A DNA stretch of 64,000 nucleotides. Source: Caldicellulosiruptor danielii (GTDB lineage Bacteria > Bacillota > Thermoanaerobacteria > Caldicellulosiruptorales > Caldicellulosiruptoraceae). Each line of letters opens with the position of its first letter. The first letter of the stretch is position 1. Positions 1-64,000 of the stretch are shown here, piece after piece. The stretch spans positions 581,001 through 645,000 of the forward strand of contig NZ_CP139957.1 in NCBI RefSeq assembly GCF_034343125.1. Direction: 5' to 3'. The translations under genes were made by a program, and so were the position numbers. The notes beneath the pieces are model-generated. The model was not told where the DNA came from and did no database searches. It saw only the letters and a program-made list of their open reading frames with translations.

Positions 1-374
1 CCTCCATTTCCAAGGCCCGGCTCTCTTTCTGCCTCTTCAATATCTTCAAGTGAAAGTCCAAGTTCGCTCAATGCTTCTTTGCAAACATCGCGAATCCCTA
101 AGTTGATTAGATTGTTGACAAGGAGTTTGCCAAGTAAAAACTCAATTGAAAAGTAGTAAACTTGCTTAACATCGTTTTGTTTGTAGTATTTGTTTGTTTT
201 TAGCCACCTTTCAAAAGAATATTCCTTTATAATCTCTCCAAGTGCAAGGTACTGCTGGTATGTTGTTGCTTCTTTTGGATCTATGGCAAAAAGAGAAATT
301 ATCTTTCGCTGAAAATCATTCTTTATTTTCTCTTTGAGCTCATCTTTGCTGAGTCCTGCAATTCCACCAATCAT
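1..374 (-). CDS. glgP: Glycogen phosphorylase, N-terminal part (cut by window edge)
   Basis: Family GT35 phosphorylases release glucose-1-phosphate from glycogen or maltodextrin. Only the first 124 codons are present and the frame runs off the left edge. The segment YFSIEFLLGK (residues about 74-83) followed by NNLINLGI matches the family's N-terminal block, and the last visible residues, ESGLGNGG, begin the conserved LGNGGLGRLA region. ATG at 374 is preceded by AGGAGG at 385-390; TTG at 377 is an alternative start. It lies about 30 nt after glgA and is the last visible gene of the glycogen operon, so synthesis and breakdown are probably co-transcribed. Confidence 0.88.
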   Translation of the reverse strand, partial: MIGGIAGLSKDELKEKIKNDFQRKIISLFAIDPKEATTYQQYLALGEIIKEYSFERWLKTNKYYKQNDVKQVYYFSIEFLLGKLLVNNLINLGIRDVCKEALSELGLSLEDIEEAEREPGLGNG

Positions 375-403
375 CAAAATTTTTCCTCCTGTTTTATTAA
401 GAT

Positions 404-1837
404 TTATTTTAACAGCTGTTCATACACTCTATTGTACTCAACTGCTGAAGCATTCCATGAATTGTCTCTTGTCATTGCTTGATAGACAATAGACCTCCAC
501 TGTGCTTTATCTGAGTAAATAGACAGTGCATACTTTATAATAGCAAAAAGCTCTGCAGGGTCATAATTTGCAAACGAAAATCCCCAGCCTTCCCCTGTGA
601 ACTGATTGTATGGTTTTACAGTGTCCTTAAGTCCTCCTGTTTCGCGCACGATAGGAACACTACCATAACGCATTGCAATCAGCTGAGAAATTCCACACGG
701 CTCTACTAAGGACGGCATCAGAAACATATCAGAGCCAGCATAGATCATTCGTGCAAGTTCTTCGCTGTAGCATATGTGGGCCGACACTTTTGATGGAAAT
801 GCGCTGGCATAGTACTTGAACATCTGCTCATATTCATATTCTCCTGCTCCTAAAATAATAAGCTGAATTGGCAAGCTCAAGAGCTTGTTAATTATTCTTT
901 GAATAAGTTCTATTCCCTTTTCCTTTGTGAGTCGCGAAACCATTCCAATCACAGCAATCTCGTCTGAAACGGGCAAGTTTAACATCTGCTGAAGTCTAAA
1001 CTTGTTTTCCTTTTTACGGCTCTCAAACGTATTTGCATCATAATTTACAAAGATAAATTTGTCTGTTGCTGGGTTGTAAACTTCATAGTCAATTCCATTA
1101 ACAATGCCTATTAATTTATCTCCAATCCCAGACAAAAGTCCATGTAGTCCTTCACCATGTGAAAGTGTTCTAATTTCATTGGAATACGTTTTACTAACTG
1201 TTACAACTTTGTCTGCAAAGATAATACCGCCTTTTAAAAATGAGATTGCATCATAGAACTTGAGCTTGTTTTCGTCAAAGTATTCATCGGGCAAAGAAAG
1301 AAGGTCATACATGACCTCTCTTGGGAAAATTCCTTGATATCTTAGATTGTGTATTGTGAGCACCGTTTTTATTTTCTGGTGCTTTGGAGAATGACCATAA
1401 TGAGCTTTCAGTAAGACCGGAATTATACTTGTGTGCCAGTCATTTACATGGATTATATCCACATCGAAGTCAAGATGATAAATAGCCTCACAAACTGCTC
1501 TTGAGAAGAAAGAAAATCTTTCACCATCGTCGTAGTACCCATAATAGCCAGGTCTTTTAAAGTAGTATTCATTGTCAATAAAGTAAAAAGGAATACCATC
1601 AAAATTGAGATACTCAATTCCACAGTATTGGTTTCTCCAACCAACAGGAACCGTAAAGTGACAAAGATGTTTCATCTTTGTTGTATAATCAGAGGGAATA
1701 TCACCATACTTTGGCATAATTACTCTTACATCAACACCAAGCTTTCTGAGGGCTTTTGGAAGAGAGTATGCAACGTCTGCAAGACCACCCGATTTTGCAA
1801 ATGGGAATGCTTCTGATACAGCAAAGAGTATATTCAT
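404..1837 (-). CDS. glgA: Glycogen synthase (ADP-glucose type, GT5)
   Basis: Transfers glucose from ADP-glucose to the growing alpha-1,4-glucan. The 477-aa length is normal for bacterial GT5 enzymes. The N terminus carries the KSGGLADVAYSLPKAL motif (residues 16-31), the KxGGL nucleotide-sugar loop. The C-terminal half has the GT-B signature around MPSLVEPCGISQLIAMRYG and then RETGGLKDTV. ATG 1837 is preceded by AGAGGTGA and overlaps the glgD stop by 4 nt (ATGA), implying translational coupling. Its neighbours are the two ADP-glucose pyrophosphorylase genes, which supply its substrate. Confidence 0.96.
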   Translation of the reverse strand: MNILFAVSEAFPFAKSGGLADVAYSLPKALRKLGVDVRVIMPKYGDIPSDYTTKMKHLCHFTVPVGWRNQYCGIEYLNFDGIPFYFIDNEYYFKRPGYYGYYDDGERFSFFSRAVCEAIYHLDFDVDIIHVNDWHTSIIPVLLKAHYGHSPKHQKIKTVLTIHNLRYQGIFPREVMYDLLSLPDEYFDENKLKFYDAISFLKGGIIFADKVVTVSKTYSNEIRTLSHGEGLHGLLSGIGDKLIGIVNGIDYEVYNPATDKFIFVNYDANTFESRKKENKFRLQQMLNLPVSDEIAVIGMVSRLTKEKGIELIQRIINKLLSLPIQLIILGAGEYEYEQMFKYYASAFPSKVSAHICYSEELARMIYAGSDMFLMPSLVEPCGISQLIAMRYGSVPIVRETGGLKDTVKPYNQFTGEGWGFSFANYDPAELFAIIKYALSIYSDKAQWRSIVYQAMTRDNSWNASAVEYNRVYEQLLK

Positions 1838-2976
1838 ACTCTTTTCACCTCTTTTAGAACACTTAAATCAACCTCACTATGTTTTTCTATTACGAGAGGA
1901 TTTTTGTTATGTCCGATTAAGGTTACATTTGAATCAATTACAACGTTTTTATCAAGAATTACGTTTTTCAAAACCGCTCCACTTTTGATAATACACTTTG
2001 AAAATATTATACTGTTTTCTACCACTGCATCTTTTTCAATTACAACCCCACGCGAAATTATGCTGTTTTTTACCTTTCCTTTAATTAAACAGCCATTTGA
2101 AATGAAAGAGTTTTCAACATCGCATGTAGAAAAGTATCGAGTTGGTGGTGAGTCGTTGGATTTTGTGTAAATTGGCCTTTCTTTTGAAAAAAGTTCCTGC
2201 TGAATATCAACATTTAGCATATCCATTGACACCTTGAAATATGATGATATTGAATTTATACACCCAACATATCCTTTGAACTCATAAGCATTTACATTCA
2301 TATTTTGGACGTTTTTGTACACAAAATCCCTAAACGAACCACAATTGCCGTTTTCCAAACAGCTCAAAATACATTCGATTAAAAATTCTTTGCTAAGCAA
2401 GAACATGTCCAAGGAAATATTAACAAGTGTGCGCCTTCCAATGTTCTTTCCAACTCCTATGACCTTTGAGTCTTGGTCTAAAATCAGGGTTGGGGCATCT
2501 ATGAAAAGGTCATCTTCATTGCTTACCTTTTTGTAAACAACTGTAATATCGGCATTTGACTCTTCATGGTATTTTGCAACTTCTTCAAAATCAATATTGC
2601 AAATCATATGTGATAAAGTAAATATCACCATTTCTTTTTTGCTACGAAGTAAGAACTCCATATTACTCTTCAAAAGCTTTATATCACTTATTGAAGGTGG
2701 CTCATGGGAATAGTTAAAAATGTAAAGACCATCTACTTTTCTATTTAAGTCCCATGGCTTGCCTGTTCCCACATGGTCAATGAGTGAACGCGACTTTGTT
2801 GGTACCAAAATTCCAACATTTGTAACACCTGCATTAACAAGGTTTGAGAGTGCAAAATCAATCACTCTATATCTTCCAAAGATAGGAATTGATCCTAAAG
2901 GTCTTGTTGCAGTTAAACTTTTTAATTTACTATCGTTTTCTGTAAGGCTCACAATACCTAAGTAATTTGTAAGCAT
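1834..2976 (-). CDS. glgD: ADP-glucose pyrophosphorylase regulatory subunit GlgD
   Basis: Partner of GlgC in the GlgCD enzyme found in Bacillus-type Firmicutes. The nucleotidyltransferase fold is recognisable (FGRYRVIDFALSNLVNAG), but the glycine-rich signature GGxGxRLxxLT of catalytic subunits is replaced by LTENDSKLKSLTATRPLGS. The subunit is therefore probably non-catalytic, as expected for GlgD. The C terminus has left-handed beta-helix hexapeptide repeats (SIISRGVVIEKDAVVENSII). I chose ATG 2976 (380 aa) because GGGGGAG lies just upstream; a longer TTG start at 2991 would run through that ribosome-binding site. Third gene of the glycogen operon. Confidence 0.93.
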   Translation of the reverse strand: MLTNYLGIVSLTENDSKLKSLTATRPLGSIPIFGRYRVIDFALSNLVNAGVTNVGILVPTKSRSLIDHVGTGKPWDLNRKVDGLYIFNYSHEPPSISDIKLLKSNMEFLLRSKKEMVIFTLSHMICNIDFEEVAKYHEESNADITVVYKKVSNEDDLFIDAPTLILDQDSKVIGVGKNIGRRTLVNISLDMFLLSKEFLIECILSCLENGNCGSFRDFVYKNVQNMNVNAYEFKGYVGCINSISSYFKVSMDMLNVDIQQELFSKERPIYTKSNDSPPTRYFSTCDVENSFISNGCLIKGKVKNSIISRGVVIEKDAVVENSIIFSKCIIKSGAVLKNVILDKNVVIDSNVTLIGHNKNPLVIEKHSEVDLSVLKEVKRV

Positions 2977-2995
2977 TTTAATCTCCCCCAAAATT

Positions 2996-4171
2996 TTATT
3001 CTAAAATTAGATTTGAGCTTTGTTTTTTATTCTCAGGAACAACAGCAATTTTACCTGGCTTTCCTCTCACAATACATCCTTTTGAGACCTTTGCTCCAGT
3101 GCATATAATTGCATTTTCAACAACTGCACCCTCTTCAATGTGGCTATTACTGAGAATTACAGAGTTTATGACCTTTGCATTTTTACCGACGTAGACATTA
3201 TAAGACAGAACCGAATGGTAAACCTCACCCCAGATGCTACACCCCTCAACTATCATAGATTTTTTCATATTTGCACCTGGGGCTATGTACTGAGGAGGGT
3301 AGGCAATCGATGAAGTATACACTTTAAACTCATCATTATAAAGATCTAAGCTACAGCTGGGAGTATCTATAGGACAACTTTCATTCAAAAGGTCCATATT
3401 TGCCTCCCAGTATGACTCAACCGTTCCGACGTCTTTCCAGTATCCCCTGAAAGGATAAGCAAACAGTCTTTCACCGCCTTTTAACATCTTGGGGATAATA
3501 TTTTTGCCAAAGTCATGGTCAGAATTTTCGTCTTTTGCATCTTCTTTTAAATATTTTTTAAGTTTTTCCCAATTAAAAATATAAATTCCCATGGATGCGA
3601 GGTTATTCTTCGGATGTTTTGGCTTTTCTTCAAATTCGTATATTCTGTTATCCTCATTTGTGTTCATGATACCAAACCTTGAGGCTTCTTGTATTGGCAC
3701 CTCAATACATGCAATTGTCACATCAGCCTTTTTCTCTTTGTGGAATTTAAGCATCTCTTGATAGTCCATGGTATAGATATGGTCGCCTGACAGTACTAAA
3801 AGATACTCTGGCGAGAAGAGTTCAACAAAGTTCATATTTTGATAGATAGCATCTGCAGTTCCTTTGTACCAGTTTCCCCCACTGTCGTTTGTGTGAGGTG
3901 GCAGGATGTAAACACCGCCTTTTGTGCGGTCCAAATCCCATGCTGTCCCAATTCCAATATGACAGTGTAAAGTAAATGGCTGATACTGTGTCAAAACACC
4001 GACAACGTCAATTGATGAGTTTGTACAGTTGCTGAGAGTGAAGTCTATTATCCTATACTTACCCCCGAATTCCACCGCTGGCTTTGCGTTTGCTTTAGTA
4101 AGTTCTTTTAACCTGCTTCCTTGACCACCTGCCAAAATCATTGCTATGATTTCACGTTTAAGGCCGTTCAT
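2996..4171 (-). CDS. glgC: Glucose-1-phosphate adenylyltransferase (catalytic subunit)
   Basis: Makes ADP-glucose from ATP and glucose-1-phosphate, the committed step of glycogen synthesis. The N terminus has the complete nucleotide-binding signature [16 protein letters not shown], then [19 protein letters not shown] and the sugar-phosphate region [21 protein letters not shown]-terminal hexapeptide repeats form the usual beta-helix. ATG 4171 (391 aa) is chosen because AGAGGTGA sits about 9 nt upstream; ATG 4180 and GTG 4183 overlap that site. glgD starts 20 nt after its stop. Confidence 0.96.
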
Positions 4172-4200
4172 CTTGCACATCACCTCTTTTTGATTTATAA

Positions 4201-6138
4201 TTATTCATCTGTAGCTTTTTCTTTTGTATCTTCAAAAAGCTCAATTGGTTTGAAGATTAGACAGGAAAGAGCTGGAAGTCTAAATTCAATGCACTGATGG
4301 TATCCGTGCCAAACTTCATCAATAGTTTTTAATTTTTCTGTGTTTACTATATTATTACCACCAAATTCAGCTTTATCACTGTTAAATACTTCCAAGTATA
4401 TACCTTTTCGAGGAACTCCAATTTTATAGCTTTCGTAAGATGTAAGCCCAAAGTTGCATATTATAACCAAAAAGTCATTTGGGTCTCTGGAGAATCTGAT
4501 ATATGAAATGACACTTTGCTGCCAGTTATGAACATCTATCCATCTAAAACCATCCATGATATGGTCTTGCTCCCATAGAGCTTTGTTTTCCAAATAGAAC
4601 TTGTTCAGGGTTTTTACGTAATGCTGAAGCATCCGATGCATAGGATAATCCAAGAGCAGCCAGTCAAGAGATGCATAAAATCTCCATTCAATGAACTGAC
4701 CAAACTCACCGCCCATAAAAAGTAGCTTTTTGCCCGGATGTGTGTACATATAGCCATAAAGAAGTCTTAAGTTTGCAAACTTTTGATTGTAGTCACCCGG
4801 CATCTTATCAAGCAGCGATTTTTTCCCATGCACAACCTCATCATGCGAAAATGGCAGGATGAAGTTTTCTGAGAATGCATACATGATGGAAAATGTCAAG
4901 AGGTTGTGATGATGTTTTCTTTCATCTGGGTGAAATTTCATGTATTTTAGCGTGTCGTTCATCCATCCCATATTCCATTTATAGTTAAATCCCAAGCCAC
5001 CATCATAAGTGGGGTATGTAACAAGTGGAAAGGCTGTAGACTCTTCTGCAATCATTAAAACATTTGGATGTTTTGAAAAGATTGCTTTGTTTAGTTTTTT
5101 AATAAACTCAATTCCTTCTATATTCTCATGCCCGCCATACCTGTTTTTTTGATTGTTGTTCATATAGATTATATGAGATACAGCATCAACTCTTATTCCG
5201 TCAATGTGGTACACATCGAACCAAAACATTGCACTTGAGATTAAAAAACTTTGTACCTGCGGCTTTGAAAAGTCAAATGTAGCTGTACCCCACGTATAGT
5301 TTTCTCTCAAAAGCTCATCTTCATATTCATACAAGAATGTCCCGTCAAACCTGTAAAGCCCATGTTCATCTTTGCAAAAGTGAGCAGGTACCCAATCAAT
5401 AATAACACCAATTCCATTTTGGTGCATAATGTCAACAAAATACATAAAATCTTCAGGGTAGCCGTAGCGCGAGGTCACAGAAAAGTATCCTGTTGGCTGG
5501 TATCCCCAAGACATGTCCAATGGATGCTCCAAAACTGGCAAAAGCTCAATGTGTGTATAGTTCATTTCTTTAAGATAATCAACAAGCATATGGGCAAGTT
5601 CACGGTAATTATAAAATTCACCAGCTTTTTCTACAGTACCATCCTTTTTCATTTTCCAAGAAGCAAGATGAACTTCATAAATATTGATAGGTTTGTCATA
5701 AGGAGGGGTAACCTTTCTTTTCTCCATCCACTCTTGGTCGTGCCACTCATAGTCTGGGATGTTTTTGACAATTGATGCAGTGTTAGGTCTGACTTCTGAG
5801 TAGATTGCATAAGGGTCTGCTTTTAAAACTCTTTTTCCGTCAGCGCCAATAATCTCGTATTTGTAAAGCTCACCTTCCAAAAGCCCTTCAACAAACAGCC
5901 ACCAAAACCCGCTACCATGTACTCTCATCATTTTGTGATTTTCGCCACACCAATTATTAAAGTCACCTACAACAGATACACTTTTTGCATTTGGTGCCCA
6001 AACACAGAAAACAGTGCCAACTTTGCCTCTGTAATTTACAACCCTGCTTCCTAAGAATTTATAGCTTTCAAAATGCTCGCCTGATTCAAATCTTTTAATA
6101 TCAGACAAATATATTGTTGATTTTACCTTTTTTATCAT
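4201..6138 (-). CDS. glgB: 1,4-alpha-glucan branching enzyme (GH13)
   Basis: Creates alpha-1,6 branches in glycogen. The order is an N-terminal CBM48-like domain ([21 protein letters not shown]), a GH13 barrel and a C-terminal all-beta domain. The barrel contains [15 protein letters not shown] (nucleophile Asp), [10 protein letters not shown] (acid/base Glu) and [14 protein letters not shown] (third carboxylate), so all three catalytic acids are present. ATG 6138 (645 aa, normal length) follows GGGGAGG by 10 nt; TTG 6141 is also possible. First gene of the glycogen operon, with a good promoter about 70 nt upstream. Confidence 0.95.
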
Positions 6139-6207
6139 CAATTTTTTACCTCCCCTAATAGGAATTTGAATGGTAGAATTAAAATGCACAAAACAAAGAA
6201 GTAATTA

Positions 6208-6235
6208 ATTATAAATTAGAATAGTAAAGTTGCAA
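6208..6235 (-). promoter_or_regulatory. Candidate sigma-A promoter of the glycogen operon
   Basis: Read on the minus strand: TTGCAA (6235-6230), a 16-nt spacer, then a perfect TATAAT (6213-6208). The start point would be near 6200, giving a leader of about 60 nt before glgB. Further TATAAT matches on the same strand at 6253-6258 and 6282-6287 are possible alternatives. Confidence 0.55.
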
Positions 6236-6345
6236 GAAAGTTTTTGGGTTTGATTATATAAAACATACAAAACACAATTTGATTATAACATTAATGTAAA
6301 ATTAAAGCAATAGTAAATTTATTTTTTGCATATTTATATACCCAT

Positions 6346-6374
6346 TAATTTTAGAGAAATAAACATGGTATAAT
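6346..6374 (+). promoter_or_regulatory. Candidate extended -10 promoter of radC
   Basis: TG-n-TATAAT with the TATAAT at 6369-6374, about 50 nt before the radC ATG. No good -35 is visible (TAATTT at 6346-6351), consistent with an extended -10 promoter. Confidence 0.5.
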
Positions 6375-6426
6375 TAGTTTAAATCAAACTTTAATTTTTC
6401 TATTAATTTTTGAGAGGGAAAGTGAC

Positions 6427-7119
6427 ATGAGCGAATGTCTTCATATTGGGCATAGAGAAAGGGTAAAGAAAAGATTTATAGAACAGGGCTTGGATGGATT
6501 TGAAGACCATCAGGTTTTAGAGCTTCTTTTGTTTTTCAGCATACCGAGAAAAGATACAAATGAGATAGCACACAGGTTAATTTCTACCTTTGGAAGTATT
6601 TCAAATGTATTTGAAGCTCATCCAAAAGAACTTCAAAAAGTAGAGGGAGTTGGTGAAAACTCTGCAATTTTAATCTCTCTTATATCCCAAATAGCAAGAA
6701 GATACCTTGCCGATAAGGCAAAAAAGGCATTTCAGCTTAAAAATGTAGAAGTAGCAGCAGAGTACATAAAAAGTCTGTTTGTGGGAAGAAAGAATGAGGT
6801 ATTCTATGTGATATGCTTAGATACCCAGTTAAATGTTATTCATTCTGTGCCACTTTTTGAAGGAACAGTAAAAGAAGCTGTTGTATATCCAAGGAAGGTT
6901 GTAGAGTGTGTTATACGCTATAATGCAAGCAGTGTGATTTTAGCTCACAATCACCCAGGCGGTTCTGTAAAGCCTTCCATGGATGATATCAGAACAACTC
7001 AAAAGATTGTAAATGCTCTTTCAACAATTTCGGTGGCGGTTAATGACCATTTTATTGTGGCTGGAGATAAATACTATAGCTTTGCTCAAAATGGGATACT
7101 TCCAGAGCCACAGATTTAA
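6427..7119 (+). CDS. radC: RadC-family JAB-domain protein
   Basis: Member of the RadC/UPF0758 family; its cellular role is unsettled, and the old DNA-repair assignment is doubtful. The N-terminal half has a helix-hairpin-helix region (LQKVEGVGENSAILISLISQI). The C-terminal JAB/MPN domain contains the metal-binding signature AHNHPGGSVKPSMDD (HxHPx-S-x-D), so the metalloprotease-like site looks intact. Length 230 aa is normal. ATG 6427 follows a purine-rich GAGAGGGAAAG site. It is divergent from the glycogen operon and monocistronic, followed by a terminator. Confidence 0.92.
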   Translation: MSECLHIGHRERVKKRFIEQGLDGFEDHQVLELLLFFSIPRKDTNEIAHRLISTFGSISNVFEAHPKELQKVEGVGENSAILISLISQIARRYLADKAKKAFQLKNVEVAAEYIKSLFVGRKNEVFYVICLDTQLNVIHSVPLFEGTVKEAVVYPRKVVECVIRYNASSVILAHNHPGGSVKPSMDDIRTTQKIVNALSTISVAVNDHFIVAGDKYYSFAQNGILPEPQI

Positions 7120-7127
7120 ATAGTAAT

Positions 7128-7171
7128 GGGGCTGCATTAATATATTCTTCACTTTTTAGCAGCCCCTTTTT
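7128..7171 (+). terminator. Rho-independent terminator after radC
   Basis: GGGGCTGC (7128-7135) pairs with GCAGCCCC (7159-7166), followed by five Ts. It also separates the convergent LysM gene, but the T-run favours the plus strand. Confidence 0.85.
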
Positions 7172-7180
7172 AGGACTTTG

Positions 7181-8704
7181 TTATCTAAGCCCAGCGGCAA
7201 TTGAAACAGTCAGCTGATGCTGAGGGTCAATTTGACCATCTTTGTGTCGAAGACCGTTGAATGTATATACATCAAAGTGTCCATTCATGCCATTTACAAT
7301 TGTATCAAGGTTTGGACCGTAGCCATATCCACCGCTTCTGTTTGCTACATTTTGGTTGTAAGGCACACCATCAACTCCTGCATGAGGCATACCAGAAACT
7401 GACACGGCTATTCTTCTTCCTTTTACTTCAAGTATGAACGGACGTCTTTCCCAACTCCAGCTGCCACCAAATATCTCTTTCATAATTTGAGTGTCTTTAA
7501 AGCTCAAGGTTTCAACATCTGCATGGCTTGCACCCATTGTTCTTTTTGCAAAAAAGTACTTTCCTGTCTGAATGTCAATAAACTTACCAACACTGCCGAT
7601 TGGGAATACATAATTGCCTTGTGAAAACCAATCAAGCATTTCAGCACCATTTTCGTTTGAATGTACAGCAACTGTGTGAACTGGCACTTTTAAAGTTTGT
7701 CCTGCATAGATGTATGAATTTTGGTTTAGATTATTTGCCAGCATAAGTTCGTAGTCTGGTATTCCAAATTTTACTGCAATTGACCATATCGTATCTCCAT
7801 TTTGTACCTTGTAGTATGTATGGCTTACATAGTCGCTTGAGGTATCAACAGGTATATAAGAATAAAAATAGCTGCTTGGTTTTGAGACGTCAGAAATATC
7901 TTGTTTTATATCTACTGCCCAGATTAAAACAAAGCCAGTTCCTTTTGCTGATGAAATTTTATAGAAATCTGATTGCTTTCCAATAATATTTACAGCTTGT
8001 CCTTGAGTAAGATAGAATAAATTTTGCGAAGATGAAGAAGGCGCAGCTTTTACGTACGTCCACCACTTTATTGTTCCAGTAATTTGAGCCAAATTGAGGT
8101 TCACTTTTTTTACAATGAGTTTTTGACCCACATAGAGTATGTCACTTGTAAGATTATTGAGACTCTTAATAACTTCAATAGATGTTCCAAACGTTTGTGA
8201 TAATATCCAGAGTGAATCACCGCTTTGGACACTGTAGACTATGTAGTTTCCGTTGGGCTTGAATATCATTCGTTTTCCAGATGTATAATGACGAAATTCA
8301 AGCAAGTTTAAGTGAGTTTTGAAGGTAGAGTAAGGAACACAAATTCTATTTTGTATTATTTGCATCGGTCCTTCCATATAAAAGTTTTTTCCATTGAATG
8401 TCACCACATTGCTATCAAGCTTAAATATAAGTTCATTTTGGTCAACAATAAGCTTTGATTTAAGAAAGTTATAGTCTTTTGGATCAAAAGAAAAACTTCC
8501 GCCCAGTATCCTTGAAAGTTCATAAGGTGATAGGTACTCTACTGAGCTTTTGTTAATAATGGTGATATAAGATAGCTTGCCATTTGAATCAAAAAACAGA
8601 GCCTCTTCTTTTTTAATATCAGAGGCAAGCGAAGGAGAGACTATGAGTAAAGATAAGACTATAGCAGTCGCAACAAACAACCAACACCTTAATAGACTTT
8701 TCAT
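7181..8704 (-). CDS. Secreted LysM cell-wall protein with His-rich C-terminal domain
   Basis: A 507-aa exported protein. Signal peptide at residues 1-28 (hydrophobic core, then PSLAS). Residues about 30-150 resemble a copper-amine-oxidase-type stalk domain. LysM 1 begins at YSVQSGDSLWILSQTFG, followed by an SH3-like stretch and LysM 2 at YYKVQNGDTIWSIAVKFG. The last 155 residues form a separate domain with the blocks SHADVE, MPHAGVDG, NGHFDVYTFNGLRHKDG and DPQHQ; clustered His/Asp residues hint at a metal site. LysM implies peptidoglycan binding. The enzymatic role of the last domain is unknown to me. Monocistronic, convergent with radC. Confidence 0.82.
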   Translation of the reverse strand: MKSLLRCWLFVATAIVLSLLIVSPSLASDIKKEEALFFDSNGKLSYITIINKSSVEYLSPYELSRILGGSFSFDPKDYNFLKSKLIVDQNELIFKLDSNVVTFNGKNFYMEGPMQIIQNRICVPYSTFKTHLNLLEFRHYTSGKRMIFKPNGNYIVYSVQSGDSLWILSQTFGTSIEVIKSLNNLTSDILYVGQKLIVKKVNLNLAQITGTIKWWTYVKAAPSSSSQNLFYLTQGQAVNIIGKQSDFYKISSAKGTGFVLIWAVDIKQDISDVSKPSSYFYSYIPVDTSSDYVSHTYYKVQNGDTIWSIAVKFGIPDYELMLANNLNQNSYIYAGQTLKVPVHTVAVHSNENGAEMLDWFSQGNYVFPIGSVGKFIDIQTGKYFFAKRTMGASHADVETLSFKDTQIMKEIFGGSWSWERRPFILEVKGRRIAVSVSGMPHAGVDGVPYNQNVANRSGGYGYGPNLDTIVNGMNGHFDVYTFNGLRHKDGQIDPQHQLTVSIAAGLR

Positions 8705-8742
8705 AAAAACCCCGCCTCTTTCAAAAGTTTTAATATATTTTC

Positions 8743-8772
8743 ATTATAAAGGCAGCGTTTTACTCAACTCAA
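8743..8772 (-). promoter_or_regulatory. Candidate promoter of the LysM gene
   Basis: Minus strand: TTGAGT (8772-8767), an 18-nt spacer, TATAAT (8748-8743). The start point would be about 30 nt before ATG 8704. Confidence 0.5.
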
Positions 8773-8834
8773 ATGAAATGCTTTCCAAAATGACTGAGTG
8801 TCGTAAATAACTTGTTAGCTGGCTATAAGTTTTG

Positions 8835-8843
8835 TGGTATACT
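8835..8843 (+). promoter_or_regulatory. Candidate extended -10 element of the MNT/HEPN pair
   Basis: TG-n-TATACT lies about 30 nt upstream of the MNT gene. A TTGTTA at 8812-8817 is 20 nt away, too far for an ideal -35. Confidence 0.4.
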
Positions 8844-8875
8844 AATAATTGAAGAAATAATAGGAGATGATTGCA

Positions 8876-9223
8876 ATGCCGGCAATCTCAGTTGTCAATA
8901 GTTCTTTGAAGAATGAGCTGGATAGAATATTGAACATAATTATTGAAAATTTCAACCCTGAAAAGGTGATACTGTTTGGGTCAATGGCAAATGGAAATTT
9001 TAATGAATCGAGCGATATTGACTTGGTGGTGATAATGCCTACTAATCTTAGGTTTATAGAAAGAATATTGCATCTTGCGCAGACTGTAAAACCTGAAGTA
9101 CCTGTAGATTTTTTGGTCTATACTCCAGAAGAGGAAGAAGAATTTATAAAAAATAACCATTTGTTCTACACAGAAGAAATTTTAAAAAAAGGAGTTATAC
9201 TCTATGAAAAAAGGGGAAACTGA
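8876..9223 (+). CDS. Minimal nucleotidyltransferase (MNT), antitoxin-like
   Basis: A 115-aa pol-beta-superfamily nucleotidyltransferase. The signature ILFGSMANGNFNESSDIDLVV (GSxxxG followed by DxD) is complete, and a third acidic residue is likely in VDFLVY. ATG 8876 is preferred because AGGAG at 8862-8866 is 9 nt away; the upstream ATG 8867 abuts the site. The gene overlaps the next one (HEPN) by 20 nt. MNT/HEPN pairs are widespread in thermophiles, and some (MntA/HepT) act as antitoxin and toxin, with MNT AMPylating the HEPN partner. That role is inferred here. Confidence 0.85.
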   Translation: MPAISVVNSSLKNELDRILNIIIENFNPEKVILFGSMANGNFNESSDIDLVVIMPTNLRFIERILHLAQTVKPEVPVDFLVYTPEEEEEFIKNNHLFYTEEILKKGVILYEKRGN

Positions 9224-9581
9224 ATTTAAACAGTGGGCTGTTTATGCAGAAAATGATTTAAAAGCTGCTCAAAAGCTGTTAAACTCAAAACTTTATAATA
9301 TTGTGTGTTTCCATTCTCAACAGGCAATTGAAAAATATTTGAAAGCATTTTTGGTATATAATGGTGTAAACGCACCCCGAACACACAGTATAGTTTATCT
9401 AATTAAAATGTGTGCAAATATTGAAAAAGATTTTGAAAAATTTAAAGAAGAGGCGCGCATAATCGATGTTTTCTACATTCCCTCAAGGTGTCCTAACGCG
9501 CCTCTTGGAAGCCTTCCAGATGGTTTGCCGAACAAAGATGATGCAGAAAGAGCATTTGAAATTGCTCAAAAAATTTGTTAA
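9204..9581 (+). CDS. HEPN-domain protein, partner of MNT
   Basis: A 125-aa all-helical HEPN protein (PF05168-like). Typical blocks are WAVYAENDLKAAQKLL, CFHSQQAIEKYLKAFLV, RTHSIVYLI and the C-terminal YIPSRCPN segment. The canonical R-x4-6-H RNase motif of HepT toxins is not clear (R-T-H is too close), so it may belong to the HEPN branch without demonstrated RNase activity. Start ATG 9204 lies inside the MNT gene after an AAGGAG-like site, indicating translational coupling. No partitioning or mobility genes are nearby. Confidence 0.82.
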   Translation: MKKGETEFKQWAVYAENDLKAAQKLLNSKLYNIVCFHSQQAIEKYLKAFLVYNGVNAPRTHSIVYLIKMCANIEKDFEKFKEEARIIDVFYIPSRCPNAPLGSLPDGLPNKDDAERAFEIAQKIC

Positions 9582-9604
9582 TTTGTAAAAAATCTATTGC
9601 CAAA

Positions 9605-10075
9605 TTAAGATTCAGAAATATTTTTCATCAAATTTGCCATCTCCAGGGCAGAGAGGGCTGCGTCAAACCCTTTGTTTCCTGCTTTTGTACCTGCTCTTTC
9701 GATTGCCTGGTCAACTGTGTCGCATGTCAGAACACCAAATATAACTGGAACTTCTTGTTCTAAAGAGACGTTTGCAATGCCTTTTGATACTTCTGCGCTT
9801 ACATACTCAAAATGTGGTGTACTGCCGCGAATTACTGCACCAAGTGCAATTATTGCATTGTACTTTTTTGACTTTGCAAGCTTTTTAGCAACAAGTGGTA
9901 TTTCAAAAGCACCTGGTACATAATATACATCGATATTTTCACTGTCAACATCATGCCGAGAAAGACCATCTATGCATCCTTTTAAAAGCTCATCTGTAAT
10001 AAATGAGTTAAATCTTGAGATGACAATTGCAAATTTTAAATCTTTTCCGTAAAAGCTACCTTCAAAAATTTTCAA
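9605..10075 (-). CDS. ribH: 6,7-dimethyl-8-ribityllumazine synthase
   Basis: Condenses the pyrimidine intermediate with 3,4-dihydroxybutanone-4-phosphate to lumazine, the penultimate step of riboflavin synthesis; assembles as pentamers or 60-mers. The 156-aa length is typical. Motifs are [45 protein letters not shown] (active-site loop with catalytic His) and FGVLTCDT. Last gene of the rib operon, overlapping ribBA by 14 nt. It converges on the HEPN gene with only 23 nt between stops. Confidence 0.96.
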
Positions 10076-11270
10076 CCTTATCCTCTCCTTTTATTAAAAT
10101 TTCATGTTTTTTCTTAAATATTTTCGAATGTATATATTTCCTGTTATATGGATTTACAACAACCGGAATAGATATTCTCTTTAAAATCTCAATTCCACAA
10201 TCCTGCAAAAAAGAAACTTTTTCAGGATTAGATGTTGCAAGATTTATTTTCTTTATTCCAAAGAACCTTAAAATATGCAAAGCATCAAAGTAATCTCTCA
10301 AATCATCGTCAAAGCCAAGTAGATTGTTTGCCTCATAGGTATCAAAGCCTTGCTCTTGAAGAGCGTATGCTTTTATCTTGTTTGCAAATCCAATTCCTCT
10401 TCCTTCCTGGTCAAGGTAAATGAGCATGCAGTTTTTATTCTCTGCCATAAACTGCAAGAAAAATTCAAGCTGCTGATGACAGTCGCACCTCAGGCTATGA
10501 AAAACGTCTCCTGTTTTGCACGAAGAGTGTATTCGGACATTTACAGGCTGGCTTGGGTTAAAAGTCTGGTTTATCAGCACAGCATGTTCTTTTTGCGAAA
10601 AATAGTTTTTGAAAGCAAAAATCTTAAACTTTCCATACTGTGTGGGAAGCTCTGCCTCAGCTTCTTTTTGGACTGTGGGATGGCTAAGTAGAATATATTT
10701 TTCAATCTCTTCAATTGTGGTAATGGGTATTGAAAATTTCTTTGCCAAATTTTTTACATACTCTTTGTTGTGACTATTTCCTTTTTCGTCTAAGATTTCA
10801 ATCATCACTGCAGCAGGAAAAAGCTCTGAGATTTTGCAAAGTTCAACAGCTGCCTCTGTATGGCCTTTTCTTGCAAGAACACCTCCTTCATGAGCAACAA
10901 CAGGATTTACATGCCCAGGAATTTTAAAGTCAGAAGCCATTGCGTTTGGGTTTGCAAGCTCTTTGCTTGTTTTGCTTCTTTCTTTTGCAGTTATACCTGT
11001 TTTTGTGTCTTTGTGGTCGACCGTAACTGTAAAAGTACAACTGTCTTTAGTATTGTAAGGAACGTATAAATTCAAGCGCTCTTGAATTTCTTTGTCTATT
11101 GCAACACAGAACATTCCTTTAGCATGATTCAAAACAAAGCTTATTTTATCTGGTGTTGAAAACTGAGCAGGCAAAATTAAATCTGCTTCATCTTCACGGC
11201 TTTGGCTGTCAAATACTATTACAAACTCTCCACTTTTAAAGTTCTGTATTACATCTTTTAAATCATACAT
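10062..11270 (-). CDS. ribBA: Fused DHBP synthase / GTP cyclohydrolase II
   Basis: Supplies both branches of riboflavin synthesis. Residues 1-200 are the RibB domain ([39 protein letters not shown]). The usual REDEGD acidic loop reads REDEAD, a small substitution at a conserved glycine. Residues 200-402 are the RibA domain with the zinc ligands [14 protein letters not shown], then [16 protein letters not shown] and [12 protein letters not shown] 11270 (402 aa) follows GAGGTGA; a GTG at 11279 is possible but overlaps the ribE stop. The operon order ribD-ribE-ribBA-ribH is the classic Bacillus one. Confidence 0.95.
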
Positions 11271-11275
11271 GTCTA

Positions 11276-11854
11276 TCACCTCAAATTTTCTTTCACAATC
11301 TTTGCAATGTAGTCAAATTCAATATTTACCCAGCTACCTACTTTTTTGTACTTCAAGGTAGTATTTTCAATAGTATGTGGAATCAAAGAGATTGTAAAGT
11401 ATGTGTCAAAGACATCTACAACTGTAAGAGAAATACCATCAATTGCAACAGAACCTTTTTTGACAACAAGGCCTTTAAAATTTTCAGACGGCTTTATCCC
11501 AATTATTCTACTTTTTCCCTGAATTTTTTGCATGCAGATTGTGCCAATACAGTCAACATGACCAAGGACAATGTGACCACCAATTCTGTCTCCCATCTTC
11601 AAAGCAGGCTCCAGATTAACAGTCATTCCTTCTTTTAAAAATTTAAGCGTGGTCCTTTCAATTGTTTCAGGTGACAGGTCAAAGTCAAAAATTCCATTTG
11701 AAATATTTGTAACTGTCAGGCACACACCATCAACTGCTATACTGTCACCAATTTTTGCTTCTATCTTTTTCACTTCTATACTCAGCTTTACAATATCTTC
11801 AATTTTTCTCATTAGAACAACCCTGCCAACCTCTTCAACAATGCCGCTAAACAT
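11276..11854 (-). CDS. ribE: Riboflavin synthase alpha subunit
   Basis: Dismutates two lumazines to riboflavin. The 192-aa protein shows the two tandem homologous barrels: MFSGIVEEVGRV at the start, GVCLTVTN in the first domain, GHIVLGHVDCIG at the junction and GISLTVVDV in the second. It overlaps ribD upstream by 8 nt and abuts ribBA, so translation of the operon is coupled. Confidence 0.95.
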   Translation of the reverse strand: MFSGIVEEVGRVVLMRKIEDIVKLSIEVKKIEAKIGDSIAVDGVCLTVTNISNGIFDFDLSPETIERTTLKFLKEGMTVNLEPALKMGDRIGGHIVLGHVDCIGTICMQKIQGKSRIIGIKPSENFKGLVVKKGSVAIDGISLTVVDVFDTYFTISLIPHTIENTTLKYKKVGSWVNIEFDYIAKIVKENLR

Positions 11855-12962
11855 AGGTTATATCTCCTTCAATAATAGTAGAGTTTTTAAATGTTGTAAC
11901 TTTTGTATTTGCAAGCTTTGGGAAAAACTGTTCAAAGCCTTCTGCACCAACTACATCTTTTGTGTTCTGTCCGCCTATGAAAACATTGAATATCAACGAA
12001 TACCAGTAATCTGCAATTCTTTGCTTCAAAAGAGAAAAATTAAGAAAGCTTCCTCCCTCAACAAGGACTGATACTATCTTTTGCTGTGCAAGTTTTGAAA
12101 ATGCATCTAAAAGGTCAAGATGACCATCTTCTGATGACTTTGCAAAGATAATTTTTATTCCTTTTTGATAAAGAAGTTCTATTTTTCGGGCATTATTAAC
12201 ATTTTCACTGCACACAATATAGGTAGAATACTTGTCAGAGGTTTTTACGATATTGCACTCTAAAGGAATTCGAAGCTTTGAATCAAGTACAACTCTTGTA
12301 GGCTGCCTTACAATCTGGCCATACCTTGTATTTAAAGTTGGGTTATCAGAAATTACAGTATTTACAGACACCAAAGTAGCCATATATTTCTGACGAAGGC
12401 TGTGTACAAAGATATTTTCCTCTTCAGTGTTAAACATAAACCTTTCACCTGAAGGTTTTGCAATTTTGCCGTCAATACTCTGGGCAACTTTTATAGCAAT
12501 ATAAGGAATACCTGTCTTCATATATTTAAAAAATTCTTTGTTTACACTTTCTGCTTCTTTTTCTAAAATACCCTCTACAATTTCAATTCCGTGCTGTTTT
12601 AGAATTTGTATGCCCTTGCCATTAACAAGAGGATTTGGGTCTTTAGTGGCAATCACAACTTTTTTAATGCCACTTTTTATAATTGCATCCGTGCAAGGTG
12701 GCTGTTTACCAAAATGACAGCAGGGCTCTAAGGAGACATACATTGTTGAGTTTTTGAGGCTATAACCATTTTTTGTTGCATCCTCGATTGCCAAAACTTC
12801 TGCATGCTTTTCACCGTACTTTTGATGATACCCTTTTCCAATTATTGTTCCATTTTTTACAATTACACAGCCAACTCTTGGATTTGGCAGCACCAAAGGG
12901 GAAGCTTCTTTTGCCAGCTCAAGTGCTATGTTCATGTAGTAGCTATGTGAAAGAGTCCTCAA
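11847..12962 (-). CDS. ribD: Bifunctional riboflavin deaminase/reductase RibD
   Basis: Deaminates and reduces the pyrimidine intermediate. The deaminase domain holds the zinc site HAEVLAIEDA and EPCCHFGKQPPCTDAI (HxE...PCxxxxxxxxC). The reductase domain includes IAIKVAQSIDGKIA and LVEGGSFLN. TTG 12962 is chosen (371 aa) because AAAGGAGG is 6 nt upstream; in-frame extension further upstream would translate through the terminator and the riboswitch. First gene of the operon. Confidence 0.92.
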   Translation of the reverse strand: MRTLSHSYYMNIALELAKEASPLVLPNPRVGCVIVKNGTIIGKGYHQKYGEKHAEVLAIEDATKNGYSLKNSTMYVSLEPCCHFGKQPPCTDAIIKSGIKKVVIATKDPNPLVNGKGIQILKQHGIEIVEGILEKEAESVNKEFFKYMKTGIPYIAIKVAQSIDGKIAKPSGERFMFNTEEENIFVHSLRQKYMATLVSVNTVISDNPTLNTRYGQIVRQPTRVVLDSKLRIPLECNIVKTSDKYSTYIVCSENVNNARKIELLYQKGIKIIFAKSSEDGHLDLLDAFSKLAQQKIVSVLVEGGSFLNFSLLKQRIADYWYSLIFNVFIGGQNTKDVVGAEGFEQFFPKLANTKVTTFKNSTIIEGDITYV

Positions 12963-12995
12963 ATGTTTCCTCCTTTCTACGGTATAATTTGATAG

Positions 12996-13039
12996 ACAAA
13001 AAACTAAAGCCTCGAAAGTGGATTTTCCACCTTCGAGGC
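12996..13039 (-). terminator. FMN-controlled attenuator terminator
   Basis: Minus strand: GCCTCGAAGGTGGA (13039 downward) pairs with TCCACTTTCGAGGC, followed by a T-rich run reading towards 12996. It lies between the FMN aptamer and ribD, the expected place for ligand-dependent termination when FMN is abundant. Confidence 0.85.
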
Positions 13040-13085
13040 TTGAAAGCTTGAGTTTTATGATGTATAAGAAAATCTTCCTTACACA

Positions 13086-13213
13086 TCCACTCCTTCTCCC
13101 ATCCGGACTGTAACCGTTGGCACCGGAATTCCACCGGTTCTGCAAAAGCCAGGAAGGCTTTTGCTCGCGGGCTTTTACCGCCAGTGGGGAATTTCACCCC
13201 GCCCCGAAGGATG
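13086..13213 (-). ncRNA. FMN riboswitch (RFN element)
   Basis: The minus strand shows the conserved RFN blocks in order: CTTCGGGGCGGGGTGAAATT, CCCCACTGGCGGTAAAAGCC, CGCGAGC, a variable hairpin (AAAAGCC...GGCTTTT), then CCGGTGCCAACGGTTACAGT and CCGGATGGGAGAAGGAG. Position, orientation and downstream rib genes agree with an FMN-sensing OFF switch acting by termination. Confidence 0.97.
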
Positions 13214-13250
13214 GACCTTGAACAGAGATTTATATTCAATTTTACATTTC

Positions 13251-13279
13251 ATTATATTCGTAAATTTACGAAATTTCAA
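13251..13279 (-). promoter_or_regulatory. Promoter of the riboflavin operon
   Basis: Minus strand: TTGAAA (13279-13274), a 17-nt spacer and TATAAT (13256-13251), a near-consensus sigma-A promoter. The start point near 13244 is about 30 nt before the aptamer. Confidence 0.75.
13257..13272. promoter_or_regulatory. Perfect 16-bp palindrome in the rib promoter spacer
   Basis: TTCGTAAATTTACGAA is perfectly self-complementary and fills almost all of the 17-nt spacer between the -35 and -10 boxes. This is a position where a bound dimer would block RNA polymerase. The cognate protein is unknown. Confidence 0.55.
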
Positions 13280-13288
13280 TAGCAAAAT

Positions 13289-13651
13289 TTACCTTATCCA
13301 AACTTTGTAGACTACAGCAAGGCTTAAGACCAATAATGGAACGCCAAAATATATTATCTCAAATTTCTTGCTTGTAATTCCTACGATCAAAAACACAATA
13401 ATACTCAAAATTATACCAAAAGCTAAAAATAGCCCTAAAAATTTTTTAAAATTTTTCGCAGACTTTGTTCCAAAAACAAAGGGGAAAAGAATAAACACTA
13501 CAATTAAAATCAAAAATACACCGAGAACAATTGTTCCAACTATATAAAAAGCATTTTTTTCAAGAATTGAACTAATTACAGAGCCAATAGTAGCTAATAT
13601 AACAAACATGTAAAAGAAAATCCTATAAATTCTCAACAATTTTTCATTCAT
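13289..13651 (-). CDS. Small four-helix membrane protein, unknown
   Basis: A 120-aa hydrophobic protein with about four predicted membrane helices (residues 8-28, 33-60, 72-92 and 98-116), a basic loop (TKSAKNFKKF) between helices 2 and 3, and no motif I recognise. ATG 13651 follows GGAGG by 11 nt. It is 28 nt downstream of the glycine-rich repeat gene and likely co-transcribed with it and the DUF4176 gene. Small polytopic proteins often serve as immunity proteins next to secreted toxins, which is only a contextual guess here. Confidence 0.65.
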   Translation of the reverse strand: MNEKLLRIYRIFFYMFVILATIGSVISSILEKNAFYIVGTIVLGVFLILIVVFILFPFVFGTKSAKNFKKFLGLFLAFGIILSIIVFLIVGITSKKFEIIYFGVPLLVLSLAVVYKVWIR

Positions 13652-13678
13652 TTTACAGTTTTCCTCCAAAGAACTTTA

Positions 13679-14200
13679 TTACCATCTAATATTTATGAAA
13701 ACTCCAGCACCTACTTTAGCAGCAAGCCCACCACCTATTGATATTCCGCTTGATGAAAAATTACATTTAACTTCTGCTCCCCACGCACCAGCATAACCTT
13801 TTCCACCAACTTCGACAGTAATGCCACCAATACTAAACCCAAAACTTTGTTTAATTTCAATAGCAGACACCATAGCTTTTCCACCAATATTAATACCTTT
13901 TGAAAATGAAGCTGTTCCTCCAATTTCAGCTTTTCCAAAACTGATATTGGTATTTGAATTGAAAAATCCAACGCTTCCATAGGCAGAAAGTTCGGCAGCT
14001 TTTAATGAGACACCTGCTTGAGCAGATTTTGAATTTAAGGCAAGAGTATTTGGCTTGTTAATTTCAGCTTTTCCAATATTAATAGATGCCTCTCCATAAG
14101 CTGTAATTTGTCCTTGTTTATTAGTTCCAAAACTTGAGGTGCCAATAGAAAACAAAGAATTTTTATTTGAAGAACCACAGTAGGCTTGAACTGCATACAC
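13679..14200 (-). CDS. Glycine-rich beta-repeat protein, resembles C-terminal part of a T7SS-type effector
   Basis: A 173-aa protein with no signal peptide. It is made of short beta-strand-like repeats (ITAYGEASINIGKAEI; LSAYGSVGFFNSNTNISFGKA) and ends in AAKVGAGVFINIRW. This alternation of 'A-G-x-a-s-f-G' units is familiar to me from the C-terminal regions of large LXG-like or phage-tail-like proteins of Firmicutes, but that is recollection. GTG 14200 follows AAGGGG by 9 nt. It has 13 nt to the DUF4176 gene upstream. It may be the remnant of a larger protein or a stand-alone module. Confidence 0.55.
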   Translation of the reverse strand: MYAVQAYCGSSNKNSLFSIGTSSFGTNKQGQITAYGEASINIGKAEINKPNTLALNSKSAQAGVSLKAAELSAYGSVGFFNSNTNISFGKAEIGGTASFSKGINIGGKAMVSAIEIKQSFGFSIGGITVEVGGKGYAGAWGAEVKCNFSSSGISIGGGLAAKVGAGVFINIRW

Positions 14201-14213
14201 TTTTTATCACCCC

Positions 14214-14465
14214 TTATTTTAGCATTTTTCTCATTTCAAATTCAAGTTCATTCTCGTACCCTTTGAATAGTACTTTATCAATATCTTCCTTGTTGAAGAA
14301 AATATTATAATCAGCCGAAAGGTTTCCCTCAGGATAAAAACAAGCAACATAATCAAATTCATGACCCGTTCGTGAATTGAACTGTTTTCGACCATAAATC
14401 ATTAATGGTTTATTTCCACCTTTTAGAACGACTACACTTCCAATTGGAAGCCATTCGCTTTCCAT
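14214..14465 (-). CDS. DUF4176-family small protein
   Basis: An 83-aa protein matching the DUF4176 pattern as I recall it: WLPIGSVVVLKGGNKPLMIYGRK, then FDYVACFYPEGNLS, then YNIFFNKEDIDKVLFKGYENE. DUF4176 proteins usually sit in type VII (ESX/Yuk) secretion loci beside LXG or WXG proteins. ATG 14465 follows GGAGGTGA. No EssC-type ATPase, EsxA or LXG gene is present in this window, so the module is detached from any secretion apparatus visible here. Confidence 0.72.
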   Translation of the reverse strand: MESEWLPIGSVVVLKGGNKPLMIYGRKQFNSRTGHEFDYVACFYPEGNLSADYNIFFNKEDIDKVLFKGYENELEFEMRKMLK

Positions 14466-14632
14466 CTTAATCACCTCCATAACCTTTATTTCCATTTTAT
14501 CAAAAAAAAGAAACGTCAATGGATGTTTTTGTAATATATAGTTAAAAATTAAAATACCCTAACTTGCTATTTTTAAAAATTTTGTTGATAAACCAACTAC
14601 CAATGTGATAAAGTATATAACAAAGAGAAATC

Positions 14633-14644
14633 GAAATCGGTTAC
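14633..14644 (+). promoter_or_regulatory. Possible LacI-type operator upstream of the regulator gene
   Basis: GAAATC-GGTTAC is an imperfect inverted repeat (4 of 6 positions) about 55 nt upstream of the lacI-type gene. LacI-family operators commonly centre on a CG step flanked by such half-sites. Autoregulation is plausible but unproven. Confidence 0.3.
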
Positions 14645-14698
14645 AATATCTGATGTTTATAAAGATGAGAAAACAAAGAGAATTAGGAGGTGAAATTT

Positions 14699-15685
14699 TT
14701 GCCGTCGATTGAAGATGTTGCAAAAAGGGCTGGCGTGTCAAAAGCCACAGTTTCAAGGGTTTTGAACAACAGTGCAAATGTATCAGAAAAAAAGAGAAAG
14801 GCTGTGCTTGATGCAATAAAGGCTTTGAACTATACTCCAAACGTCACTGCAAAGAACTTGGCAAAGAGAAAGACTGAAACTGTTGGGATTATAATCCAGT
14901 CGCTGAGCGGTTGGTTTTACGGTGTGGTAGTTGACCTTCTTAACAATTACATATCAAAACGAGGATATGGTGCAATATTTTGCCAAATTTCAGACAATAT
15001 AGACTATTTTAGATTTCTTGTCGGCAGGGTTGACGGAATAATTGTGTTCGGATATAAAACCATTAACAGAGAGTCACTGAGGCTTTTAAAGGCTAACAAT
15101 GTGCCAGTAGTACTTGCAGAGAATAACACTGAATATTCAGATGTGCCGCGGATAAATGTAAACAACTTTCAAGGTGGATACATGGCAACAAAGTACTTAA
15201 TAGACAAAGGTTGTAAAAAGATTGCTCATATTTTAGGTCCGTCAGATTCTTTTGAAAGCCTTGCAAGGTTTGAGGGCTATAAAGCGGCCCTGAGTGATGC
15301 TGGAATTGAATTTGATGAAAGACTTTGCATTGAGGGAGATTTTATGTTTCAAAAGGCATATGAGAATATCAAAAAGCTTGTCCAAACACAACAGATTGAT
15401 GGCATATTTGCAGCAAATGATGTAATGGCGTATGCAAGCATATATGCTTTAAATGAGATGGACATTAAGGTTCCTCAGCAAGTCAAAGTGGTTGGTTTTG
15501 ACGATGTAGATATATTTGGGTTGAGACTTAGCAAGATGCCAAAGCTCACAACAGTTCGTCAACCAATTGATTTGATGGTCAAAACTGCCTGTGATATTCT
15601 TTTTGACAAAATAAATAACCCTGAGAAAAAATTTGAAAGCGAGTATGTATTGGATACTCAGCTGGTTGTGAGAGAGTCTGCTTAA
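14699..15685 (+). CDS. LacI-family transcriptional regulator
   Basis: A 328-aa repressor. The N-terminal helix-turn-helix plus hinge reads SIEDVAKRAGVSKATVSRVLNN...LNYTPNVTAKNLA. The rest is the periplasmic-binding-like sensor domain (ETVGIIIQSLSG at its start; GFDDVDIFG near the end). TTG 14699 fits AGGAGG (14685-14690) with an 8-nt spacer and gives the canonical LacI N terminus; GTG 14690 would overlap the site. It lies 34 nt before xylulokinase, so it probably controls a pentose or oligosaccharide regulon including that gene. The effector is unknown. Confidence 0.92.
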   Translation: MPSIEDVAKRAGVSKATVSRVLNNSANVSEKKRKAVLDAIKALNYTPNVTAKNLAKRKTETVGIIIQSLSGWFYGVVVDLLNNYISKRGYGAIFCQISDNIDYFRFLVGRVDGIIVFGYKTINRESLRLLKANNVPVVLAENNTEYSDVPRINVNNFQGGYMATKYLIDKGCKKIAHILGPSDSFESLARFEGYKAALSDAGIEFDERLCIEGDFMFQKAYENIKKLVQTQQIDGIFAANDVMAYASIYALNEMDIKVPQQVKVVGFDDVDIFGLRLSKMPKLTTVRQPIDLMVKTACDILFDKINNPEKKFESEYVLDTQLVVRESA

Positions 15686-15719
15686 AAAGAATTATTTTGA
15701 AAAGGGGAGGTTCGACAAG

Positions 15720-17228
15720 ATGTACTTTATTGGAATTGATGTCGGAACATCAGGCACAAAGACTATTTTGACTGACTCAAAAGGGAACATCTTAGCTACA
15801 GCTACTTTTGAGTATCCTCTTTATCAGCCTCAGATTGGTTGGGCTGAGCAAAATCCTGAAGATTGGTGGGATGCAAGCGTTAAAGGAATTAAAGCTGTGC
15901 TTGAAAAGTCAAAGGTAGACCCCAAGGAAGTCAAGGCTGTGGGACTTACCGGGCAGATGCACGGGCTTGTGATGCTTGACAAAAGCTACAACGTTATAAG
16001 ACCATCAATCATCTGGTGTGACCAGAGAACGGCAAAAGAATGTGATGAAATAACAGAAAAGGTTGGCAAGGAAAGACTTGTGGAGATTACAGCAAACCCT
16101 GCACTGACAGGTTTTACAGCGTCAAAGATTTTGTGGGTAAGAAACAACGAACCTCAAAACTATGAGAAGGTCTACAAAATTTTGCTTCCAAAGGATTATA
16201 TAAGATTTAAGCTTACAGGCGAGTTTGCAACAGATGTGTCTGATGCATCTGGCATGCAGCTTTTGGACATTAAAAACAGGTGTTGGTCAGATGAAGTACT
16301 TGAAAAGCTGGAGATAGACAAAGAGCTTCTGGGAAAAGTTTATGAGTCTCCAGAGGTTACAGGAAAAGTGAGCAGGCAAGCAAGTGAGCTCACTGGTCTT
16401 TGTGAAGGGACGCTTGTTGTTGCAGGTGGAGGAGATCAGGCAGCAGGTGCTGTTGGCAATGGCATAGTAAGGACAGGGGTGATTTCATCTACAATTGGTT
16501 CGTCTGGGGTTGTTTTTGCCCATCTTGACGAGTTTAAAGTTGACCCACATGGAAGGGTTCACACATTTTGTCATGCAGTGCCGGGAAAGTGGCATGTGAT
16601 GGGTGTAACACAAGGTGCCGGGCTGTCTCTCAAGTGGTTTAGAGACAACTTTGCACACATCGAAAAGGCTGCGTTTGAGTTTATTGACAGAGACCCATAC
16701 ATTTTGATGGACCAGGAGGCAGAACTTGCAAACCCAGGCTCAGACGGACTTGTTTTCCTGCCATATTTGATGGGAGAAAGAACGCCCATTTTGGACCCAT
16801 ACGCCAAAGGAATATTTTTTGGAATAACAGCAAAGCATACACGAAGAGAGTTCATTAGAGCTGTCATGGAAGGTGTTGTATTTTCACTTAAAAATTGTCT
16901 TGATATTTTACATGAGATGGGCATCGAGGTTAAAGAGGTGAGAGTTTCAGGGGGTGGTGCAAAAAGCAAGCTCTGGAGACAGATGCAAGCAGACATATTT
17001 GAGATGGATGTGTGGACGCTGAATTCCAAAGAAGGACCTGCATTTGGTGCAGCTATCCTGGCAGCAGTTGGTGCAGGAGAATATCATAAGGTTGAAGAAG
17101 CCTGCGATACTATGATTCAAAAGGTAGATAGTTGCAGCCCAAATGAAAAACTGTTTGAGATATATAGAAAAACATATAAACTTTACAACAGCATATATCC
17201 AAGGGTTAAGGATTTATTCAACATATGA
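15720..17228 (+). CDS. xylB: Xylulokinase
   Basis: FGGY-family kinase phosphorylating D-xylulose to xylulose-5-phosphate, the step after xylose isomerase. The 502-aa length is typical. Motifs are GIDVGTSGTKTIL (phosphate-binding loop), GLTGQMHGLV, ICGxxD-like WCDQRTAKECDEI, the AGGGDQAAGAVGNG signature with catalytic Asp, and VSGGGAKSKLWRQMQADI for ATP. RBS GGGGAGG precedes ATG 15720. Operon with the LacI-type regulator; xylA lies 42 kb away at 57778 under a different, XylR-type operator. Confidence 0.94.
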   Translation: MYFIGIDVGTSGTKTILTDSKGNILATATFEYPLYQPQIGWAEQNPEDWWDASVKGIKAVLEKSKVDPKEVKAVGLTGQMHGLVMLDKSYNVIRPSIIWCDQRTAKECDEITEKVGKERLVEITANPALTGFTASKILWVRNNEPQNYEKVYKILLPKDYIRFKLTGEFATDVSDASGMQLLDIKNRCWSDEVLEKLEIDKELLGKVYESPEVTGKVSRQASELTGLCEGTLVVAGGGDQAAGAVGNGIVRTGVISSTIGSSGVVFAHLDEFKVDPHGRVHTFCHAVPGKWHVMGVTQGAGLSLKWFRDNFAHIEKAAFEFIDRDPYILMDQEAELANPGSDGLVFLPYLMGERTPILDPYAKGIFFGITAKHTRREFIRAVMEGVVFSLKNCLDILHEMGIEVKEVRVSGGGAKSKLWRQMQADIFEMDVWTLNSKEGPAFGAAILAAVGAGEYHKVEEACDTMIQKVDSCSPNEKLFEIYRKTYKLYNSIYPRVKDLFNI

Positions 17229-17254
17229 GAGAGCCAAGTTTGGCTCTCTTTTTT
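17228..17254 (+). terminator. Terminator after xylB
   Basis: AGAGAGCCAA (17228-17237) pairs with TTGGCTCTCT (17240-17249), followed by Ts. The stem overlaps the xylB stop codon. Confidence 0.88.
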
Positions 17255-17332
17255 GTCATTTTGTTTGAAGGATTTTTACGCCTTTTGTCGAAATAATAAG
17301 GTGTGTGACTTTCTTAACAGGGGGACTGAAGG

Positions 17333-18820
17333 TTGAAGTTACAAAAGAGTTTTTGGATGAGAGTGTTTGAGTTTTTTCTTTTCATTTTAATAGGTTTTCC
17401 GCTGGCAGTTCATGTTGCCGAAGTTTTTTTTCATATTGAAAAACCCATCATTGAATATCTTCAAATTGTAACCCTATTCTGTGCGATTGTATTTTTTACA
17501 ATTTTTTATATTCTCAGATATGGCAGTATCTTGAAAAGATATAGGGTATTTGAGAAAAAACAAAAGGTCATAATTAAAAAGCTAAAAGAGGAAAAAGACA
17601 GCATTGAAAGAAATTATATTGATAGTATCCGACTGAATAAAGAGATGACAAATATTGTAAAAAGATTAATTGAGACAGAAAGGAACTTAAGAGAAAAGAA
17701 TGAATGGCTTAAAAATTTTTTTGAGCTCTCAACCAAGATTATTAGTCTTTCGAATGTAGAAAATATAGTTGAGGTTATTGGTGAGTATAGACATGAGGGT
17801 TTAAGGTTTTTACGTATGAGCGTTTATCATAATGGTGAAGATAAAAGATTCAAAATATTAAGTCAGTTTGGGCAAAAAGATGTATATGAACAGCTGCTTT
17901 TGAACAGAGCAAAAGAAGATTTCAATATTGCCTATAAGATAGAAAATAACAGCTTGTTAAAGATTGCTATTCCAATCATTTCGGAAGAAAAGTGTGAAGG
18001 TATCTGTTTTTATGTGGTTGAATGCAAAAGCACTTCAAATGAGGATGTCGGATATTATATTAGCATGTGCAACTTTATTACAATGGCAATAAAAAATGCT
18101 ATTTATTATTCTGACCTCAAGAAGCAAAAATTAGAAATTGAAGATTTATACGAAAAAAGCACTTACATGAACGAAAAACTGAAAGAGACAATTGAAGAGC
18201 TAAATAAATCGAAAGCAGAACTTGAAAAGAAAAACCAAGAAATTGAAAAGTTCTTTTACGAAACAATCGTTTGCTTGTCCAAAGCAATTGAATACAAAGA
18301 TGTGTATACAAAAGGGCATTGCGAAAGAGTGCAGAGCATTGCTTTGAAGATTGCAGATGAGCTTTCGCTATCAGAGGAGGAAAAAGATGTTCTAAAAGTT
18401 GCGTGTCTGTTGCATGATATAGGAAAGATTGGTGTGAAAGAGGATATACTGAACAAGAAAGGTTCTTTAGAGGCTCATGAGTATGAGGAGATAAAAAGAC
18501 ATCCTTTAATAGGTTACAACATTTTAAAAGATTTAGACTTTACAGACAGAATCAAAAATGTTGTGCTTCAGCACCATGAAAGGGTAGATGGCAGAGGTTA
18601 TCCATTTGGACTTAAAGATGAAGAGATAGACCTTCTTGCAAAGATTGTAGCAGTTGCCGATGCTTATGATGCAATGACATCTGATAGACCCTATAGAAAT
18701 GCTTTTGATAAGAATACAGCTTTGGGCGAGATCAAAAGGTGTGCCGGTACCCAGTTCGATGCTACTATAGTGGAAAAACTGATTAATTTAGCTCAAAAAG
18801 GTTTAGTGATGTTTTTATAG
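17333..18820 (+). CDS. Membrane HD-GYP protein (probable c-di-GMP phosphodiesterase)
   Basis: A 495-aa signalling protein. Two N-terminal membrane helices (residues about 10-30 and 42-62) are followed by a coiled coil (70-125), a GAF-like sensor region (130-260), a second coiled coil and a C-terminal HD-GYP domain. The catalytic signatures HCERV, HDIGKIGV and HHERVDGRGYPFGL (HHE...GYP) are intact, so c-di-GMP hydrolysis is likely. TTG 17333 follows GGGGGA by about 7 nt. It heads a same-strand series with the ANTAR protein (start 61 nt downstream). Confidence 0.9.
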   Translation: MKLQKSFWMRVFEFFLFILIGFPLAVHVAEVFFHIEKPIIEYLQIVTLFCAIVFFTIFYILRYGSILKRYRVFEKKQKVIIKKLKEEKDSIERNYIDSIRLNKEMTNIVKRLIETERNLREKNEWLKNFFELSTKIISLSNVENIVEVIGEYRHEGLRFLRMSVYHNGEDKRFKILSQFGQKDVYEQLLLNRAKEDFNIAYKIENNSLLKIAIPIISEEKCEGICFYVVECKSTSNEDVGYYISMCNFITMAIKNAIYYSDLKKQKLEIEDLYEKSTYMNEKLKETIEELNKSKAELEKKNQEIEKFFYETIVCLSKAIEYKDVYTKGHCERVQSIALKIADELSLSEEEKDVLKVACLLHDIGKIGVKEDILNKKGSLEAHEYEEIKRHPLIGYNILKDLDFTDRIKNVVLQHHERVDGRGYPFGLKDEEIDLLAKIVAVADAYDAMTSDRPYRNAFDKNTALGEIKRCAGTQFDATIVEKLINLAQKGLVMFL

Positions 18821-18881
18821 CAAAATAAAAAGGAGTGTGTTAAAATTATTAAATAAGCTGGATAGGGAGCAAAGAGCAGAA

Positions 18882-19466
18882 ATGTTCAAGGTCATTTTGG
18901 CTATAAAGAATCAAAAATTATTTTCTGTTGTAAAAAACACCCTTGTTGAAAATGGTTATACAGTTGCTGACACTGCTTCGGACTTTGCAGATTGCCTGAG
19001 AAAGATAAGAGTTTTAAAACCAGATATTGTTATTATGGAGTATGGCTTTAGTATCGGCAGTATGGTGGAGATGATAGATATTTTGAAAAATGACAGAATA
19101 TGTCCTGTTGTCATCTTGGCAAACCAGGCACAAAGGTCTAATATAGAGAGTGTAATCTTAGAAGATGATGAGTTTAATATTTTCTTATGCAACCCGTTTA
19201 ATAAGTGGGCGTTCATATCATTTGTCGAGACTATTGTAAAAAATTGGATGAGGTTAAGAAAGTTAGAAGAACAAATAAGAAAACTTCAGGATGATTTGGA
19301 GACAAGAAAGCTTGTTGAGAGAGCAAAAGGAATTTTGATGAGGGAGCTCAAACTTGATGAGGAAAGTGCAATGAAAAAGCTTCAAAAGCTCAGCATGGAC
19401 CACCAGATGCCTATTAAAGAAGTTGCAAAAAGAATCATAGAATGGAAATTGAAGAACTCAAAGTAA
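18882..19466 (+). CDS. ANTAR-domain protein with degenerate receiver
   Basis: ANTAR proteins bind RNA hairpins to prevent termination. The C-terminal 55 residues match ANTAR (LVERAKGILMRELKLDEESAMKKLQ...IKEVAKRII). The N-terminal 120 residues have a receiver fold, but the phospho-acceptor Asp is Glu (DIVIMEYGFS), the acidic pair after strand 1 is absent (ILAIKNQ) and the Lys-Pro is missing. Phosphorylation therefore seems impossible and input must come by another route. ATG 18882 (194 aa) starts exactly at strand 1 with GGGAG upstream; GTG 18837 sits on top of its AGGAG. It overlaps the following long frame, so coupling with the amidotransferase is likely. Confidence 0.88.
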   Translation: MFKVILAIKNQKLFSVVKNTLVENGYTVADTASDFADCLRKIRVLKPDIVIMEYGFSIGSMVEMIDILKNDRICPVVILANQAQRSNIESVILEDDEFNIFLCNPFNKWAFISFVETIVKNWMRLRKLEEQIRKLQDDLETRKLVERAKGILMRELKLDEESAMKKLQKLSMDHQMPIKEVAKRIIEWKLKNSK

Positions 19467-19480
19467 ATAAGGTAAGTCCA

Positions 19481-20164
19481 ATGAATGTGCTTATATTTGG
19501 AGGGTTTGATGCAGATAATAGAAAACTTTATGTAATGAATGAGTACATAGAAGTGCTTTTAATGCTAAATGCAAAACCCATAATTTTTCCCATAAGTATC
19601 TTATCAAGGGGGCTTTTATATAAGTACATACAGATGTGTGATTGTGTTCTTTTTTGCGGAGGTGAGGATGTTCACCCTAAATTTTATGGTAGAGAACCTC
19701 AAGTAGGAATAAGAAGAATCAATCTTTTGAGGGACCAAATAGAGCTTGAGGCAATGAGAATTTCATATGAGATGGACAGAAGAGTTTTAGCAATCTGCAG
19801 AGGTGTGCAGGTTATGAATGTTGCGTTTGGCGGGATTTTGATACAGGACATAGAGAGAAAATCCTCTATATCTCATTACCAGGACCTGGATGGAAGGTTT
19901 GGATATCACTTTGTGGAAATTGTTGGAGGGTTGTTCACCAGCATCTTTGGATGTCGAAAGATTTTAGTAAACTCTTTTCACCATCAGGCAATCGAGCAGG
20001 TGGCACCTGGGTTTGAAATAGAGGCAATATCAATGGATGGCATTGTGGAGGCAATTTCGAAAAAAGACAGAAGCTTTTTTGTAGGTGTACAGTGGCATCC
20101 CGAACTTATGGCGAAAGATGATGAGTTTCAAAAAAGGCTTTTTGAAAGGTTTTTGAAAGGGTGA
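19481..20164 (+). CDS. Class I glutamine amidotransferase-like hydrolase (PuuD-like)
   Basis: A 227-aa peptidase C26-type enzyme. It has the nucleophile elbow AICRGVQVMN (Cys106) and the His-Glu pair in GVQWHPEL (His206, Glu208), with LFCGGEDVHP as the oxyanion region, so the triad is complete. Family members hydrolyse gamma-glutamyl-GABA or related gamma-glutamyl compounds; the true substrate is unknown. ATG 19481 with AAGG 8 nt upstream is preferred over ATG 19442, which lies inside the ANTAR gene. The ANTAR neighbour suggests nitrogen-related control. Confidence 0.87.
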   Translation: MNVLIFGGFDADNRKLYVMNEYIEVLLMLNAKPIIFPISILSRGLLYKYIQMCDCVLFCGGEDVHPKFYGREPQVGIRRINLLRDQIELEAMRISYEMDRRVLAICRGVQVMNVAFGGILIQDIERKSSISHYQDLDGRFGYHFVEIVGGLFTSIFGCRKILVNSFHHQAIEQVAPGFEIEAISMDGIVEAISKKDRSFFVGVQWHPELMAKDDEFQKRLFERFLKG

Positions 20165-20165
20165 G

Positions 20166-20954
20166 ATGTGTTTGCCTATTGGGATGATATCCGAAATAAT
20201 CTTGAAATATAGTGGGAAGATAGTTTATTCGATAGTCATCTTGGTTATTGGTTTTTTGGTTTTGAAGTTTTCTAATAAAATACTGGAAAAATGGAAGAGA
20301 AAACAGAGAAGTTCTGTATTTCCAATTAATCAAAAGAGGATAGACACTCTTGCAGCACTTTTCAAAAGTATTGTAAAATACTCTATATATTTTTTAGTGA
20401 TTGTGCTCATTCTTGAAAACTTTAACGTTTCAATCAAAACAATCTTAGCTGTTGCAGGAATAGGTGGGCTTGCGATAGGTTTTGGTGCGCAAAGTTTAAT
20501 TCGCGACGTGATTGCAGGTCTTTTTTTGATTATAGAAGATCAGCTATCTGTTGGTGACTATGTCACCATCGATGGAAGAAGTGGTACTGTAAAAGAAATG
20601 GGAATAAAGACAATTAAAATTCAGGACTACAACGGCTCAATCCATATTATTCCAAACGGTTCCATAGGTGCCATTACAAATTGGTCGAGGCATAACTCAA
20701 AGGCGATTGTGGATGTTAAGCTCAATACAAAGATGAACTTTGATGAGGTATCTTTGAAGCTCCAAGAGGTTTTTGAAGAGATTAAAGAAGAATTTAAAGA
20801 AGACATTGTCGGACCACCACAGATTGTGGGTATTGTAGACACAAACTGGATAGAATATACACTCAGAATTGTGACAGAGACAAAACCTCTTCGTCACTGG
20901 GATTTAGAAAGGGCGATGAGGAAAAAGATTATTGAAAAGCTTTTTGTAAACTAA
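20166..20954 (+). CDS. Small mechanosensitive channel (MscS family)
   Basis: A 262-aa three-helix channel. Helices lie near residues 8-35, 63-85 and 90-115. The pore helix carries the typical glycine/alanine packing (AGIGGLAIGFGAQSLIRDVIAGLF), followed by the beta domain (VGDYVTIDGRSGTVKEMGI) and IPNGSI. Opens under membrane tension to release solutes. Starts one base after the amidotransferase stop, after GGGTGAG, so the two are translationally coupled. A promoter is not apparent. Confidence 0.93.
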   Translation: MCLPIGMISEIILKYSGKIVYSIVILVIGFLVLKFSNKILEKWKRKQRSSVFPINQKRIDTLAALFKSIVKYSIYFLVIVLILENFNVSIKTILAVAGIGGLAIGFGAQSLIRDVIAGLFLIIEDQLSVGDYVTIDGRSGTVKEMGIKTIKIQDYNGSIHIIPNGSIGAITNWSRHNSKAIVDVKLNTKMNFDEVSLKLQEVFEEIKEEFKEDIVGPPQIVGIVDTNWIEYTLRIVTETKPLRHWDLERAMRKKIIEKLFVN

Positions 20955-20990
20955 GAACAAAAGTTTAGAAAGGGGTAGTAACAAGGGAAG

Positions 20991-22709
20991 ATGAAAGTTT
21001 CAGAGCTTTTTATGCCAACTTTGAAAGAGACACCTTCAGATGCAGAAATAGAATCACATAAGCTTATGCTAAGGTCTGGATTTATGAGACAGCTCTCCTC
21101 TGGCATATATGTGTATCTTCCACTTGGCTACAGAGTTTTAAGAAAAATAGAAAATATTGTCAGAGAAGAAATGGATAGAAGCGGAGCTCAAGAGGTTCAT
21201 ATGTCTGCACTTATGCCAAAAGAGCTTTGGGAAGAATCTGGTAGATGGTCAGTATTTGGACCAGAGATGTTTAGAATAAAAGATAGAAATGAAAGGGAGT
21301 ACTGTTTGGGTCCCACTCACGAAGAAGCATTTACTTATATAGTAAGAAACGAGATTTCATCTTACAGGGACCTTCCAAAGATTTTGTATCAAATTCAAAC
21401 AAAGTTTCGTGATGAGAGAAGACCGCGGTTTGGTGTTATGCGCTGTCGAGAATTTACAATGAAAGATGCTTATTCTTTTGACATTGATGAAAAAGGCTTG
21501 GACATGTCATATAAGAAGATGTATGATGCGTATGTGAGGATATTCAAGAGATGTGGGCTTGATGTAAAGATTGTGGAAGCAGACACAGGTGCAATGGGCG
21601 GAGCAAGCTCACACGAATTCGTGGTTCCATCATCTGTTGGTGAGGCAGAGATTGCGTATTGCAAAGCGTGTGGATATGCTGCAAACCTGGAAAAGGCAGA
21701 GTGTTTGGATGAGCCTGTTGAAAACAATGAGGAGCTAAAAGAAAAACAGGAAGTCTACACTCCAAATGCGAGAACAATTGAGGAACTTGTAAACTTCCTG
21801 AGTATTGACAGCACAAGGTTTGTAAAGACAATGATTTACAAGGCAGATGACAAGTTTGTTGCAGTGCTGGTGAGGGGAGATAGAGAGGTAAATGAGACAA
21901 AGCTAAAAAATCTTTTAGGAGCTTCGGAGCTTGAGTTAGCAGTAGCAGAGGACGTGGAGAGGATTACAGGGGCAAAGGTGGGATTTGCCGGACCAATTGC
22001 CCTTTCGATAGATGTGTATGCAGACAATGAAGTCAAATACCTCAAAAACTTTGTGGTGGGCGCAAATAAGACAGATTATCATATAAAGAATGTAAATCTT
22101 TCGGATTTTAAAGTAACAAAGTTTGGAGACCTCAGGAATATAACCCAAGACGACCTTTGCCCTAAATGCCGCTCTCAAAAAGTGACTATTGAAAGAGGAA
22201 TTGAGGTTGGTCATATATTCAAGCTTGGCACAAAGTATACAGAAGCATTTAACTGCGTGTACACAGATGAAAAGGGCGAAAAGAAGCTTATGATTATGGG
22301 CTGTTATGGAATTGGAATTAACAGGACTGCTGCTGCTATAATTGAACAAATGCATGATGAGGACGGGATAATCTGGCCAATTACTGTTGCACCGTATGAA
22401 GTAATTGTTGTGCCTGTAAATGTAAAGGATGAAAATCAGAACAAGATTGCATTTGAGATTTATGAAAACCTTCAGAGAAATGGAGTTGAGGTTTTGATTG
22501 ATGACAGAGATGAAAGAGCGGGTGTTAAGTTCAAGGATGCAGATTTGATAGGCATTCCGTTCAGAGTTACTGTTGGGAAGAAAATATCAGAAGGAAAGCT
22601 CGAAATTAGAAATAGAAGAACAAAAGAATCTTTTGAAGTTGAAATTGACAATGCAGTAGAGTTTATAATAAATCTGATAAAGCAAGAAAAAGCAAAGTAC
22701 CAGGTGTAA
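20991..22709 (+). CDS. proS: Prolyl-tRNA synthetase (bacterial type)
   Basis: Charges tRNA-Pro. The 572-aa protein is the bacterial class II form with an editing (INS) insertion between motifs 2 and 3 (residues about 225-400, starting after [15 protein letters not shown]). Motif 2 is [21 protein letters not shown] and motif 3 [17 protein letters not shown]; the anticodon-binding domain follows ([19 protein letters not shown]). RBS AAAGGGG precedes ATG 20991. Followed by a strong terminator. No T-box leader is visible in the 36-nt gap upstream. Confidence 0.97.
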
Positions 22710-22728
22710 ACTTGAAATGATTGTTAGC

Positions 22729-22759
22729 AAAAGGGGCTTTAGACAGAAGCCCCTTTTTG
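22729..22759 (+). terminator. Terminator after proS
   Basis: AAAGGGGCTT pairs with AAGCCCCTTT around a 7-nt loop, then a T-run ending near 22759. Confidence 0.9.
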
Positions 22760-22799
22760 TTATTTTAAAAAAATATTAAATTTCAAGGAGGGCTTGGAG

Positions 22800-23426
22800 A
22801 TGAGGATTATTGATGTCAGCATTCCAATTTCAAATAGTATGGTATATTTTCCTGGTGACCCAAAACCGCAAATATCAAGGGTTTATAGCATTGAAAAAGG
22901 AGAAGTAGCGAATGTCAGCAAGCTCATACTTTCATCCCACACAGGGACACACATTGATGCACCAGCTCATTTTATAAAAGATGGAAAGACAGTTGACCAG
23001 ATTCCCTTGGAATACTTAATAGGGGAAGTAAAGGTTTTCGATGTTTGTGAAGATGACAAACTAACCAGAGAGTTTCTTGAAAGCAGGGATATTGAGTTAG
23101 AAGACAGGATATTTTTCAAGACTAAGAATTCTCTGTATCTCAATAACAACTCAAAGTTCCATGAAAAGTATGTTTATTTAAGCTTAGATGCAGCCCAGTT
23201 TCTCATAGAAAGGAAAGTTAAGGTTGTGGGGATTGATTATCTTTCGATAGAAGAATTTGGCTCCAGCGATTTTGCTGTGCACAAGCTACTTCTTTCCAAT
23301 AATGTGGTAATTATTGAGGGTTTAGACCTTTCACAGGTATGTAGAGGGAAATACAGGTATGTGGCATTACCGCTGAAACTAAAAGACTGCGACGGTGCAC
23401 CTGCGAGAGTGGTGTTGATAGTGTAA
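22800..23426 (+). CDS. Cyclase-family hydrolase (kynurenine formamidase-like)
   Basis: A 208-aa protein of the cyclase/KynB fold. It has the defining metal motif HTGTHIDAPAHF (HxGTHxDxPxHF), and PFPGD-like FPGDPKP near the N terminus. Members hydrolyse N-formylkynurenine, isatin or cyclic amides; no kynurenine pathway genes are nearby, so the substrate is open. ATG 22800 follows AAGGAGGG with a 7-nt spacer; TTG 22794 is too close. Monocistronic by layout. Confidence 0.87.
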   Translation: MRIIDVSIPISNSMVYFPGDPKPQISRVYSIEKGEVANVSKLILSSHTGTHIDAPAHFIKDGKTVDQIPLEYLIGEVKVFDVCEDDKLTREFLESRDIELEDRIFFKTKNSLYLNNNSKFHEKYVYLSLDAAQFLIERKVKVVGIDYLSIEEFGSSDFAVHKLLLSNNVVIIEGLDLSQVCRGKYRYVALPLKLKDCDGAPARVVLIV

Positions 23427-23713
<287 letters not shown>

Positions 23714-23757
23714 ATAATCAAAAAAATATACAATCAAAAAGAAAAGGGGGTACCAGC

Positions 23758-25710
23758 ATGGAACTTTCTAAGTTACAGACATCAAGAAATCCTTTAAAAG
23801 TGAACAACCAGTCCAGTTCATCAAACCAAAGTCAAGACACTTTCCATGGACAATCTTACAGCACAAGTGTTTTTGATTCATCAAAGAAAAAAGAAAGAAG
23901 AGATGAGCTAAAGAAAAACACAATAATCGAAAGGTTGGCTACAGCCTCATCCGAGACGCAGGCAGCCGTTTCACAGGCAACACGAAATATCAACGAGCTT
24001 CAGGTTGCAGTGCAAGAAATAGCAGCATCGGCTCAGGAAGCATCTAAAGCTGCAAATGAATCTCTAAAAGCTATTCAGGAGATTGAAAAGGTTGCGAAGG
24101 TTGCAGATGAAAGAACAGGTGAGCTTTCGAATTCCATCGCAAACCTTCAGACTCTTATCCAAAATATTGCAGACGAGATTGAAGAGATGATTCGGGGAAT
24201 TGAATTTGCAGCTCAGACCTCTATAGAGTCTGCTGAAAATGTTTTGCAGCTTGAAAGGCAAGCAAATGAAATTAGAACCACTGCTCAGGCTGTAATGGAA
24301 GTTGCTGACCAGACAAATCTATTGGCACTCAATGCTGCCATTGAGGCTGCAAGGGCTGGCAAACATGGTCGTGGATTTGCAGTTGTAGCGGATGAGGTAA
24401 GAAGCTTGGCGGAGACAACAAATAAGGCAGCTATTGAGATTCAGAACATCATAGAAGACATTCAAAGAGATGTAAATGTTGTTGCAGAGGACATAAGAAG
24501 TGTTGGGACACTTGTCAGAGGAGAGGCTGAAAAGGCAAAAGGTGTTACAGAAAATTTGAAGAAAATAGAGGATGCAATCCTTACCATTGTTGAAGCTATG
24601 AAAGAGATAAGGGTTTTGTCAAGAAATATGATGAACGCATCGAGCGAGGTCAGGGGCGGAAGTCAGCAGATTGCAGCAGCTGCTGAAGAAGCTGCAGCGG
24701 CAACTGAAGAGTCAAATGCGTCGTTGATTGAACAGACAAAGGCATTGAATGAAATTAACAATGCAATAACAATGCTTGCTGAGATGGCAGATGAGCTAAG
24801 ATCTACAAGCATTACTCAAAAGAATGCAGAAGAGCTTGCGGCAGCATCGGCTGAGCTTGCAGCTATGGTCGAAGAGTCACACAAAGCAAGCTATCAGATT
24901 TCTTCAGCACTTGAGCAGATAATGCAGGCAGCAGAAGAACAGGCTGCTGCGTGTGAGGAGTCTCAAAAAGCAACTGAGAATCTTAAAAATATGCAAAGGG
25001 ACATCGTTGAGAGGTTGGAAAATACTACAAGATTGGCAAGAGAGCTTCAAGAGATTTTGGAAAATAATAGAAAAGACGTGGAAGGTTTGATTGATGGTGT
25101 TGCACAGTCGGTTGAAAAGAACAGACAGTCATTGGAAAGCGTGAGAGTACTTGAGAAAAGAATTAGAAACATTGAGAAGATAATTGATACAATTTCAAAT
25201 GTGACGACAAAAGTGGACCTACTATCGCTCAATGGTTCAATTGAAGCGGCACGTTCTGGCAAGTATGGAAAAGGATTTGCGGTTGTTGCAGGTGATATAA
25301 AACAGCTTGCTCAGCAATCAAGTGAAGCAATAGGAAATATAAAAGAAATGGTAAGAAATATAAGCGACCAAGTTAGAGTTGTATATGAAGATGTTGAAAA
25401 TGCTGTTAAGACTTCAGCGCAAGAAAATGAAAAAGCGCAAAAGATAACCGTTTCGCTTGAAAGGGTAAAGCTTGCAGCAGAAAAAGTTGGGAAAGAGGGT
25501 GAGCAGCTTCTTAAGATGGCCCAGGATGCAGAAGCAGCTCTGACTCAGATTGCAGCAGGGACTATGCAGATAGCAAAAGGAGCAGAAGAATCATCACAAG
25601 CAGCACAAAGTGCGGCAACCCAGGCACAAGAGCAGTTAAAAGCGATATCACAGATTGCTCAAGCAACTCAAGAGCTTGCTGATCTCGCAGAAGAACTGAA
25701 AAACATTTAA
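23758..25710 (+). CDS. Soluble methyl-accepting chemotaxis protein with two signalling tips
   Basis: A 650-aa protein with no membrane helix and almost entirely coiled coil after residue 55. It has two receptor hairpin tips: residues 182-220 ([20 protein letters not shown] then [16 protein letters not shown]) and residues 482-520 ([20 protein letters not shown] then [16 protein letters not shown]), exactly 300 residues apart. Tip 1 is canonical; tip 2 has substitutions (N to D, A to G). Ala/Glu-rich stretches at 305-330 and 390-405 could hold methylation sites. No PAS, globin or cache sensor is seen; residues 1-55 are Ser/Gln-rich and disordered. ATG 23758 follows AAAGGGGG. It probably forms a cytosolic array with the following CheW and CheA. 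Confidence 0.93.
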
Positions 25711-25735
25711 AACTGCCTTATTTTGAAAAGGGGGC

Positions 25736-26290
25736 ATGAAGAAAATGATTGATGAGGAAAGAAAGAAATTGCTGAAAGCAGATATAGAAGAATTTGAAGA
25801 AGATGAGCTTAGCGATGAAAAGCAGCTTGTGATTTTTAAGCTTGGGGATGAAGAGTATGGTGTTGATATAATGCAGGTCAAAGAAATAATAAGAACAACC
25901 ACCATAACAAAAATACCGCAGGTGCCATCTTTTGTAGAAGGAATAATAAGCTTGCGAGGAGAGATATTGCCAATCATTGATATGAGAAGAAAATTTGGTC
26001 TTCCAGAGACAGAAAGAACAAGACAAACAAGAATCCTTGTTATAAATCTTGATAACGTCACAATAGGCGGAATTGTGGACGAGGTGACCGAAGTTTTAAG
26101 AATTCCAAATGATGCCATAACACCACCACCGCCAGTTATAAGAGGAATCAACACGGAATACTTACAGGGTGTTGGTCAAATTAATGGCAGAATTATAATC
26201 CTTCTTGATATGTCAAAGGTATTAACATCAAATGAAGTAATTCAGATTGAGGAACTGAAAGAAGAGCTTTTGAATAACAGCACACAGTAG
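25736..26290 (+). CDS. cheW: CheW adaptor protein
   Basis: Couples receptors to CheA. The CheW SH3-like fold spans residues 25-170: QLVIFKLGDEEYGVDIMQVKEII, PSFVEGIISLRGEILPIIDMR, GGIVDEVTEVLRI. An acidic 25-residue N-terminal extension is unusual but modest. RBS AAAGGGGG is immediately upstream of ATG 25736, 25 nt after the MCP. A second CheW domain is encoded downstream, fused to an Hpt. Confidence 0.95.
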   Translation: MKKMIDEERKKLLKADIEEFEEDELSDEKQLVIFKLGDEEYGVDIMQVKEIIRTTTITKIPQVPSFVEGIISLRGEILPIIDMRRKFGLPETERTRQTRILVINLDNVTIGGIVDEVTEVLRIPNDAITPPPPVIRGINTEYLQGVGQINGRIIILLDMSKVLTSNEVIQIEELKEELLNNSTQ

Positions 26291-26323
26291 CCTAAATGAA
26301 GATTAGGAGAGTAGACATTAGAA

Positions 26324-27355
26324 ATGGTCAGAGTTTTGGTGGTAGAAGATTCTCCTCTCATGAGAAGGGTTTTGACAAAAATGCTCCAAAAAAGTCCTTT
26401 TATAAAAGTTATAGACTATGCGACAAATGGGCAGGAGGCAATCGAAAAGGTTGCCTCCCTGCGCCCAGATGTTGTCACTATGGATGTTGAAATGCCTGTG
26501 TTAAATGGTCTTGAGGCTCTGAAAGCAATAATGCGGACATGTCCAACGCCTGTTGTTATGATATCAACACTTACCCAAAGAGGTGCTGAGATCACACTTA
26601 AAGCTTTGAGTCTTGGTGCAGTGGATTTTATTCCAAAGCCTTCTGCTTATTCAAGTGAGCTTGAGTGCATAGAAAATGAGATTATCCACAAAGTTTTAAA
26701 TGCGGCAAAGGCAAATATTTTTGTTAAAAAAGCTGATTCTTCAATTAAGCATGTAACAGCGAAACTATCAAAAAGACCATTGGTAAGACCCAATGCAATA
26801 TTTATAGGTGTTTCAACAGGTGGGCCCAAAACATTGGGTGAGATTATTCCATATATTAAAAGTGATATAGGTGTACCAGTATTTATTGTTCAGCATATGC
26901 CACCGAATTTTACACGGCAGCTTGCTTTAACACTTTCAGAAAGAAGCTCTCTTTTAATCAAAGAGGCAGAAAAAGGTGAGATTGTAAAACCCAATACAGT
27001 ATACATTGCACCTGGCGGCAAACAAATGGAGATTACAATATCTTCTGCTAAAGCTGTTATTAACATTGTAGATGGGCCAGCAGACTTGATTTACAAACCA
27101 TCTGTTGATTATGTTGGGTTTTCGCTTGCTCAGTACTATAAAGACAGGCTTGTTGCTATAATGCTTACAGGGATGGGAACTGACGGTGCAAAAGCCTTTG
27201 CCTTTATCAAAAAGCTTGGTGGTTTTATAATAGCTGAGGACCAATCAACAGCAGTCATATTTGGTATGCCCAAAGCTGTGATTGATCAGGGTATTGCAGA
27301 TTTAATATTGCCTTGTACAAGCATTGCAGGGACTATAAATTCTATATTCTCATAA
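26324..27355 (+). CDS. cheB: Chemotaxis glutamate methylesterase CheB
   Basis: Removes receptor methyl groups and deamidates glutamines. The receiver domain has Asp54 (VTMDVEMPVLNG). The methylesterase domain has Ser164 (FIGVSTGGPKTL), His191 (IVQHMPPNF) and Asp287 (LTGMGTDGAK), so the triad is complete. The 343-aa length is normal. It starts 33 nt after cheW. No cheC, cheD or cheV lies in the cluster, so adaptation appears to rely on CheB/CheR. Confidence 0.95.
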   Translation: MVRVLVVEDSPLMRRVLTKMLQKSPFIKVIDYATNGQEAIEKVASLRPDVVTMDVEMPVLNGLEALKAIMRTCPTPVVMISTLTQRGAEITLKALSLGAVDFIPKPSAYSSELECIENEIIHKVLNAAKANIFVKKADSSIKHVTAKLSKRPLVRPNAIFIGVSTGGPKTLGEIIPYIKSDIGVPVFIVQHMPPNFTRQLALTLSERSSLLIKEAEKGEIVKPNTVYIAPGGKQMEITISSAKAVINIVDGPADLIYKPSVDYVGFSLAQYYKDRLVAIMLTGMGTDGAKAFAFIKKLGGFIIAEDQSTAVIFGMPKAVIDQGIADLILPCTSIAGTINSIFS

Positions 27356-27388
27356 AAAAACAAAGTTTTGAGGCAGGGTTGAAAAAAG

Positions 27389-29035
27389 ATGAACTGCGAA
27401 GAGAAAAAATTTTTAATAGGGCTTTTGGATGAAGGAAAAAAGATATACAAGATTGAATTTTTACTAAAACCTGAGGCAGAGTTTAAGTCTCCTTCAATGA
27501 CAAAGATATATAAAAGTCTGAGTGGAAAATATAATGTATTTTTAACAATTCCAGACATAGAGCAAGAACATATTAGTGAAGAGATAAGTGAGTATCTGTT
27601 CTTTGTAGAAGGAGACATTAATATAAATGCCTTGCGAGAAGACATAGAACAAACGTGTAAGAATGAAGATATAGTTGAGATTTTCTTTATACAAAAACTG
27701 TTAAAAGAAGACTTAGAAATTACTGAGGTTACAGAGGCTAATGAAAATACATCTCAGCAAGAAAATAATAAGAATCGTAACTCCAATGGTCAGGTCAGGG
27801 ATTTTGTGAGAGAAAGTGAACATGATAGTAAAAAATTTGATTCGGTGCGAGTTGATATAAACAAATTAAATAACCTTACAAACCTTGCAGGAGAACTTAT
27901 TACCTGTAAATCTCAATTAAATCAAATACTCAACGCATTTAAAGAAACAAATATAAGAGATAAACAGCTAAGCAGCTTAATTTCAAACCTTGAAAAAGGA
28001 ATTTTAAGACTTGAAAGAATTTCGTTTGAACTTCAGGAAGGCATAACAAGTTTAAGACTGCTACCAATTAAAAACGTATTCAGAAAACTTCCACGAATTG
28101 TTCGTGAGGTTGCACAAAAAGAGGGAAAAGAGGTTGAACTTATCATAAAAGGTGAGGAGACAGAGATAGACAAGATTATACTTGAAAAGATAACCGATCC
28201 ACTGGTGCACTTGGTGAGAAATTGTGTAAATCATGGAATTGAAAAGCTAGAGGAAAGAATAGCCAAGGGTAAAAGACCTCAGGGAAGGATTGTGATAGAG
28301 GCATATGCAGAAGGCGAGAATATCTATATAAATGTTGCAGATGATGGCAAAGGAATTGACACAGATAGAATAAAAGAAAAGGCTTTGCTAAAAGGCATAG
28401 TGACACAGGACCAGCTTGAGAGAATGTCAAGAGATGAAATAATTGAGCTTATTTTCTTACCAGGCTTTTCTACGGCGGATAAAGTGGATGACGTATCAGG
28501 TAGAGGAGTTGGCATGGACGTTGTGAAAAAGAACCTAAGTGAGCTCAAAGGAGAAATAAAAGTTAAAACAGAAAAGGATAAAGGTACAAGCTTTTTGATG
28601 GTAATTCCTCTTACTGTTGCGATAATAAAGACATTGTTGGTTTTAGCTTCGGATAAATTATATCTACTTCCACTTGAAAAGGTAGTTGAGACAGTAAAGA
28701 TAAATAAAGAGTCGATAAAGTCTATAACAGGTAAAAAGGTTTGTAACATCAAGGGTGAGATAATACCATTCTTCAATCTTCAGGAAATAGTTGGCTATCA
28801 AGAAGCTGAAGATAAAAGAAATTACTATTTTGGAATAATAGTGAAATATGAGGGGAGTAAGGTAGGGATAATAGTAGACAGACTCTTAGGGGAATATGAT
28901 GTCGTTGTGAAGCCTTTGGACCAGTTTGTTGGGAATATAAAAGGTATAATTGGCTCAACAATTTTTGGTGATGGCAAGGTTGTGCTCCTGCTTGAGCCTG
29001 AGCAATTGATTGAAAGAATTGTTCAAAAAGTTTAA
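27389..29035 (+). CDS. cheA: CheA-type histidine kinase lacking the P1 (Hpt) domain
   Basis: A 548-aa kinase. Residues 1-110 look like a P2-type or linker domain (KKIYKIEFLLKPEAEFKS...), with no HxxKG phosphotransfer motif anywhere in the protein. An acidic/Asn-rich linker (110-150) leads to P3 dimerisation (152-240, VRVDINKLNNLTNLAGEL), the P4 ATPase (N box DPLVHLVRNCVNHGIE at 270-285, G1 ADDGKGID, G2 SGRGVGMDVVKKNL) and P5 (about 410-548, CheW-like). Full-length CheA is usually 650-750 aa. The start at 27389 follows GGCAGGG with an ordinary leader and no Hpt remnant in the 33-nt gap upstream, so this is not a mis-called start. The missing Hpt is at 31815. Confidence 0.92.
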   Translation: MNCEEKKFLIGLLDEGKKIYKIEFLLKPEAEFKSPSMTKIYKSLSGKYNVFLTIPDIEQEHISEEISEYLFFVEGDININALREDIEQTCKNEDIVEIFFIQKLLKEDLEITEVTEANENTSQQENNKNRNSNGQVRDFVRESEHDSKKFDSVRVDINKLNNLTNLAGELITCKSQLNQILNAFKETNIRDKQLSSLISNLEKGILRLERISFELQEGITSLRLLPIKNVFRKLPRIVREVAQKEGKEVELIIKGEETEIDKIILEKITDPLVHLVRNCVNHGIEKLEERIAKGKRPQGRIVIEAYAEGENIYINVADDGKGIDTDRIKEKALLKGIVTQDQLERMSRDEIIELIFLPGFSTADKVDDVSGRGVGMDVVKKNLSELKGEIKVKTEKDKGTSFLMVIPLTVAIIKTLLVLASDKLYLLPLEKVVETVKINKESIKSITGKKVCNIKGEIIPFFNLQEIVGYQEAEDKRNYYFGIIVKYEGSKVGIIVDRLLGEYDVVVKPLDQFVGNIKGIIGSTIFGDGKVVLLLEPEQLIERIVQKV

Positions 29036-29063
29036 TTAATCGAGAAGGAGTGAAGCACAAAGT

Positions 29064-30542
29064 ATGAATTCTGCTAAGGAACTAATTGAGATGCTAAATT
29101 CGAATGATTACGTTGTTCAAAAAGAGGCAATAGAAAATGCATCAAAGTTTAATGAACCTGAGGTTATTGACAGATTGATTGAGCTTTTTATAAACACAAA
29201 CAACAGGATGATTGAAGAACACATTACAGAAGCCTTGAAACAAATGGGCGGGAGTTATACTGTAGAGAAGTTGTTAAAGCTATTAAATCATGAAGAGGCA
29301 AGAGTGAGGGTTTTTGCTTTTGAGGTTTTGTGTAAGATAGGAAATGAGAATATACAAGCTATCATTCAAGAGGCAGAAAATCCTGATAAGAATGTCAGAA
29401 AATTTATAGTTGATATTCTGGGAGCTTTAAAGGATAAGCAAGGAGTCGATGTTTTACTAAAAAGGCTATCAGATGATGATGTAAACGTGATTCAGGGAGC
29501 TGTAGAGGCACTTGGAAACATTGGAAATGTTGATGCCCTCAAGAAGGTAGTAGAGTTTTTACCGTCTGCTCATCTTTGGGTGCAATGGACAATAATTGAA
29601 AGCATAAAAAAGGTAAATAACAAAGAGTTAATTTCAGAGGTTTTGAATCTGCCGTGGGAGATTGAGGATATCATTTTTGATAGTATTTTTGAGATGGTAA
29701 AGGAAAATGGTGATCTCGAGAATGTAAATGATACGATAAATCTATATCTAAAACTTTCAACGCAACTGAGAATAAAGGTTTTGGATACCATATATTCGAT
29801 ATATATAAGGTCTGACAAACAAAAACTTGAAGATATTCTTGCAAATAGCAAACTTTTTGATGAAATAAAATGCATTTTGATATATGGTTCTGATGAACAG
29901 AAGTATACGATTTTTAAATATATGGGCAGCATAGAAGATAAAGACTTTGTAAGCTTTATAAAGAGCAGGATATTTGATGAGACAATTATTTTGAGCGCTA
30001 TAAAACTTTATTATACCACCAACACTTTAGGGAAAAGAGAGTTGGTGAGTGTGTTTAAGTATTTTAACAAGTCAAAGTTGGTTGAGTATATAAGAGAAAT
30101 ATTCATGGGTGATGATGATATCTTAAAACTCAGCGGTTTGAAAATTATGAGATCAAATGGTATTAAGGAGGCAGCAGATGTGTTGCCTGAGATGATAAAA
30201 GAAGGGGAATTGTTGCCTGAAGTATTAAAAACTGTGATTGAACTTGACTTGAAAGAGTTATTTGACAAGATTTATGAAGAGTACTTCAACGTCAAAAGCA
30301 ATAATGCAAAACTTTTAATGCTTGAGTGTATGGCTGAACTAAAACCAGATGATTCAAGGGTTGTGGCGCTTATTAAAGACGAGCTTGCGAATGAGTTATT
30401 ATCTGATAGTCACATTCTAAAACTTTTACAGTTGATACGGAAAATTGATGGCAAAGAAGTATTTAAAGCACAGCTGGAATGGTTGGTTGACCATCCCAAC
30501 ATGGAAATTTCTATCGAAGCACAGGACTTGCTTGAAAGCTAA
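29064..30542 (+). CDS. HEAT-repeat protein of the chemotaxis operon
   Basis: A 492-aa all-helical protein. The first 190 residues contain regular HEAT/PBS-lyase-like repeats (VEKLLKLLNHEEARVRVFAFEVL; VDVLLKRLSDDDVNVIQGAVEALGNIG); later repeats are degenerate. No catalytic motif. Sits between cheA and cheR, with a 28-nt gap after cheA and 11 nt before cheR, so it is part of the operon. HEAT scaffolds bind other proteins; a role in assembling the split kinase or linking it to an output machine is inference. Confidence 0.88.
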   Translation: MNSAKELIEMLNSNDYVVQKEAIENASKFNEPEVIDRLIELFINTNNRMIEEHITEALKQMGGSYTVEKLLKLLNHEEARVRVFAFEVLCKIGNENIQAIIQEAENPDKNVRKFIVDILGALKDKQGVDVLLKRLSDDDVNVIQGAVEALGNIGNVDALKKVVEFLPSAHLWVQWTIIESIKKVNNKELISEVLNLPWEIEDIIFDSIFEMVKENGDLENVNDTINLYLKLSTQLRIKVLDTIYSIYIRSDKQKLEDILANSKLFDEIKCILIYGSDEQKYTIFKYMGSIEDKDFVSFIKSRIFDETIILSAIKLYYTTNTLGKRELVSVFKYFNKSKLVEYIREIFMGDDDILKLSGLKIMRSNGIKEAADVLPEMIKEGELLPEVLKTVIELDLKELFDKIYEEYFNVKSNNAKLLMLECMAELKPDDSRVVALIKDELANELLSDSHILKLLQLIRKIDGKEVFKAQLEWLVDHPNMEISIEAQDLLES

Positions 30543-30553
30543 GGAGGAGCAAA

Positions 30554-31399
30554 ATGCTTACAGAGATTATTCTGAATAATCAAGAGTGGTATGTTATAAG
30601 AGACTTTATATACAAGTCAACTGGTCTATACTTTTCGGATGATAAGAAAAGTTATATCCAGAAAAGATTAAAGATAGCAATGGATAATTTGCAAATAGCT
30701 AATTTTTGGGAATATTTAAAAAGAATTGAAACTGACAAAAGTGCTCTCAACAAATTGTTAGAGTTAATCACAACAAATGAAACTTACTTTTTCAGAGATA
30801 TTCCACAACTTGATATGTTTTCTAAAGATGTTTTACCTGAGCTTTTGATCAGGAAAGCAAACAAGGGTGATTTTAGACTAAAAATATGGAGTGCAGGATG
30901 TTCAACTGGAGAAGAGGCATACACAATTGCCATTATTCTAAAAGAAAGACTTGAGTACTTTGATGACTGGAACATTGAGATACTTGGAACTGATATCTCA
31001 GAGAGAGTACTAAAGTTTGCACAAGAAGCTGTGTACATACCACGGTCTTTAAAAGACGTGCCGGAGTACATAAAACTTAAATATTTTGAGTACAACCCTG
31101 CAGATAAGATGTACAAACTAAAAGATGAGATAAAGAGGCTGGTGGTATTTAGGTACTTGAATTTATACGATGAAAGCAAGATGAAACTGATGAGAAATTA
31201 TGATGTGATATTTTGCAGGAATGTTCTGATTTACTTTGATGAAGAATCAAGAAGAAAGGTTGTGGAATACTTTTACGATGCGTTGAATCCTGGAGGTTAT
31301 ATCTTCTTGGGACACTCAGAAAGTATTCTGAGAATTACAAAGGCGTTTGAGATTGTTTATTTTGATAACAATATTGCGTTTAGAAAGCCTATAAATTAA
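30554..31399 (+). CDS. cheR: Chemotaxis methyltransferase CheR
   Basis: Methylates receptor glutamates using S-adenosylmethionine. The 281-aa protein has the N-terminal helical domain (residues 10-75), the SAM-binding motif IWSAGCSTGEEAYTIAI, acidic loop EILGTDISERVL, and IFCRNVLIYFDEESRRKVV. RBS AAGGAGG precedes ATG 30554. Between the HEAT gene and cheY. Confidence 0.95.
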   Translation: MLTEIILNNQEWYVIRDFIYKSTGLYFSDDKKSYIQKRLKIAMDNLQIANFWEYLKRIETDKSALNKLLELITTNETYFFRDIPQLDMFSKDVLPELLIRKANKGDFRLKIWSAGCSTGEEAYTIAIILKERLEYFDDWNIEILGTDISERVLKFAQEAVYIPRSLKDVPEYIKLKYFEYNPADKMYKLKDEIKRLVVFRYLNLYDESKMKLMRNYDVIFCRNVLIYFDEESRRKVVEYFYDALNPGGYIFLGHSESILRITKAFEIVYFDNNIAFRKPIN

Positions 31400-31425
31400 A
31401 AATTTAATGGAGGGTAAGAAAGGTT

Positions 31426-31797
31426 ATGCCAAAGATTTTAGTGGTTGATGATTCGCCTGTTGTAAAGAAAATTGTGACAACAACGCTTGTAAAAAAAGGA
31501 TTTGAAGTAAGAGAAGCATTGGATGGTGTTGCAGCATTGGAGATACTTTTGAACGAGAAGATTGACCTTGTTATTACAGACCTCAATATGCCAAAGATGG
31601 ATGGTCTGCAACTTACCAGAGAAATAAGGAAAAATCCAATGTACAAAAGAATACCTGTCATTATGCTAACAACGAATCCATCAGAAGAACAGAAAGCGTT
31701 GGAAGCAGGGGCAAATCTCTATTTGAAAAAACCTGTGACAAGTGAGGAATTGATTTCACATATTCAAAAATTTTTAGGTATTGAGATGAAAAGTTAA
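31426..31797 (+). CDS. cheY: CheY single-domain response regulator
   Basis: A 123-aa receiver. Asp8/Asp9, phospho-acceptor Asp52 (LVITDLNMPKMDG), Thr82/Thr83 and Lys102-Pro103 are all present, so it is phosphorylatable. RBS GGAGGG upstream. Directly followed, 17 nt later, by the Hpt-CheW fusion, the likely phosphoryl donor. Confidence 0.95.
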   Translation: MPKILVVDDSPVVKKIVTTTLVKKGFEVREALDGVAALEILLNEKIDLVITDLNMPKMDGLQLTREIRKNPMYKRIPVIMLTTNPSEEQKALEAGANLYLKKPVTSEELISHIQKFLGIEMKS

Positions 31798-31814
31798 TAA
31801 AGGGTGGGGTTGTA

Positions 31815-32810
31815 ATGACTGACCAGCTGTTCAGTGCTTCAGAACTTGAAGAACTAAAAAAAGAATTTGTTGTTGAAACATATGAGCATCTTGAGAATGC
31901 TCAAGATGCTCTTCTGCAACTTGAGAAAGATCCAGTCAACTACGAGACGCTAAATTTTATATTTCGTGAAATTCATTCAATAAAAGGTGGGGCAAACTTC
32001 TTAGGACTACAGGATATAATAAATGTTTCACATGAAATGGAGAGCTTATTGGATAAAATGAGAAACTATGAGCTATACCCTTCCAGTGAGGTAATAAGTG
32101 CTTTATTCGAGGGAATAGATATCATTCGTAAGTTAGCAGATGATATAGAGAACAATAAGCAAAGTGATATTGATTATTCCTCATATATAGAGCAATTAAA
32201 GAGGATAGGTAATTCAAACCAGTCATCAGATGTGACTATTCAACAAAGAATGATAGACGATGATGATTTTCAAACATTAAACGAATCTGAATTTGTGGAT
32301 AATCGAGAAGATAAAAAAGATGAATTTACAAACTTAAAAATAAATGAGGATGACCAAAACATTGATGAAGACGCTTATCAAATGGTTGTCTCATTTGAAT
32401 ATGGAGGAGTTACTTATGGAATTGAGGTGGAGTTAGTCAGAGAGATTGTAAAGGCCACAGATATATCACCAATACCTTTTGCACCTGAACATATAATGGG
32501 ACTTATGAACCTGCGAGGGGATGTTGTCACAATAGTTGATTTTGGGAAACTGCTGGGAGTTGAAAAAAGTGAGAGTTATAATCACAAAGTTCTAATAATC
32601 AGCAATGAGGAGTTGACATTTGGGCTGTACGTTGATAATGTAAGAGAAGTTGTGAGTGTGCTTCCAGAGGAAATAAAAGAGGCAAATGCAGCTTCAATTT
32701 CGTCAGGTGAGATTTTGAAAGGAGTAGTTGTAAAAGATGCAGAATTCATACAGATAATAGATATTGAAAAGTTAGTAGAGAGGTCAAAAAACAATATGGA
32801 GTTGATTTGA
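31815..32810 (+). CDS. Hpt (CheA P1-like) - CheW fusion protein
   Basis: A 331-aa two-domain protein. Residues 8-112 form an Hpt domain with the phospho-acceptor His54 in the motif IHSIKGGANFLGL (HxxKGxxxxxG). Residues 113-185 are an acidic, low-complexity linker (DDDDFQTLNE...). Residues 186-325 form a CheW domain (YQMVVSFEYGGVTYGIEVELVREIV; HIMGLMNLRGDVVTIVDFGKLLG). It has no kinase catalytic core. The operon's CheA has the kinase core but no P1, so this protein most simply supplies P1 in trans, held in the array by its CheW domain. GTG/TTG alternatives are absent; ATG 31815 follows GGGTGGGG. Confidence 0.92.
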   Translation: MTDQLFSASELEELKKEFVVETYEHLENAQDALLQLEKDPVNYETLNFIFREIHSIKGGANFLGLQDIINVSHEMESLLDKMRNYELYPSSEVISALFEGIDIIRKLADDIENNKQSDIDYSSYIEQLKRIGNSNQSSDVTIQQRMIDDDDFQTLNESEFVDNREDKKDEFTNLKINEDDQNIDEDAYQMVVSFEYGGVTYGIEVELVREIVKATDISPIPFAPEHIMGLMNLRGDVVTIVDFGKLLGVEKSESYNHKVLIISNEELTFGLYVDNVREVVSVLPEEIKEANAASISSGEILKGVVVKDAEFIQIIDIEKLVERSKNNMELI

Positions 32811-33806
32811 ATGAATTGGTATATATACATCATTTTTATTTTAATGCTGCTAATAATTTCTGAGATTTTATTACTCATAAAAAAGTCTATAGAAATTAAA
32901 AAAATAATGAAATTTTTAATTTCCGGAGAATTAACAAAGGGGATACCCCAAAAAATTGTTGATGCATATAGAAGTAGGCTTGACCTAATAGAAAAACACT
33001 TAAAGGATGAGATATCTAAGCTTAAGTCAGAAAACCAATACTTAAAGGGAGAAATAGTGAAAAGCAAAAGAACATCAGAAATTCAAATAAATGAATTGAC
33101 AGAACAGTTACGAACCATATTTGACTCAGTTAAGGAGCTTACAGAAGCATTTAAGATAGTGGTGGATGAGATAAATGAAGTCTTGGTGAAGAATTTGGAA
33201 GATATGACTCAACGGTCAAATAAAGTTGAAGATGATATAAGAAAAGGAATGGAACAAGTTTCTAAATCAGTTGAGGATATAAATATTCTTTTGAACCAAA
33301 TGCAAGAGTTATCAGAAGACGTTGTTAATCTTTCGACACATGTAGAGAATATGAGCAAAGTAATCCAGATTGTTAGCGATATTGTGAAGGAAATTTATTT
33401 CATTTCGTTGAATGCTCAGATTGAAGCTAATAAAGTGAGAGATTCTGTGGCATTCGGCTTATTGGCATCCGAGATGAGAAAACTTGCGGACAGTGGTAAA
33501 CAGAGCTTGAAAGAAGTTAACAAGACTATTTCAAATATTGTGGAAGATATATATACAAACAGTATCCGAATTGACACTTTTATTGACACTTTTGTAGATA
33601 AGGTGAAAGATTTAAAAAATAGAACCCATGAGATAACCGATAATTTTGACGCTGTTCAAAAGCTTATTAGTTCTGTGCAAAATTATCAAAATCAATTGTC
33701 TGAGCAGGTAAAACAACACTTTGCAGGTATTCAAGAAATAGTCGGGGTATTAGATAATATCTACAATAAAGGCGTTCAGATTCTGGAAAGAATATTGCAA
33801 AGATAA
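32811..33806 (+). CDS. Membrane-anchored degenerate MCP-like protein
   Basis: A 331-aa protein with one N-terminal helix (residues 4-24), no periplasmic domain, then a long coiled coil. The receptor tip (190-230) is recognisable but degenerate: KEIYFISLNAQIEANKVRDS then FGLLASEMRKLADSG, versus the consensus [18 protein letters not shown] and [13 protein letters not shown]. The start codon abuts the previous stop (32810/32811) with GGAG 9 nt upstream, so expression is coupled to the Hpt-CheW fusion. It may tether the otherwise soluble array to the membrane; this is inference. Confidence 0.85.
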   Translation: MNWYIYIIFILMLLIISEILLLIKKSIEIKKIMKFLISGELTKGIPQKIVDAYRSRLDLIEKHLKDEISKLKSENQYLKGEIVKSKRTSEIQINELTEQLRTIFDSVKELTEAFKIVVDEINEVLVKNLEDMTQRSNKVEDDIRKGMEQVSKSVEDINILLNQMQELSEDVVNLSTHVENMSKVIQIVSDIVKEIYFISLNAQIEANKVRDSVAFGLLASEMRKLADSGKQSLKEVNKTISNIVEDIYTNSIRIDTFIDTFVDKVKDLKNRTHEITDNFDAVQKLISSVQNYQNQLSEQVKQHFAGIQEIVGVLDNIYNKGVQILERILQR

Positions 33807-33842
33807 AGATGAATAAAAAGTTGTACTGAGAGAGGTTAAGTA

Positions 33843-34286
33843 ATGAGAAAGGTGACCTTTCTTATTGTTGATGATTCTCCAATGTGGAGAAAGGTGATAA
33901 GAAAATTTATAAAAGAAAATCTTAAAGGGCTAATAGTGGCAGAGGCAAAGGATGGACTTGAGGCTGTAGAGTTTTATAAAAGATTTAGGCCTGATGTGGT
34001 TACAATGGATATAGAGATGCCAAAGCTGGATGGTTTAATGGCAATGGAAAAGATTTTGAAGTTTGATGAAAGTGCAAAAGTAATCATCATAAGTTCAAAA
34101 GGTGAGGAGGATGTAGTTAGAAGAGCTCTTTTAAAAGGAGCAAAAGATTTTATTGTGAAAGATTTTGAAATTGAAAAGTGGTCCAAAAGATTTGAAAAGG
34201 TTATAAAAGAAGTCGATACAAAAAATTTGAAAATAAGTATATTTGTTTATATAATAAACTACATCAACAGATTTAAAAGACGGTAA
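33843..34286 (+). CDS. Second stand-alone response regulator with basic tail
   Basis: A 147-aa receiver closest in style to CheB-type receivers (VVTMDIEMPKLDGLMAMEKIL). Asp pair (VDDSPMW) and phospho-acceptor Asp (MDIEMP) are present. The conserved Thr is Ser (IIISSKGEED), and Lys-Pro reads Lys-Asp (IVKDFE). A 30-residue extension (LKISIFVYIINYINRFKRR) is hydrophobic and basic, perhaps membrane-associating. It is 36 nt after the degenerate MCP gene and probably an alternative acceptor for the same Hpt. Confidence 0.85.
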   Translation: MRKVTFLIVDDSPMWRKVIRKFIKENLKGLIVAEAKDGLEAVEFYKRFRPDVVTMDIEMPKLDGLMAMEKILKFDESAKVIIISSKGEEDVVRRALLKGAKDFIVKDFEIEKWSKRFEKVIKEVDTKNLKISIFVYIINYINRFKRR

Positions 34287-34310
34287 GTGCTTTGCAGCGG
34301 GGGTATTTGT

Positions 34311-36163
34311 ATGATCTTTGAAAAGAAGAGTGATAAAAAGATAATAGAAAACAACAAGGTTTAATTTTTTGTTGAGAATCTTAAAGGTTATTTCGGTTAT
34401 ATAGATGAATATGTTGTATTGGTATGGGACGAGGAAGGAATAATCCTGGAATACAAGGAAAAAGGTGAGAATTTGTTAGGCTATTCTCCTGATCAAATAG
34501 AAGGAAAAATTGGTTAAATGCTTTAATTGATGACAAAGAAAGAGAAGAAATGGAATGGGTTTACAACAAATTAATAAGTGGCGAAGTGTTTAAATATTAT
34601 GTCAATCCTATTAGAGATGTGAATGGAGTAAAAAAGACATTCTTATGGTACAACTCTAAGATAGAATGTGTGCAGGACAATAAAAGGATTTTTCTTTCAA
34701 TAGGCTTTGGCTTAGATGCGATAGAAAAACTAAACAGAAAAATCCGCAGATATGAAAAAGATCTCGATAAAATGAGTACAGAAAGTGAGAATCTTAAGTT
34801 CAAAATTTCTAAACAGGATTTGATTTTGAAACAAAAAGATGAGATGATAAAAGATTATAAAACCAGAGTTGAGTTTTTAGCGTTTTATGATGAGCTTACT
34901 AAATTGCCAAACAAGAACTCACTTATGAGATGGTTAAATTTAAAAATTACTCAAGCAGATAATATGAAGACATATTTGATCTTTTTGGAAGTGAGAAATT
35001 TAGAAAAGTTAAATGTTATGTATGGATATGAGTTAATTGATGACCTGATTATCCACATAAGTAAGAGGATAGAAGAGATATTGGGTAAAGAAAATAAAAT
35101 ATTCAAGATAGGATCTGATAGATTTGCAATAATAGGCAAGACAGATAACGTATCTGAATTTATTGAAAATTTGTTAGAAAAGTTATTGGTGGCGTACAAC
35201 GTTAATGGAAATTTGATAAAAGTAGATTATAATATAGGAGCAACTGCAATAGAGAATATTAATGACTCTAATGTGAACGTTATAAGGAAATGTGATTTAG
35301 CTTTAATTAGAGCAAAAGAAAAGGGTTTGAATGAGTATGAGATATTTAAATCTTCTTTAGAGGTTCAAACATTAAAAGAAGGGATAATTGAAAGAGAACT
35401 TCGCAATGGACTGGAGTTAAATGAATTTACAGTTTTTTATCAACCAGTTGTCAATTTACAAACGGAAAAAATATGTGGATTTGAAGCGCTTTTAAGATGG
35501 CACTATCTTAAGTCTACATATATATCACCATTGAAATTTATACCAGTAGCAGAAAAATGTGGTTTGATCGTGGAACTTGGTAGTATTGTCTTACAACAAT
35601 CTATGAAAGTAGCTAAATTAGTGAAGAGATATTTTGATGATGATTTTATGATTTCAATAAATATCTCACCACGACAGTTTAACGACAGAGAATTTATCCG
35701 TTCAACAATTCAAATACTGGAAAATGAAAAATTGGAAAATCTCGAACTTCAATTTGAGATAACAGAAAAATTGGCAGTTGAAAATATTGACTATACAATT
35801 GAAGTGATAAATCAACTAAGAAAATACAACATAACATTTGCCTTAGATGATTTTGGTGTCGATTATTCTTCACTCAATTATCTGAGGAGATTACCAATAC
35901 AAGCTGTGAAGATTGATAAGTCCTTTATTCAAGATATAAAGAAGAATGAAGCATATTTTATAGTAGAAACGATAATAAAACTATGAAATAAATTGGGGTT
36001 AAAGGTTATGGCAGAAGGGGTGGAAACAGAGGAACACTACAGAGCTGTAAAAGAACTTGGATGTGACTATGTTCAAGGGTATTTTATAAGTAGGCCATTG
36101 GGTGTTGATGAACTTGTAAAATTTATTGAAAAATACAAATGTCGAAATGAAAGCGATTTTTAG
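34311..36163 (+). pseudogene. Broken PAS - GGDEF - EAL gene (three lesions)
   Basis: A c-di-GMP signalling gene at the end of the chemotaxis operon. ATG 34311 follows GGGGG. Lesion 1: in-frame TAA at 34362-34364 where homology would continue (KV*FFVENLKGYFGY). Lesion 2: a one-base loss near 34503-34507 in an A-run; restoring one A joins IEGKNWLNALIDDKERE to the long frame starting at 34550. Lesion 3: in-frame TGA at 35984-35986 in the EAL domain, after which GLKVMAEGVETEEHYRAV...YVQGYFISRP continues in the same frame to TAG 36163. The PAS is at 34370-34720, GGDEF degenerate (GSDRF), and EAL has EALLRWH and LDDFGVDYSS. The middle 478 codons remain open and might still be translated. Confidence 0.88.
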
Positions 36164-36164
36164 A

Positions 36165-36204
36165 AGGCACCAATGTGGTAAAATAAATGTAGGTGCCTTT
36201 TTTG
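36165..36204 (+). terminator. Terminator of the chemotaxis operon
   Basis: AGGCACC (36165-36171) pairs with GGTGCCT (36192-36198) and is followed by seven Ts. The loop contains TGTGGTAAAAT, which resembles the extended -10 used elsewhere in the window and might be a promoter for the next gene. Confidence 0.8.
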
Positions 36205-36246
36205 TTGTAATAAATAGTTTGTTTTTTATGGAAAAAGGAGTGAATT

Positions 36247-36879
36247 TTGAAAATGCTCTTCAAAGATAGAATTGATGCGGGTGAGAGGCTTGCAGAAAAA
36301 CTGAGGCTATTTAAAGAAAGGCAAGATGTGATTCTTTTTGCAATTCCACGAGGTGGTGTGGTTATCGCAAAAGTAATTGCCGACAGTCTCAAGATCCCTT
36401 TGGATATTGTGTTGGCAAAAAAGATAGGTGCCCCTTTTAACAGAGAGTTTGCTATTGCCGCAGTGGATATAAATGGAGATGTGGTTTTAAATAATGAATA
36501 TGTAGAATATTTCTCTATGAGAGACGAATATATAGAACACCAAAAGAAAAGGGTCTTAGAAAGCTTGAAGGATCAGCTTGTTGAGTACAGGGGTTCTATT
36601 GAATATAAAAGCTTGGAAAACAAGGAGGCAATAATAGTGGATGATGGAATTGCAACAGGTGCGACAACAAAAGCATGTATAAGGTTTCTTTCAAAGCTAA
36701 ATCCTAAAAAAATATACGTTGCAACACCGGTAATTGCACCTTCGACGTTAAAAGAGCTGGAAAAAGAATGTGATGGTGTCTTTTATATTGTAAGTAGCGA
36801 GCCATTTTGGGCAGTTGGACAGTTTTACCTCGACTTTTCACAGGTCTCTGAAGAGGATATTAAAAAACTGCTAAGCTGA
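36247..36879 (+). CDS. Phosphoribosyltransferase-domain protein
   Basis: A 210-aa type I PRTase fold. The PRPP-binding motif is EAIIVDDGIATGATTKAC (residues about 128-145), preceded by FAIPRGGVVIAKVIADSL and VLAKKIGAPFNREFAI. Stand-alone members of this family are uncharacterised and usually lack an assigned base substrate. TTG 36247 has the better spacing (6 nt) to AAGGAG; ATG 36253 is an alternative. Stands alone between the che operon terminator and the HTH gene. Confidence 0.87.
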   Translation: MKMLFKDRIDAGERLAEKLRLFKERQDVILFAIPRGGVVIAKVIADSLKIPLDIVLAKKIGAPFNREFAIAAVDINGDVVLNNEYVEYFSMRDEYIEHQKKRVLESLKDQLVEYRGSIEYKSLENKEAIIVDDGIATGATTKACIRFLSKLNPKKIYVATPVIAPSTLKELEKECDGVFYIVSSEPFWAVGQFYLDFSQVSEEDIKKLLS

Positions 36880-36910
36880 AATTTTTTTAAAAACTGTGTG
36901 CACAAAAATG

Positions 36911-36939
36911 TTAACATAAAAAGGCTTTTGTGATAATAT
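36911..36939 (+). promoter_or_regulatory. Candidate promoter of the HTH/dehydrogenase-like operon
   Basis: TTAACA (36911-36916), a 17-nt spacer, and extended TG-n-TAATAT (-10 at 36934-36939). It ends only about 12 nt before ATG 36952, which argues for the later start at 36976. Confidence 0.5.
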
Positions 36940-36975
36940 AGAATAAAACAAATGGCAGTTGAGTGTGATGAAGAA

Positions 36976-37500
36976 ATGGACTTTTACAGGGTTGGTGATA
37001 AGGTCATAAGTCTTCAAAAAATAGTGGATGAAGTCAAGAAGATATTGGATCTTCGCCAAAAAGGATTTTCGCAGATTGAGGTTGCCGAAAAGCTCAAAAT
37101 AGACAGGTCTTTTATCTCAAAGCTTGAAGGGCTTGGGGAAGTACGTAAGGGCAAAAATATTGCTGCAATCGGATTTCCTGTAAAAAACAAAGATGAGGTA
37201 GAGCAAGTATTGAAGAGCTACGGAATAAACTACTATCTTTTAATGACAGAAGAAGAAAGAAATAGTTTTATAAACTCCCTTTCTGCTGCTCAGCTTTTGA
37301 ACATCATGGGTGAATATATAAATAATTTTAAAATGTTTGACATTGTAATTGCCATGGGTTCGGACTTTAGACTAAACTGGTTCAAAGCTTTTCTTGATTG
37401 TGAGGTCATTACAATACCTCTGGGAAAATCTCCGCTCAAATATGATGTTGAAGTTGATGTTGAAGAGCTGAAGAGAATTTTAGATTCTATTGTGGAGTAG
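36976..37500 (+). CDS. HTH transcriptional regulator with conserved C-terminal domain
   Basis: A protein of 174 aa (182 if ATG 36952 is used). Residues about 10-55 contain an XRE-like helix-turn-helix (GFSQIEVAEKLKIDRSFISKLEGLG). The remaining 115 residues are a separate alpha/beta domain (NIAAIGFPVKNKDEVEQVL; FDIVIAMGSDFRLNWFKAFL) with no catalytic motif I recognise. Start uncertain: no strong ribosome-binding site at either ATG. Its stop lies just before the next gene's ribosome-binding site, so it probably regulates, or works with, the dehydrogenase-like protein. Confidence 0.72.
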   Translation: MDFYRVGDKVISLQKIVDEVKKILDLRQKGFSQIEVAEKLKIDRSFISKLEGLGEVRKGKNIAAIGFPVKNKDEVEQVLKSYGINYYLLMTEEERNSFINSLSAAQLLNIMGEYINNFKMFDIVIAMGSDFRLNWFKAFLDCEVITIPLGKSPLKYDVEVDVEELKRILDSIVE

Positions 37501-37525
37501 AAGAAGGAAAAGGAGATGTTTTTGC

Positions 37526-38437
37526 ATGAAAAGGGTAGTGAGTGTCAGCATTGGTTCGAGCAAGAGGAATCACAAAACCCAAGCTAAAATAATGGGTATT
37601 GACTTTGAGATTGAAAGAATAGGGACAGATGGAGATATAAAAAAGGCAATAGAGATTATAAAAAGCTTAGATGGAAAAGTTGATGCCTTTGGTATGGGAG
37701 GAATTGACATTGTACTTTACGGTGGAGGTAAAAATTATGTCATAAGAGAAGCTATTCCAATAAAAAATGCTGCTCAAAAAACACCTCTTGTTGATGGCAC
37801 AGGTGTTAAAAATACCTTTGAAAAATGGGTTATAAAATATCTTCAAGACAACAGCATAATAGATTTCAAAGGAAAAACTGCACTTGTTGTATGCGCGCTT
37901 GATAGATACAAGCTTGCAGAGGGACTTTATGAGGTAGGTTGCAAGCTTTTGCTTGGTGATGCCCTGTTTGCCTTAGGAATTCCACTTATGATAAAGAGTC
38001 TCAGGGTGTTTTACTATCTTGCAGCTTTGCTTGTCCCATTGATAATAAAATTACCATTTAGCATGTTGTATCCCAATGATGACAAAAAAGAAGAAAATCC
38101 TAAAAAGCTTAAAAGATATTGGAGATATTTTGAAATAGCAGACATCATCGCGGGAGATTATAAATACATTCAAAAGTACATGCCAGATAGTTTGGAAGGA
38201 AAGATAATCATTACAAATACTATTACAAAAGAGGATGTTGAAGAGCTTAAAAGAAGAAAGCTAAAGATGCTTGTTACTACAACACCTGAATTTGAGGGAA
38301 GATCTTTTGGAACAAATGTTGTTGAGGCAATTTTAGTTGCTCTAACAGGTAAAAAGTTGGAAAATATGAGTCAAGAGGAGATAGAAAAGCTCATAAAAGA
38401 GATTGATTTTCAGCCCAGGATAGAAATATTCTATTAG
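37526..38437 (+). CDS. Conserved dehydrogenase-like protein, function unproven
   Basis: A 303-aa protein beginning VVSVSIGSSKRNHK. I recall that similar clostridial proteins carry the automatic name quinate 5-dehydrogenase, but I see no clear GxGxxG Rossmann loop and no quinate pathway nearby, so I do not adopt it. The middle has an unusually hydrophobic stretch (LRVFYYLAALLVPLIIKLPFSM), possibly membrane-associated. The C-terminal part has IIITNTITKEDVEELKRRKLKMLVTTTP and FGTNVVEAIL. ATG 37526 is 10 nt after AGGAG. Second gene of a three-gene group. Confidence 0.68.
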   Translation: MKRVVSVSIGSSKRNHKTQAKIMGIDFEIERIGTDGDIKKAIEIIKSLDGKVDAFGMGGIDIVLYGGGKNYVIREAIPIKNAAQKTPLVDGTGVKNTFEKWVIKYLQDNSIIDFKGKTALVVCALDRYKLAEGLYEVGCKLLLGDALFALGIPLMIKSLRVFYYLAALLVPLIIKLPFSMLYPNDDKKEENPKKLKRYWRYFEIADIIAGDYKYIQKYMPDSLEGKIIITNTITKEDVEELKRRKLKMLVTTTPEFEGRSFGTNVVEAILVALTGKKLENMSQEEIEKLIKEIDFQPRIEIFY

Positions 38438-38456
38438 TAGAAGATATTTTCTTGGG

Positions 38457-39326
38457 TTGATAAAAATTTATACTATTACTTTTATATTAGAAGGCGAAAG
38501 TAGAATTTTTATTCCGGAATATGCAAAGTTTTTACCTCTACTTTTAAGAAAATTTCTGGTTGCAAATTCACAACCTAAATTCGAGGAGTATATAAGACTA
38601 ATTAATGGAATAGAGATGAGATTAGAATTCTTTATATTTCCAAATACAGAATATCTTTCAAAAAGATATAAAAAGATAAAATTGATTATTGATCAGCAAA
38701 GAAGAGGAAGAGTAATACTTTTTGATTGGACATATGAACAAAATATTCACATTAATTGTTTTATTGCATATTATATTGTAAGAGAAATATTAAAAAAGTA
38801 CGGTCAACGTTTAAAAAATAGAAAAATAGGAATAATTGGGCTTGAAAAAGCTAAAAAAAATGGACTTTTATATGAGCTTGCAGAAAATACAGATATTCTT
38901 TATACTTCATTTACTTCATTCCAAGAGACAAAAATAGCTGATGAACTTTTGGGAGAGTTCGGAACAGTTATAATAAACTGCTGGGAAGTAGGGAAGTTGT
39001 TTGAAACTACAGATGTGGTGTTTATGTTCAGAGAGTCAGACAAGACAGCGGATACATTAAAAAGAAGGATAGTGTGCTATCCTGAAAAGGGTGTGGTAGA
39101 AGATTTTGAATTTTTGAAGAAGTCCTTTTTTCTTTCTGAGGTTTGTGTTGATTTTCTTCCTCTGAAAGATATTTGTATATATAACGTGACACCTTTTATT
39201 AATTTGCCTATCAACATGATTGAAATCATTTGTGAAAAGCTTCTTTTTACAACCATAAATAGTTTTTCAGATGCCAAAAAGGTCTTTACAAAAGACCTCT
39301 TTGATGTTAAAATAAAGCTCAAGTAA
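38457..39326 (+). CDS. Hypothetical protein, third gene of the trio
   Basis: A 289-aa protein I do not recognise. It has no signal peptide or membrane segment. Residues 110-150 (RLKNRKIGIIGLEKAKKNGLLYELAENTDI) could be a strand-loop-helix of a nucleotide-binding fold. The C terminus ends in KAVFTKDLF-like repeats of Lys and Phe. TTG 38457 has only a weak upstream purine tract, so the start is uncertain. It follows the previous stop by 19 nt on the same strand and is likely co-transcribed. Confidence 0.6.
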   Translation: MIKIYTITFILEGESRIFIPEYAKFLPLLLRKFLVANSQPKFEEYIRLINGIEMRLEFFIFPNTEYLSKRYKKIKLIIDQQRRGRVILFDWTYEQNIHINCFIAYYIVREILKKYGQRLKNRKIGIIGLEKAKKNGLLYELAENTDILYTSFTSFQETKIADELLGEFGTVIINCWEVGKLFETTDVVFMFRESDKTADTLKRRIVCYPEKGVVEDFEFLKKSFFLSEVCVDFLPLKDICIYNVTPFINLPINMIEIICEKLLFTTINSFSDAKKVFTKDLFDVKIKLK

Positions 39327-39329
39327 TAT
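39301..39329 (+). promoter_or_regulatory. Candidate promoter of the CDF transporter leader
   Basis: TTGATG (39301-39306), 17-nt spacer, TAATAT (39324-39329), overlapping the end of the preceding gene. Predicts a leader of nearly 200 nt before ATG 39533. Confidence 0.45.
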
Positions 39330-39357
39330 GAAAAATTTAATATTTTTTAAGTGGTCA

Positions 39358-39474
39358 GAAAAGAGTGCTCAAAAGCTCTTTTCGGGCCTGGAAATTGTAC
39401 CAGGCAGCAGGGATAAAAAAAATCCTGCGGGACCCATGTTTTTACACAAAACATGAGTCTTGGCAGGATTTTTT
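39358..39474 (+). promoter_or_regulatory. Structured leader with competing hairpins before the CDF gene
   Basis: Four successive hairpins are visible: GAAAAGAG/CTCTTTTC (39358-39383), GCCTGG/CCAGGC (39386-39405), GCAGGGAT/ATCCTGC (39407-39428) and CATGTTTT/AAAACATG (39435-39455). The ATCCTGC arm (39422-39428) can instead pair with GCAGGAT (39463-39469), extending the fourth hairpin into a long terminator with a T-run to 39474. This is antiterminator/terminator geometry. It does not match the NiCo or other metal riboswitch consensus that I can recall. Confidence 0.55.
39420..39474 (+). terminator. Rho-independent terminator in the CDF leader
   Basis: AAATCCTGC (39420-39428) pairs with GCAGGATTT (39463-39471), with inner GAC/GTC and CATGTTTT/AAAACATG pairing, followed by Ts. 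It may terminate the upstream trio or attenuate the CDF gene. Confidence 0.8.
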
Positions 39475-39532
39475 ATTGTTTTAATAGTTTTTGGTAAAAA
39501 GCTTATGATGAAAGGGGTTTTAGTGAAGGTAT

Positions 39533-40390
39533 ATGGAAAAGCAAGGTGCAGCACTTTTGTCAGTTTTTTCTAATACAGCCTTGGTTTTATTCAAACTTAT
39601 TGCAGGTAGCATTATGGGTTCTGTGTCTGTCATATCAGAGGCAATTCACTCTGGCATTGACCTTTTAGCAAGCTTGGTTGCATATTTTTCCATCAAACAG
39701 GCAAGAAAACCAGCAGACAGTGACCATCCTTTTGGTCATGGCAAGTTTGAAAATGTCTCTGGTGCATTTGAAGCGATGTTAATATTTTTAGCAGCGGCTA
39801 TGATTATTTATGAGGCAATAAAAAAGATTGTAAAGGGTGGAGAAGTTGAGAAAATAGAAGCAGGACTTTTGGTTATGCTAATCTCAGCTGTTGTGAATCT
39901 TTTTATATCCACAAAGCTTTTTAAAATAGCTAAAAAAACAGATTCTGTGGCTTTGGAAGCAGATGCTATGCATCTTTTCACAGATGTGTTTACTTCATTT
40001 GGAGTATTCTTAGGGCTTATTGCAATAAAGCTTACACATGTGTACATTATAGATCCGATAATCGCTATTATTGTTGCTCTGATGATAATAAAAGCTTCTG
40101 TGGATTTAACAAGAAAAGCTCTCTGTGACCTTGTTGACAAGAGTCTTCCTCAAAGCGAGATTGAGATAATTGAAAGTATAATAAGAAGATACTCCCAGGT
40201 TACAAGCTTTCACAAGCTCAGAACCAGGAAAAGTGGAGACAGACGCGAGATTGATGTTCACATTAAAATGAGAAATTCGACTACTTTAATCGACGCTCAC
40301 AACCTCTGTAACCAGATAGAAAAAGATATAAAATCTGCTTTGCCAAATTCGTATATAACAATCCATATTGAACCTGAGGATGAGAAGTAG
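39533..40390 (+). CDS. Cation diffusion facilitator (metal/H+ antiporter)
   Basis: Exports divalent metal ions from the cytoplasm. The 285-aa protein has about six helices. Metal site A is in SEAIHSGIDLLAS (HxxxD) and in EADAMHLFTDVFTS (second HxxxD-type pair in helix 5). The signature DHPFGHGKFE is present, and a C-terminal cytosolic domain ends in HIKMRNS and TIHIEPED. The HxxxD pairs are found in both Zn- and Fe/Mn-type members, so specificity cannot be set. ATG 39533 follows GAAGG closely. Long structured leader upstream. Confidence 0.9.
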   Translation: MEKQGAALLSVFSNTALVLFKLIAGSIMGSVSVISEAIHSGIDLLASLVAYFSIKQARKPADSDHPFGHGKFENVSGAFEAMLIFLAAAMIIYEAIKKIVKGGEVEKIEAGLLVMLISAVVNLFISTKLFKIAKKTDSVALEADAMHLFTDVFTSFGVFLGLIAIKLTHVYIIDPIIAIIVALMIIKASVDLTRKALCDLVDKSLPQSEIEIIESIIRRYSQVTSFHKLRTRKSGDRREIDVHIKMRNSTTLIDAHNLCNQIEKDIKSALPNSYITIHIEPEDEK

Positions 40391-40412
40391 GAAGAGTCAC
40401 AAAAAGTCTATA

Positions 40413-40441
40413 TTGAAATCCACTGTGTTCGATGATATAAT
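40413..40441 (+). promoter_or_regulatory. Promoter of the fluoride-exporter operon
   Basis: TTGAAA (40413-40418), 17-nt spacer, extended TG-n-TATAAT (-10 at 40436-40441). The start point near 40448 is a few bases before the aptamer. Confidence 0.8.
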
Positions 40442-40451
40442 ACTGAAAGAA

Positions 40452-40505
40452 AAGGCGATGGAGTCCGCCACACAAATGCCAATGAGGGCTGATGACTCCT
40501 ACAGA
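40452..40505 (+). ncRNA. Fluoride riboswitch (crcB motif)
   Basis: The RNA reads GGCGATGGAGTCCGCC, then a short AC/A-rich joining segment, ATGCC...GGGCTGATGACTCC and TACAG. These are the conserved GGCGAUG, CCGCC, CUGAUG and UACUG-like blocks of the compact fluoride aptamer, nearly the layout of the Thermotoga petrophila example. It stands directly before two crcB fluoride-channel genes. Confidence 0.95.
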
Positions 40506-40538
40506 TGCTGCAAAAGAGCAACATCTGTAGGAGTTTTT
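40495..40538 (+). terminator. Fluoride-controlled terminator
   Basis: ACTCCTACAGATG (40495-40507) pairs perfectly with CATCTGTAGGAGT (40522-40534), followed by Ts. Its 5' arm includes the aptamer's 3' strand (GACTCC pairs with GGAGTC), so ligand-stabilised aptamer folding should prevent termination: an ON switch. Confidence 0.9.
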
Positions 40539-40599
40539 GTATTTCATGAGCTAAATTTTATGCTGACAGGTTTGATTTTACTGAAGGAGGCAAAGGTAT

Positions 40600-40998
40600 A
40601 TGAAAAACATTATTGCAATTGGTGTTGGAGCTTTTTTTGGTGCTGTTTGTAGATTTTTTATATCTCAGCTGAGCCTCGGAAGCTTTCCTTTTGCAACACT
40701 TTTTATAAACGTTATTGGCAGTTTTGTTTTGTGCTTTGTTGCAGAAATAACCGTAGAACACATAAAGATTTCAACTGCATTAAGACACATGATAACAACA
40801 GGTTTTATAAGCAGCTTTACAACCTTTTCTACATTTGTACTTGAAATTGTGAGGTTTTTAATGAAAGGAGAATTTACTGTTGCGATTGTCTATCCTCTTT
40901 TATCCATTTTACTTGGGCTTTTAGCTTCAATTCTTGGGTTTGAACTTGCGAGGGCTGTTTCAGAAAGGCAGCAAAAAGAGGAGTATGAGGCAGCATGA
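40600..40998 (+). CDS. crcB1: Fluoride channel subunit CrcB/Fluc 1
   Basis: A 132-aa four-helix fluoride-export channel. The family blocks are IAIGVGAFFGAVCRFF, FATLFINVIGSFVLCF (the GTxxxNxxGSF pattern with the pore Asn) and TGFISSFTTFSTFVLE (central Na+-site Thr/Ser and Phe-box region). RBS GAAGGAGG is upstream. Overlaps crcB2 by 4 nt. A second dissimilar copy indicates a heterodimeric Fluc. Confidence 0.95.
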   Translation: MKNIIAIGVGAFFGAVCRFFISQLSLGSFPFATLFINVIGSFVLCFVAEITVEHIKISTALRHMITTGFISSFTTFSTFVLEIVRFLMKGEFTVAIVYPLLSILLGLLASILGFELARAVSERQQKEEYEAA

Positions 40999-41351
40999 AC
41001 TATCTCATTGTTGGAGTTGGCGGAGTAATTGGAGCAATCTTGAGATATATAGTTGGGAAAATATTTAGAGAGGTAATGGACAAAGACCATCCTGTTGCTA
41101 CATTGTTTATAAACGTGATAGGGAGTTTTTTAATAGGATATTTGTCAACAAAACATCTTTCGAGTGAGTACAAACTTTTTCTGATAACTGGTCTTCTTGG
41201 CGGGTTCACAACATACTCTACGTTTATGCTTGAGACATCAAGGTATATAAAGAGAGAAAAACACATGAAAGCCTTTATTTATGTACTTGTCTCTATCATT
41301 TTTGGAATAGTTGCAGCTGGTGTGGGTATTTGGTTAGCAAGCTTTGTCTAA
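40995..41351 (+). CDS. crcB2: Fluoride channel subunit CrcB/Fluc 2
   Basis: A 118-aa four-helix paralogue: VGGVIGAILRYIVG, VATLFINVIGSFLIGY and TGLLGGFTTYSTFMLE. Translationally coupled to crcB1 by ATGA overlap and under the same fluoride riboswitch. Tandem crcB genes generally encode heterodimers, in which each subunit keeps its role in one antiparallel orientation. Confidence 0.95.
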   Translation: MNYLIVGVGGVIGAILRYIVGKIFREVMDKDHPVATLFINVIGSFLIGYLSTKHLSSEYKLFLITGLLGGFTTYSTFMLETSRYIKREKHMKAFIYVLVSIIFGIVAAGVGIWLASFV

Positions 41352-41388
41352 GTATTACTATATTTTGATTATTTTTAGGTCTCATTAC

Positions 41389-41418
41389 TTGAAACCCCAA
41401 ATTGAATTAATATATAAT
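41389..41418 (+). promoter_or_regulatory. Promoter of hisS-aspS
   Basis: TTGAAA (41389-41394), 18-nt spacer, TATAAT (41413-41418). The start point near 41425 is about 46 nt before hisS; no T-box-like leader fits that distance. Confidence 0.7.
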
Positions 41419-41470
41419 TTAAATATTGCAAATTCTAATCTTTTTAATTATTTTGAGGAGAGAGTAGGAA

Positions 41471-42736
41471 ATGAAAATCCAAGCACCAAAAGGAACAAAA
41501 GACGTGCTACCGGAAGAAAGTTATATGTGGCAATATGTTGAAAATAAATTCAGAGAGGTTTGCAAGCTTTATGGATATCAGGAAGTTAGATTTCCAACAT
41601 TTGAGTACACAGAGCTTTTCCAAAGAGGAGTGGGCGAGACCACTGATATTGTCCAAAAAGAGATGTATACTTTTTTGGACAAGGGTGGAAGGAGCATCAC
41701 TTTAAGACCGGAAGGAACAGCATCCACAGCAAGATTGTTCATCGAACATGGTTTTGCGTCACGTCCGATGCCGCAGAGGTTTTACTACATTATTTCAGCT
41801 TTCAGGTATGAAAACACACAAGGTGGTAGGTTCAGAGAGTTTCACCAGTTTGGAATTGAGAATTTTGGTTCTTCTTCGCCTGTGACAGATGCTGAAGTAA
41901 TTTCACTTGCTTACAATTTTTTTACAAGCATTGGGCTTGACAATATTACTGTGAATATTAACAGCATCGGGTGTCCTGTGTGCAGGAAGGAGTATGTGAA
42001 AAATTTAAAAGAGTATTTTTCGGCAAATTCTCAAAAACTCTGCCATACATGCCACCAGAGGCTTGACAAAAATCCAATGAGAATTTTGGACTGCAAAGAA
42101 GAGGGTTGCAAGCTGGTTGCAAAAGATGCACCAAAACCAATTGATTATCTTTGTGATGATTGTAAAAGCCATTTTGAAAGTGTGAAAACTTATTTAGATT
42201 CGGCAAAGGTTTTATATAAGGTTGACCCATTTATTGTTCGCGGCTTGGACTACTACACAAAGACAGTTTTTGAGATTGTGGCTACTGTCTCTGATAAAGA
42301 GCTTGCAATCTGTGGCGGTGGAAGGTACGATAATCTGATAGAGCAGATAGGTGGTAATTCTACCCCAGGAATTGGTTTTGCAATTGGTGTTGAGAGACTC
42401 TTGATGCTGCTTGAGCAAAATGGTCTTCTTCCATTAAGGCCACAGGTTCCAGAGGTGTTTGTTGCAACAATAGGGGAAAATAGTGTCAAAAAAGCTTTTG
42501 AGATTGCAAGTAGACTTAGATTTGAAGGAATTTCCACTATAATTGAAGAGATGGGAAGAAGCTTGAAATCCCAGATGAAATATGCTGATAAGATTGGCTG
42601 TCAGTTTTCTATAATCATCGGAGATGACGAGATTACAAAAGGTGTTTGTAAGATTAGAAATATGAAGACATCTTCAGAGGAAATAGTAGAAATAGAAAAT
42701 GTTTGTCAGTATTTAAAAGAAAAACTTCAAAAATAA
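41471..42736 (+). CDS. hisS: Histidyl-tRNA synthetase
   Basis: Charges tRNA-His. The 421-aa class II enzyme has AVxxPEGTAS-type motif 2 region (LRPEGTASTARLFIEHG), the histidine-binding motif GLDYYTKTVFE, and motif 3 GIGFAIGVERLLM, followed by the anticodon domain. Four Cys (CPVC...CHTC and others) form a pattern seen in Gram-positive HisRS. RBS GAGGAGAG. aspS follows 37-46 nt downstream, the usual Firmicute pair. Confidence 0.97.
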   Translation: MKIQAPKGTKDVLPEESYMWQYVENKFREVCKLYGYQEVRFPTFEYTELFQRGVGETTDIVQKEMYTFLDKGGRSITLRPEGTASTARLFIEHGFASRPMPQRFYYIISAFRYENTQGGRFREFHQFGIENFGSSSPVTDAEVISLAYNFFTSIGLDNITVNINSIGCPVCRKEYVKNLKEYFSANSQKLCHTCHQRLDKNPMRILDCKEEGCKLVAKDAPKPIDYLCDDCKSHFESVKTYLDSAKVLYKVDPFIVRGLDYYTKTVFEIVATVSDKELAICGGGRYDNLIEQIGGNSTPGIGFAIGVERLLMLLEQNGLLPLRPQVPEVFVATIGENSVKKAFEIASRLRFEGISTIIEEMGRSLKSQMKYADKIGCQFSIIIGDDEITKGVCKIRNMKTSSEEIVEIENVCQYLKEKLQK

Positions 42737-42782
42737 CAAGCATATTTTATAACTTCAAAAATTTTCAAAGAAGGTGATAGGT

Positions 42783-44567
42783 GTGGAAGGTATTAAGGGA
42801 TTTAAACGAACAAAATACTGTGGAGAGGTATCGCTTGAGGATGTTGGAAAAGAGGTTGTGCTAACAGGTTGGGTTGATACAAGACGCGACCTTGGCGGGA
42901 TAATCTTTGTTGATTTGAGGGATAGGACTGGTATCGTTCAGGTTGTATTTGATGAGAAGATGGGGGAAGAACTTTTAGACAGGGCTGACTCGCTAAGAAG
43001 TGAGTACTGTATCGGTGTTAGAGGTATTGTGGAGAAAAGACCACCTGATACAGTAAATCCAAAGATAAAAACAGGCGAGGTAGAAGTAAGAGCAACAGAA
43101 CTGAGGATATTTAACAAGTCTGAGACGCCTCCTTTCCCAATTGAAGAGGGGATAAATGTAAACGAGGCAGTAAGGCTAAAATATAGGTATTTGGATTTGA
43201 GAAGGCCTGATATGCAAAGAAACCTTATGTTCAGACACAAACTCTATCAGGTTGTTCGAAATTTTCTTTCTAAAAACGGCTTTATAGAGATAGAAACACC
43301 CATGCTCACAAAATCCACTCCAGAAGGTGCAAGAGACTATCTTGTACCAAGCAGAATATTTCCGGGAAAATTTTTTGCACTGCCACAGTCACCGCAGCTT
43401 TTTAAGCAGCTTTTGATGGTTGCAGGGTTTGACAGATATTTTCAGATTGTAAAGTGTTTTAGAGATGAAGACCTGCGAGCAGACAGACAACCTGAGTTTA
43501 CCCAGATAGACATTGAGATGTCGTTTGTTGATGTTGACGATGTTATTGAGATAAATGAAAAACTGCTCCAGACCATTTTTGGAGAGATGCTGGGGATAGA
43601 CTTAAAACTTCCCCTTCCAAGACTTACCTACAAGGAAGCAATGGAAAGGTTTGGCTCAGACAAACCAGATACTCGTTTTGGAATGGAACTTGTTGATATT
43701 ACTGATATTGCGAAAAACTGTGAATTTAAAGTATTTTCTGATGCAGCAAACAAGGGTGGGTCTGTTAGAGCCATCAATGCAAAGGGTTGTGCGGCTACAT
43801 TTTCAAGGCGTGAGATTGATGCACTTGTTGAGTTTGCAAAGAACTTTAAAGCAAAAGGTCTTGCATGGATTGCAGTTGAAAGTGATGGTCTGAAATCCCC
43901 TATTGTAAAGTTTTTAAAAGAAGAGGAGATAAATGAGATTCTAAAGAGACTTGGAGCAGAGGTTGGAGATTTGTTGCTATTTTCTGCTGACAAGGATGAA
44001 ATTGTCTTTGATGTTCTTGGGAACTTGAGACTTGAGATAGCAAGAAAGCTAAACCTTCTTGACAAGTCAAAGTTTAATCTTTTATGGGTGGTAGAGTTTC
44101 CGCTTTTTGAGTATTCAGAAGAAGAAGGTAGGTTTGTTGCAAAACACCATCCATTTACATCGCCAATGGATGAAGATTTAGAATTTTTAGAGACAGACCC
44201 GGCGAAAGTAAGGTCAAAGGCTTACGATATTGTGTTAAATGGTACAGAAATTGGCGGTGGTTCTATCAGAATTCACTCACCCGAGATTCAAAAGAGAATG
44301 TTTAAAGCCCTTGGATTTACAGAGGAAAGGGCACAGGAGAGGTTTGGCTTTTTGCTTGAAGCTTTCAAGTACGGCACACCACCGCATGGCGGAATTGCTT
44401 ATGGATTTGACAGGTTGTGCATGCTACTGTTAGGTTTGGACTCAATCAGAGACACAATTGCGTTTCCAAAGGTAAAAGATTCATCGTGCCCGCTGACTGA
44501 CGCTCCATCGGAGGTTGAACCAAAACAGCTTCGAGAACTTCACATCAAGGTTGATGTTGTAAAATAA
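42783..44567 (+). CDS. aspS: Aspartyl-tRNA synthetase (bacterial type)
   Basis: Charges tRNA-Asp. The 594-aa enzyme has the N-terminal anticodon OB fold (VVLTGWVDTRRDLGGIIFVDLRDRTG), motif 2 FRDEDLRADRQPEFTQIDIEMSF, the GAD insertion (residues about 310-410) typical of bacterial enzymes, and motif 3 YGFDRLCMLLLG. GTG 42783 follows AAGGTGA; the earlier GTG 42774 lies within that site. The window does not show a separate Asp/Asn-specific hallmark, so discriminating or non-discriminating type is not assigned. Confidence 0.96.
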   Translation: MEGIKGFKRTKYCGEVSLEDVGKEVVLTGWVDTRRDLGGIIFVDLRDRTGIVQVVFDEKMGEELLDRADSLRSEYCIGVRGIVEKRPPDTVNPKIKTGEVEVRATELRIFNKSETPPFPIEEGINVNEAVRLKYRYLDLRRPDMQRNLMFRHKLYQVVRNFLSKNGFIEIETPMLTKSTPEGARDYLVPSRIFPGKFFALPQSPQLFKQLLMVAGFDRYFQIVKCFRDEDLRADRQPEFTQIDIEMSFVDVDDVIEINEKLLQTIFGEMLGIDLKLPLPRLTYKEAMERFGSDKPDTRFGMELVDITDIAKNCEFKVFSDAANKGGSVRAINAKGCAATFSRREIDALVEFAKNFKAKGLAWIAVESDGLKSPIVKFLKEEEINEILKRLGAEVGDLLLFSADKDEIVFDVLGNLRLEIARKLNLLDKSKFNLLWVVEFPLFEYSEEEGRFVAKHHPFTSPMDEDLEFLETDPAKVRSKAYDIVLNGTEIGGGSIRIHSPEIQKRMFKALGFTEERAQERFGFLLEAFKYGTPPHGGIAYGFDRLCMLLLGLDSIRDTIAFPKVKDSSCPLTDAPSEVEPKQLRELHIKVDVVK

Positions 44568-44581
44568 CAAAGAATTTTTCA

Positions 44582-44643
44582 CGGCTCCATGTCCCTAACT
44601 AAAATAATGATAAATTTTTTAATGGGACAGGAGTCTTATTTTT
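44582..44643 (+). terminator. Terminator after aspS
   Basis: GGCTCCATGTCCC pairs with GGGACAGGAGTC (one bulge/mismatch) across a 35-nt A/T-rich loop, then TTATTTTTT. Confidence 0.7.
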
Positions 44644-44724
44644 TGCAAAATTTTTACCTTGTCTTAGAGCAAAATGCTACAAATATCAGTTCAAAAATTC
44701 AAAACATATATGTAATTTTTTTAA

Positions 44725-44753
44725 TTTAAATTTTCCATGGTGTGGATTATATT
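44725..44753 (+). promoter_or_regulatory. Candidate promoter of the SLH glucanase gene
   Basis: TTTAAA (44725-44730), 17-nt spacer, TATATT (44748-44753). The sequence AACGATTAC just past the predicted start point resembles half of a LacI-type operator. Confidence 0.4.
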
Positions 44754-44799
44754 AATTTTCGAACAAAATGATAACGATTACATAGGAGGGATTTGTATT

Positions 44800-47067
44800 A
44801 TGCGAAAGATTATCTTGAAGTCTGCTGCACTCTTGATGATAGTTTTTCTGATTATTTCTATTTTACAAATTTTACCTGTATTTGCTCAGAGTGCACCTTA
44901 TGAAAAGGAAAAGTATCCACACCTTCTTGGCAATCAGGCAGTTAAAAAACCATCGGTTGCCGGCAGGTTACAGATTATTGAAAAGGACGGCAAAAAGTAT
45001 TTGGCTGACCAGAAAGGCGAAATAATTCAGCTTCGTGGTATGAGCACGCATGGGCTTCAGTGGTATGGTGATATTATAAACAAAAATGCATTTGAAGCAC
45101 TTTCAAAAGATTGGGAGTGCAATGTTGTGAGGCTTGCGATGTATGTGGGTGAAGGTGGTTATGCTTCGAATCCAAGTATCATGCAAAAAGTCATAGAAGG
45201 TATTAAGCTTGCAATTGAGAATGACATGTATGTAATTGTTGACTGGCACGTATTAAATCCCGGTGACCCGAATGCTGAAATTTATAAAGGGGCAAAGGAC
45301 TTTTTCAAAGAGATAGCTATGATGTTTCCAAATGACTATCACATAATATATGAACTTTGCAATGAACCGAATCCAAATGAACCTGGAGTAGAAAATAGCT
45401 TGGATGGTTGGAGAAAGGTAAAAGCTTATGCACAGCCCATCATAAAGATGCTTAGAAGTTTGGGGAATCAAAACATTATAATTGTAGGTTCGCCAAATTG
45501 GAGCCAGAGACCTGACTTTGCGATTCAGGACCCTATAAATGATAAAAATGTAATGTATTCAGTTCATTTTTATTCTGGAACTCACAAGGTTGATGGGTAT
45601 GTCTTTGAAAATATGAAAAAAGCATTTGAGAGTGGTGTGCCAATTTTTGTGAGTGAATGGGGAACAAGTTTGGCAAGCGGTGATGGTGGACCATATCTTG
45701 ATGAGGCGGATAAGTGGCTTGAGTATTTAAATGCAAACTATATTAGCTGGGTAAACTGGTCACTGTCAAATAAGAATGAAACATCAGCTGCTTTTGTTCC
45801 GTATGTAAGTGGCATACATGATGCCACATCACTTGACCCTGGCGAAGATAAGGTGTGGGATATAAAAGAGCTGAGTATATCTGGAGAATATGTGAGGGCA
45901 AGGATAAAAGGGATTGCATATAAGCCAATTGAGAGAGATAGCCAAATAAAAGAAGGACAAAGTGCACCTTTGGGCGAAAAGGTTTTACCATCCACGTTTG
46001 AGGATGGCACGCGCCAGGGTTGGGACTGGGATGGTCCGTCTGGTGTGAAAGGACCTATTACCATCGAAAGTGTAAATGGTTCAAAAGTGCTATCTTTTGA
46101 GGTTGAATATCCAGAGAAAAAACCGCAAGATGGCTGGGCAACAGCTGCAAGACTTATACTTAAGGAAATAAGTACAAAGAGAGAAGACAATAAGTACCTT
46201 GCATTTGACTTTTATATAAAACCAGAAAGAGCGTCAAAAGGTATGATTCAGATATTTTTAGCTTTTTCACCACCTTCCTTAGGTTACTGGGCTCAAGTAC
46301 AAGACAGTTTTAATATTGACCTCTCAAAGCTTTCAAGTGCAAAAAAGATAGAAGAGGGGCTTTACAAATTCAGTGTATTTTTTGACTTAGACAAAATCCA
46401 GGATGGCAAAGTGCTAAGACCAGACACGATCTTGAGGGATATTATAATAGTCATAGCAGATGGCAATAGCGATTTTAAAGGAAGAATGTTTATAGACAAT
46501 GTTAGATTCACCAACATTCTTTTTGAAGACATCAGCCTTGAGAGTAGCCTTTATGATGATATCTCCAAGCTTTATTCAAAAGGAATCATAAAAGGAGCTT
46601 CAGCTTTTAAGTACTTGCCTGACAAGAACATCACAAGGGCTGAATTTGCTGCTCTTTGTGTCAGGGCATTGAACCTGAAAATTGAAAAGTATGACGGCAG
46701 GTTTTCTGATGTAAAAAGTGACGCCTGGTATTCGGATGTGGTTTATACGGCGTATAAAAACGGTTTGTTTGGGCAGGAGAAGAATAGATTCTTCCCTGAA
46801 AGGATTATGAAAAAAGATGAAGCAGCAGCTTTGGCCATTGAAGTGTACAAAAGATTGACAGGTAAAATAGAGGTTAGCACAGACGATATTCAAATTGTCG
46901 ATGAAGGGCGTATAAATCCTCAATACAAAGAAAGCGTGAAATTAGCTGTTCAGCTTGGTATTATTGACCTTCAATCAGATGGAACATTTTTGCCAGATAA
47001 GAGCGTTTCAAGAGGGGAAGCGGCAACAATTTTCTATAACCTCTTGAACTTAGCAGGTAAGTTATGA
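44800..47067 (+). CDS. SLH-anchored GH5 beta-glucanase with CBM28-like module
   Basis: A 755-aa cell-surface enzyme attacking cellulose-type beta-1,4-glucans (and perhaps xylan). Signal peptide residues 1-30. GH5 domain about 45-380 with acid/base Glu189 (ELCNEPN), nucleophile Glu286 (FVSEWGTS) and His in [13 protein letters not shown] beta-sandwich resembling CBM28 spans about 390-580 ([20 protein letters not shown]). Three SLH repeats close the protein (FEDIS...; [24 protein letters not shown]). ATG 44800 with AGGAGGG 9 nt upstream gives the mature start; the longer frame from 44737 has no ribosome-binding site. This domain order and length match the Caldicellulosiruptor protein I know as GH5-CBM28-SLH. 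Confidence 0.93.
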
Positions 47068-47096
47068 TAGGTGAGATTAAATATAATATTGACAGG

Positions 47097-47127
47097 TAGC
47101 TGCTGGCTAAATGCTGGCAGCTATTTT
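47097..47127 (+). terminator. Terminator after the glucanase gene
   Basis: TAGCTGC (47097-47103) pairs with GCAGCTA (47117-47123), followed by five Ts. Confidence 0.8.
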
Positions 47128-47237
47128 TATATTATTTTGACCCTTTAATATGACAAAATATTGCACATTTTAATATCAACAATTCACAAAAAGACTGCAA
47201 TTTTGTCAATTCATTTTTAGAAAAATAAGCTGTAAAC

Positions 47238-47243
47238 TATAAT
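47238..47243 (+). promoter_or_regulatory. Candidate -10 box of the sugar ABC operon
   Basis: TATAAT about 70 nt upstream of the first permease start. No convincing -35 at the right distance. Confidence 0.35.
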
Positions 47244-47311
47244 CGACAAGTCAAGAAAAAACTAAGTCAAAAGTTTCAATAAAAAACTTGAGAAAGGAGA
47301 CGGCATCAAAA

Positions 47312-48253
47312 ATGGCAAACGGTCAGCGCACATATCGAAGCGGGTTTTTGAAAGAACTTAACAAGAACTTTCCTCTGTTTTTAATGGCACTGCCGGGGGT
47401 TGCTCTTTTGATAGCATTTTCTTACTTACCTCTGTTTGGACTTATCATTGCATTCAAAGATGTGCACTATGATTTGGGTATACTCAAAAGTCCGTGGGTG
47501 GGTCTGAAGAATTTTGAGTTTCTATTCAAAACACCTGATGCGTTTATTATCACAAGAAACACCCTTCTTTACAACTTTGCATTTATAGTGTTTGGAAACC
47601 TAGCGGCAATTGCAACGGCTATCTCTCTGAGTGAAATGAGAGCAAGATTTATGGCAAAGTTTTACCAGTCAGTGATGTTTTTACCATACTTTTTGTCATG
47701 GGTTGTTGTTGCATATATGGCGTTTGCATTTTTAAGTATAGACTTGGGGATTCTCAACACAATGATTCTTCCGAAGCTGGGCTTGCAGCCGATTGCCTGG
47801 TATTTTGAGACAAAGCCATGGCCTGTGATATTGATACTTGCAAATCTGTGGAAATATACAGGTTACAATGCAGTCATATATTTAGCAGCAATTACCGGAA
47901 TTGACCCTGAATATTATGAAGCGGCTTTGATTGATGGTGCGTCAAAATGGCAGCAGATAAGACACATTACAATTCCGCTTTTATCACCGCTTGTTGTTGT
48001 GCTTGTTCTTTTGGGTATTGGCAGAATCTTTTATGCAGACTTTGGACTTTTTTATCAGCTTCCAATGAACAGCGGTGCTCTTTTTGATGTCACAAATGTG
48101 ATTGACACTTATGTTTATAGGACTCTCATGGGCATGAACGATATAGGAATGGCATCTGCCGCAAGCTTTTATCAATCAATAATGGGATTTATTCTGGTGC
48201 TCACATCCAATCTCATCGTTCGCAGACTTGACCCAGAAAAAGCACTGTTTTAG
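47312..48253 (+). CDS. Sugar ABC transporter permease (LplB-type)
   Basis: A 313-aa inner-membrane permease of a CUT1-type transporter. About six helices; the coupling (EAA) loop is YEAALIDGASKWQQIRHITIPLL, which docks the ATPase. ATG 47312 follows AAAGGAGA by about 11 nt; TTG 47288 lies upstream of that site. It leads an operon with a second permease and a DUF3502-type binding protein; no ATPase gene is present, as in other Firmicute systems that share an MsmK/MsiK-type ATPase. Confidence 0.93.
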   Translation: MANGQRTYRSGFLKELNKNFPLFLMALPGVALLIAFSYLPLFGLIIAFKDVHYDLGILKSPWVGLKNFEFLFKTPDAFIITRNTLLYNFAFIVFGNLAAIATAISLSEMRARFMAKFYQSVMFLPYFLSWVVVAYMAFAFLSIDLGILNTMILPKLGLQPIAWYFETKPWPVILILANLWKYTGYNAVIYLAAITGIDPEYYEAALIDGASKWQQIRHITIPLLSPLVVVLVLLGIGRIFYADFGLFYQLPMNSGALFDVTNVIDTYVYRTLMGMNDIGMASAASFYQSIMGFILVLTSNLIVRRLDPEKALF

Positions 48254-48303
48254 GAATAGACTTTTGTTGGCAAACAAACAGCATGGAAAGGTGATGATAA
48301 AAT

Positions 48304-49209
48304 ATGCAGTCAAAGAGCAAATTTTTGCAAATATCTACAGTTTCAGAAGCAATTTTACACATCTTTTTCGGGATTGTAACACTTGCGTGTCTGGTTCCAC
48401 TGTGGGCTGTTATATCAATTTCTCTTAGTGATGACAACAAAATCAGACAAAGTGGATATAGATTGTGGTCAGTTGGTTTTAGTACAAAGTCATATGAGTT
48501 CGTGATATCTCAAGGAAGAGCAATTTGGCATGCATATGGCATTACTATTTTAGTGACTATAGTTGGAACAGTGCTGTGTGTGCTTGTTGTCTCAATGTAT
48601 GCTTATATCCTGTTCAGAAAGGATTTTAAATACAGAAAGTTTTTCACATTCTTTGGTTTTTTTACAATGCTAATCAATGCCGGGCTTGTTCCCTGGTATA
48701 TAGTGTGCGTAAATGTTCTTCGTTTAAAAGACACAATATATGCGCTAATTTTACCTTACGTAATGAACATGTGGTATGTGCTGATTTTCAGGACATATCT
48801 TTCGATGTCTCTACCTGATTCCATCATAGAGTCTGCAAAAATTGACGGTGCAGGGGAGTTTACAACATTTTTCAGAATTGTTGTGCCGCTTGTTAAGCCC
48901 GGCCTTGCAACAATAGCTCTTTTTGCAGCAATCACATACTGGAACGACTGGTGGCTTCCTTTCATGTTAATTGAAAAGCCAGAGCTTTACAACCTTCAGT
49001 ATATGATGTACAGAGTTCAGCAAAAAATCCAGTATTTAGCAGAGATTGCGGGAAAACTTGGGGCATCGGGTATTGTTCCTGCTGACCTGCCAACAGAGTC
49101 TGCGCGAATGGCAATGGCTGTTTTGGGTATGGGTCCTATAGTTTTAGCTTATCCATTCTTCCAGCGCTATTTTGTAAAAGGTCTTACCATCGGTGCTATC
49201 AAAGGTTGA
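48304..49209 (+). CDS. Sugar ABC transporter permease (LplC/YtcP-type)
   Basis: A 301-aa CUT1 permease, partner of the preceding protein. The EAA loop is ESAKIDGAGEFTTFFRIVVPLVKPG, followed by WNDWWLPFMLIEKPELYNLQYMMY typical of the LplC/YtcP branch. About six helices. Start ATG 48304 follows GGTGATGATAAAAT. About 50 nt after the first permease. Confidence 0.93.
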   Translation: MQSKSKFLQISTVSEAILHIFFGIVTLACLVPLWAVISISLSDDNKIRQSGYRLWSVGFSTKSYEFVISQGRAIWHAYGITILVTIVGTVLCVLVVSMYAYILFRKDFKYRKFFTFFGFFTMLINAGLVPWYIVCVNVLRLKDTIYALILPYVMNMWYVLIFRTYLSMSLPDSIIESAKIDGAGEFTTFFRIVVPLVKPGLATIALFAAITYWNDWWLPFMLIEKPELYNLQYMMYRVQQKIQYLAEIAGKLGASGIVPADLPTESARMAMAVLGMGPIVLAYPFFQRYFVKGLTIGAIKG

Positions 49210-49237
49210 TACGTAACGTAATAGTTTTTAAGGGGGG

Positions 49238-49284
49238 TATAAGCTTCAGAGCTGCAAATTTAAAGCAGCGCGCTGAAGCTTATA
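49238..49284 (+). other. Intercistronic stem-loop between permease and binding-protein genes
   Basis: TATAAGCTTCAG (49238-49249) pairs perfectly with CTGAAGCTTATA (49273-49284), with an inner GCTGC/GCAGC (49251-49255 / 49265-49269). There is no T-run, so it is more likely an mRNA processing or 3'-stabilising element setting a different level for the downstream binding-protein message. Confidence 0.65.
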
Positions 49285-49317
49285 TACAAAAAAATAAAAG
49301 TTGGGAGGTTGATTTGT

Positions 49318-50820
49318 GTGAAGCTGAAGAAATTTTTTGTAGTGATGCTTGTTGTGACTTTTGTGCTCACAAGTGTGATTGGCGTTGTGACTGGTTTGGG
49401 TGCATCTTCCTCAAAGCTTCCTTATGTTAAGCTTACTTGGTATGTCATTGGAACTCCACAAAAAGACTGGGATTTAATCAATCAAAAGGTTAATGAGTAC
49501 ATCAAACCAAAGCTTAATGCTGAAATTAAGATGACAATGTTTGACTGGGGCGAGTACAACGATAGGATGCAAACAAAGATTGCAGCAGGTGAACCGTTTG
49601 ACATCTGTTTTACTGCAATCTGGACAAACAACTACAGAACAAATGTAGCAAAAGGAGCGTTCTTACCACTCAATAAACCAGGAAATGACTTACTTTCAAA
49701 GTATGCACCGAAGACAAAGAAGCTTCTTGGTGATGATTTTATCAAAGGTGCTTCAATCAATGGCATTTTGTATGCAATTCCCGCAAACAAAGAGAAGGCT
49801 CATAACTGGGGATTCATTGTAAGAATGGACTTGGTAAAGAAGTATAAATTAGATGACATGTTTAAAAAGGTCAAGAAATTAGAAGATTTAGAGCCATATC
49901 TTAAGATAATCAAGCAAAAAGAACCAGGTGTATATCCACTTGGAGCATATGCTGGTGAGTCGCCAAGATTTCTTTTGGACTGGGACAAGGTAGTAGATGA
50001 TGATGTTCCTGTTTCGCTCTATCCAAATAATAAGAGTACAAAGATTGTCAATGAGCTTGAGCAGCCAAATACAAAGGCACTCTTTAAGACTGTCAGAAAA
50101 TATTACTTGGCAGGTTACATCAGAAAAGATGCAGCAAGTGTAACAGACTGGATGTCTGATTTGAAAGCAGGTAAAGTTTTTGTAATGCCACAATCGCTAA
50201 AGCCTGGTAAAGATGCTGAAATGTCCATCTCAACAGGATATCAGTGGAAACAGATAGATATCACACCACCTGTTATGTCAACAAGAGAATGTATTGGTTC
50301 AATGCAGGCAATAAATGCAAAGTCCAAGAACCCTGAAAGAGCTTTGATGTTCCTTGAACTTTTCAACACAGACAAGTATCTCAACAACCTTGTAAACTTC
50401 GGCATAGAAGGGCAGCACTATGTATTTAAAAATAAAGCAAAAGGTATCATTGCTCCTGGACCAAAAGCAAAAGACTATAGCCCTGGTCTTGGCTGGATGT
50501 TTGGAAATCAGTTTATAAACTATATCTATGAGAATGAAGACCCGAACAAGTGGAAGAACTTTGAAGAGTATAACAAAAAAGCACTTCCGCTTCTGAGCCT
50601 TGGATTTAACTTTGATGACTCAAAAGTAAAAACGCAGGTTGCAGCGTGCAAAAACGTATGGAAACAGTATATTCCTATGCTTGAGACCGGCAGCGTTGAC
50701 CCAGACAAATACATTCCACAGGCAATTGACAAGTTCAAAAAAGCAGGTGTTGACATTATTATAAAAGAAGCACAAAAACAGTATGATGAGTTTCTTAAGA
50801 AGACAGGAAGAAAGAAATAA
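49318..50820 (+). CDS. Extracellular sugar-binding protein (DUF3502 type)
   Basis: A 500-aa solute-binding protein for the two upstream permeases. Signal sequence residues 1-32 (FFVVMLVVTFVLTSVIGVVTGLGASS) has no lipobox Cys, unlike most Gram-positive binding proteins. The mature part has WYVIGTPQKDWDLINQKVNEYIK near the start and the DUF3502-type C-terminal block SLGFNFDDSKVKTQVAACKNVW. GTG 49318 follows GGGAGG by 9 nt. The neighbouring glucanase suggests a beta-glucan or xylan oligosaccharide as cargo; this is not determinable from sequence. Confidence 0.9.
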   Translation: MKLKKFFVVMLVVTFVLTSVIGVVTGLGASSSKLPYVKLTWYVIGTPQKDWDLINQKVNEYIKPKLNAEIKMTMFDWGEYNDRMQTKIAAGEPFDICFTAIWTNNYRTNVAKGAFLPLNKPGNDLLSKYAPKTKKLLGDDFIKGASINGILYAIPANKEKAHNWGFIVRMDLVKKYKLDDMFKKVKKLEDLEPYLKIIKQKEPGVYPLGAYAGESPRFLLDWDKVVDDDVPVSLYPNNKSTKIVNELEQPNTKALFKTVRKYYLAGYIRKDAASVTDWMSDLKAGKVFVMPQSLKPGKDAEMSISTGYQWKQIDITPPVMSTRECIGSMQAINAKSKNPERALMFLELFNTDKYLNNLVNFGIEGQHYVFKNKAKGIIAPGPKAKDYSPGLGWMFGNQFINYIYENEDPNKWKNFEEYNKKALPLLSLGFNFDDSKVKTQVAACKNVWKQYIPMLETGSVDPDKYIPQAIDKFKKAGVDIIIKEAQKQYDEFLKKTGRKK

Positions 50821-50835
50821 AAGAAAAAATACAGG

Positions 50836-50875
50836 CGGGATATTGGTGCTAAAGCAGAGCACTGGTATCCCGTTT
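50836..50875 (+). terminator. Hairpin after the binding-protein gene
   Basis: CGGGATA (50836-50842) pairs with TATCCCG (50866-50872), with inner GTGCT/AGCAC. Only a short TTTGTT follows, so this may be a weak terminator or stabiliser. Confidence 0.6.
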
Positions 50876-50979
50876 GTTGCTAATATTTGAAAATAAATTG
50901 ATTGTGATTTTATTTCAAGATAGGGTAAAATTAAAAAGTAAAAATTTTTATACTTCAAGAATTCAGGGTTGTGATTTTT

Positions 50980-52320
50980 ATGAAAAATGCATTCAATAGA
51001 AGACATATACTATCAATAAATTTTTTTGTACCTCTTGTAACAACTCTTGCACTCATAATCGTACTCATTTTGAATACTCAGAAAACGGTGGAAGAAACCA
51101 TAACTATTGAGAATGAGGAGTTAGAAGTTACAACAAAAATGAGATTTTTAAGCCCATGGGGTGGTAGTGACCCTTATGCTGACACACTCTCGTTTGTACT
51201 TCAAAAGTTTCAAGAAGAAAATGCTGGCATAACCATTGTCAATGAATCTCTTTTTGGTGATGATTTTTTAATAAAACTTCAGACAGACTTTGCATCTGGC
51301 AACCCTCCAGATGTTTTTGGTCTTTTTCCAGGTTCTGTTCGAGATATCCTGATTCAAAGACACCAAATAGCTGATTTAACGGATGTACTCAAAAAAGATG
51401 CAAAGTGGTATCAAAGTTTTTATCCTAACATGTGGAAGTATGTGACTTTTAATGGTAAAATTTATGGTGTTCCACTTGAAACAATAGTTGAGTGTCTTTT
51501 TATTAATAGGGATATATTTGAAAGGTACGGTCTAAAAGTTCCTCAGACATTTGATGAGCTGATAAAAGTTTCAAAAATACTGAAGAGCAAAGGGATTATT
51601 CCAATTGCTTTCAATGCCCAGCCAGAGGGGACATACATATACCAGAACATTATTATTTCTATAGGAACAAAGCATGAAGTAGAAAATCCTCTCAAGAGCG
51701 GTGAATTTTCATCACCTTACATAAAAGCCCTTGACTATTTAAAAGCTCTTTACAAGGCAGGCGCCTTTCCAGAAAATTACTATTCACTTACCAGCAAACA
51801 ACGAAATGATTTGTTTTTGACAAAAAAGGCAGCAATGATTGTTCAGGGTTCATGGTTCATACCAAAGTGTGACCCCAATACAGTTGACATATATTTTTTC
51901 CCTCAGGTAAACAATATCGGAAAAAAACATTTGATTTATGGTCTTGGTGCAGGAACATTTTATATCAGCAGCCAACTCTGGCAGGATGAAAAAAGAAGAA
52001 GCTGGGCGATAAAACTTTTAAAGTTTTTGACTTCTGAGAAGGTTGCAAGGATATTTGTTGAAAGAACGGGATTAATTTCAAATGTAAAAATAGAAAACCC
52101 ACCCAATGTCAAAAATCCTCTGCGTTCAAAAGTGGAAGGGCTTATAAAAGAGGCTGATGTGCTTGTTGCACCGCCTGACCATTTTGTTGACAGAATGGTT
52201 TGGGAAGAGGTTATAACAAAAAATATTCCTTATTATCTACAGGGCACAATTTCTTCAAAGTTATTTTGGGAAAGAGCAATCAAAGCGTGGAAAGAGAATA
52301 TGGAAAAATTGGGTGAATGA
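50980..52320 (+). CDS. Membrane-tethered solute-binding protein, sensor partner of the histidine kinase
   Basis: A 446-aa family 1 binding-protein fold (FLSPWGGSDPYADTLSFVLQKFQEENAGI; ASGNPPDVFGLFPG; NGKIYGVPLETIVECLFINRDIF). The N terminus has one hydrophobic segment (residues about 15-37) without a lipobox, followed by a Glu-rich stretch, so it is probably anchored by an uncleaved helix. ATG 50980 is used; GTG 50971 is possible. It overlaps the kinase gene by 4 nt (ATGA), with no permease alongside. That layout mirrors three-component sugar sensors (binding protein + YesM/YesN), such as XynX-XynC-XynD of Geobacillus. Confidence 0.87.
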   Translation: MKNAFNRRHILSINFFVPLVTTLALIIVLILNTQKTVEETITIENEELEVTTKMRFLSPWGGSDPYADTLSFVLQKFQEENAGITIVNESLFGDDFLIKLQTDFASGNPPDVFGLFPGSVRDILIQRHQIADLTDVLKKDAKWYQSFYPNMWKYVTFNGKIYGVPLETIVECLFINRDIFERYGLKVPQTFDELIKVSKILKSKGIIPIAFNAQPEGTYIYQNIIISIGTKHEVENPLKSGEFSSPYIKALDYLKALYKAGAFPENYYSLTSKQRNDLFLTKKAAMIVQGSWFIPKCDPNTVDIYFFPQVNNIGKKHLIYGLGAGTFYISSQLWQDEKRRSWAIKLLKFLTSEKVARIFVERTGLISNVKIENPPNVKNPLRSKVEGLIKEADVLVAPPDHFVDRMVWEEVITKNIPYYLQGTISSKLFWERAIKAWKENMEKLGE

Positions 52321-54188
52321 GAATGTTTAAAATAAATATGATTTTTAGAAACTTGCTAAAATATTTCCGTTCCATATCCATAGGTAAGAAATTTTTGGCA
52401 GTTTCATATATTCAAATATTTATTCCAATAATCCTAATAGGGGTTTTAAGCTTTAGAATTTCGTCAGATTTGATATTCAGAAAATATGTCGGCTACACCA
52501 CAGATGTTATAAAAACAGCAAGGCTGCGAATTGTTGACAAGATAAATGAGCTAAATAGTATAACTCAAGATATTTTATACCAAACAGAGCTTTATAATAT
52601 TTTGGACAAATCAATGAAAAATGTGGACTACTACGATGATGTTGCCTCACTTACAAACAAGTTTCGAAAGATAATCTTAGGGCATATTGATATACAATCA
52701 ATAGGTGTATTCACAAAAGATAAAAAGCTATGTGTAGTTGATAACACCTCAAAAGAAGTAGGACTTGACGAAATAATTCCCAATCAAATTTCTTTTGAAA
52801 AAGTATATAACATAGCTGCAAAAGGAAATGGAAAGCCTGTGTGGTATGTAGCTTTACAGAAAAATGACAAAGAAAGCAAAGTGGCTGTTTTGATAACAAG
52901 GTGCATAAATAATCCACAGACATTAAAGTTTGAAGGAATTTTAGTTGTCATGATAAACACAGAGCTTTTTGACAAAACATTTTCTGAACTTGTTGCAGAA
53001 AAAAGTCAGGCAATTGCGGTGGTAGGAGATAGCATATTTATTTCAACAAAGGGTGAAATTAATAAAGAAAAAATCCTCAAGTTAATGTATCAAGTAAAAA
53101 ATAAAAATGGCGTTGTTACATATACTTCTAACGAATACATTGTCAATATTCTGCCAATAAAACATGTAGATTGGTACATAGTGACTTCTATCCCGGTTAA
53201 AATATTATTCAGAGATATAGATAAACTCAGGATGTGGCTTATCGCTTTATGTTTTTTATCTTTTGTAATAACATCAGCGATGTCATTGATGCTTTCAATG
53301 GACTTTTTAAAGCCAATTAATGCTATTGTGGAAGCAACAAAAAGAATTAGAAAAGGAGAATACAAGACGATAGAAAATATTGACAGGAAAGATGAACTTG
53401 GTATTCTAATTGATAACTTCAACAGTATGGTGGTAAAAATAAATCATCTGATAAATTCAATTTACAAGGAACAGATAACACGAAAAGAGGCAGAACTAAA
53501 AGTTTTGCAAACTCAGCTAAATCCACATTTTTTGTTTAATATTTTAGAATCGATTAACTGGCTTGCACAGCTAAATGGAGTATCCCAAATAAGCGATGTT
53601 GTTATTGCGCTTTCAAAGCTTTTAGAGGTGAATCTAAAAGAAGAGAAGTTTTTAACCTTAGAGGAAGAGATAAAATATATAACCTCATATGTTTCAATTT
53701 TGAAGATAAACTTCGGTGAAGAGAATTTAAAACTTGAAGTGGATGTGGACAGAAAAGCTTTAAAACTTAGAATTCCTAAACTGCTGGTGCAGCCTCTTGT
53801 GGAAAATTCTATCTTTCACGGCATACGTCCAAGAGGTTTTGGCAAAATATTTGTGGGTGGTTATATCTGGAATGATAAGCTTGCTATAATAGTAAAAGAT
53901 GATGGTGTGGGAATATCACCTGAAAAATTAAAGGGGATACGTAAAGATTTGGAGGATGATAATGAGATATTCCTTGAACAGGAGGGAAGGTCCTATACAA
54001 GAATAGGGCTTGTAAATGTGTTAAAGAGACTAAAGCTCATCTATGGTAAGGATGCAAGCTTTTCAATTGAAAGCCTGCCACAGAGAGGGACTACTATAAA
54101 AATTGAAATTTTGTTGGACGCGCTCAGCAGAGCAGTAGAGGAAAGTATACAGGAACTTTCTGGCGAAGGAGAAGAGGAAGATGTATAA
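52317..54188 (+). CDS. YesM-type sensor histidine kinase
   Basis: A 623-aa membrane kinase. Helix 1 at residues 25-50, an extracellular dCache-like domain (50-295), helix 2 at about 302-325, HAMP (325-380), His_kinase domain with QLNPHFLFNILESI (phospho-acceptor His), and the ATPase with LVQPLVENSIFHGI and DDGVGISPEKL. ATG 52317 overlaps the sensor-protein stop by 4 nt; ATG 52323 is an alternative. It overlaps the regulator gene by 8 nt, so all three genes are translationally coupled. Confidence 0.94.
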   Translation: MRMFKINMIFRNLLKYFRSISIGKKFLAVSYIQIFIPIILIGVLSFRISSDLIFRKYVGYTTDVIKTARLRIVDKINELNSITQDILYQTELYNILDKSMKNVDYYDDVASLTNKFRKIILGHIDIQSIGVFTKDKKLCVVDNTSKEVGLDEIIPNQISFEKVYNIAAKGNGKPVWYVALQKNDKESKVAVLITRCINNPQTLKFEGILVVMINTELFDKTFSELVAEKSQAIAVVGDSIFISTKGEINKEKILKLMYQVKNKNGVVTYTSNEYIVNILPIKHVDWYIVTSIPVKILFRDIDKLRMWLIALCFLSFVITSAMSLMLSMDFLKPINAIVEATKRIRKGEYKTIENIDRKDELGILIDNFNSMVVKINHLINSIYKEQITRKEAELKVLQTQLNPHFLFNILESINWLAQLNGVSQISDVVIALSKLLEVNLKEEKFLTLEEEIKYITSYVSILKINFGEENLKLEVDVDRKALKLRIPKLLVQPLVENSIFHGIRPRGFGKIFVGGYIWNDKLAIIVKDDGVGISPEKLKGIRKDLEDDNEIFLEQEGRSYTRIGLVNVLKRLKLIYGKDASFSIESLPQRGTTIKIEILLDALSRAVEESIQELSGEGEEEDV

Positions 54189-55821
54189 GATTGTGATAGT
54201 TGACGATGACATGCTTATTCGAAAAGGAATTAGAAATGTTATAAGATGGAAAGATTTGGAGTGTGAAATTTGTGCAGAAGCTTCAAGTGGGGATGAGGCT
54301 TTAAAGGTGATAGAGGAAGTAAAACCTGACATTGTCATAACAGACATCAAAATGCCTAATATGGACGGAATTGAGCTCATTGATAGGATTAAAAAGATTA
54401 TTCCCCAGTGCAAGATTGTGATTTTGACAGCTTACAGAGAGTTCGAGTATGCCCAGAGAGCTATAAAATACGGCGCTTTTGATTTTCTTCTAAAACCAAC
54501 CAAGGTGGAAGATATAATAAATGTGGTACAAAAAGCCATTAACGAGATAAAGAAAGAAAAGACAATAGTTGAGGAGCTGGAAAAGATAAATAGCATTTTG
54601 AAAGAAAAACTTCCCATCTTAAGAGAGAATTTCTTGTTCAATGTCATATTTGAGATGATTTCAAATGAAGATGAACTTCTTCAAATGGCAACGCTTTATG
54701 AAATTGAGATTGGTAGTTTCTTTATGATTTTAGCTGAGTGCAGTACAAAGGAAGAAAGAGGAAGACAGAATACTCATTTGTACCTTTTAGGAATATCAAA
54801 TATGCTTAATGATTTTTTGAGCTGCGATTTTACCATCTATACTATTTATTTGAATAACTCTCAGGCAGTGTATATTGTAAGCTCAAAGAAAGAACTTGAA
54901 AAAGAAGAAGAGAAGAGGTTCTTTGAGCTTTTGAGCCAACTAAAAAAAGCAGCAGTGGAGTGTTTTAATATTGATTTGACACTTGCAGTAAGTACGTGGG
55001 GCAAAGGTATTGTGCAGCTTCCAGACAAATATAAGGAGTGCATAGATGCAATAAATTACAGATTTTACTTTGATGAAGAAGATATCATATATTACAAGGA
55101 TCTTTCTCACTTTTTCATGTACGTGGATGACAGAAAGTTGAAAAATCTGAAAAATGAAATTTTGTTGAGTGTCAGATACGGAAATTATTCAAACATAAAT
55201 AATCTCTTGCTTGAGCTCGAAGAGACCTTGAAAAAGTCAAAAGCAGATAAACAGTACATCTTCAATTTTTACTATCTTCTGCTCATTGAAATAAATATGA
55301 TAAAAGCTCAGCTTTCTTCGACCATAAATAAACCTGATAATCAAGAGATGTTTGAAAATATTGATTATTTTAATGAGATTATAAAATGCAAAAGTTTGTC
55401 AGAACTCAGCAACATCTTGCGAATATCTATCCAGCGTACAATTGATGAAGTCCAAAAACACAACCTAAACAAAATGGGCAGTTTAATTAAAAAAGTGATA
55501 GATTACATAAAAGAAAATTACCACTCAGGCGAGATTTCCCTCAGCGATATTTCAGAAAAATTTTTTGTAAGTCCTTCTTATTTGAGTAGGTTATTCAAGA
55601 AAGAAACAGGAAAAAACCTTTCCGATTTTATAAATGAGTATAGAATAGAAAAGGCGAAGCAGCTTTTACTTACAACCGACCTTAAAACATACGAGGTTGC
55701 AGACAGGGTTGGTATTCCAGACCCGCACTACTTTTCAAGGCTTTTTAAACGTTACACTGGCTACAGCCCTTCTGAATACAAAGAAGGTGCAAAACTAAAA
55801 GGCGAAAAAGTAAGCGATTAA
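54181..55821 (+). CDS. YesN-type response regulator (receiver + AraC)
   Basis: A 546-aa regulator. Receiver with Asp8-10 and Asp55 (IVITDIKMPNMDG), Thr/Lys in ILTAYRE and LLKPT. A long variable middle (residues 140-440), then a C-terminal AraC DNA-binding domain (FVSPSYLSRLFKKETGKNLSDFINEYRIEKAK; VADRVGIPDPHYFSRLFKRYTGYSPSEYKE). Partner of the kinase just upstream. Likely targets are the ABC operon at 47312 and/or the glucanase, inferred from proximity. Confidence 0.94.
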   Translation: MYKIVIVDDDMLIRKGIRNVIRWKDLECEICAEASSGDEALKVIEEVKPDIVITDIKMPNMDGIELIDRIKKIIPQCKIVILTAYREFEYAQRAIKYGAFDFLLKPTKVEDIINVVQKAINEIKKEKTIVEELEKINSILKEKLPILRENFLFNVIFEMISNEDELLQMATLYEIEIGSFFMILAECSTKEERGRQNTHLYLLGISNMLNDFLSCDFTIYTIYLNNSQAVYIVSSKKELEKEEEKRFFELLSQLKKAAVECFNIDLTLAVSTWGKGIVQLPDKYKECIDAINYRFYFDEEDIIYYKDLSHFFMYVDDRKLKNLKNEILLSVRYGNYSNINNLLLELEETLKKSKADKQYIFNFYYLLLIEINMIKAQLSSTINKPDNQEMFENIDYFNEIIKCKSLSELSNILRISIQRTIDEVQKHNLNKMGSLIKKVIDYIKENYHSGEISLSDISEKFFVSPSYLSRLFKKETGKNLSDFINEYRIEKAKQLLLTTDLKTYEVADRVGIPDPHYFSRLFKRYTGYSPSEYKEGAKLKGEKVSD

Positions 55822-55825
55822 AAAA

Positions 55826-55856
55826 GGGGCACATAAAATTGCCCCTCTCATTTTTT
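55826..55856 (+). terminator. Terminator between the regulator and the convergent MFS gene
   Basis: GGGGC (55826-55830) pairs with GCCCC (55841-55845), followed by TCTCATTTTTT. The 5' A-run gives the minus strand a T-run too, so it may serve both convergent genes. Confidence 0.75.
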
Positions 55857-55865
55857 GAGCTTAAA

Positions 55866-57086
55866 TTATTCTAGCTTCATATTCACTACCTTCAGTAGCA
55901 TCATTGAGGAAAAAATAGCAAGGATTGCTCCAAATATGAAAGGTGCAGAAGGACTTATATACTGCCACAAAAGTCCTGCAACCAAACTTGCTGGAAATGC
56001 AAAAATTCCAACAGCGCCGTTGTAAAGACCATAGGCTGTACCTCTTTTTTCAGGGGGAACTAAATCAGCAACAAGAGCCTTTTCAACACCCTCTGTAAGT
56101 CCATAGTAAAGACCATATAGAATGTAAAGAGCAACTATTTGATATGTCTTTGTTGCAAGTCCAAAACCCAAGTATATCAGAGCATATACAATCCATCCTG
56201 CTACAATCAGATACTGACGTTTTATCTTATCTGACAAAATTCCAGCTGGGTAGCTGCTGAGAGTTGTAATCAAATTGAAGGCAGCCAGCATTAAAAATAT
56301 CTCTAAAACTGTCAATCCTCTGTTTTGAGCCTGCAGGATTAAAAAAGCATCTGAAGAATTTCCAAGGGTAAAGATTGAAATTGTCAAAAGATATAGTTTA
56401 AACTTTTTATCAAATCCTTTCAATGACAGGTTAACCTTTGCTGCCGAGGGGTTTTGGTTTTTAGTGTCTACTGCAAATGCAATTATTAAAAATAGCGCAA
56501 TAAAGACTGGAAGAATTGATACCAAAACAAGAATCTGAAATAGATGCTCTGTGAGCTTTAAGGTGTTTTTTGAGGTATGGTATATTATGAAACTGCCCAC
56601 AATCAAACCTAAAATTGCCCCTGCAGGGTCCATTGCTCTGCTGAAACCAAATGCCTTTCCAAGTTCTTCTTTTTTGGTTGTGTTGGCAATCAAGGCATCA
56701 CGAGGAGAAGTCCTTATGCCTTTTCCAACCCTGTCCAAGAACCTTATTACCAATACGAATACCCAGTTATTGGCAAAATATAAAAGTGGTTTTGAAAGCG
56801 CAGAAAGGCCATAACCTATGGTTACAAGCCACTTTCGCTGATTTAGCTTGTCTGAAAGATAACCTGAAAAGATTTTTAGGATTGTTGCGGTCGAATCTGC
56901 TACACCTTCAATAAGACCAATTACAGAGGTTTTTGCATTTAAAACGTTTTTCAAGAAAAGAGGAAGAGCTCTAATTGTCAGTTCGCTTGAAAAGTCGTTG
57001 AGAAAACTTACAAAACCAAATATAAAAGCGTTCCAGGGTATGCCAAGAATCTTCTTTTCCTCAAGATTGTTCTTTTCATTCTTCAC
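55866..57086 (-). CDS. MFS transporter, unknown substrate
   Basis: A 406-aa major-facilitator protein with about 12 helices. The helix 2-3 loop motif is GYLSDKLNQRKWLVTIGY (GxLxDrxxrr-like) and a second is GILSDKIKRQYLIVAGW; RFLDRVGKGIRTSPRDALIA after helix 4 marks a family with a DRxGKGIRtxPRDAl signature. The substrate is unknown. GTG 57086 with AGGAG 9 nt upstream is chosen; the longer frame reads through the end of the HTH gene. It overlaps that gene by 11 nt, so the two are coupled. Confidence 0.87.
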   Translation of the reverse strand: MKNEKNNLEEKKILGIPWNAFIFGFVSFLNDFSSELTIRALPLFLKNVLNAKTSVIGLIEGVADSTATILKIFSGYLSDKLNQRKWLVTIGYGLSALSKPLLYFANNWVFVLVIRFLDRVGKGIRTSPRDALIANTTKKEELGKAFGFSRAMDPAGAILGLIVGSFIIYHTSKNTLKLTEHLFQILVLVSILPVFIALFLIIAFAVDTKNQNPSAAKVNLSLKGFDKKFKLYLLTISIFTLGNSSDAFLILQAQNRGLTVLEIFLMLAAFNLITTLSSYPAGILSDKIKRQYLIVAGWIVYALIYLGFGLATKTYQIVALYILYGLYYGLTEGVEKALVADLVPPEKRGTAYGLYNGAVGIFAFPASLVAGLLWQYISPSAPFIFGAILAIFSSMMLLKVVNMKLE

Positions 57087-57504
57087 TCTCAATCTCTCCT
57101 TTCTCATCAGTTTGCCATTCAAATTCAAGCTCAAATTTTATGGTGTCCATTCTTCTTTTAATTTTGACCTCCATTTCAACATTTTCTGGGAAATCGAACC
57201 TTCGATTTTCAATGGAAATAGACCTTTCGCGAGAGATTGTGTCAAGAATTTCTTTTGCATGAGAGATGAGATTTTCAGTCTTTCCTTTTTTTATTTCTTC
57301 AAAGCGAGATATGGTTTGGTTTTTAAAGTAATCTTTTGATGATCCTCTTCCAAGCCAGTCAAGCAAAGCATGTTTTGAAAAACGCCATTCTCTGCCTATC
57401 TTTCTTGCTGGTATATCTTCATCTTTTAAAATTTGATTGAGTGTTTTTGTGGAGATTTCCAAAAACTCAGCTGCTTCTTCAAAGTTCAGAACCTCTTTTT
57501 CCAT
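57076..57504 (-). CDS. Excisionase-type HTH protein
   Basis: A 142-aa protein. The first 55 residues form a MerR-like winged helix of the excisionase family (LNFEEAAEFLEISTKTLNQILKDEDIPARKIGREWRFSKHALLDWL). The remainder is charged and includes VEMEVKIKRRMDTIKFELEFEW, a likely beta-rich segment. ATG 57504 follows GAGGTGA. It precedes the MFS gene and may regulate it; no integrase is present, so a phage excisionase is unlikely. Confidence 0.85.
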   Translation of the reverse strand: MEKEVLNFEEAAEFLEISTKTLNQILKDEDIPARKIGREWRFSKHALLDWLGRGSSKDYFKNQTISRFEEIKKGKTENLISHAKEILDTISRERSISIENRRFDFPENVEMEVKIKRRMDTIKFELEFEWQTDEKGEIESEE

Positions 57505-57551
57505 TTACATCACCTCATAATACACATAAATTCTATTTAAATTATAGTTAT

Positions 57552-57580
57552 ATTATAAACAAAATACATTTAAAGTGCAA
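57552..57580 (-). promoter_or_regulatory. Candidate promoter of the HTH-MFS operon
   Basis: Minus strand: TTGCAC (57580-57575), 17-nt spacer, TATAAT (57557-57552), about 50 nt before ATG 57504. A second TATAAT lies at 57541-57546. Confidence 0.45.
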
Positions 57581-57641
57581 GTTGAACTGACAATCTGCCA
57601 TTATTTTTGCAAAATAATCTTTGTTGTGAAAGAAGGATTTT

Positions 57642-57670
57642 TTGAAAAAATGAAGAATATATATTATGAT
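57642..57670 (+). promoter_or_regulatory. Promoter of xylA
   Basis: TTGAAA (57642-57647), 17-nt spacer, TATGAT (57665-57670), each 5 of 6 to consensus. The start point near 57677 falls inside the XylR operator. Confidence 0.75.
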
Positions 57671-57674
57671 GATA

Positions 57675-57699
57675 TTAGTTTGTTTAATAAACAAACTAA
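57675..57699. promoter_or_regulatory. XylR operator of xylA
   Basis: Perfect inverted repeat of TTAGTTTGTTTA (57675-57686) and TAAACAAACTAA (57688-57699) with a 1-nt centre. The half-sites match the Bacillus XylR (ROK family) operator TTAGTTTGTT...AACAAACTAA. It begins 5 nt after the -10 box, so bound XylR would block initiation, relieved by xylose. No xylR gene lies in this window. Confidence 0.9.
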
Positions 57700-57777
57700 G
57701 TATACGTACTGGCATGTTCTAAAATTAAGGTTTAGTTTAAAAATTACTTTTATTATAGAAGGAGAGTGAGTTTTAAA

Positions 57778-59094
57778 ATGAAGTACTTCAAAGACATTCC
57801 AGAAGTAAAATATGAAGGACCACAGTCAGACAACCCATTTGCTTTCAAGTACTACAATCCTGAAGAAATCATTGACGGCAAGCCGTTAAAAGACCATCTT
57901 CGTTTTGCAATTGCTTACTGGCACACATTCTGTGCAACTGGTAGTGACCCGTTTGGCCAACCTACAATTAATCGTCCTTGGGACAGGTTCTCAAACCCAA
58001 TGGACAATGCAAAGGCAAGAGTTGAAGCCGCATTTGAGTTTTTTGAAAAGCTAAATGTTCCATTTTTCTGTTTTCACGACAGAGACATTGCACCTGAAGG
58101 AGAAAATTTAAGAGAAACAAACAAGAACTTGGATGAGATAGTTTCTATGATCAAAGAATACTTAAAGACAAGCAAAACAAAAGTTTTGTGGGGAACAGCA
58201 AACCTGTTTTCACATCCGCGATATGTTCATGGGGCAGCAACATCCTGCAATGCTGATGTTTTTGCATATGCAGCAGCGCAGGTGAAAAAGGCGTTAGAGG
58301 TTACAAAAGAGCTTGGCGGTGAGAACTATGTGTTCTGGGGTGGAAGAGAAGGTTATGAGACACTTTTGAACACCGACATGGAACTTGAGCTTGACAACTT
58401 GGCAAGGTTTTTGCATATGGCAGTTGACTATGCAAAAGAGATAGGGTTTGACGGTCAATTTTTGATTGAGCCAAAACCAAAAGAACCAACTAAGCATCAG
58501 TATGATTTTGATGCTGCTCATGTTTATGGATTTTTGAAAAAGTATGACCTTGACAAATACTTCAAGCTCAACATAGAGGTAAACCATGCGACTTTGGCAG
58601 GACATGATTTCCACCATGAGTTGAGATTTGCGCGAATAAACAACATGCTTGGTTCAATTGATGCTAACATGGGCGATTTGCTTTTGGGCTGGGATACAGA
58701 CCAGTTCCCAACAGATGTAAGACTTACCACACTTGCAATGTATGAGGTTGTTAAAGCAGGTGGCTTTGACAAAGGCGGGCTCAACTTTGATGCAAAGGTA
58801 AGAAGAGGTTCTTTTGAACTTGAAGACTTGGTCATTGGTCACATTGCGGGGATGGACGCTTTTGCAAAAGGATTTAAGATAGCATATAAGCTTGTCAAAG
58901 AGGCTGTATTTGATAAGTTTATTGAAGAAAGATACAGAAGCTACAAAGAAGGGATTGGAGCTAAGATTGTAAGTGGTCAGGCAGATTTTAAGATGTTAGA
59001 AGTATATGCTTTAAATCTTTCAAAGATAGAAAACAAATCTGGCAAGCAAGAGCTTCTTGAGATGATTTTGAACAAATACATGTTCAGTGAATAA
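57778..59094 (+). CDS. xylA: Xylose isomerase
   Basis: Interconverts D-xylose and D-xylulose. The 438-aa length and N terminus [15 protein letters not shown] are typical of class II enzymes from thermophilic clostridia. Catalytic base region [13 protein letters not shown] (His100, Asp103), metal ligands in [16 protein letters not shown] and [18 protein letters not shown], and the final [11 protein letters not shown] 57778 follows AAGGAG by 13 nt; a GTG at 57766 overlaps the site. Works with xylB (15720), which is not adjacent. Confidence 0.97.
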
Positions 59095-59113
59095 AGTTGA
59101 TGTTTTCAAATGA

Positions 59114-59144
59114 AAGCTGGAAGGAGCTTCCTTCCAGCTTTTTT
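59114..59144 (+). terminator. Terminator after xylA
   Basis: AAGCTGGAAGG (59114-59124) pairs with CCTTCCAGCTT (59130-59140), followed by a T-run. It overlaps the end of the convergent arginase-fold gene. Confidence 0.9.
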
Positions 59145-59851
59145 CATGCGACAATACTTTGAGATTTTGCTGTGAGCAGCAGAAGAAGTTTTAAGTTTAT
59201 ATCTTCGCTTTTTTTATGTTCAAGTGAAAAAAACTGTGCAGGTGGTTCACCACAGATATCTGCTCCAACTATCTCAAAAGATGATGAGAACTGCGAAACT
59301 ATCTCAATTAAGGTTTTTGGCAGACAGTGTCCTTGGTCCCAAGTTGTGTTTATTGAAAACTTTGTCAGGATGTCTTTGTCAATGCTTATATAAACCGGTA
59401 GGCAAGGTTTTATATTTTTATATTCAGTTGGTGGAAAAATTTTGATTTTACTGCTGGGTACATTTTTTTTCTCCTCTGAGAGCACAAAGATTTCAGCAAT
59501 TTGATTTAATCCTGCTGCATCTTTTAACCATGAACCGCATGTTATAAATCCTTGGTATGTATCAGCGTAGTCAACGTGTTTGTCTATGACTATTAGAGAA
59601 AAAGTCTCATTAATTTTTTTTAAGAGCATATATGTAAAGTGATGATATTCACCAGCGCCAAGAAAAAACAAGGAATTTTCAACTTTTTTTATCTTTTCTG
59701 AGATTGAGTCAAGTACCTTTTTTGAGCACATGTATTTGGTTGAAGGAAGGTCTTTGAAGTCAATACAAGTACACATCTCTTTGAGTCTTGGCTGAAAAGA
59801 ATAATACTCATCAAACATCAAAATGTATGAAGAAGATAATAAGCTTTTCAT
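59144..59851 (-). CDS. Arginase/ureohydrolase-fold protein, unknown substrate
   Basis: A 235-aa protein, shorter than arginase or agmatinase (about 300). The metal-ligand pattern is present in order: LGAGEYHHFTYML (His, where arginases have GGDHS), VIDKHVDYAD (DxHxD) and YISIDKDIL (SxDxD). Thus both manganese sites could form. The usual substrate loop regions are shortened, and GADICGEPPAQF replaces the standard C-terminal EvNP block. ATG 59851 follows AAGGAG; ATG 59857/59860 are too close to it. It is convergent with xylA, with no polyamine or arginine genes nearby. Confidence 0.72.
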   Translation of the reverse strand: MKSLLSSSYILMFDEYYSFQPRLKEMCTCIDFKDLPSTKYMCSKKVLDSISEKIKKVENSLFFLGAGEYHHFTYMLLKKINETFSLIVIDKHVDYADTYQGFITCGSWLKDAAGLNQIAEIFVLSEEKKNVPSSKIKIFPPTEYKNIKPCLPVYISIDKDILTKFSINTTWDQGHCLPKTLIEIVSQFSSSFEIVGADICGEPPAQFFSLEHKKSEDINLKLLLLLTAKSQSIVA

Positions 59852-60001
59852 GCTCATCATCTCCTTCTTTCGCAGGGTTACATATATAATTATATCACCT
59901 TATGGTAAAGATGCTGTTATAAAGAAACAAAACGGTGGTATAAAAATGTATTGAAAGCAAAAGATACTGTAAGGAATTTATATAGAAAGGAGATGACTTT
60001 T

Positions 60002-60178
60002 ATGAGCGCAAAAGAGATGATCTTAGAGGCTTTGAAGAGTTCTCCAGAGCCGATGAAAACTCAGGATATTGTTCAAAAGACAGGGCTTGACAAAAAAGAG
60101 GTTGAAAAAGCTATCAAGGAACTAAAAAGTGAAGGGCTGATAGAGTCACCAAAACGCTGCTTTTACAAAGCAAAATAA
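60002..60178 (+). CDS. Small winged-helix protein
   Basis: A 58-aa protein that is almost only a winged helix: AKEMILEALKSSPEPMKTQDIVQKTGLDKKEVEKAIKELKSEGLIESP, with a basic C terminus (KRCFYKAK). ATG 60002 is chosen because GAAAGGAGATG lies 9 nt upstream; the longer frame from 59951 has no site. Probably a DNA-binding protein; single gene, followed by a strong terminator. An extended -10 TG-n-TATAAA lies at 59936-59944. Confidence 0.82.
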   Translation: MSAKEMILEALKSSPEPMKTQDIVQKTGLDKKEVEKAIKELKSEGLIESPKRCFYKAK

Positions 60179-60196
60179 GTACTTAAAAAACTTGTT

Positions 60197-60244
60197 GCCT
60201 GTCCACTTTATAAGGTGCTAAGGAAGATGGACAGGCTTTTTTTT
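60197..60244 (+). terminator. Terminator after the small winged-helix gene
   Basis: GCCTGTCCA (60197-60205) pairs with TGGACAGGC (60228-60236), followed by eight Ts. Confidence 0.92.
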
Positions 60245-60357
60245 ATTTTTTTAAGCTACTTAAAGAATTCACATGGTGTATAATATTCAAGTAGAAAGCC
60301 TACAAAAAGTTGTACAAGTTTAACCTTTTTTCTCTTTTGGGGGGGAAAGCTAATAAA

Positions 60358-61920
60358 ATGTTTAAGCTTTTGATTGTAGAAGATGAGAGGATAACCCGAG
60401 ACAGTCTTGAAACATTGATACCATGGAATGAGCTTGGGATTGAAGAAATTAAGAGTGCTAAAAATGGTCAAGAAGCTTTGGAAATTGTAAAAAGTTACAC
60501 TCCCGATATTTTACTGTGTGATGTAAGAATGCCACGAATGGATGGCATAGAGTTTTCAAAGAGGTTAAAAAATATTTTTCCAAAATGTAAAATAATCTTT
60601 ATAAGTGGCTATGCAGAAAAAGAATACCTCTTATCAGCCATCCGTTTGAATGCAATTGACTACATTGAAAAACCTCTCGATATAGAAAAGATTAAAAGCA
60701 CCATGAAAAAAGTTGTGGAGATTATAGAGCTTGAGAGAAAAGAAGAGGAAGAAAAAGAAAGGCTAAAAGAGCGCTACAATGAAAGTATATATTACGCTGC
60801 TTACCAGCTTGTTCAACAGCTTCTAAAGGAGCAGCCTGATTATAGCATTTTCAAAAAGTATGCTACTGAAGATTTTTTAGCCTCAACGTTAGATGTTATT
60901 GTAGGATTTGTAGACTGGAAGGCTGAAGAGGCCCATCTGAATGAATTAGTACTAAAAGAAATGTATAACCAAGTTTTATGTCAAGACTTTACATCAAGAA
61001 TTACTGTATTGTTTTCGTTTTTATCAGAGAACAGTTTTGTTCTTATTTGCAGCGAAAAAAGTGAGATAGACATAAACAAAGCAGCGAATATACTAAAAGA
61101 GGTTTTTTTACAAAAAGGAGAGATTTGCCTGATGGTTGCTACCTCGATAAAGGCGGGTCAAGTAAAAGAGAGCATTGAAAATATGCTCAAGTTACTCAAG
61201 AAAAATGTATTTTATAATGGTTTTGGCAATTCGTATACATATGAAGGTTTTGTAGACAAAAGAGGACAAGAAATTAGTTTTGACTTTGAAAAATTTGAAG
61301 AATATCTAAAAAGAGATGATATAAAAAAGGCCAAAGAGGAAATAGAAAAGCTATATTTTTGGCTTAGGTCAAATCAAAGCATTGAGATCGAAAAGGTGAA
61401 AAATATATTTTTTGAGATGCTTTTAATTGCATACCAAGTCGGAAAACAAAGAAAAATAACCCAGCTTCTGGATGAAGCTGGGAGAGCAAAAAAATGGCAC
61501 GAAATAGAAGAAAAATTTACCTTAAACCAGCTAAAAGAGGTTATTTATGAAGCTCTCGATGAAATATTTGAGCTATTAACAATGCGTGGCAATTTAAATC
61601 GAAAGGTGTATCAAATAATTAGGTTTATTGAAGAGAACTTTTATGACAAGCATTTGAGTGTTCAGAAGATAGCTAACCATTTTTATTTCAGTCCAAATTA
61701 TTTATGTAGTATGTTTAAAAAAGCAACTGGTAAAACACTCAACGATTATATAACTGAGGTCAGAATTGAAAAGGCCAAGCAGCTTCTAAAAGATAATAGC
61801 ATCAAGCTATATGAGATTGCAGAGAGAGTTGGATTTGGAGACCCGAATTATTTCTCAGCGCTGTTCAAAAAGAAGGTTGGAATGACTCCATCTGAATTCA
61901 GAGAGAGGTATTATGTATGA
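60358..61920 (+). CDS. Second YesN-type response regulator (receiver + AraC)
   Basis: A 520-aa regulator. Receiver: Glu8-Asp9 (LIVEDERIT) and phospho-acceptor Asp55 (ILLCDVRMPRMDG), Ser in FISGYAE, Lys-Pro in IEKPLD. Middle of about 280 residues with an HAMP-free helical region. AraC-type domain at the C terminus (FSPNYLCSMFKKATGKTLNDYITEVRIEKAK; VGFGDPNYFSALFKKKVGMTPSEFRERY). ATG 60358 follows a run of six Gs. Overlaps the following kinase by 4 nt. Unlike the first system, regulator precedes kinase. Confidence 0.94.
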   Translation: MFKLLIVEDERITRDSLETLIPWNELGIEEIKSAKNGQEALEIVKSYTPDILLCDVRMPRMDGIEFSKRLKNIFPKCKIIFISGYAEKEYLLSAIRLNAIDYIEKPLDIEKIKSTMKKVVEIIELERKEEEEKERLKERYNESIYYAAYQLVQQLLKEQPDYSIFKKYATEDFLASTLDVIVGFVDWKAEEAHLNELVLKEMYNQVLCQDFTSRITVLFSFLSENSFVLICSEKSEIDINKAANILKEVFLQKGEICLMVATSIKAGQVKESIENMLKLLKKNVFYNGFGNSYTYEGFVDKRGQEISFDFEKFEEYLKRDDIKKAKEEIEKLYFWLRSNQSIEIEKVKNIFFEMLLIAYQVGKQRKITQLLDEAGRAKKWHEIEEKFTLNQLKEVIYEALDEIFELLTMRGNLNRKVYQIIRFIEENFYDKHLSVQKIANHFYFSPNYLCSMFKKATGKTLNDYITEVRIEKAKQLLKDNSIKLYEIAERVGFGDPNYFSALFKKKVGMTPSEFRERYYV

Positions 61921-63701
61921 GGAGGATTGTAAATACTTTTTCAAATATGAGTATAAAATACAAATTGTTTGCTTCATATATGTTTGTAATTTTGATATCA
62001 TTTGGTATATTTTCTCTTATGAACTACGTTATTGTTGGAAGGGATGTTGAAAAACAGGCTATTTATTCTTCTGGTAAGATTGTGGACCAGACAGCTTCTT
62101 TCTTGGAAAATAGAGTTTCGTCTATAAAAAATGTACTGAACATTTTGGCTCTTGATTCAACCGTGCAAGAACTTGTAAACAGGCCGGATGACTACTACTA
62201 CGAAAACATAGGTAACTGGCTTGTAGACTCCCAGAGGTTTACAAAACTTTTTTACAGCACGTGTCAGAACTTTGACATACTAAGCATCTCAATTTATATG
62301 ACACAGGGATTAGCAAAACTCAGCGAGACAGATAGCTATTTTCTTTTTGAGCGGATTGAAAAGCTTCCATGGTATCAGCAAATGGTTTTAAAAGGAGAGC
62401 TTTTTACTTGGGTGACGCCCAAAATGCTAAATATTGCGCGAAAAGATGTGGTGTCTTTGATAAGACTAATTCCAGACCCTAAAAATATTAGTGAATACAA
62501 AGCTGCGCTCAGAGCTGATATTTCAATTGCTGAAATCGAAAGAATTCTAAATCAGGCTTTGTTTACAAACAGAACACTTGCTTTTATTGTCAATTCAAAT
62601 AGTGAAGTGGTTGCACGTTCTTTAAATAGAACACACTTATCTATTGGGGAGATAATAAAAGGGATAGAAAAGAATATATCATCTCAAGAGGCAAATGTTA
62701 TTGAGATGGAGGTAAGGGGAGAGAAACTTCTTGTTCGAACGAGGATTATTAGTGATACAGATTGGTATCTTGTACTTGTTACACCTTACAAAGAGATTCA
62801 TGAGCTTAATATAAAGACTATTAAACAGGTCTTTTTCATGATATTCTTGATTACACCTTTTACATTAATATTTGCTTTCTGGGCGGCAACATCAAGCACA
62901 TCAAGAATTAAAAGGCTTACTCATAATATGAAAAAGGTGATTGAAAAAGGTGATTTTAATATAGAATTGGATTCCCACTCTCAAGATGAGGTGGGGCAGC
63001 TCATATATACCTTTAACTATATGCTAAAAAAGATAAAAGAACTTTTGCATGAGCAGTACCAGCTTGGCAAAGAGAAGAAAAATTTGGAGCTCAAAGCCCT
63101 TCAGTCTCAGATAAATCCTCATTTTCTGTACAACACCCTTGATCTTATAAACTGGATTGCAATTAAGAACAAAAATGAAGATATTTCAAGGCTTGTAACC
63201 TCTCTTTCTCAGTTTTATAAGTTAAGTCTTAGCAAGGGTGAGGATGTTGTAACTGTGGAAAATGAAATAGAACATGTAAAAGCCTATGTAATGATTCAAA
63301 ATTACAGGTTTGACAACTGCATTGAACTTAAAATAGATGTCCCACAAAAACTTCTACAAGCGCGGATACCAAAACTAACTCTTCAGCCGCTTGTTGAAAA
63401 TTCTATTCACCATGGAATTTTGGAAAAAGACGAACAGAAAGGTACTATAATCATAAAAGGCGAAATAATAGATGACAAAATGGCTGCGATATATGTTATT
63501 GATGATGGCGTTGGAATCAGTAAAGAAGTTCTTGAAAAGATAAAAAGGGGAGAGGTTGAGACTACAAGAGGACATGGTTTTGGTATAAAAAATATAAATG
63601 AGAGATTAAAAATCTATTTTGGAAACCAGGCTGGACTGTTTTACGAGAGCAAAATCAACGAGAAAACAGTTGCAAAAGTCCTGTTTCCTGTTGAAGAATA
63701 G
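61917..63701 (+). CDS. Second YesM-type sensor histidine kinase
   Basis: A 594-aa kinase. Helix 1 at residues 15-37, extracellular dCache-like domain (38-295), helix 2 (about 302-325), HAMP (325-378), His_kinase with SQINPHFLYNTLDLINW (phospho-acceptor His), and the ATPase with LTLQPLVENSIHHGI and DDGVGISKEVL. Overlaps the regulator gene by 4 nt. It likely senses the sugar imported by the ABC permease starting at 63927. Confidence 0.94.
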   Translation: MRRIVNTFSNMSIKYKLFASYMFVILISFGIFSLMNYVIVGRDVEKQAIYSSGKIVDQTASFLENRVSSIKNVLNILALDSTVQELVNRPDDYYYENIGNWLVDSQRFTKLFYSTCQNFDILSISIYMTQGLAKLSETDSYFLFERIEKLPWYQQMVLKGELFTWVTPKMLNIARKDVVSLIRLIPDPKNISEYKAALRADISIAEIERILNQALFTNRTLAFIVNSNSEVVARSLNRTHLSIGEIIKGIEKNISSQEANVIEMEVRGEKLLVRTRIISDTDWYLVLVTPYKEIHELNIKTIKQVFFMIFLITPFTLIFAFWAATSSTSRIKRLTHNMKKVIEKGDFNIELDSHSQDEVGQLIYTFNYMLKKIKELLHEQYQLGKEKKNLELKALQSQINPHFLYNTLDLINWIAIKNKNEDISRLVTSLSQFYKLSLSKGEDVVTVENEIEHVKAYVMIQNYRFDNCIELKIDVPQKLLQARIPKLTLQPLVENSIHHGILEKDEQKGTIIIKGEIIDDKMAAIYVIDDGVGISKEVLEKIKRGEVETTRGHGFGIKNINERLKIYFGNQAGLFYESKINEKTVAKVLFPVEE

Positions 63702-63750
63702 TGATAAAACAGCAGGTAAATTTTTATCCTTTCAATACTCAAAAAATGCG

Positions 63751-63787
63751 GGGGCTGGTTTTACAATCAAATCAGCTCCCATTTTTT
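63751..63787 (+). terminator. Terminator after the second sensor pair
   Basis: GGGGCTG (63751-63757) pairs with CAGCTCCC (63773-63780) with one G-T pair, followed by ATTTTTTG. Confidence 0.72.
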
Positions 63788-63860
63788 GTTTGATTTTTAT
63801 TATCTTAATTTTACAAAGAAAATATTAATTCTGTCTGATATGAATTTTTAACTGACTTTT

Positions 63861-63866
63861 TATAAT
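63861..63866 (+). promoter_or_regulatory. Candidate -10 box of the right-edge permease gene
   Basis: TATAAT about 60 nt upstream of the TTG start; no clear -35. Confidence 0.35.
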
Positions 63867-63926
63867 AAGAATTAGAAGAAACAAGGATAAATGATTTGTT
63901 CAATCACTACAAAGGAGTGGCAGAAA

Positions 63927-64000
63927 TTGAAAAAGAATGGTTTTTGGTATGAAATAAAAAAGAACAAGGTACTTTATGCCATGTTCTTACCAGTAGCAAT
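63927..64000 (+). CDS. Start of a sugar ABC permease (cut by window edge)
   Basis: The 24 codons before the right edge read MKKNGFWYEIKKNKVLYAMF-LPVA, a short cytosolic basic stretch entering a first membrane helix, typical of LplB/MsmF-type permeases. TTG 63927 follows AAGGAG (63912-63917) by 9 nt. Placement right after a YesM/YesN pair supports the assignment; too short for certainty. Confidence 0.6.
   Translation, partial: MKKNGFWYEIKKNKVLYAMFLPVA

What the first reader, a model, noticed from the sequence alone, without database searches (positions are those of the whole stretch)
27389..32810. Split chemotaxis kinase: CheA without P1, and the missing Hpt fused to a CheW domain
The only CheA in the operon has P2-like/P3/P4/P5 regions but no HxxKG phosphotransfer motif. 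Four genes downstream, a 331-aa protein carries an intact Hpt (His54, HSIKGGANF) joined by an acidic linker to a CheW domain. The simplest reading is that CheA phosphorylates the Hpt in trans, with the CheW domain holding it in the receptor array, and CheY (31426) or the second receiver (33843) takes the phosphoryl group. Trans-phosphorylation between CheA parts is known in Rhodobacter (CheA3/CheA4), but a P1-CheW fusion paired with a P1-less CheA in a Firmicute operon is, to my knowledge, not described.
Basis: partly seen in the sequence, partly recalled or inferred. Interest (0 to 1): 0.88.

Follow-up and report, generated by a model that had tools for sequence, protein, structure and literature searches.

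The report
Bipartite CheA with separate Hpt-CheW partner
A chemotaxis-like operon of a Caldicellulosiruptor-type bacterium splits the central kinase CheA in two, with the kinase on one protein and the phosphate-accepting histidine on another that also carries a CheW domain; the arrangement is real and rare, but both halves were already noted in this genus in 2010 and a similar split kinase is well studied in Rhodobacter.

Summary
CheA (27389-29035) has P3, P4 and P5 and no Hpt. Its N-terminal 110 residues form a ferredoxin-like alpha/beta domain, probably P2. The 331-aa protein at 31815-32810 has an intact Hpt (His54, Lys57, Gly58) followed by a CheW domain. The genome has exactly two CheA kinase cores and two Hpt domains: a complete CheA elsewhere, and this split pair. 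Across 12 genomes of the genus the Hpt-less CheA occurs in six, always with Hpt-CheW. A seventh has an orphan Hpt-CheW, where a transposase gene has replaced the middle of the operon. Every other CheA in the genus has its own Hpt. Phosphorylation of Hpt-CheW in trans by CheA is therefore the best reading; it is inferred, not shown. The novelty claim fails: Hamer et al. 2010 listed a P1-P5 protein in C. saccharolyticus and Anaerocellum thermophilum and a P3-P4-P5 CheA in C. saccharolyticus, and Berry et al. 2023 described bipartite CheA generally. Added here: the one-to-one accounting, evidence that the partner's C-terminal domain is CheW-type rather than P5-type, and a second, different split in Thermoanaerobacter-like relatives, where CheA keeps a dead Hpt (His to Asn/Ser) beside a separate Hpt-P2 protein.

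The parts
23704..25710 (+). Soluble MCP with two tandem signalling modules, the probable cytoplasmic receptor of the array
   Evidence: Pfam MCPsignal 5.8e-58, three stretches, residues 161-307 the best; no membrane segment seen by eye; orthologues in L036, L037, L038, L040 and L041
25736..26290 (+). CheW adaptor
   Evidence: Pfam CheW 2.6e-41
26324..27355 (+). CheB (receiver plus methylesterase)
   Evidence: Pfam CheB_methylest 2.1e-55 and Response_reg 5.9e-24
27389..29035 (+). Hpt-less CheA: N-terminal P2-like ferredoxin fold (about 27437-27712), P3 (27842-28051), P4 (28196-28615), P5/CheW (28634-29017)
   Evidence: Pfam; N-terminus vs P2 profile hhalign probability 79%, vs P1 1.5%; AlphaFold order beta-alpha-beta-beta-alpha-beta, pLDDT 80; T. 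maritima CheA P3-P5 about 1e-90
29064..30542 (+). HEAT-repeat protein of the operon
   Evidence: Pfam HEAT_2 2.9e-27; a shorter HEAT protein sits in the related operons L044-L046
30554..31399 (+). CheR methyltransferase
   Evidence: Pfam CheR 9.9e-61
31426..31797 (+). CheY, candidate phosphoryl acceptor
   Evidence: Pfam Response_reg 7.8e-31
31815..32810 (+). Hpt-CheW protein: Hpt (residues 13-95, His54 codon at 31974-31976), acidic variable linker (about 126-187), CheW domain (191-323)
   Evidence: Pfam Hpt 2.1e-12, CheW 1.7e-29; orthologues in 7 of 12 genus genomes; dN/dS 0.14-0.18 between intact operons; confident five-helix Hpt in AlphaFold, CheW part not modelled
32811..33806 (+). Small membrane-anchored MCP-like protein with a divergent signalling tip
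   Evidence: Pfam MCPsignal 4.2e-13; one N-terminal hydrophobic stretch by eye
33843..34286 (+). Second single-domain receiver (CheB/Spo0A-like), alternative acceptor
   Evidence: Pfam Response_reg 1.7e-27; NCBIfam CheB model 2e-28 over its receiver part

Best explanation
This is a bipartite CheA. The Hpt-less CheA dimerises through P3, joins the receptor array through P5 and uses P4 to phosphorylate His54 of the Hpt-CheW protein in trans. The CheW domain of that protein places the phosphodonor inside the same array as an extra adaptor. From His54 the phosphoryl group goes to CheY (31426), the receiver at 33843 or the CheB receiver; the P2-like domain kept on CheA may dock them. Shown: the domains, conserved catalytic and phosphoacceptor residues, operon linkage, purifying selection and 1:1 occurrence. 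Inferred: trans-phosphorylation, array tethering, choice of acceptor and output (type IV pili or c-di-GMP-linked behaviour are guesses).
For: No Hpt in CheA by Pfam or unfiltered profile search, and its N-terminus is alpha/beta, not helical. Hpt-CheW has a canonical Hpt. Across 12 genus genomes every CheA core except this one has its own Hpt, and the count of CheA cores equals the count of Hpt domains in 11 of 12: 2/2 in G000; 4/4 in G010, G003, G007, G009; 3/3 in G008; 2/2 in the five lacking the operon. The exception, G002 (3/4), is an operon in which a transposase-like gene stands where most of the first MCP through CheY should be. Hpt 84.9% and CheW 77.3% mean identity, linker 44.2%. P4 boxes align to T. 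maritima CheA. R. sphaeroides CheA3/CheA4 does this chemistry (PMC3591291).
Against: No biochemistry. A complete CheA exists elsewhere in the genome and could in principle phosphorylate His54. In one distant genome (G151, L068) a 299-aa Hpt-CheW protein sits next to a CheA with its own intact Hpt, so the fusion does not always serve as the missing P1. The interface between CheA P4 and this Hpt was not modelled.
Confidence: 0.85

Rival explanations
1. Cross-talk: the Hpt-less CheA is mainly structural and His54 is phosphorylated by the complete CheA encoded elsewhere, linking the two pathways.
For: A complete CheA is encoded in the same genome.
Against: The P4 ATP-binding boxes of the Hpt-less CheA are intact and align with T. 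maritima CheA. CheA is the more constrained half (dN/dS 0.06-0.15). The five genomes that lack the operon keep complete CheAs and lack Hpt-CheW.
Confidence: 0.07
2. Hpt-CheW is an accessory adaptor or phosphate sink (CheV-like in logic) that drains phosphoryl groups back from CheY rather than being the primary phosphoacceptor.
For: In G151 an Hpt-CheW protein coexists with a complete CheA. Hpt domains can run phosphotransfer backwards (general knowledge).
Against: Here the only other Hpt in the genome is on the other CheA, so without His54 the operon kinase would have no evident substrate.
Confidence: 0.06
3. The operon is decaying and the split is a by-product of degeneration.
For: The GGDEF-EAL gene downstream looks disrupted in the window, and G002 has lost the middle of the operon.
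Against: CheA and Hpt-CheW are intact and under purifying selection in all six complete operons.
Confidence: 0.02

Closest known systems
Rhodobacter (Cereibacter) sphaeroides CheA3/CheA4 split kinase
   Same: Kinase half with P3-P4-P5 and no P1, a separate P1 protein that also ends in a CheW-family domain, both in one che operon, cytoplasmic receptors (PMC10782961, PMC3591291)
   Different: CheA3 has a 794-residue middle region with degenerate P2/P3/P4 and CheY6 phosphatase activity; here the linker is about 62 residues without a domain. The C-terminal domain groups with CheW rather than P5. The kinase half keeps a P2-like domain, whereas CheA4 has only P3-P5.
Caldicellulosiruptor saccharolyticus / Anaerocellum thermophilum non-classical CheA proteins (Hamer et al. 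2010, PMC2829493)
   Different: The 2010 paper lists the two proteins separately, does not say they share an operon and calls them rare. Operon pairing and 1:1 accounting are added here.
Bipartite CheA with Hpt as a separate gene in the operon (Berry et al. 2023, PMC10782961)
   Same: Same general kind
   Different: In the parts read, that survey does not describe an Hpt partner carrying CheW in Firmicutes.
Thermoanaerobacter-like operon with Hpt-P2 protein (L044, L045, L046)
   Same: Soluble double MCP, CheB, HEAT, CheR, CheY, CheA without a working Hpt, separate Hpt protein
   Different: CheA keeps a His-less Hpt relic and the partner is Hpt-P2, not Hpt-CheW. Hamer et al. list T. tengcongensis among P3-P4-P5 CheAs.

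Membership tests
Bipartite (split) CheA | Kinase half with P3, P4 and P5 but no Hpt | tested here: met
   Pfam and unfiltered P1 profile
Bipartite (split) CheA | Separate Hpt protein with intact phosphoacceptor His encoded in the same operon | tested here: met
   Pfam Hpt 2.1e-12, HSIKG invariant in 7 orthologues, same strand with gaps of 0-36 nt between genes
Bipartite (split) CheA | The two halves occur together across genomes | tested here: met
   6 of 6 genomes with the Hpt-less CheA have Hpt-CheW; the one orphan Hpt-CheW lies in a disrupted operon
Bipartite (split) CheA | Phosphorylation of the Hpt in trans by the kinase half | not testable with these tools
   needs purified proteins
R. 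sphaeroides CheA3/CheA4 type proper | Long middle region in the P1 protein with degenerate P2/P3/P4 and phosphatase activity | tested here: not met
   About 62-residue low-conservation linker, no domain
R. sphaeroides CheA3/CheA4 type proper | C-terminal domain of the P1 protein is a CheA P5 | tested here: inconclusive
   Domain tree places it among free CheW, not P5, with support 0.78
Canonical five-domain CheA | Hpt (P1) on the same polypeptide as the kinase | tested here: not met
P2/CheY-binding domain (CheA N-terminus) | P2 sequence profile and ferredoxin-like fold | tested here: inconclusive
   hhalign 79% over 55 columns; beta-alpha-beta-beta-alpha-beta model, but the 50 best Foldseek hits are mostly generic ferredoxin-like folds with no CheA P2 among them

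The most novel reading that the evidence does not exclude
CheA was split at least twice independently within this bacterial class, by different routes: P1 lost outright and replaced by an Hpt fused to an adaptor (Caldicellulosiruptor), and P1 kept as a dead His-less relic with a separate Hpt-P2 donor (Thermoanaerobacter-like). The adaptor-fused form would set the ratio of phosphodonor to kinase in the array independently of kinase number.
Probability: 0.5. Interest if true: 0.45.

Novelty: new member of a known kind. Interest (0 to 1): 0.32.

Why it matters
A compact, thermostable split CheA with a short linker, lacking the degenerate kinase remnant of CheA3, would be a cleaner system than R. 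sphaeroides for asking what splitting a chemotaxis kinase buys: ultrasensitivity, tunable donor-to-kinase ratio, or insulation between two CheA pathways in one cell. The dead-Hpt relatives suggest that splits arise repeatedly. The general arrangement is already in the literature, so the interest is that of a good model system rather than a discovery.

Tried and rejected
Hidden P1 in the CheA N-terminus: rejected. Frame-split or assembly artefact, as apparently seen in two other cheA genes of relatives (L049, L050): rejected, because six genus genomes have the same intact open frames and other genes lie between the halves. A common origin of the two kinds of split: not supported; the kinase tree does not join the groups, but deep support is weak (40-73). 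Structure model of full Hpt-CheW: only the Hpt is confident, because the alignment of 7 close rows is too shallow for the CheW part, so it was not searched. The genome-contig scan with the Hpt-CheW alignment returned one locus, a CheW-only match in a Nitrospiraceae MAG, so named orthologues were not obtained.

Full report
What is there. The window lies in a 2.82-Mb genome of the Caldicellulosiruptor type (identification from the contig lengths of close relatives, from memory). One strand carries, with gaps of 0-36 nt: soluble MCP, CheW, CheB, CheA, HEAT protein, CheR, CheY, Hpt-CheW, small membrane MCP-like protein, receiver (Pfam). CheA matches P3, P4 and P5 but no Hpt. The 331-aa protein matches Hpt and CheW. 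Both assignments are far above chance.

Is P1 really missing? A P1 profile built from relatives and run with all filters off finds nothing in CheA (best -3.0 bits). The first 112 residues match P1 at 1.5% probability and P2 at 79% (hhalign). AlphaFold gives a beta-alpha-beta-beta-alpha-beta domain at pLDDT 80. P2 is a ferredoxin-like domain by general knowledge, and the Foldseek matches are mostly ferredoxin-like, but no CheA P2 is among the best 50. So 'P2-like' is likely, and 'not an Hpt' is firm.

Is the Hpt competent? It matches T. maritima CheA P1 structures (1tqg, 1.4e-19; 2ld6, 9e-21). His54, Lys57, Gly58, His73 and Glu76 are invariant in seven orthologues. The model is a confident five-helix bundle.

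Accounting. The own genome has two CheA cores and two Hpt domains. The other CheA is complete and lies about 1.7 Mb away, in a gene cluster that looks flagellar (by eye; not annotated here). Over 12 genomes of the genus, all CheAs of 637-705 aa and of 608-612 aa have their own Hpt, and only the class with open frames of 547-573 aa lacks it. That class occurs in six genomes, each with one Hpt-CheW. In G002 Hpt-CheW remains without its CheA; there a 442-aa transposase-like gene stands between a truncated MCP and Hpt-CheW, and CheW to CheY are gone, a natural disruption of the operon.

Selection. Hpt-CheW has dN/dS of 0.14-0.18 between intact operons and CheA 0.06-0.15; Hpt and CheW are conserved and the linker is not. 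The orphan in G002 against G009 gives 0.30, based on few changes, so relaxation cannot be claimed.

Relatives. The fused Hpt-CheW is confined to this genus among 37 genomes of the class. In a 399-genome sample of the phylum the only other protein matched across both domains at its full length is a 299-aa one in G151, next to a CheA that has its own Hpt. Three Thermoanaerobacter-like genomes have a related operon in which CheA is about 800 aa and a separate 317-aa Hpt-P2 protein follows. Their CheA N-terminus aligns over a whole P1 profile (E 3e-6 to 1e-7 for a single search) with the phosphoacceptor His replaced by Asn or Ser and the KG lost: a dead Hpt. The CheW domain of Hpt-CheW groups with free CheW rather than P5 (support 0.78), and its Hpt groups with P1s of CheAs from other soluble-MCP systems (0.81). 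The kinase tree does not unite the two kinds of split, with weak deep support.

Mechanism. The pair most likely works as CheA3/CheA4 of R. sphaeroides does: CheA P4 phosphorylates the Hpt in trans while both are held in the array, and receivers take the group. In R. sphaeroides neither half autophosphorylates alone and both bind the cluster by P5 (PMC3591291). The output is unknown. The genome has PilB- and PilT-type ATPases, so type IV pili are a candidate target, by inference only.

Prior art. Hamer et al. 2010 (PMC2829493) list the P1-P5 architecture with a shorter linker in Caldicellulosiruptor saccharolyticus and Anaerocellum thermophilum, and the P3-P4-P5 architecture in C. saccharolyticus and Thermoanaerobacter tengcongensis. 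Wuichet and Zhulin 2010, as cited in PMC3591291, count 11 split against 470 complete CheAs. Berry et al. 2023 (PMC10782961) describe bipartite CheA. Subscription papers could not be searched.

Noticed in passing
34290-36165: The GGDEF-EAL gene downstream (ORF 34550-35986, 478 aa) appears disrupted: relatives have 612-641 aa, and the homologous ends on both sides are cut off by stops or frame changes in the window.
   Followed up: partly
L044:6268-8721, L045:10600-12987, L046:5774-8239: CheA proteins of about 800 aa with a His-less Hpt relic and no working Hpt, followed by a separate 317-aa Hpt-P2 protein.
   Followed up: yes
L039:10379-14266 (G002): A 442-aa transposase-like gene stands where most of the first MCP, CheW, CheB, CheA, HEAT, CheR and CheY should be, leaving an orphan Hpt-CheW.
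   Followed up: partly
L068:9371-10270 and 11934-14963 (G151): An independent-looking Hpt-CheW protein next to a CheA that keeps its own Hpt, with very similar Hpt sequences, suggesting duplication.
   Followed up: partly
L047 (G015), 5146-11144: A related operon with MCP, triple CheW, CheB and CheR but no CheA or CheY in place.
   Followed up: no
32811-33806: Small membrane-anchored MCP-like protein with a divergent signalling tip (ISLNAQIEANKVRDSVAFG), immediately after Hpt-CheW; its role in the array is unclear.
   Followed up: no
L069, L070, L072: Five genus genomes (not the window's) carry a further system with a soluble MCP, a triple-CheW protein and a 608-612-aa CheA that has its own Hpt.
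   Followed up: partly
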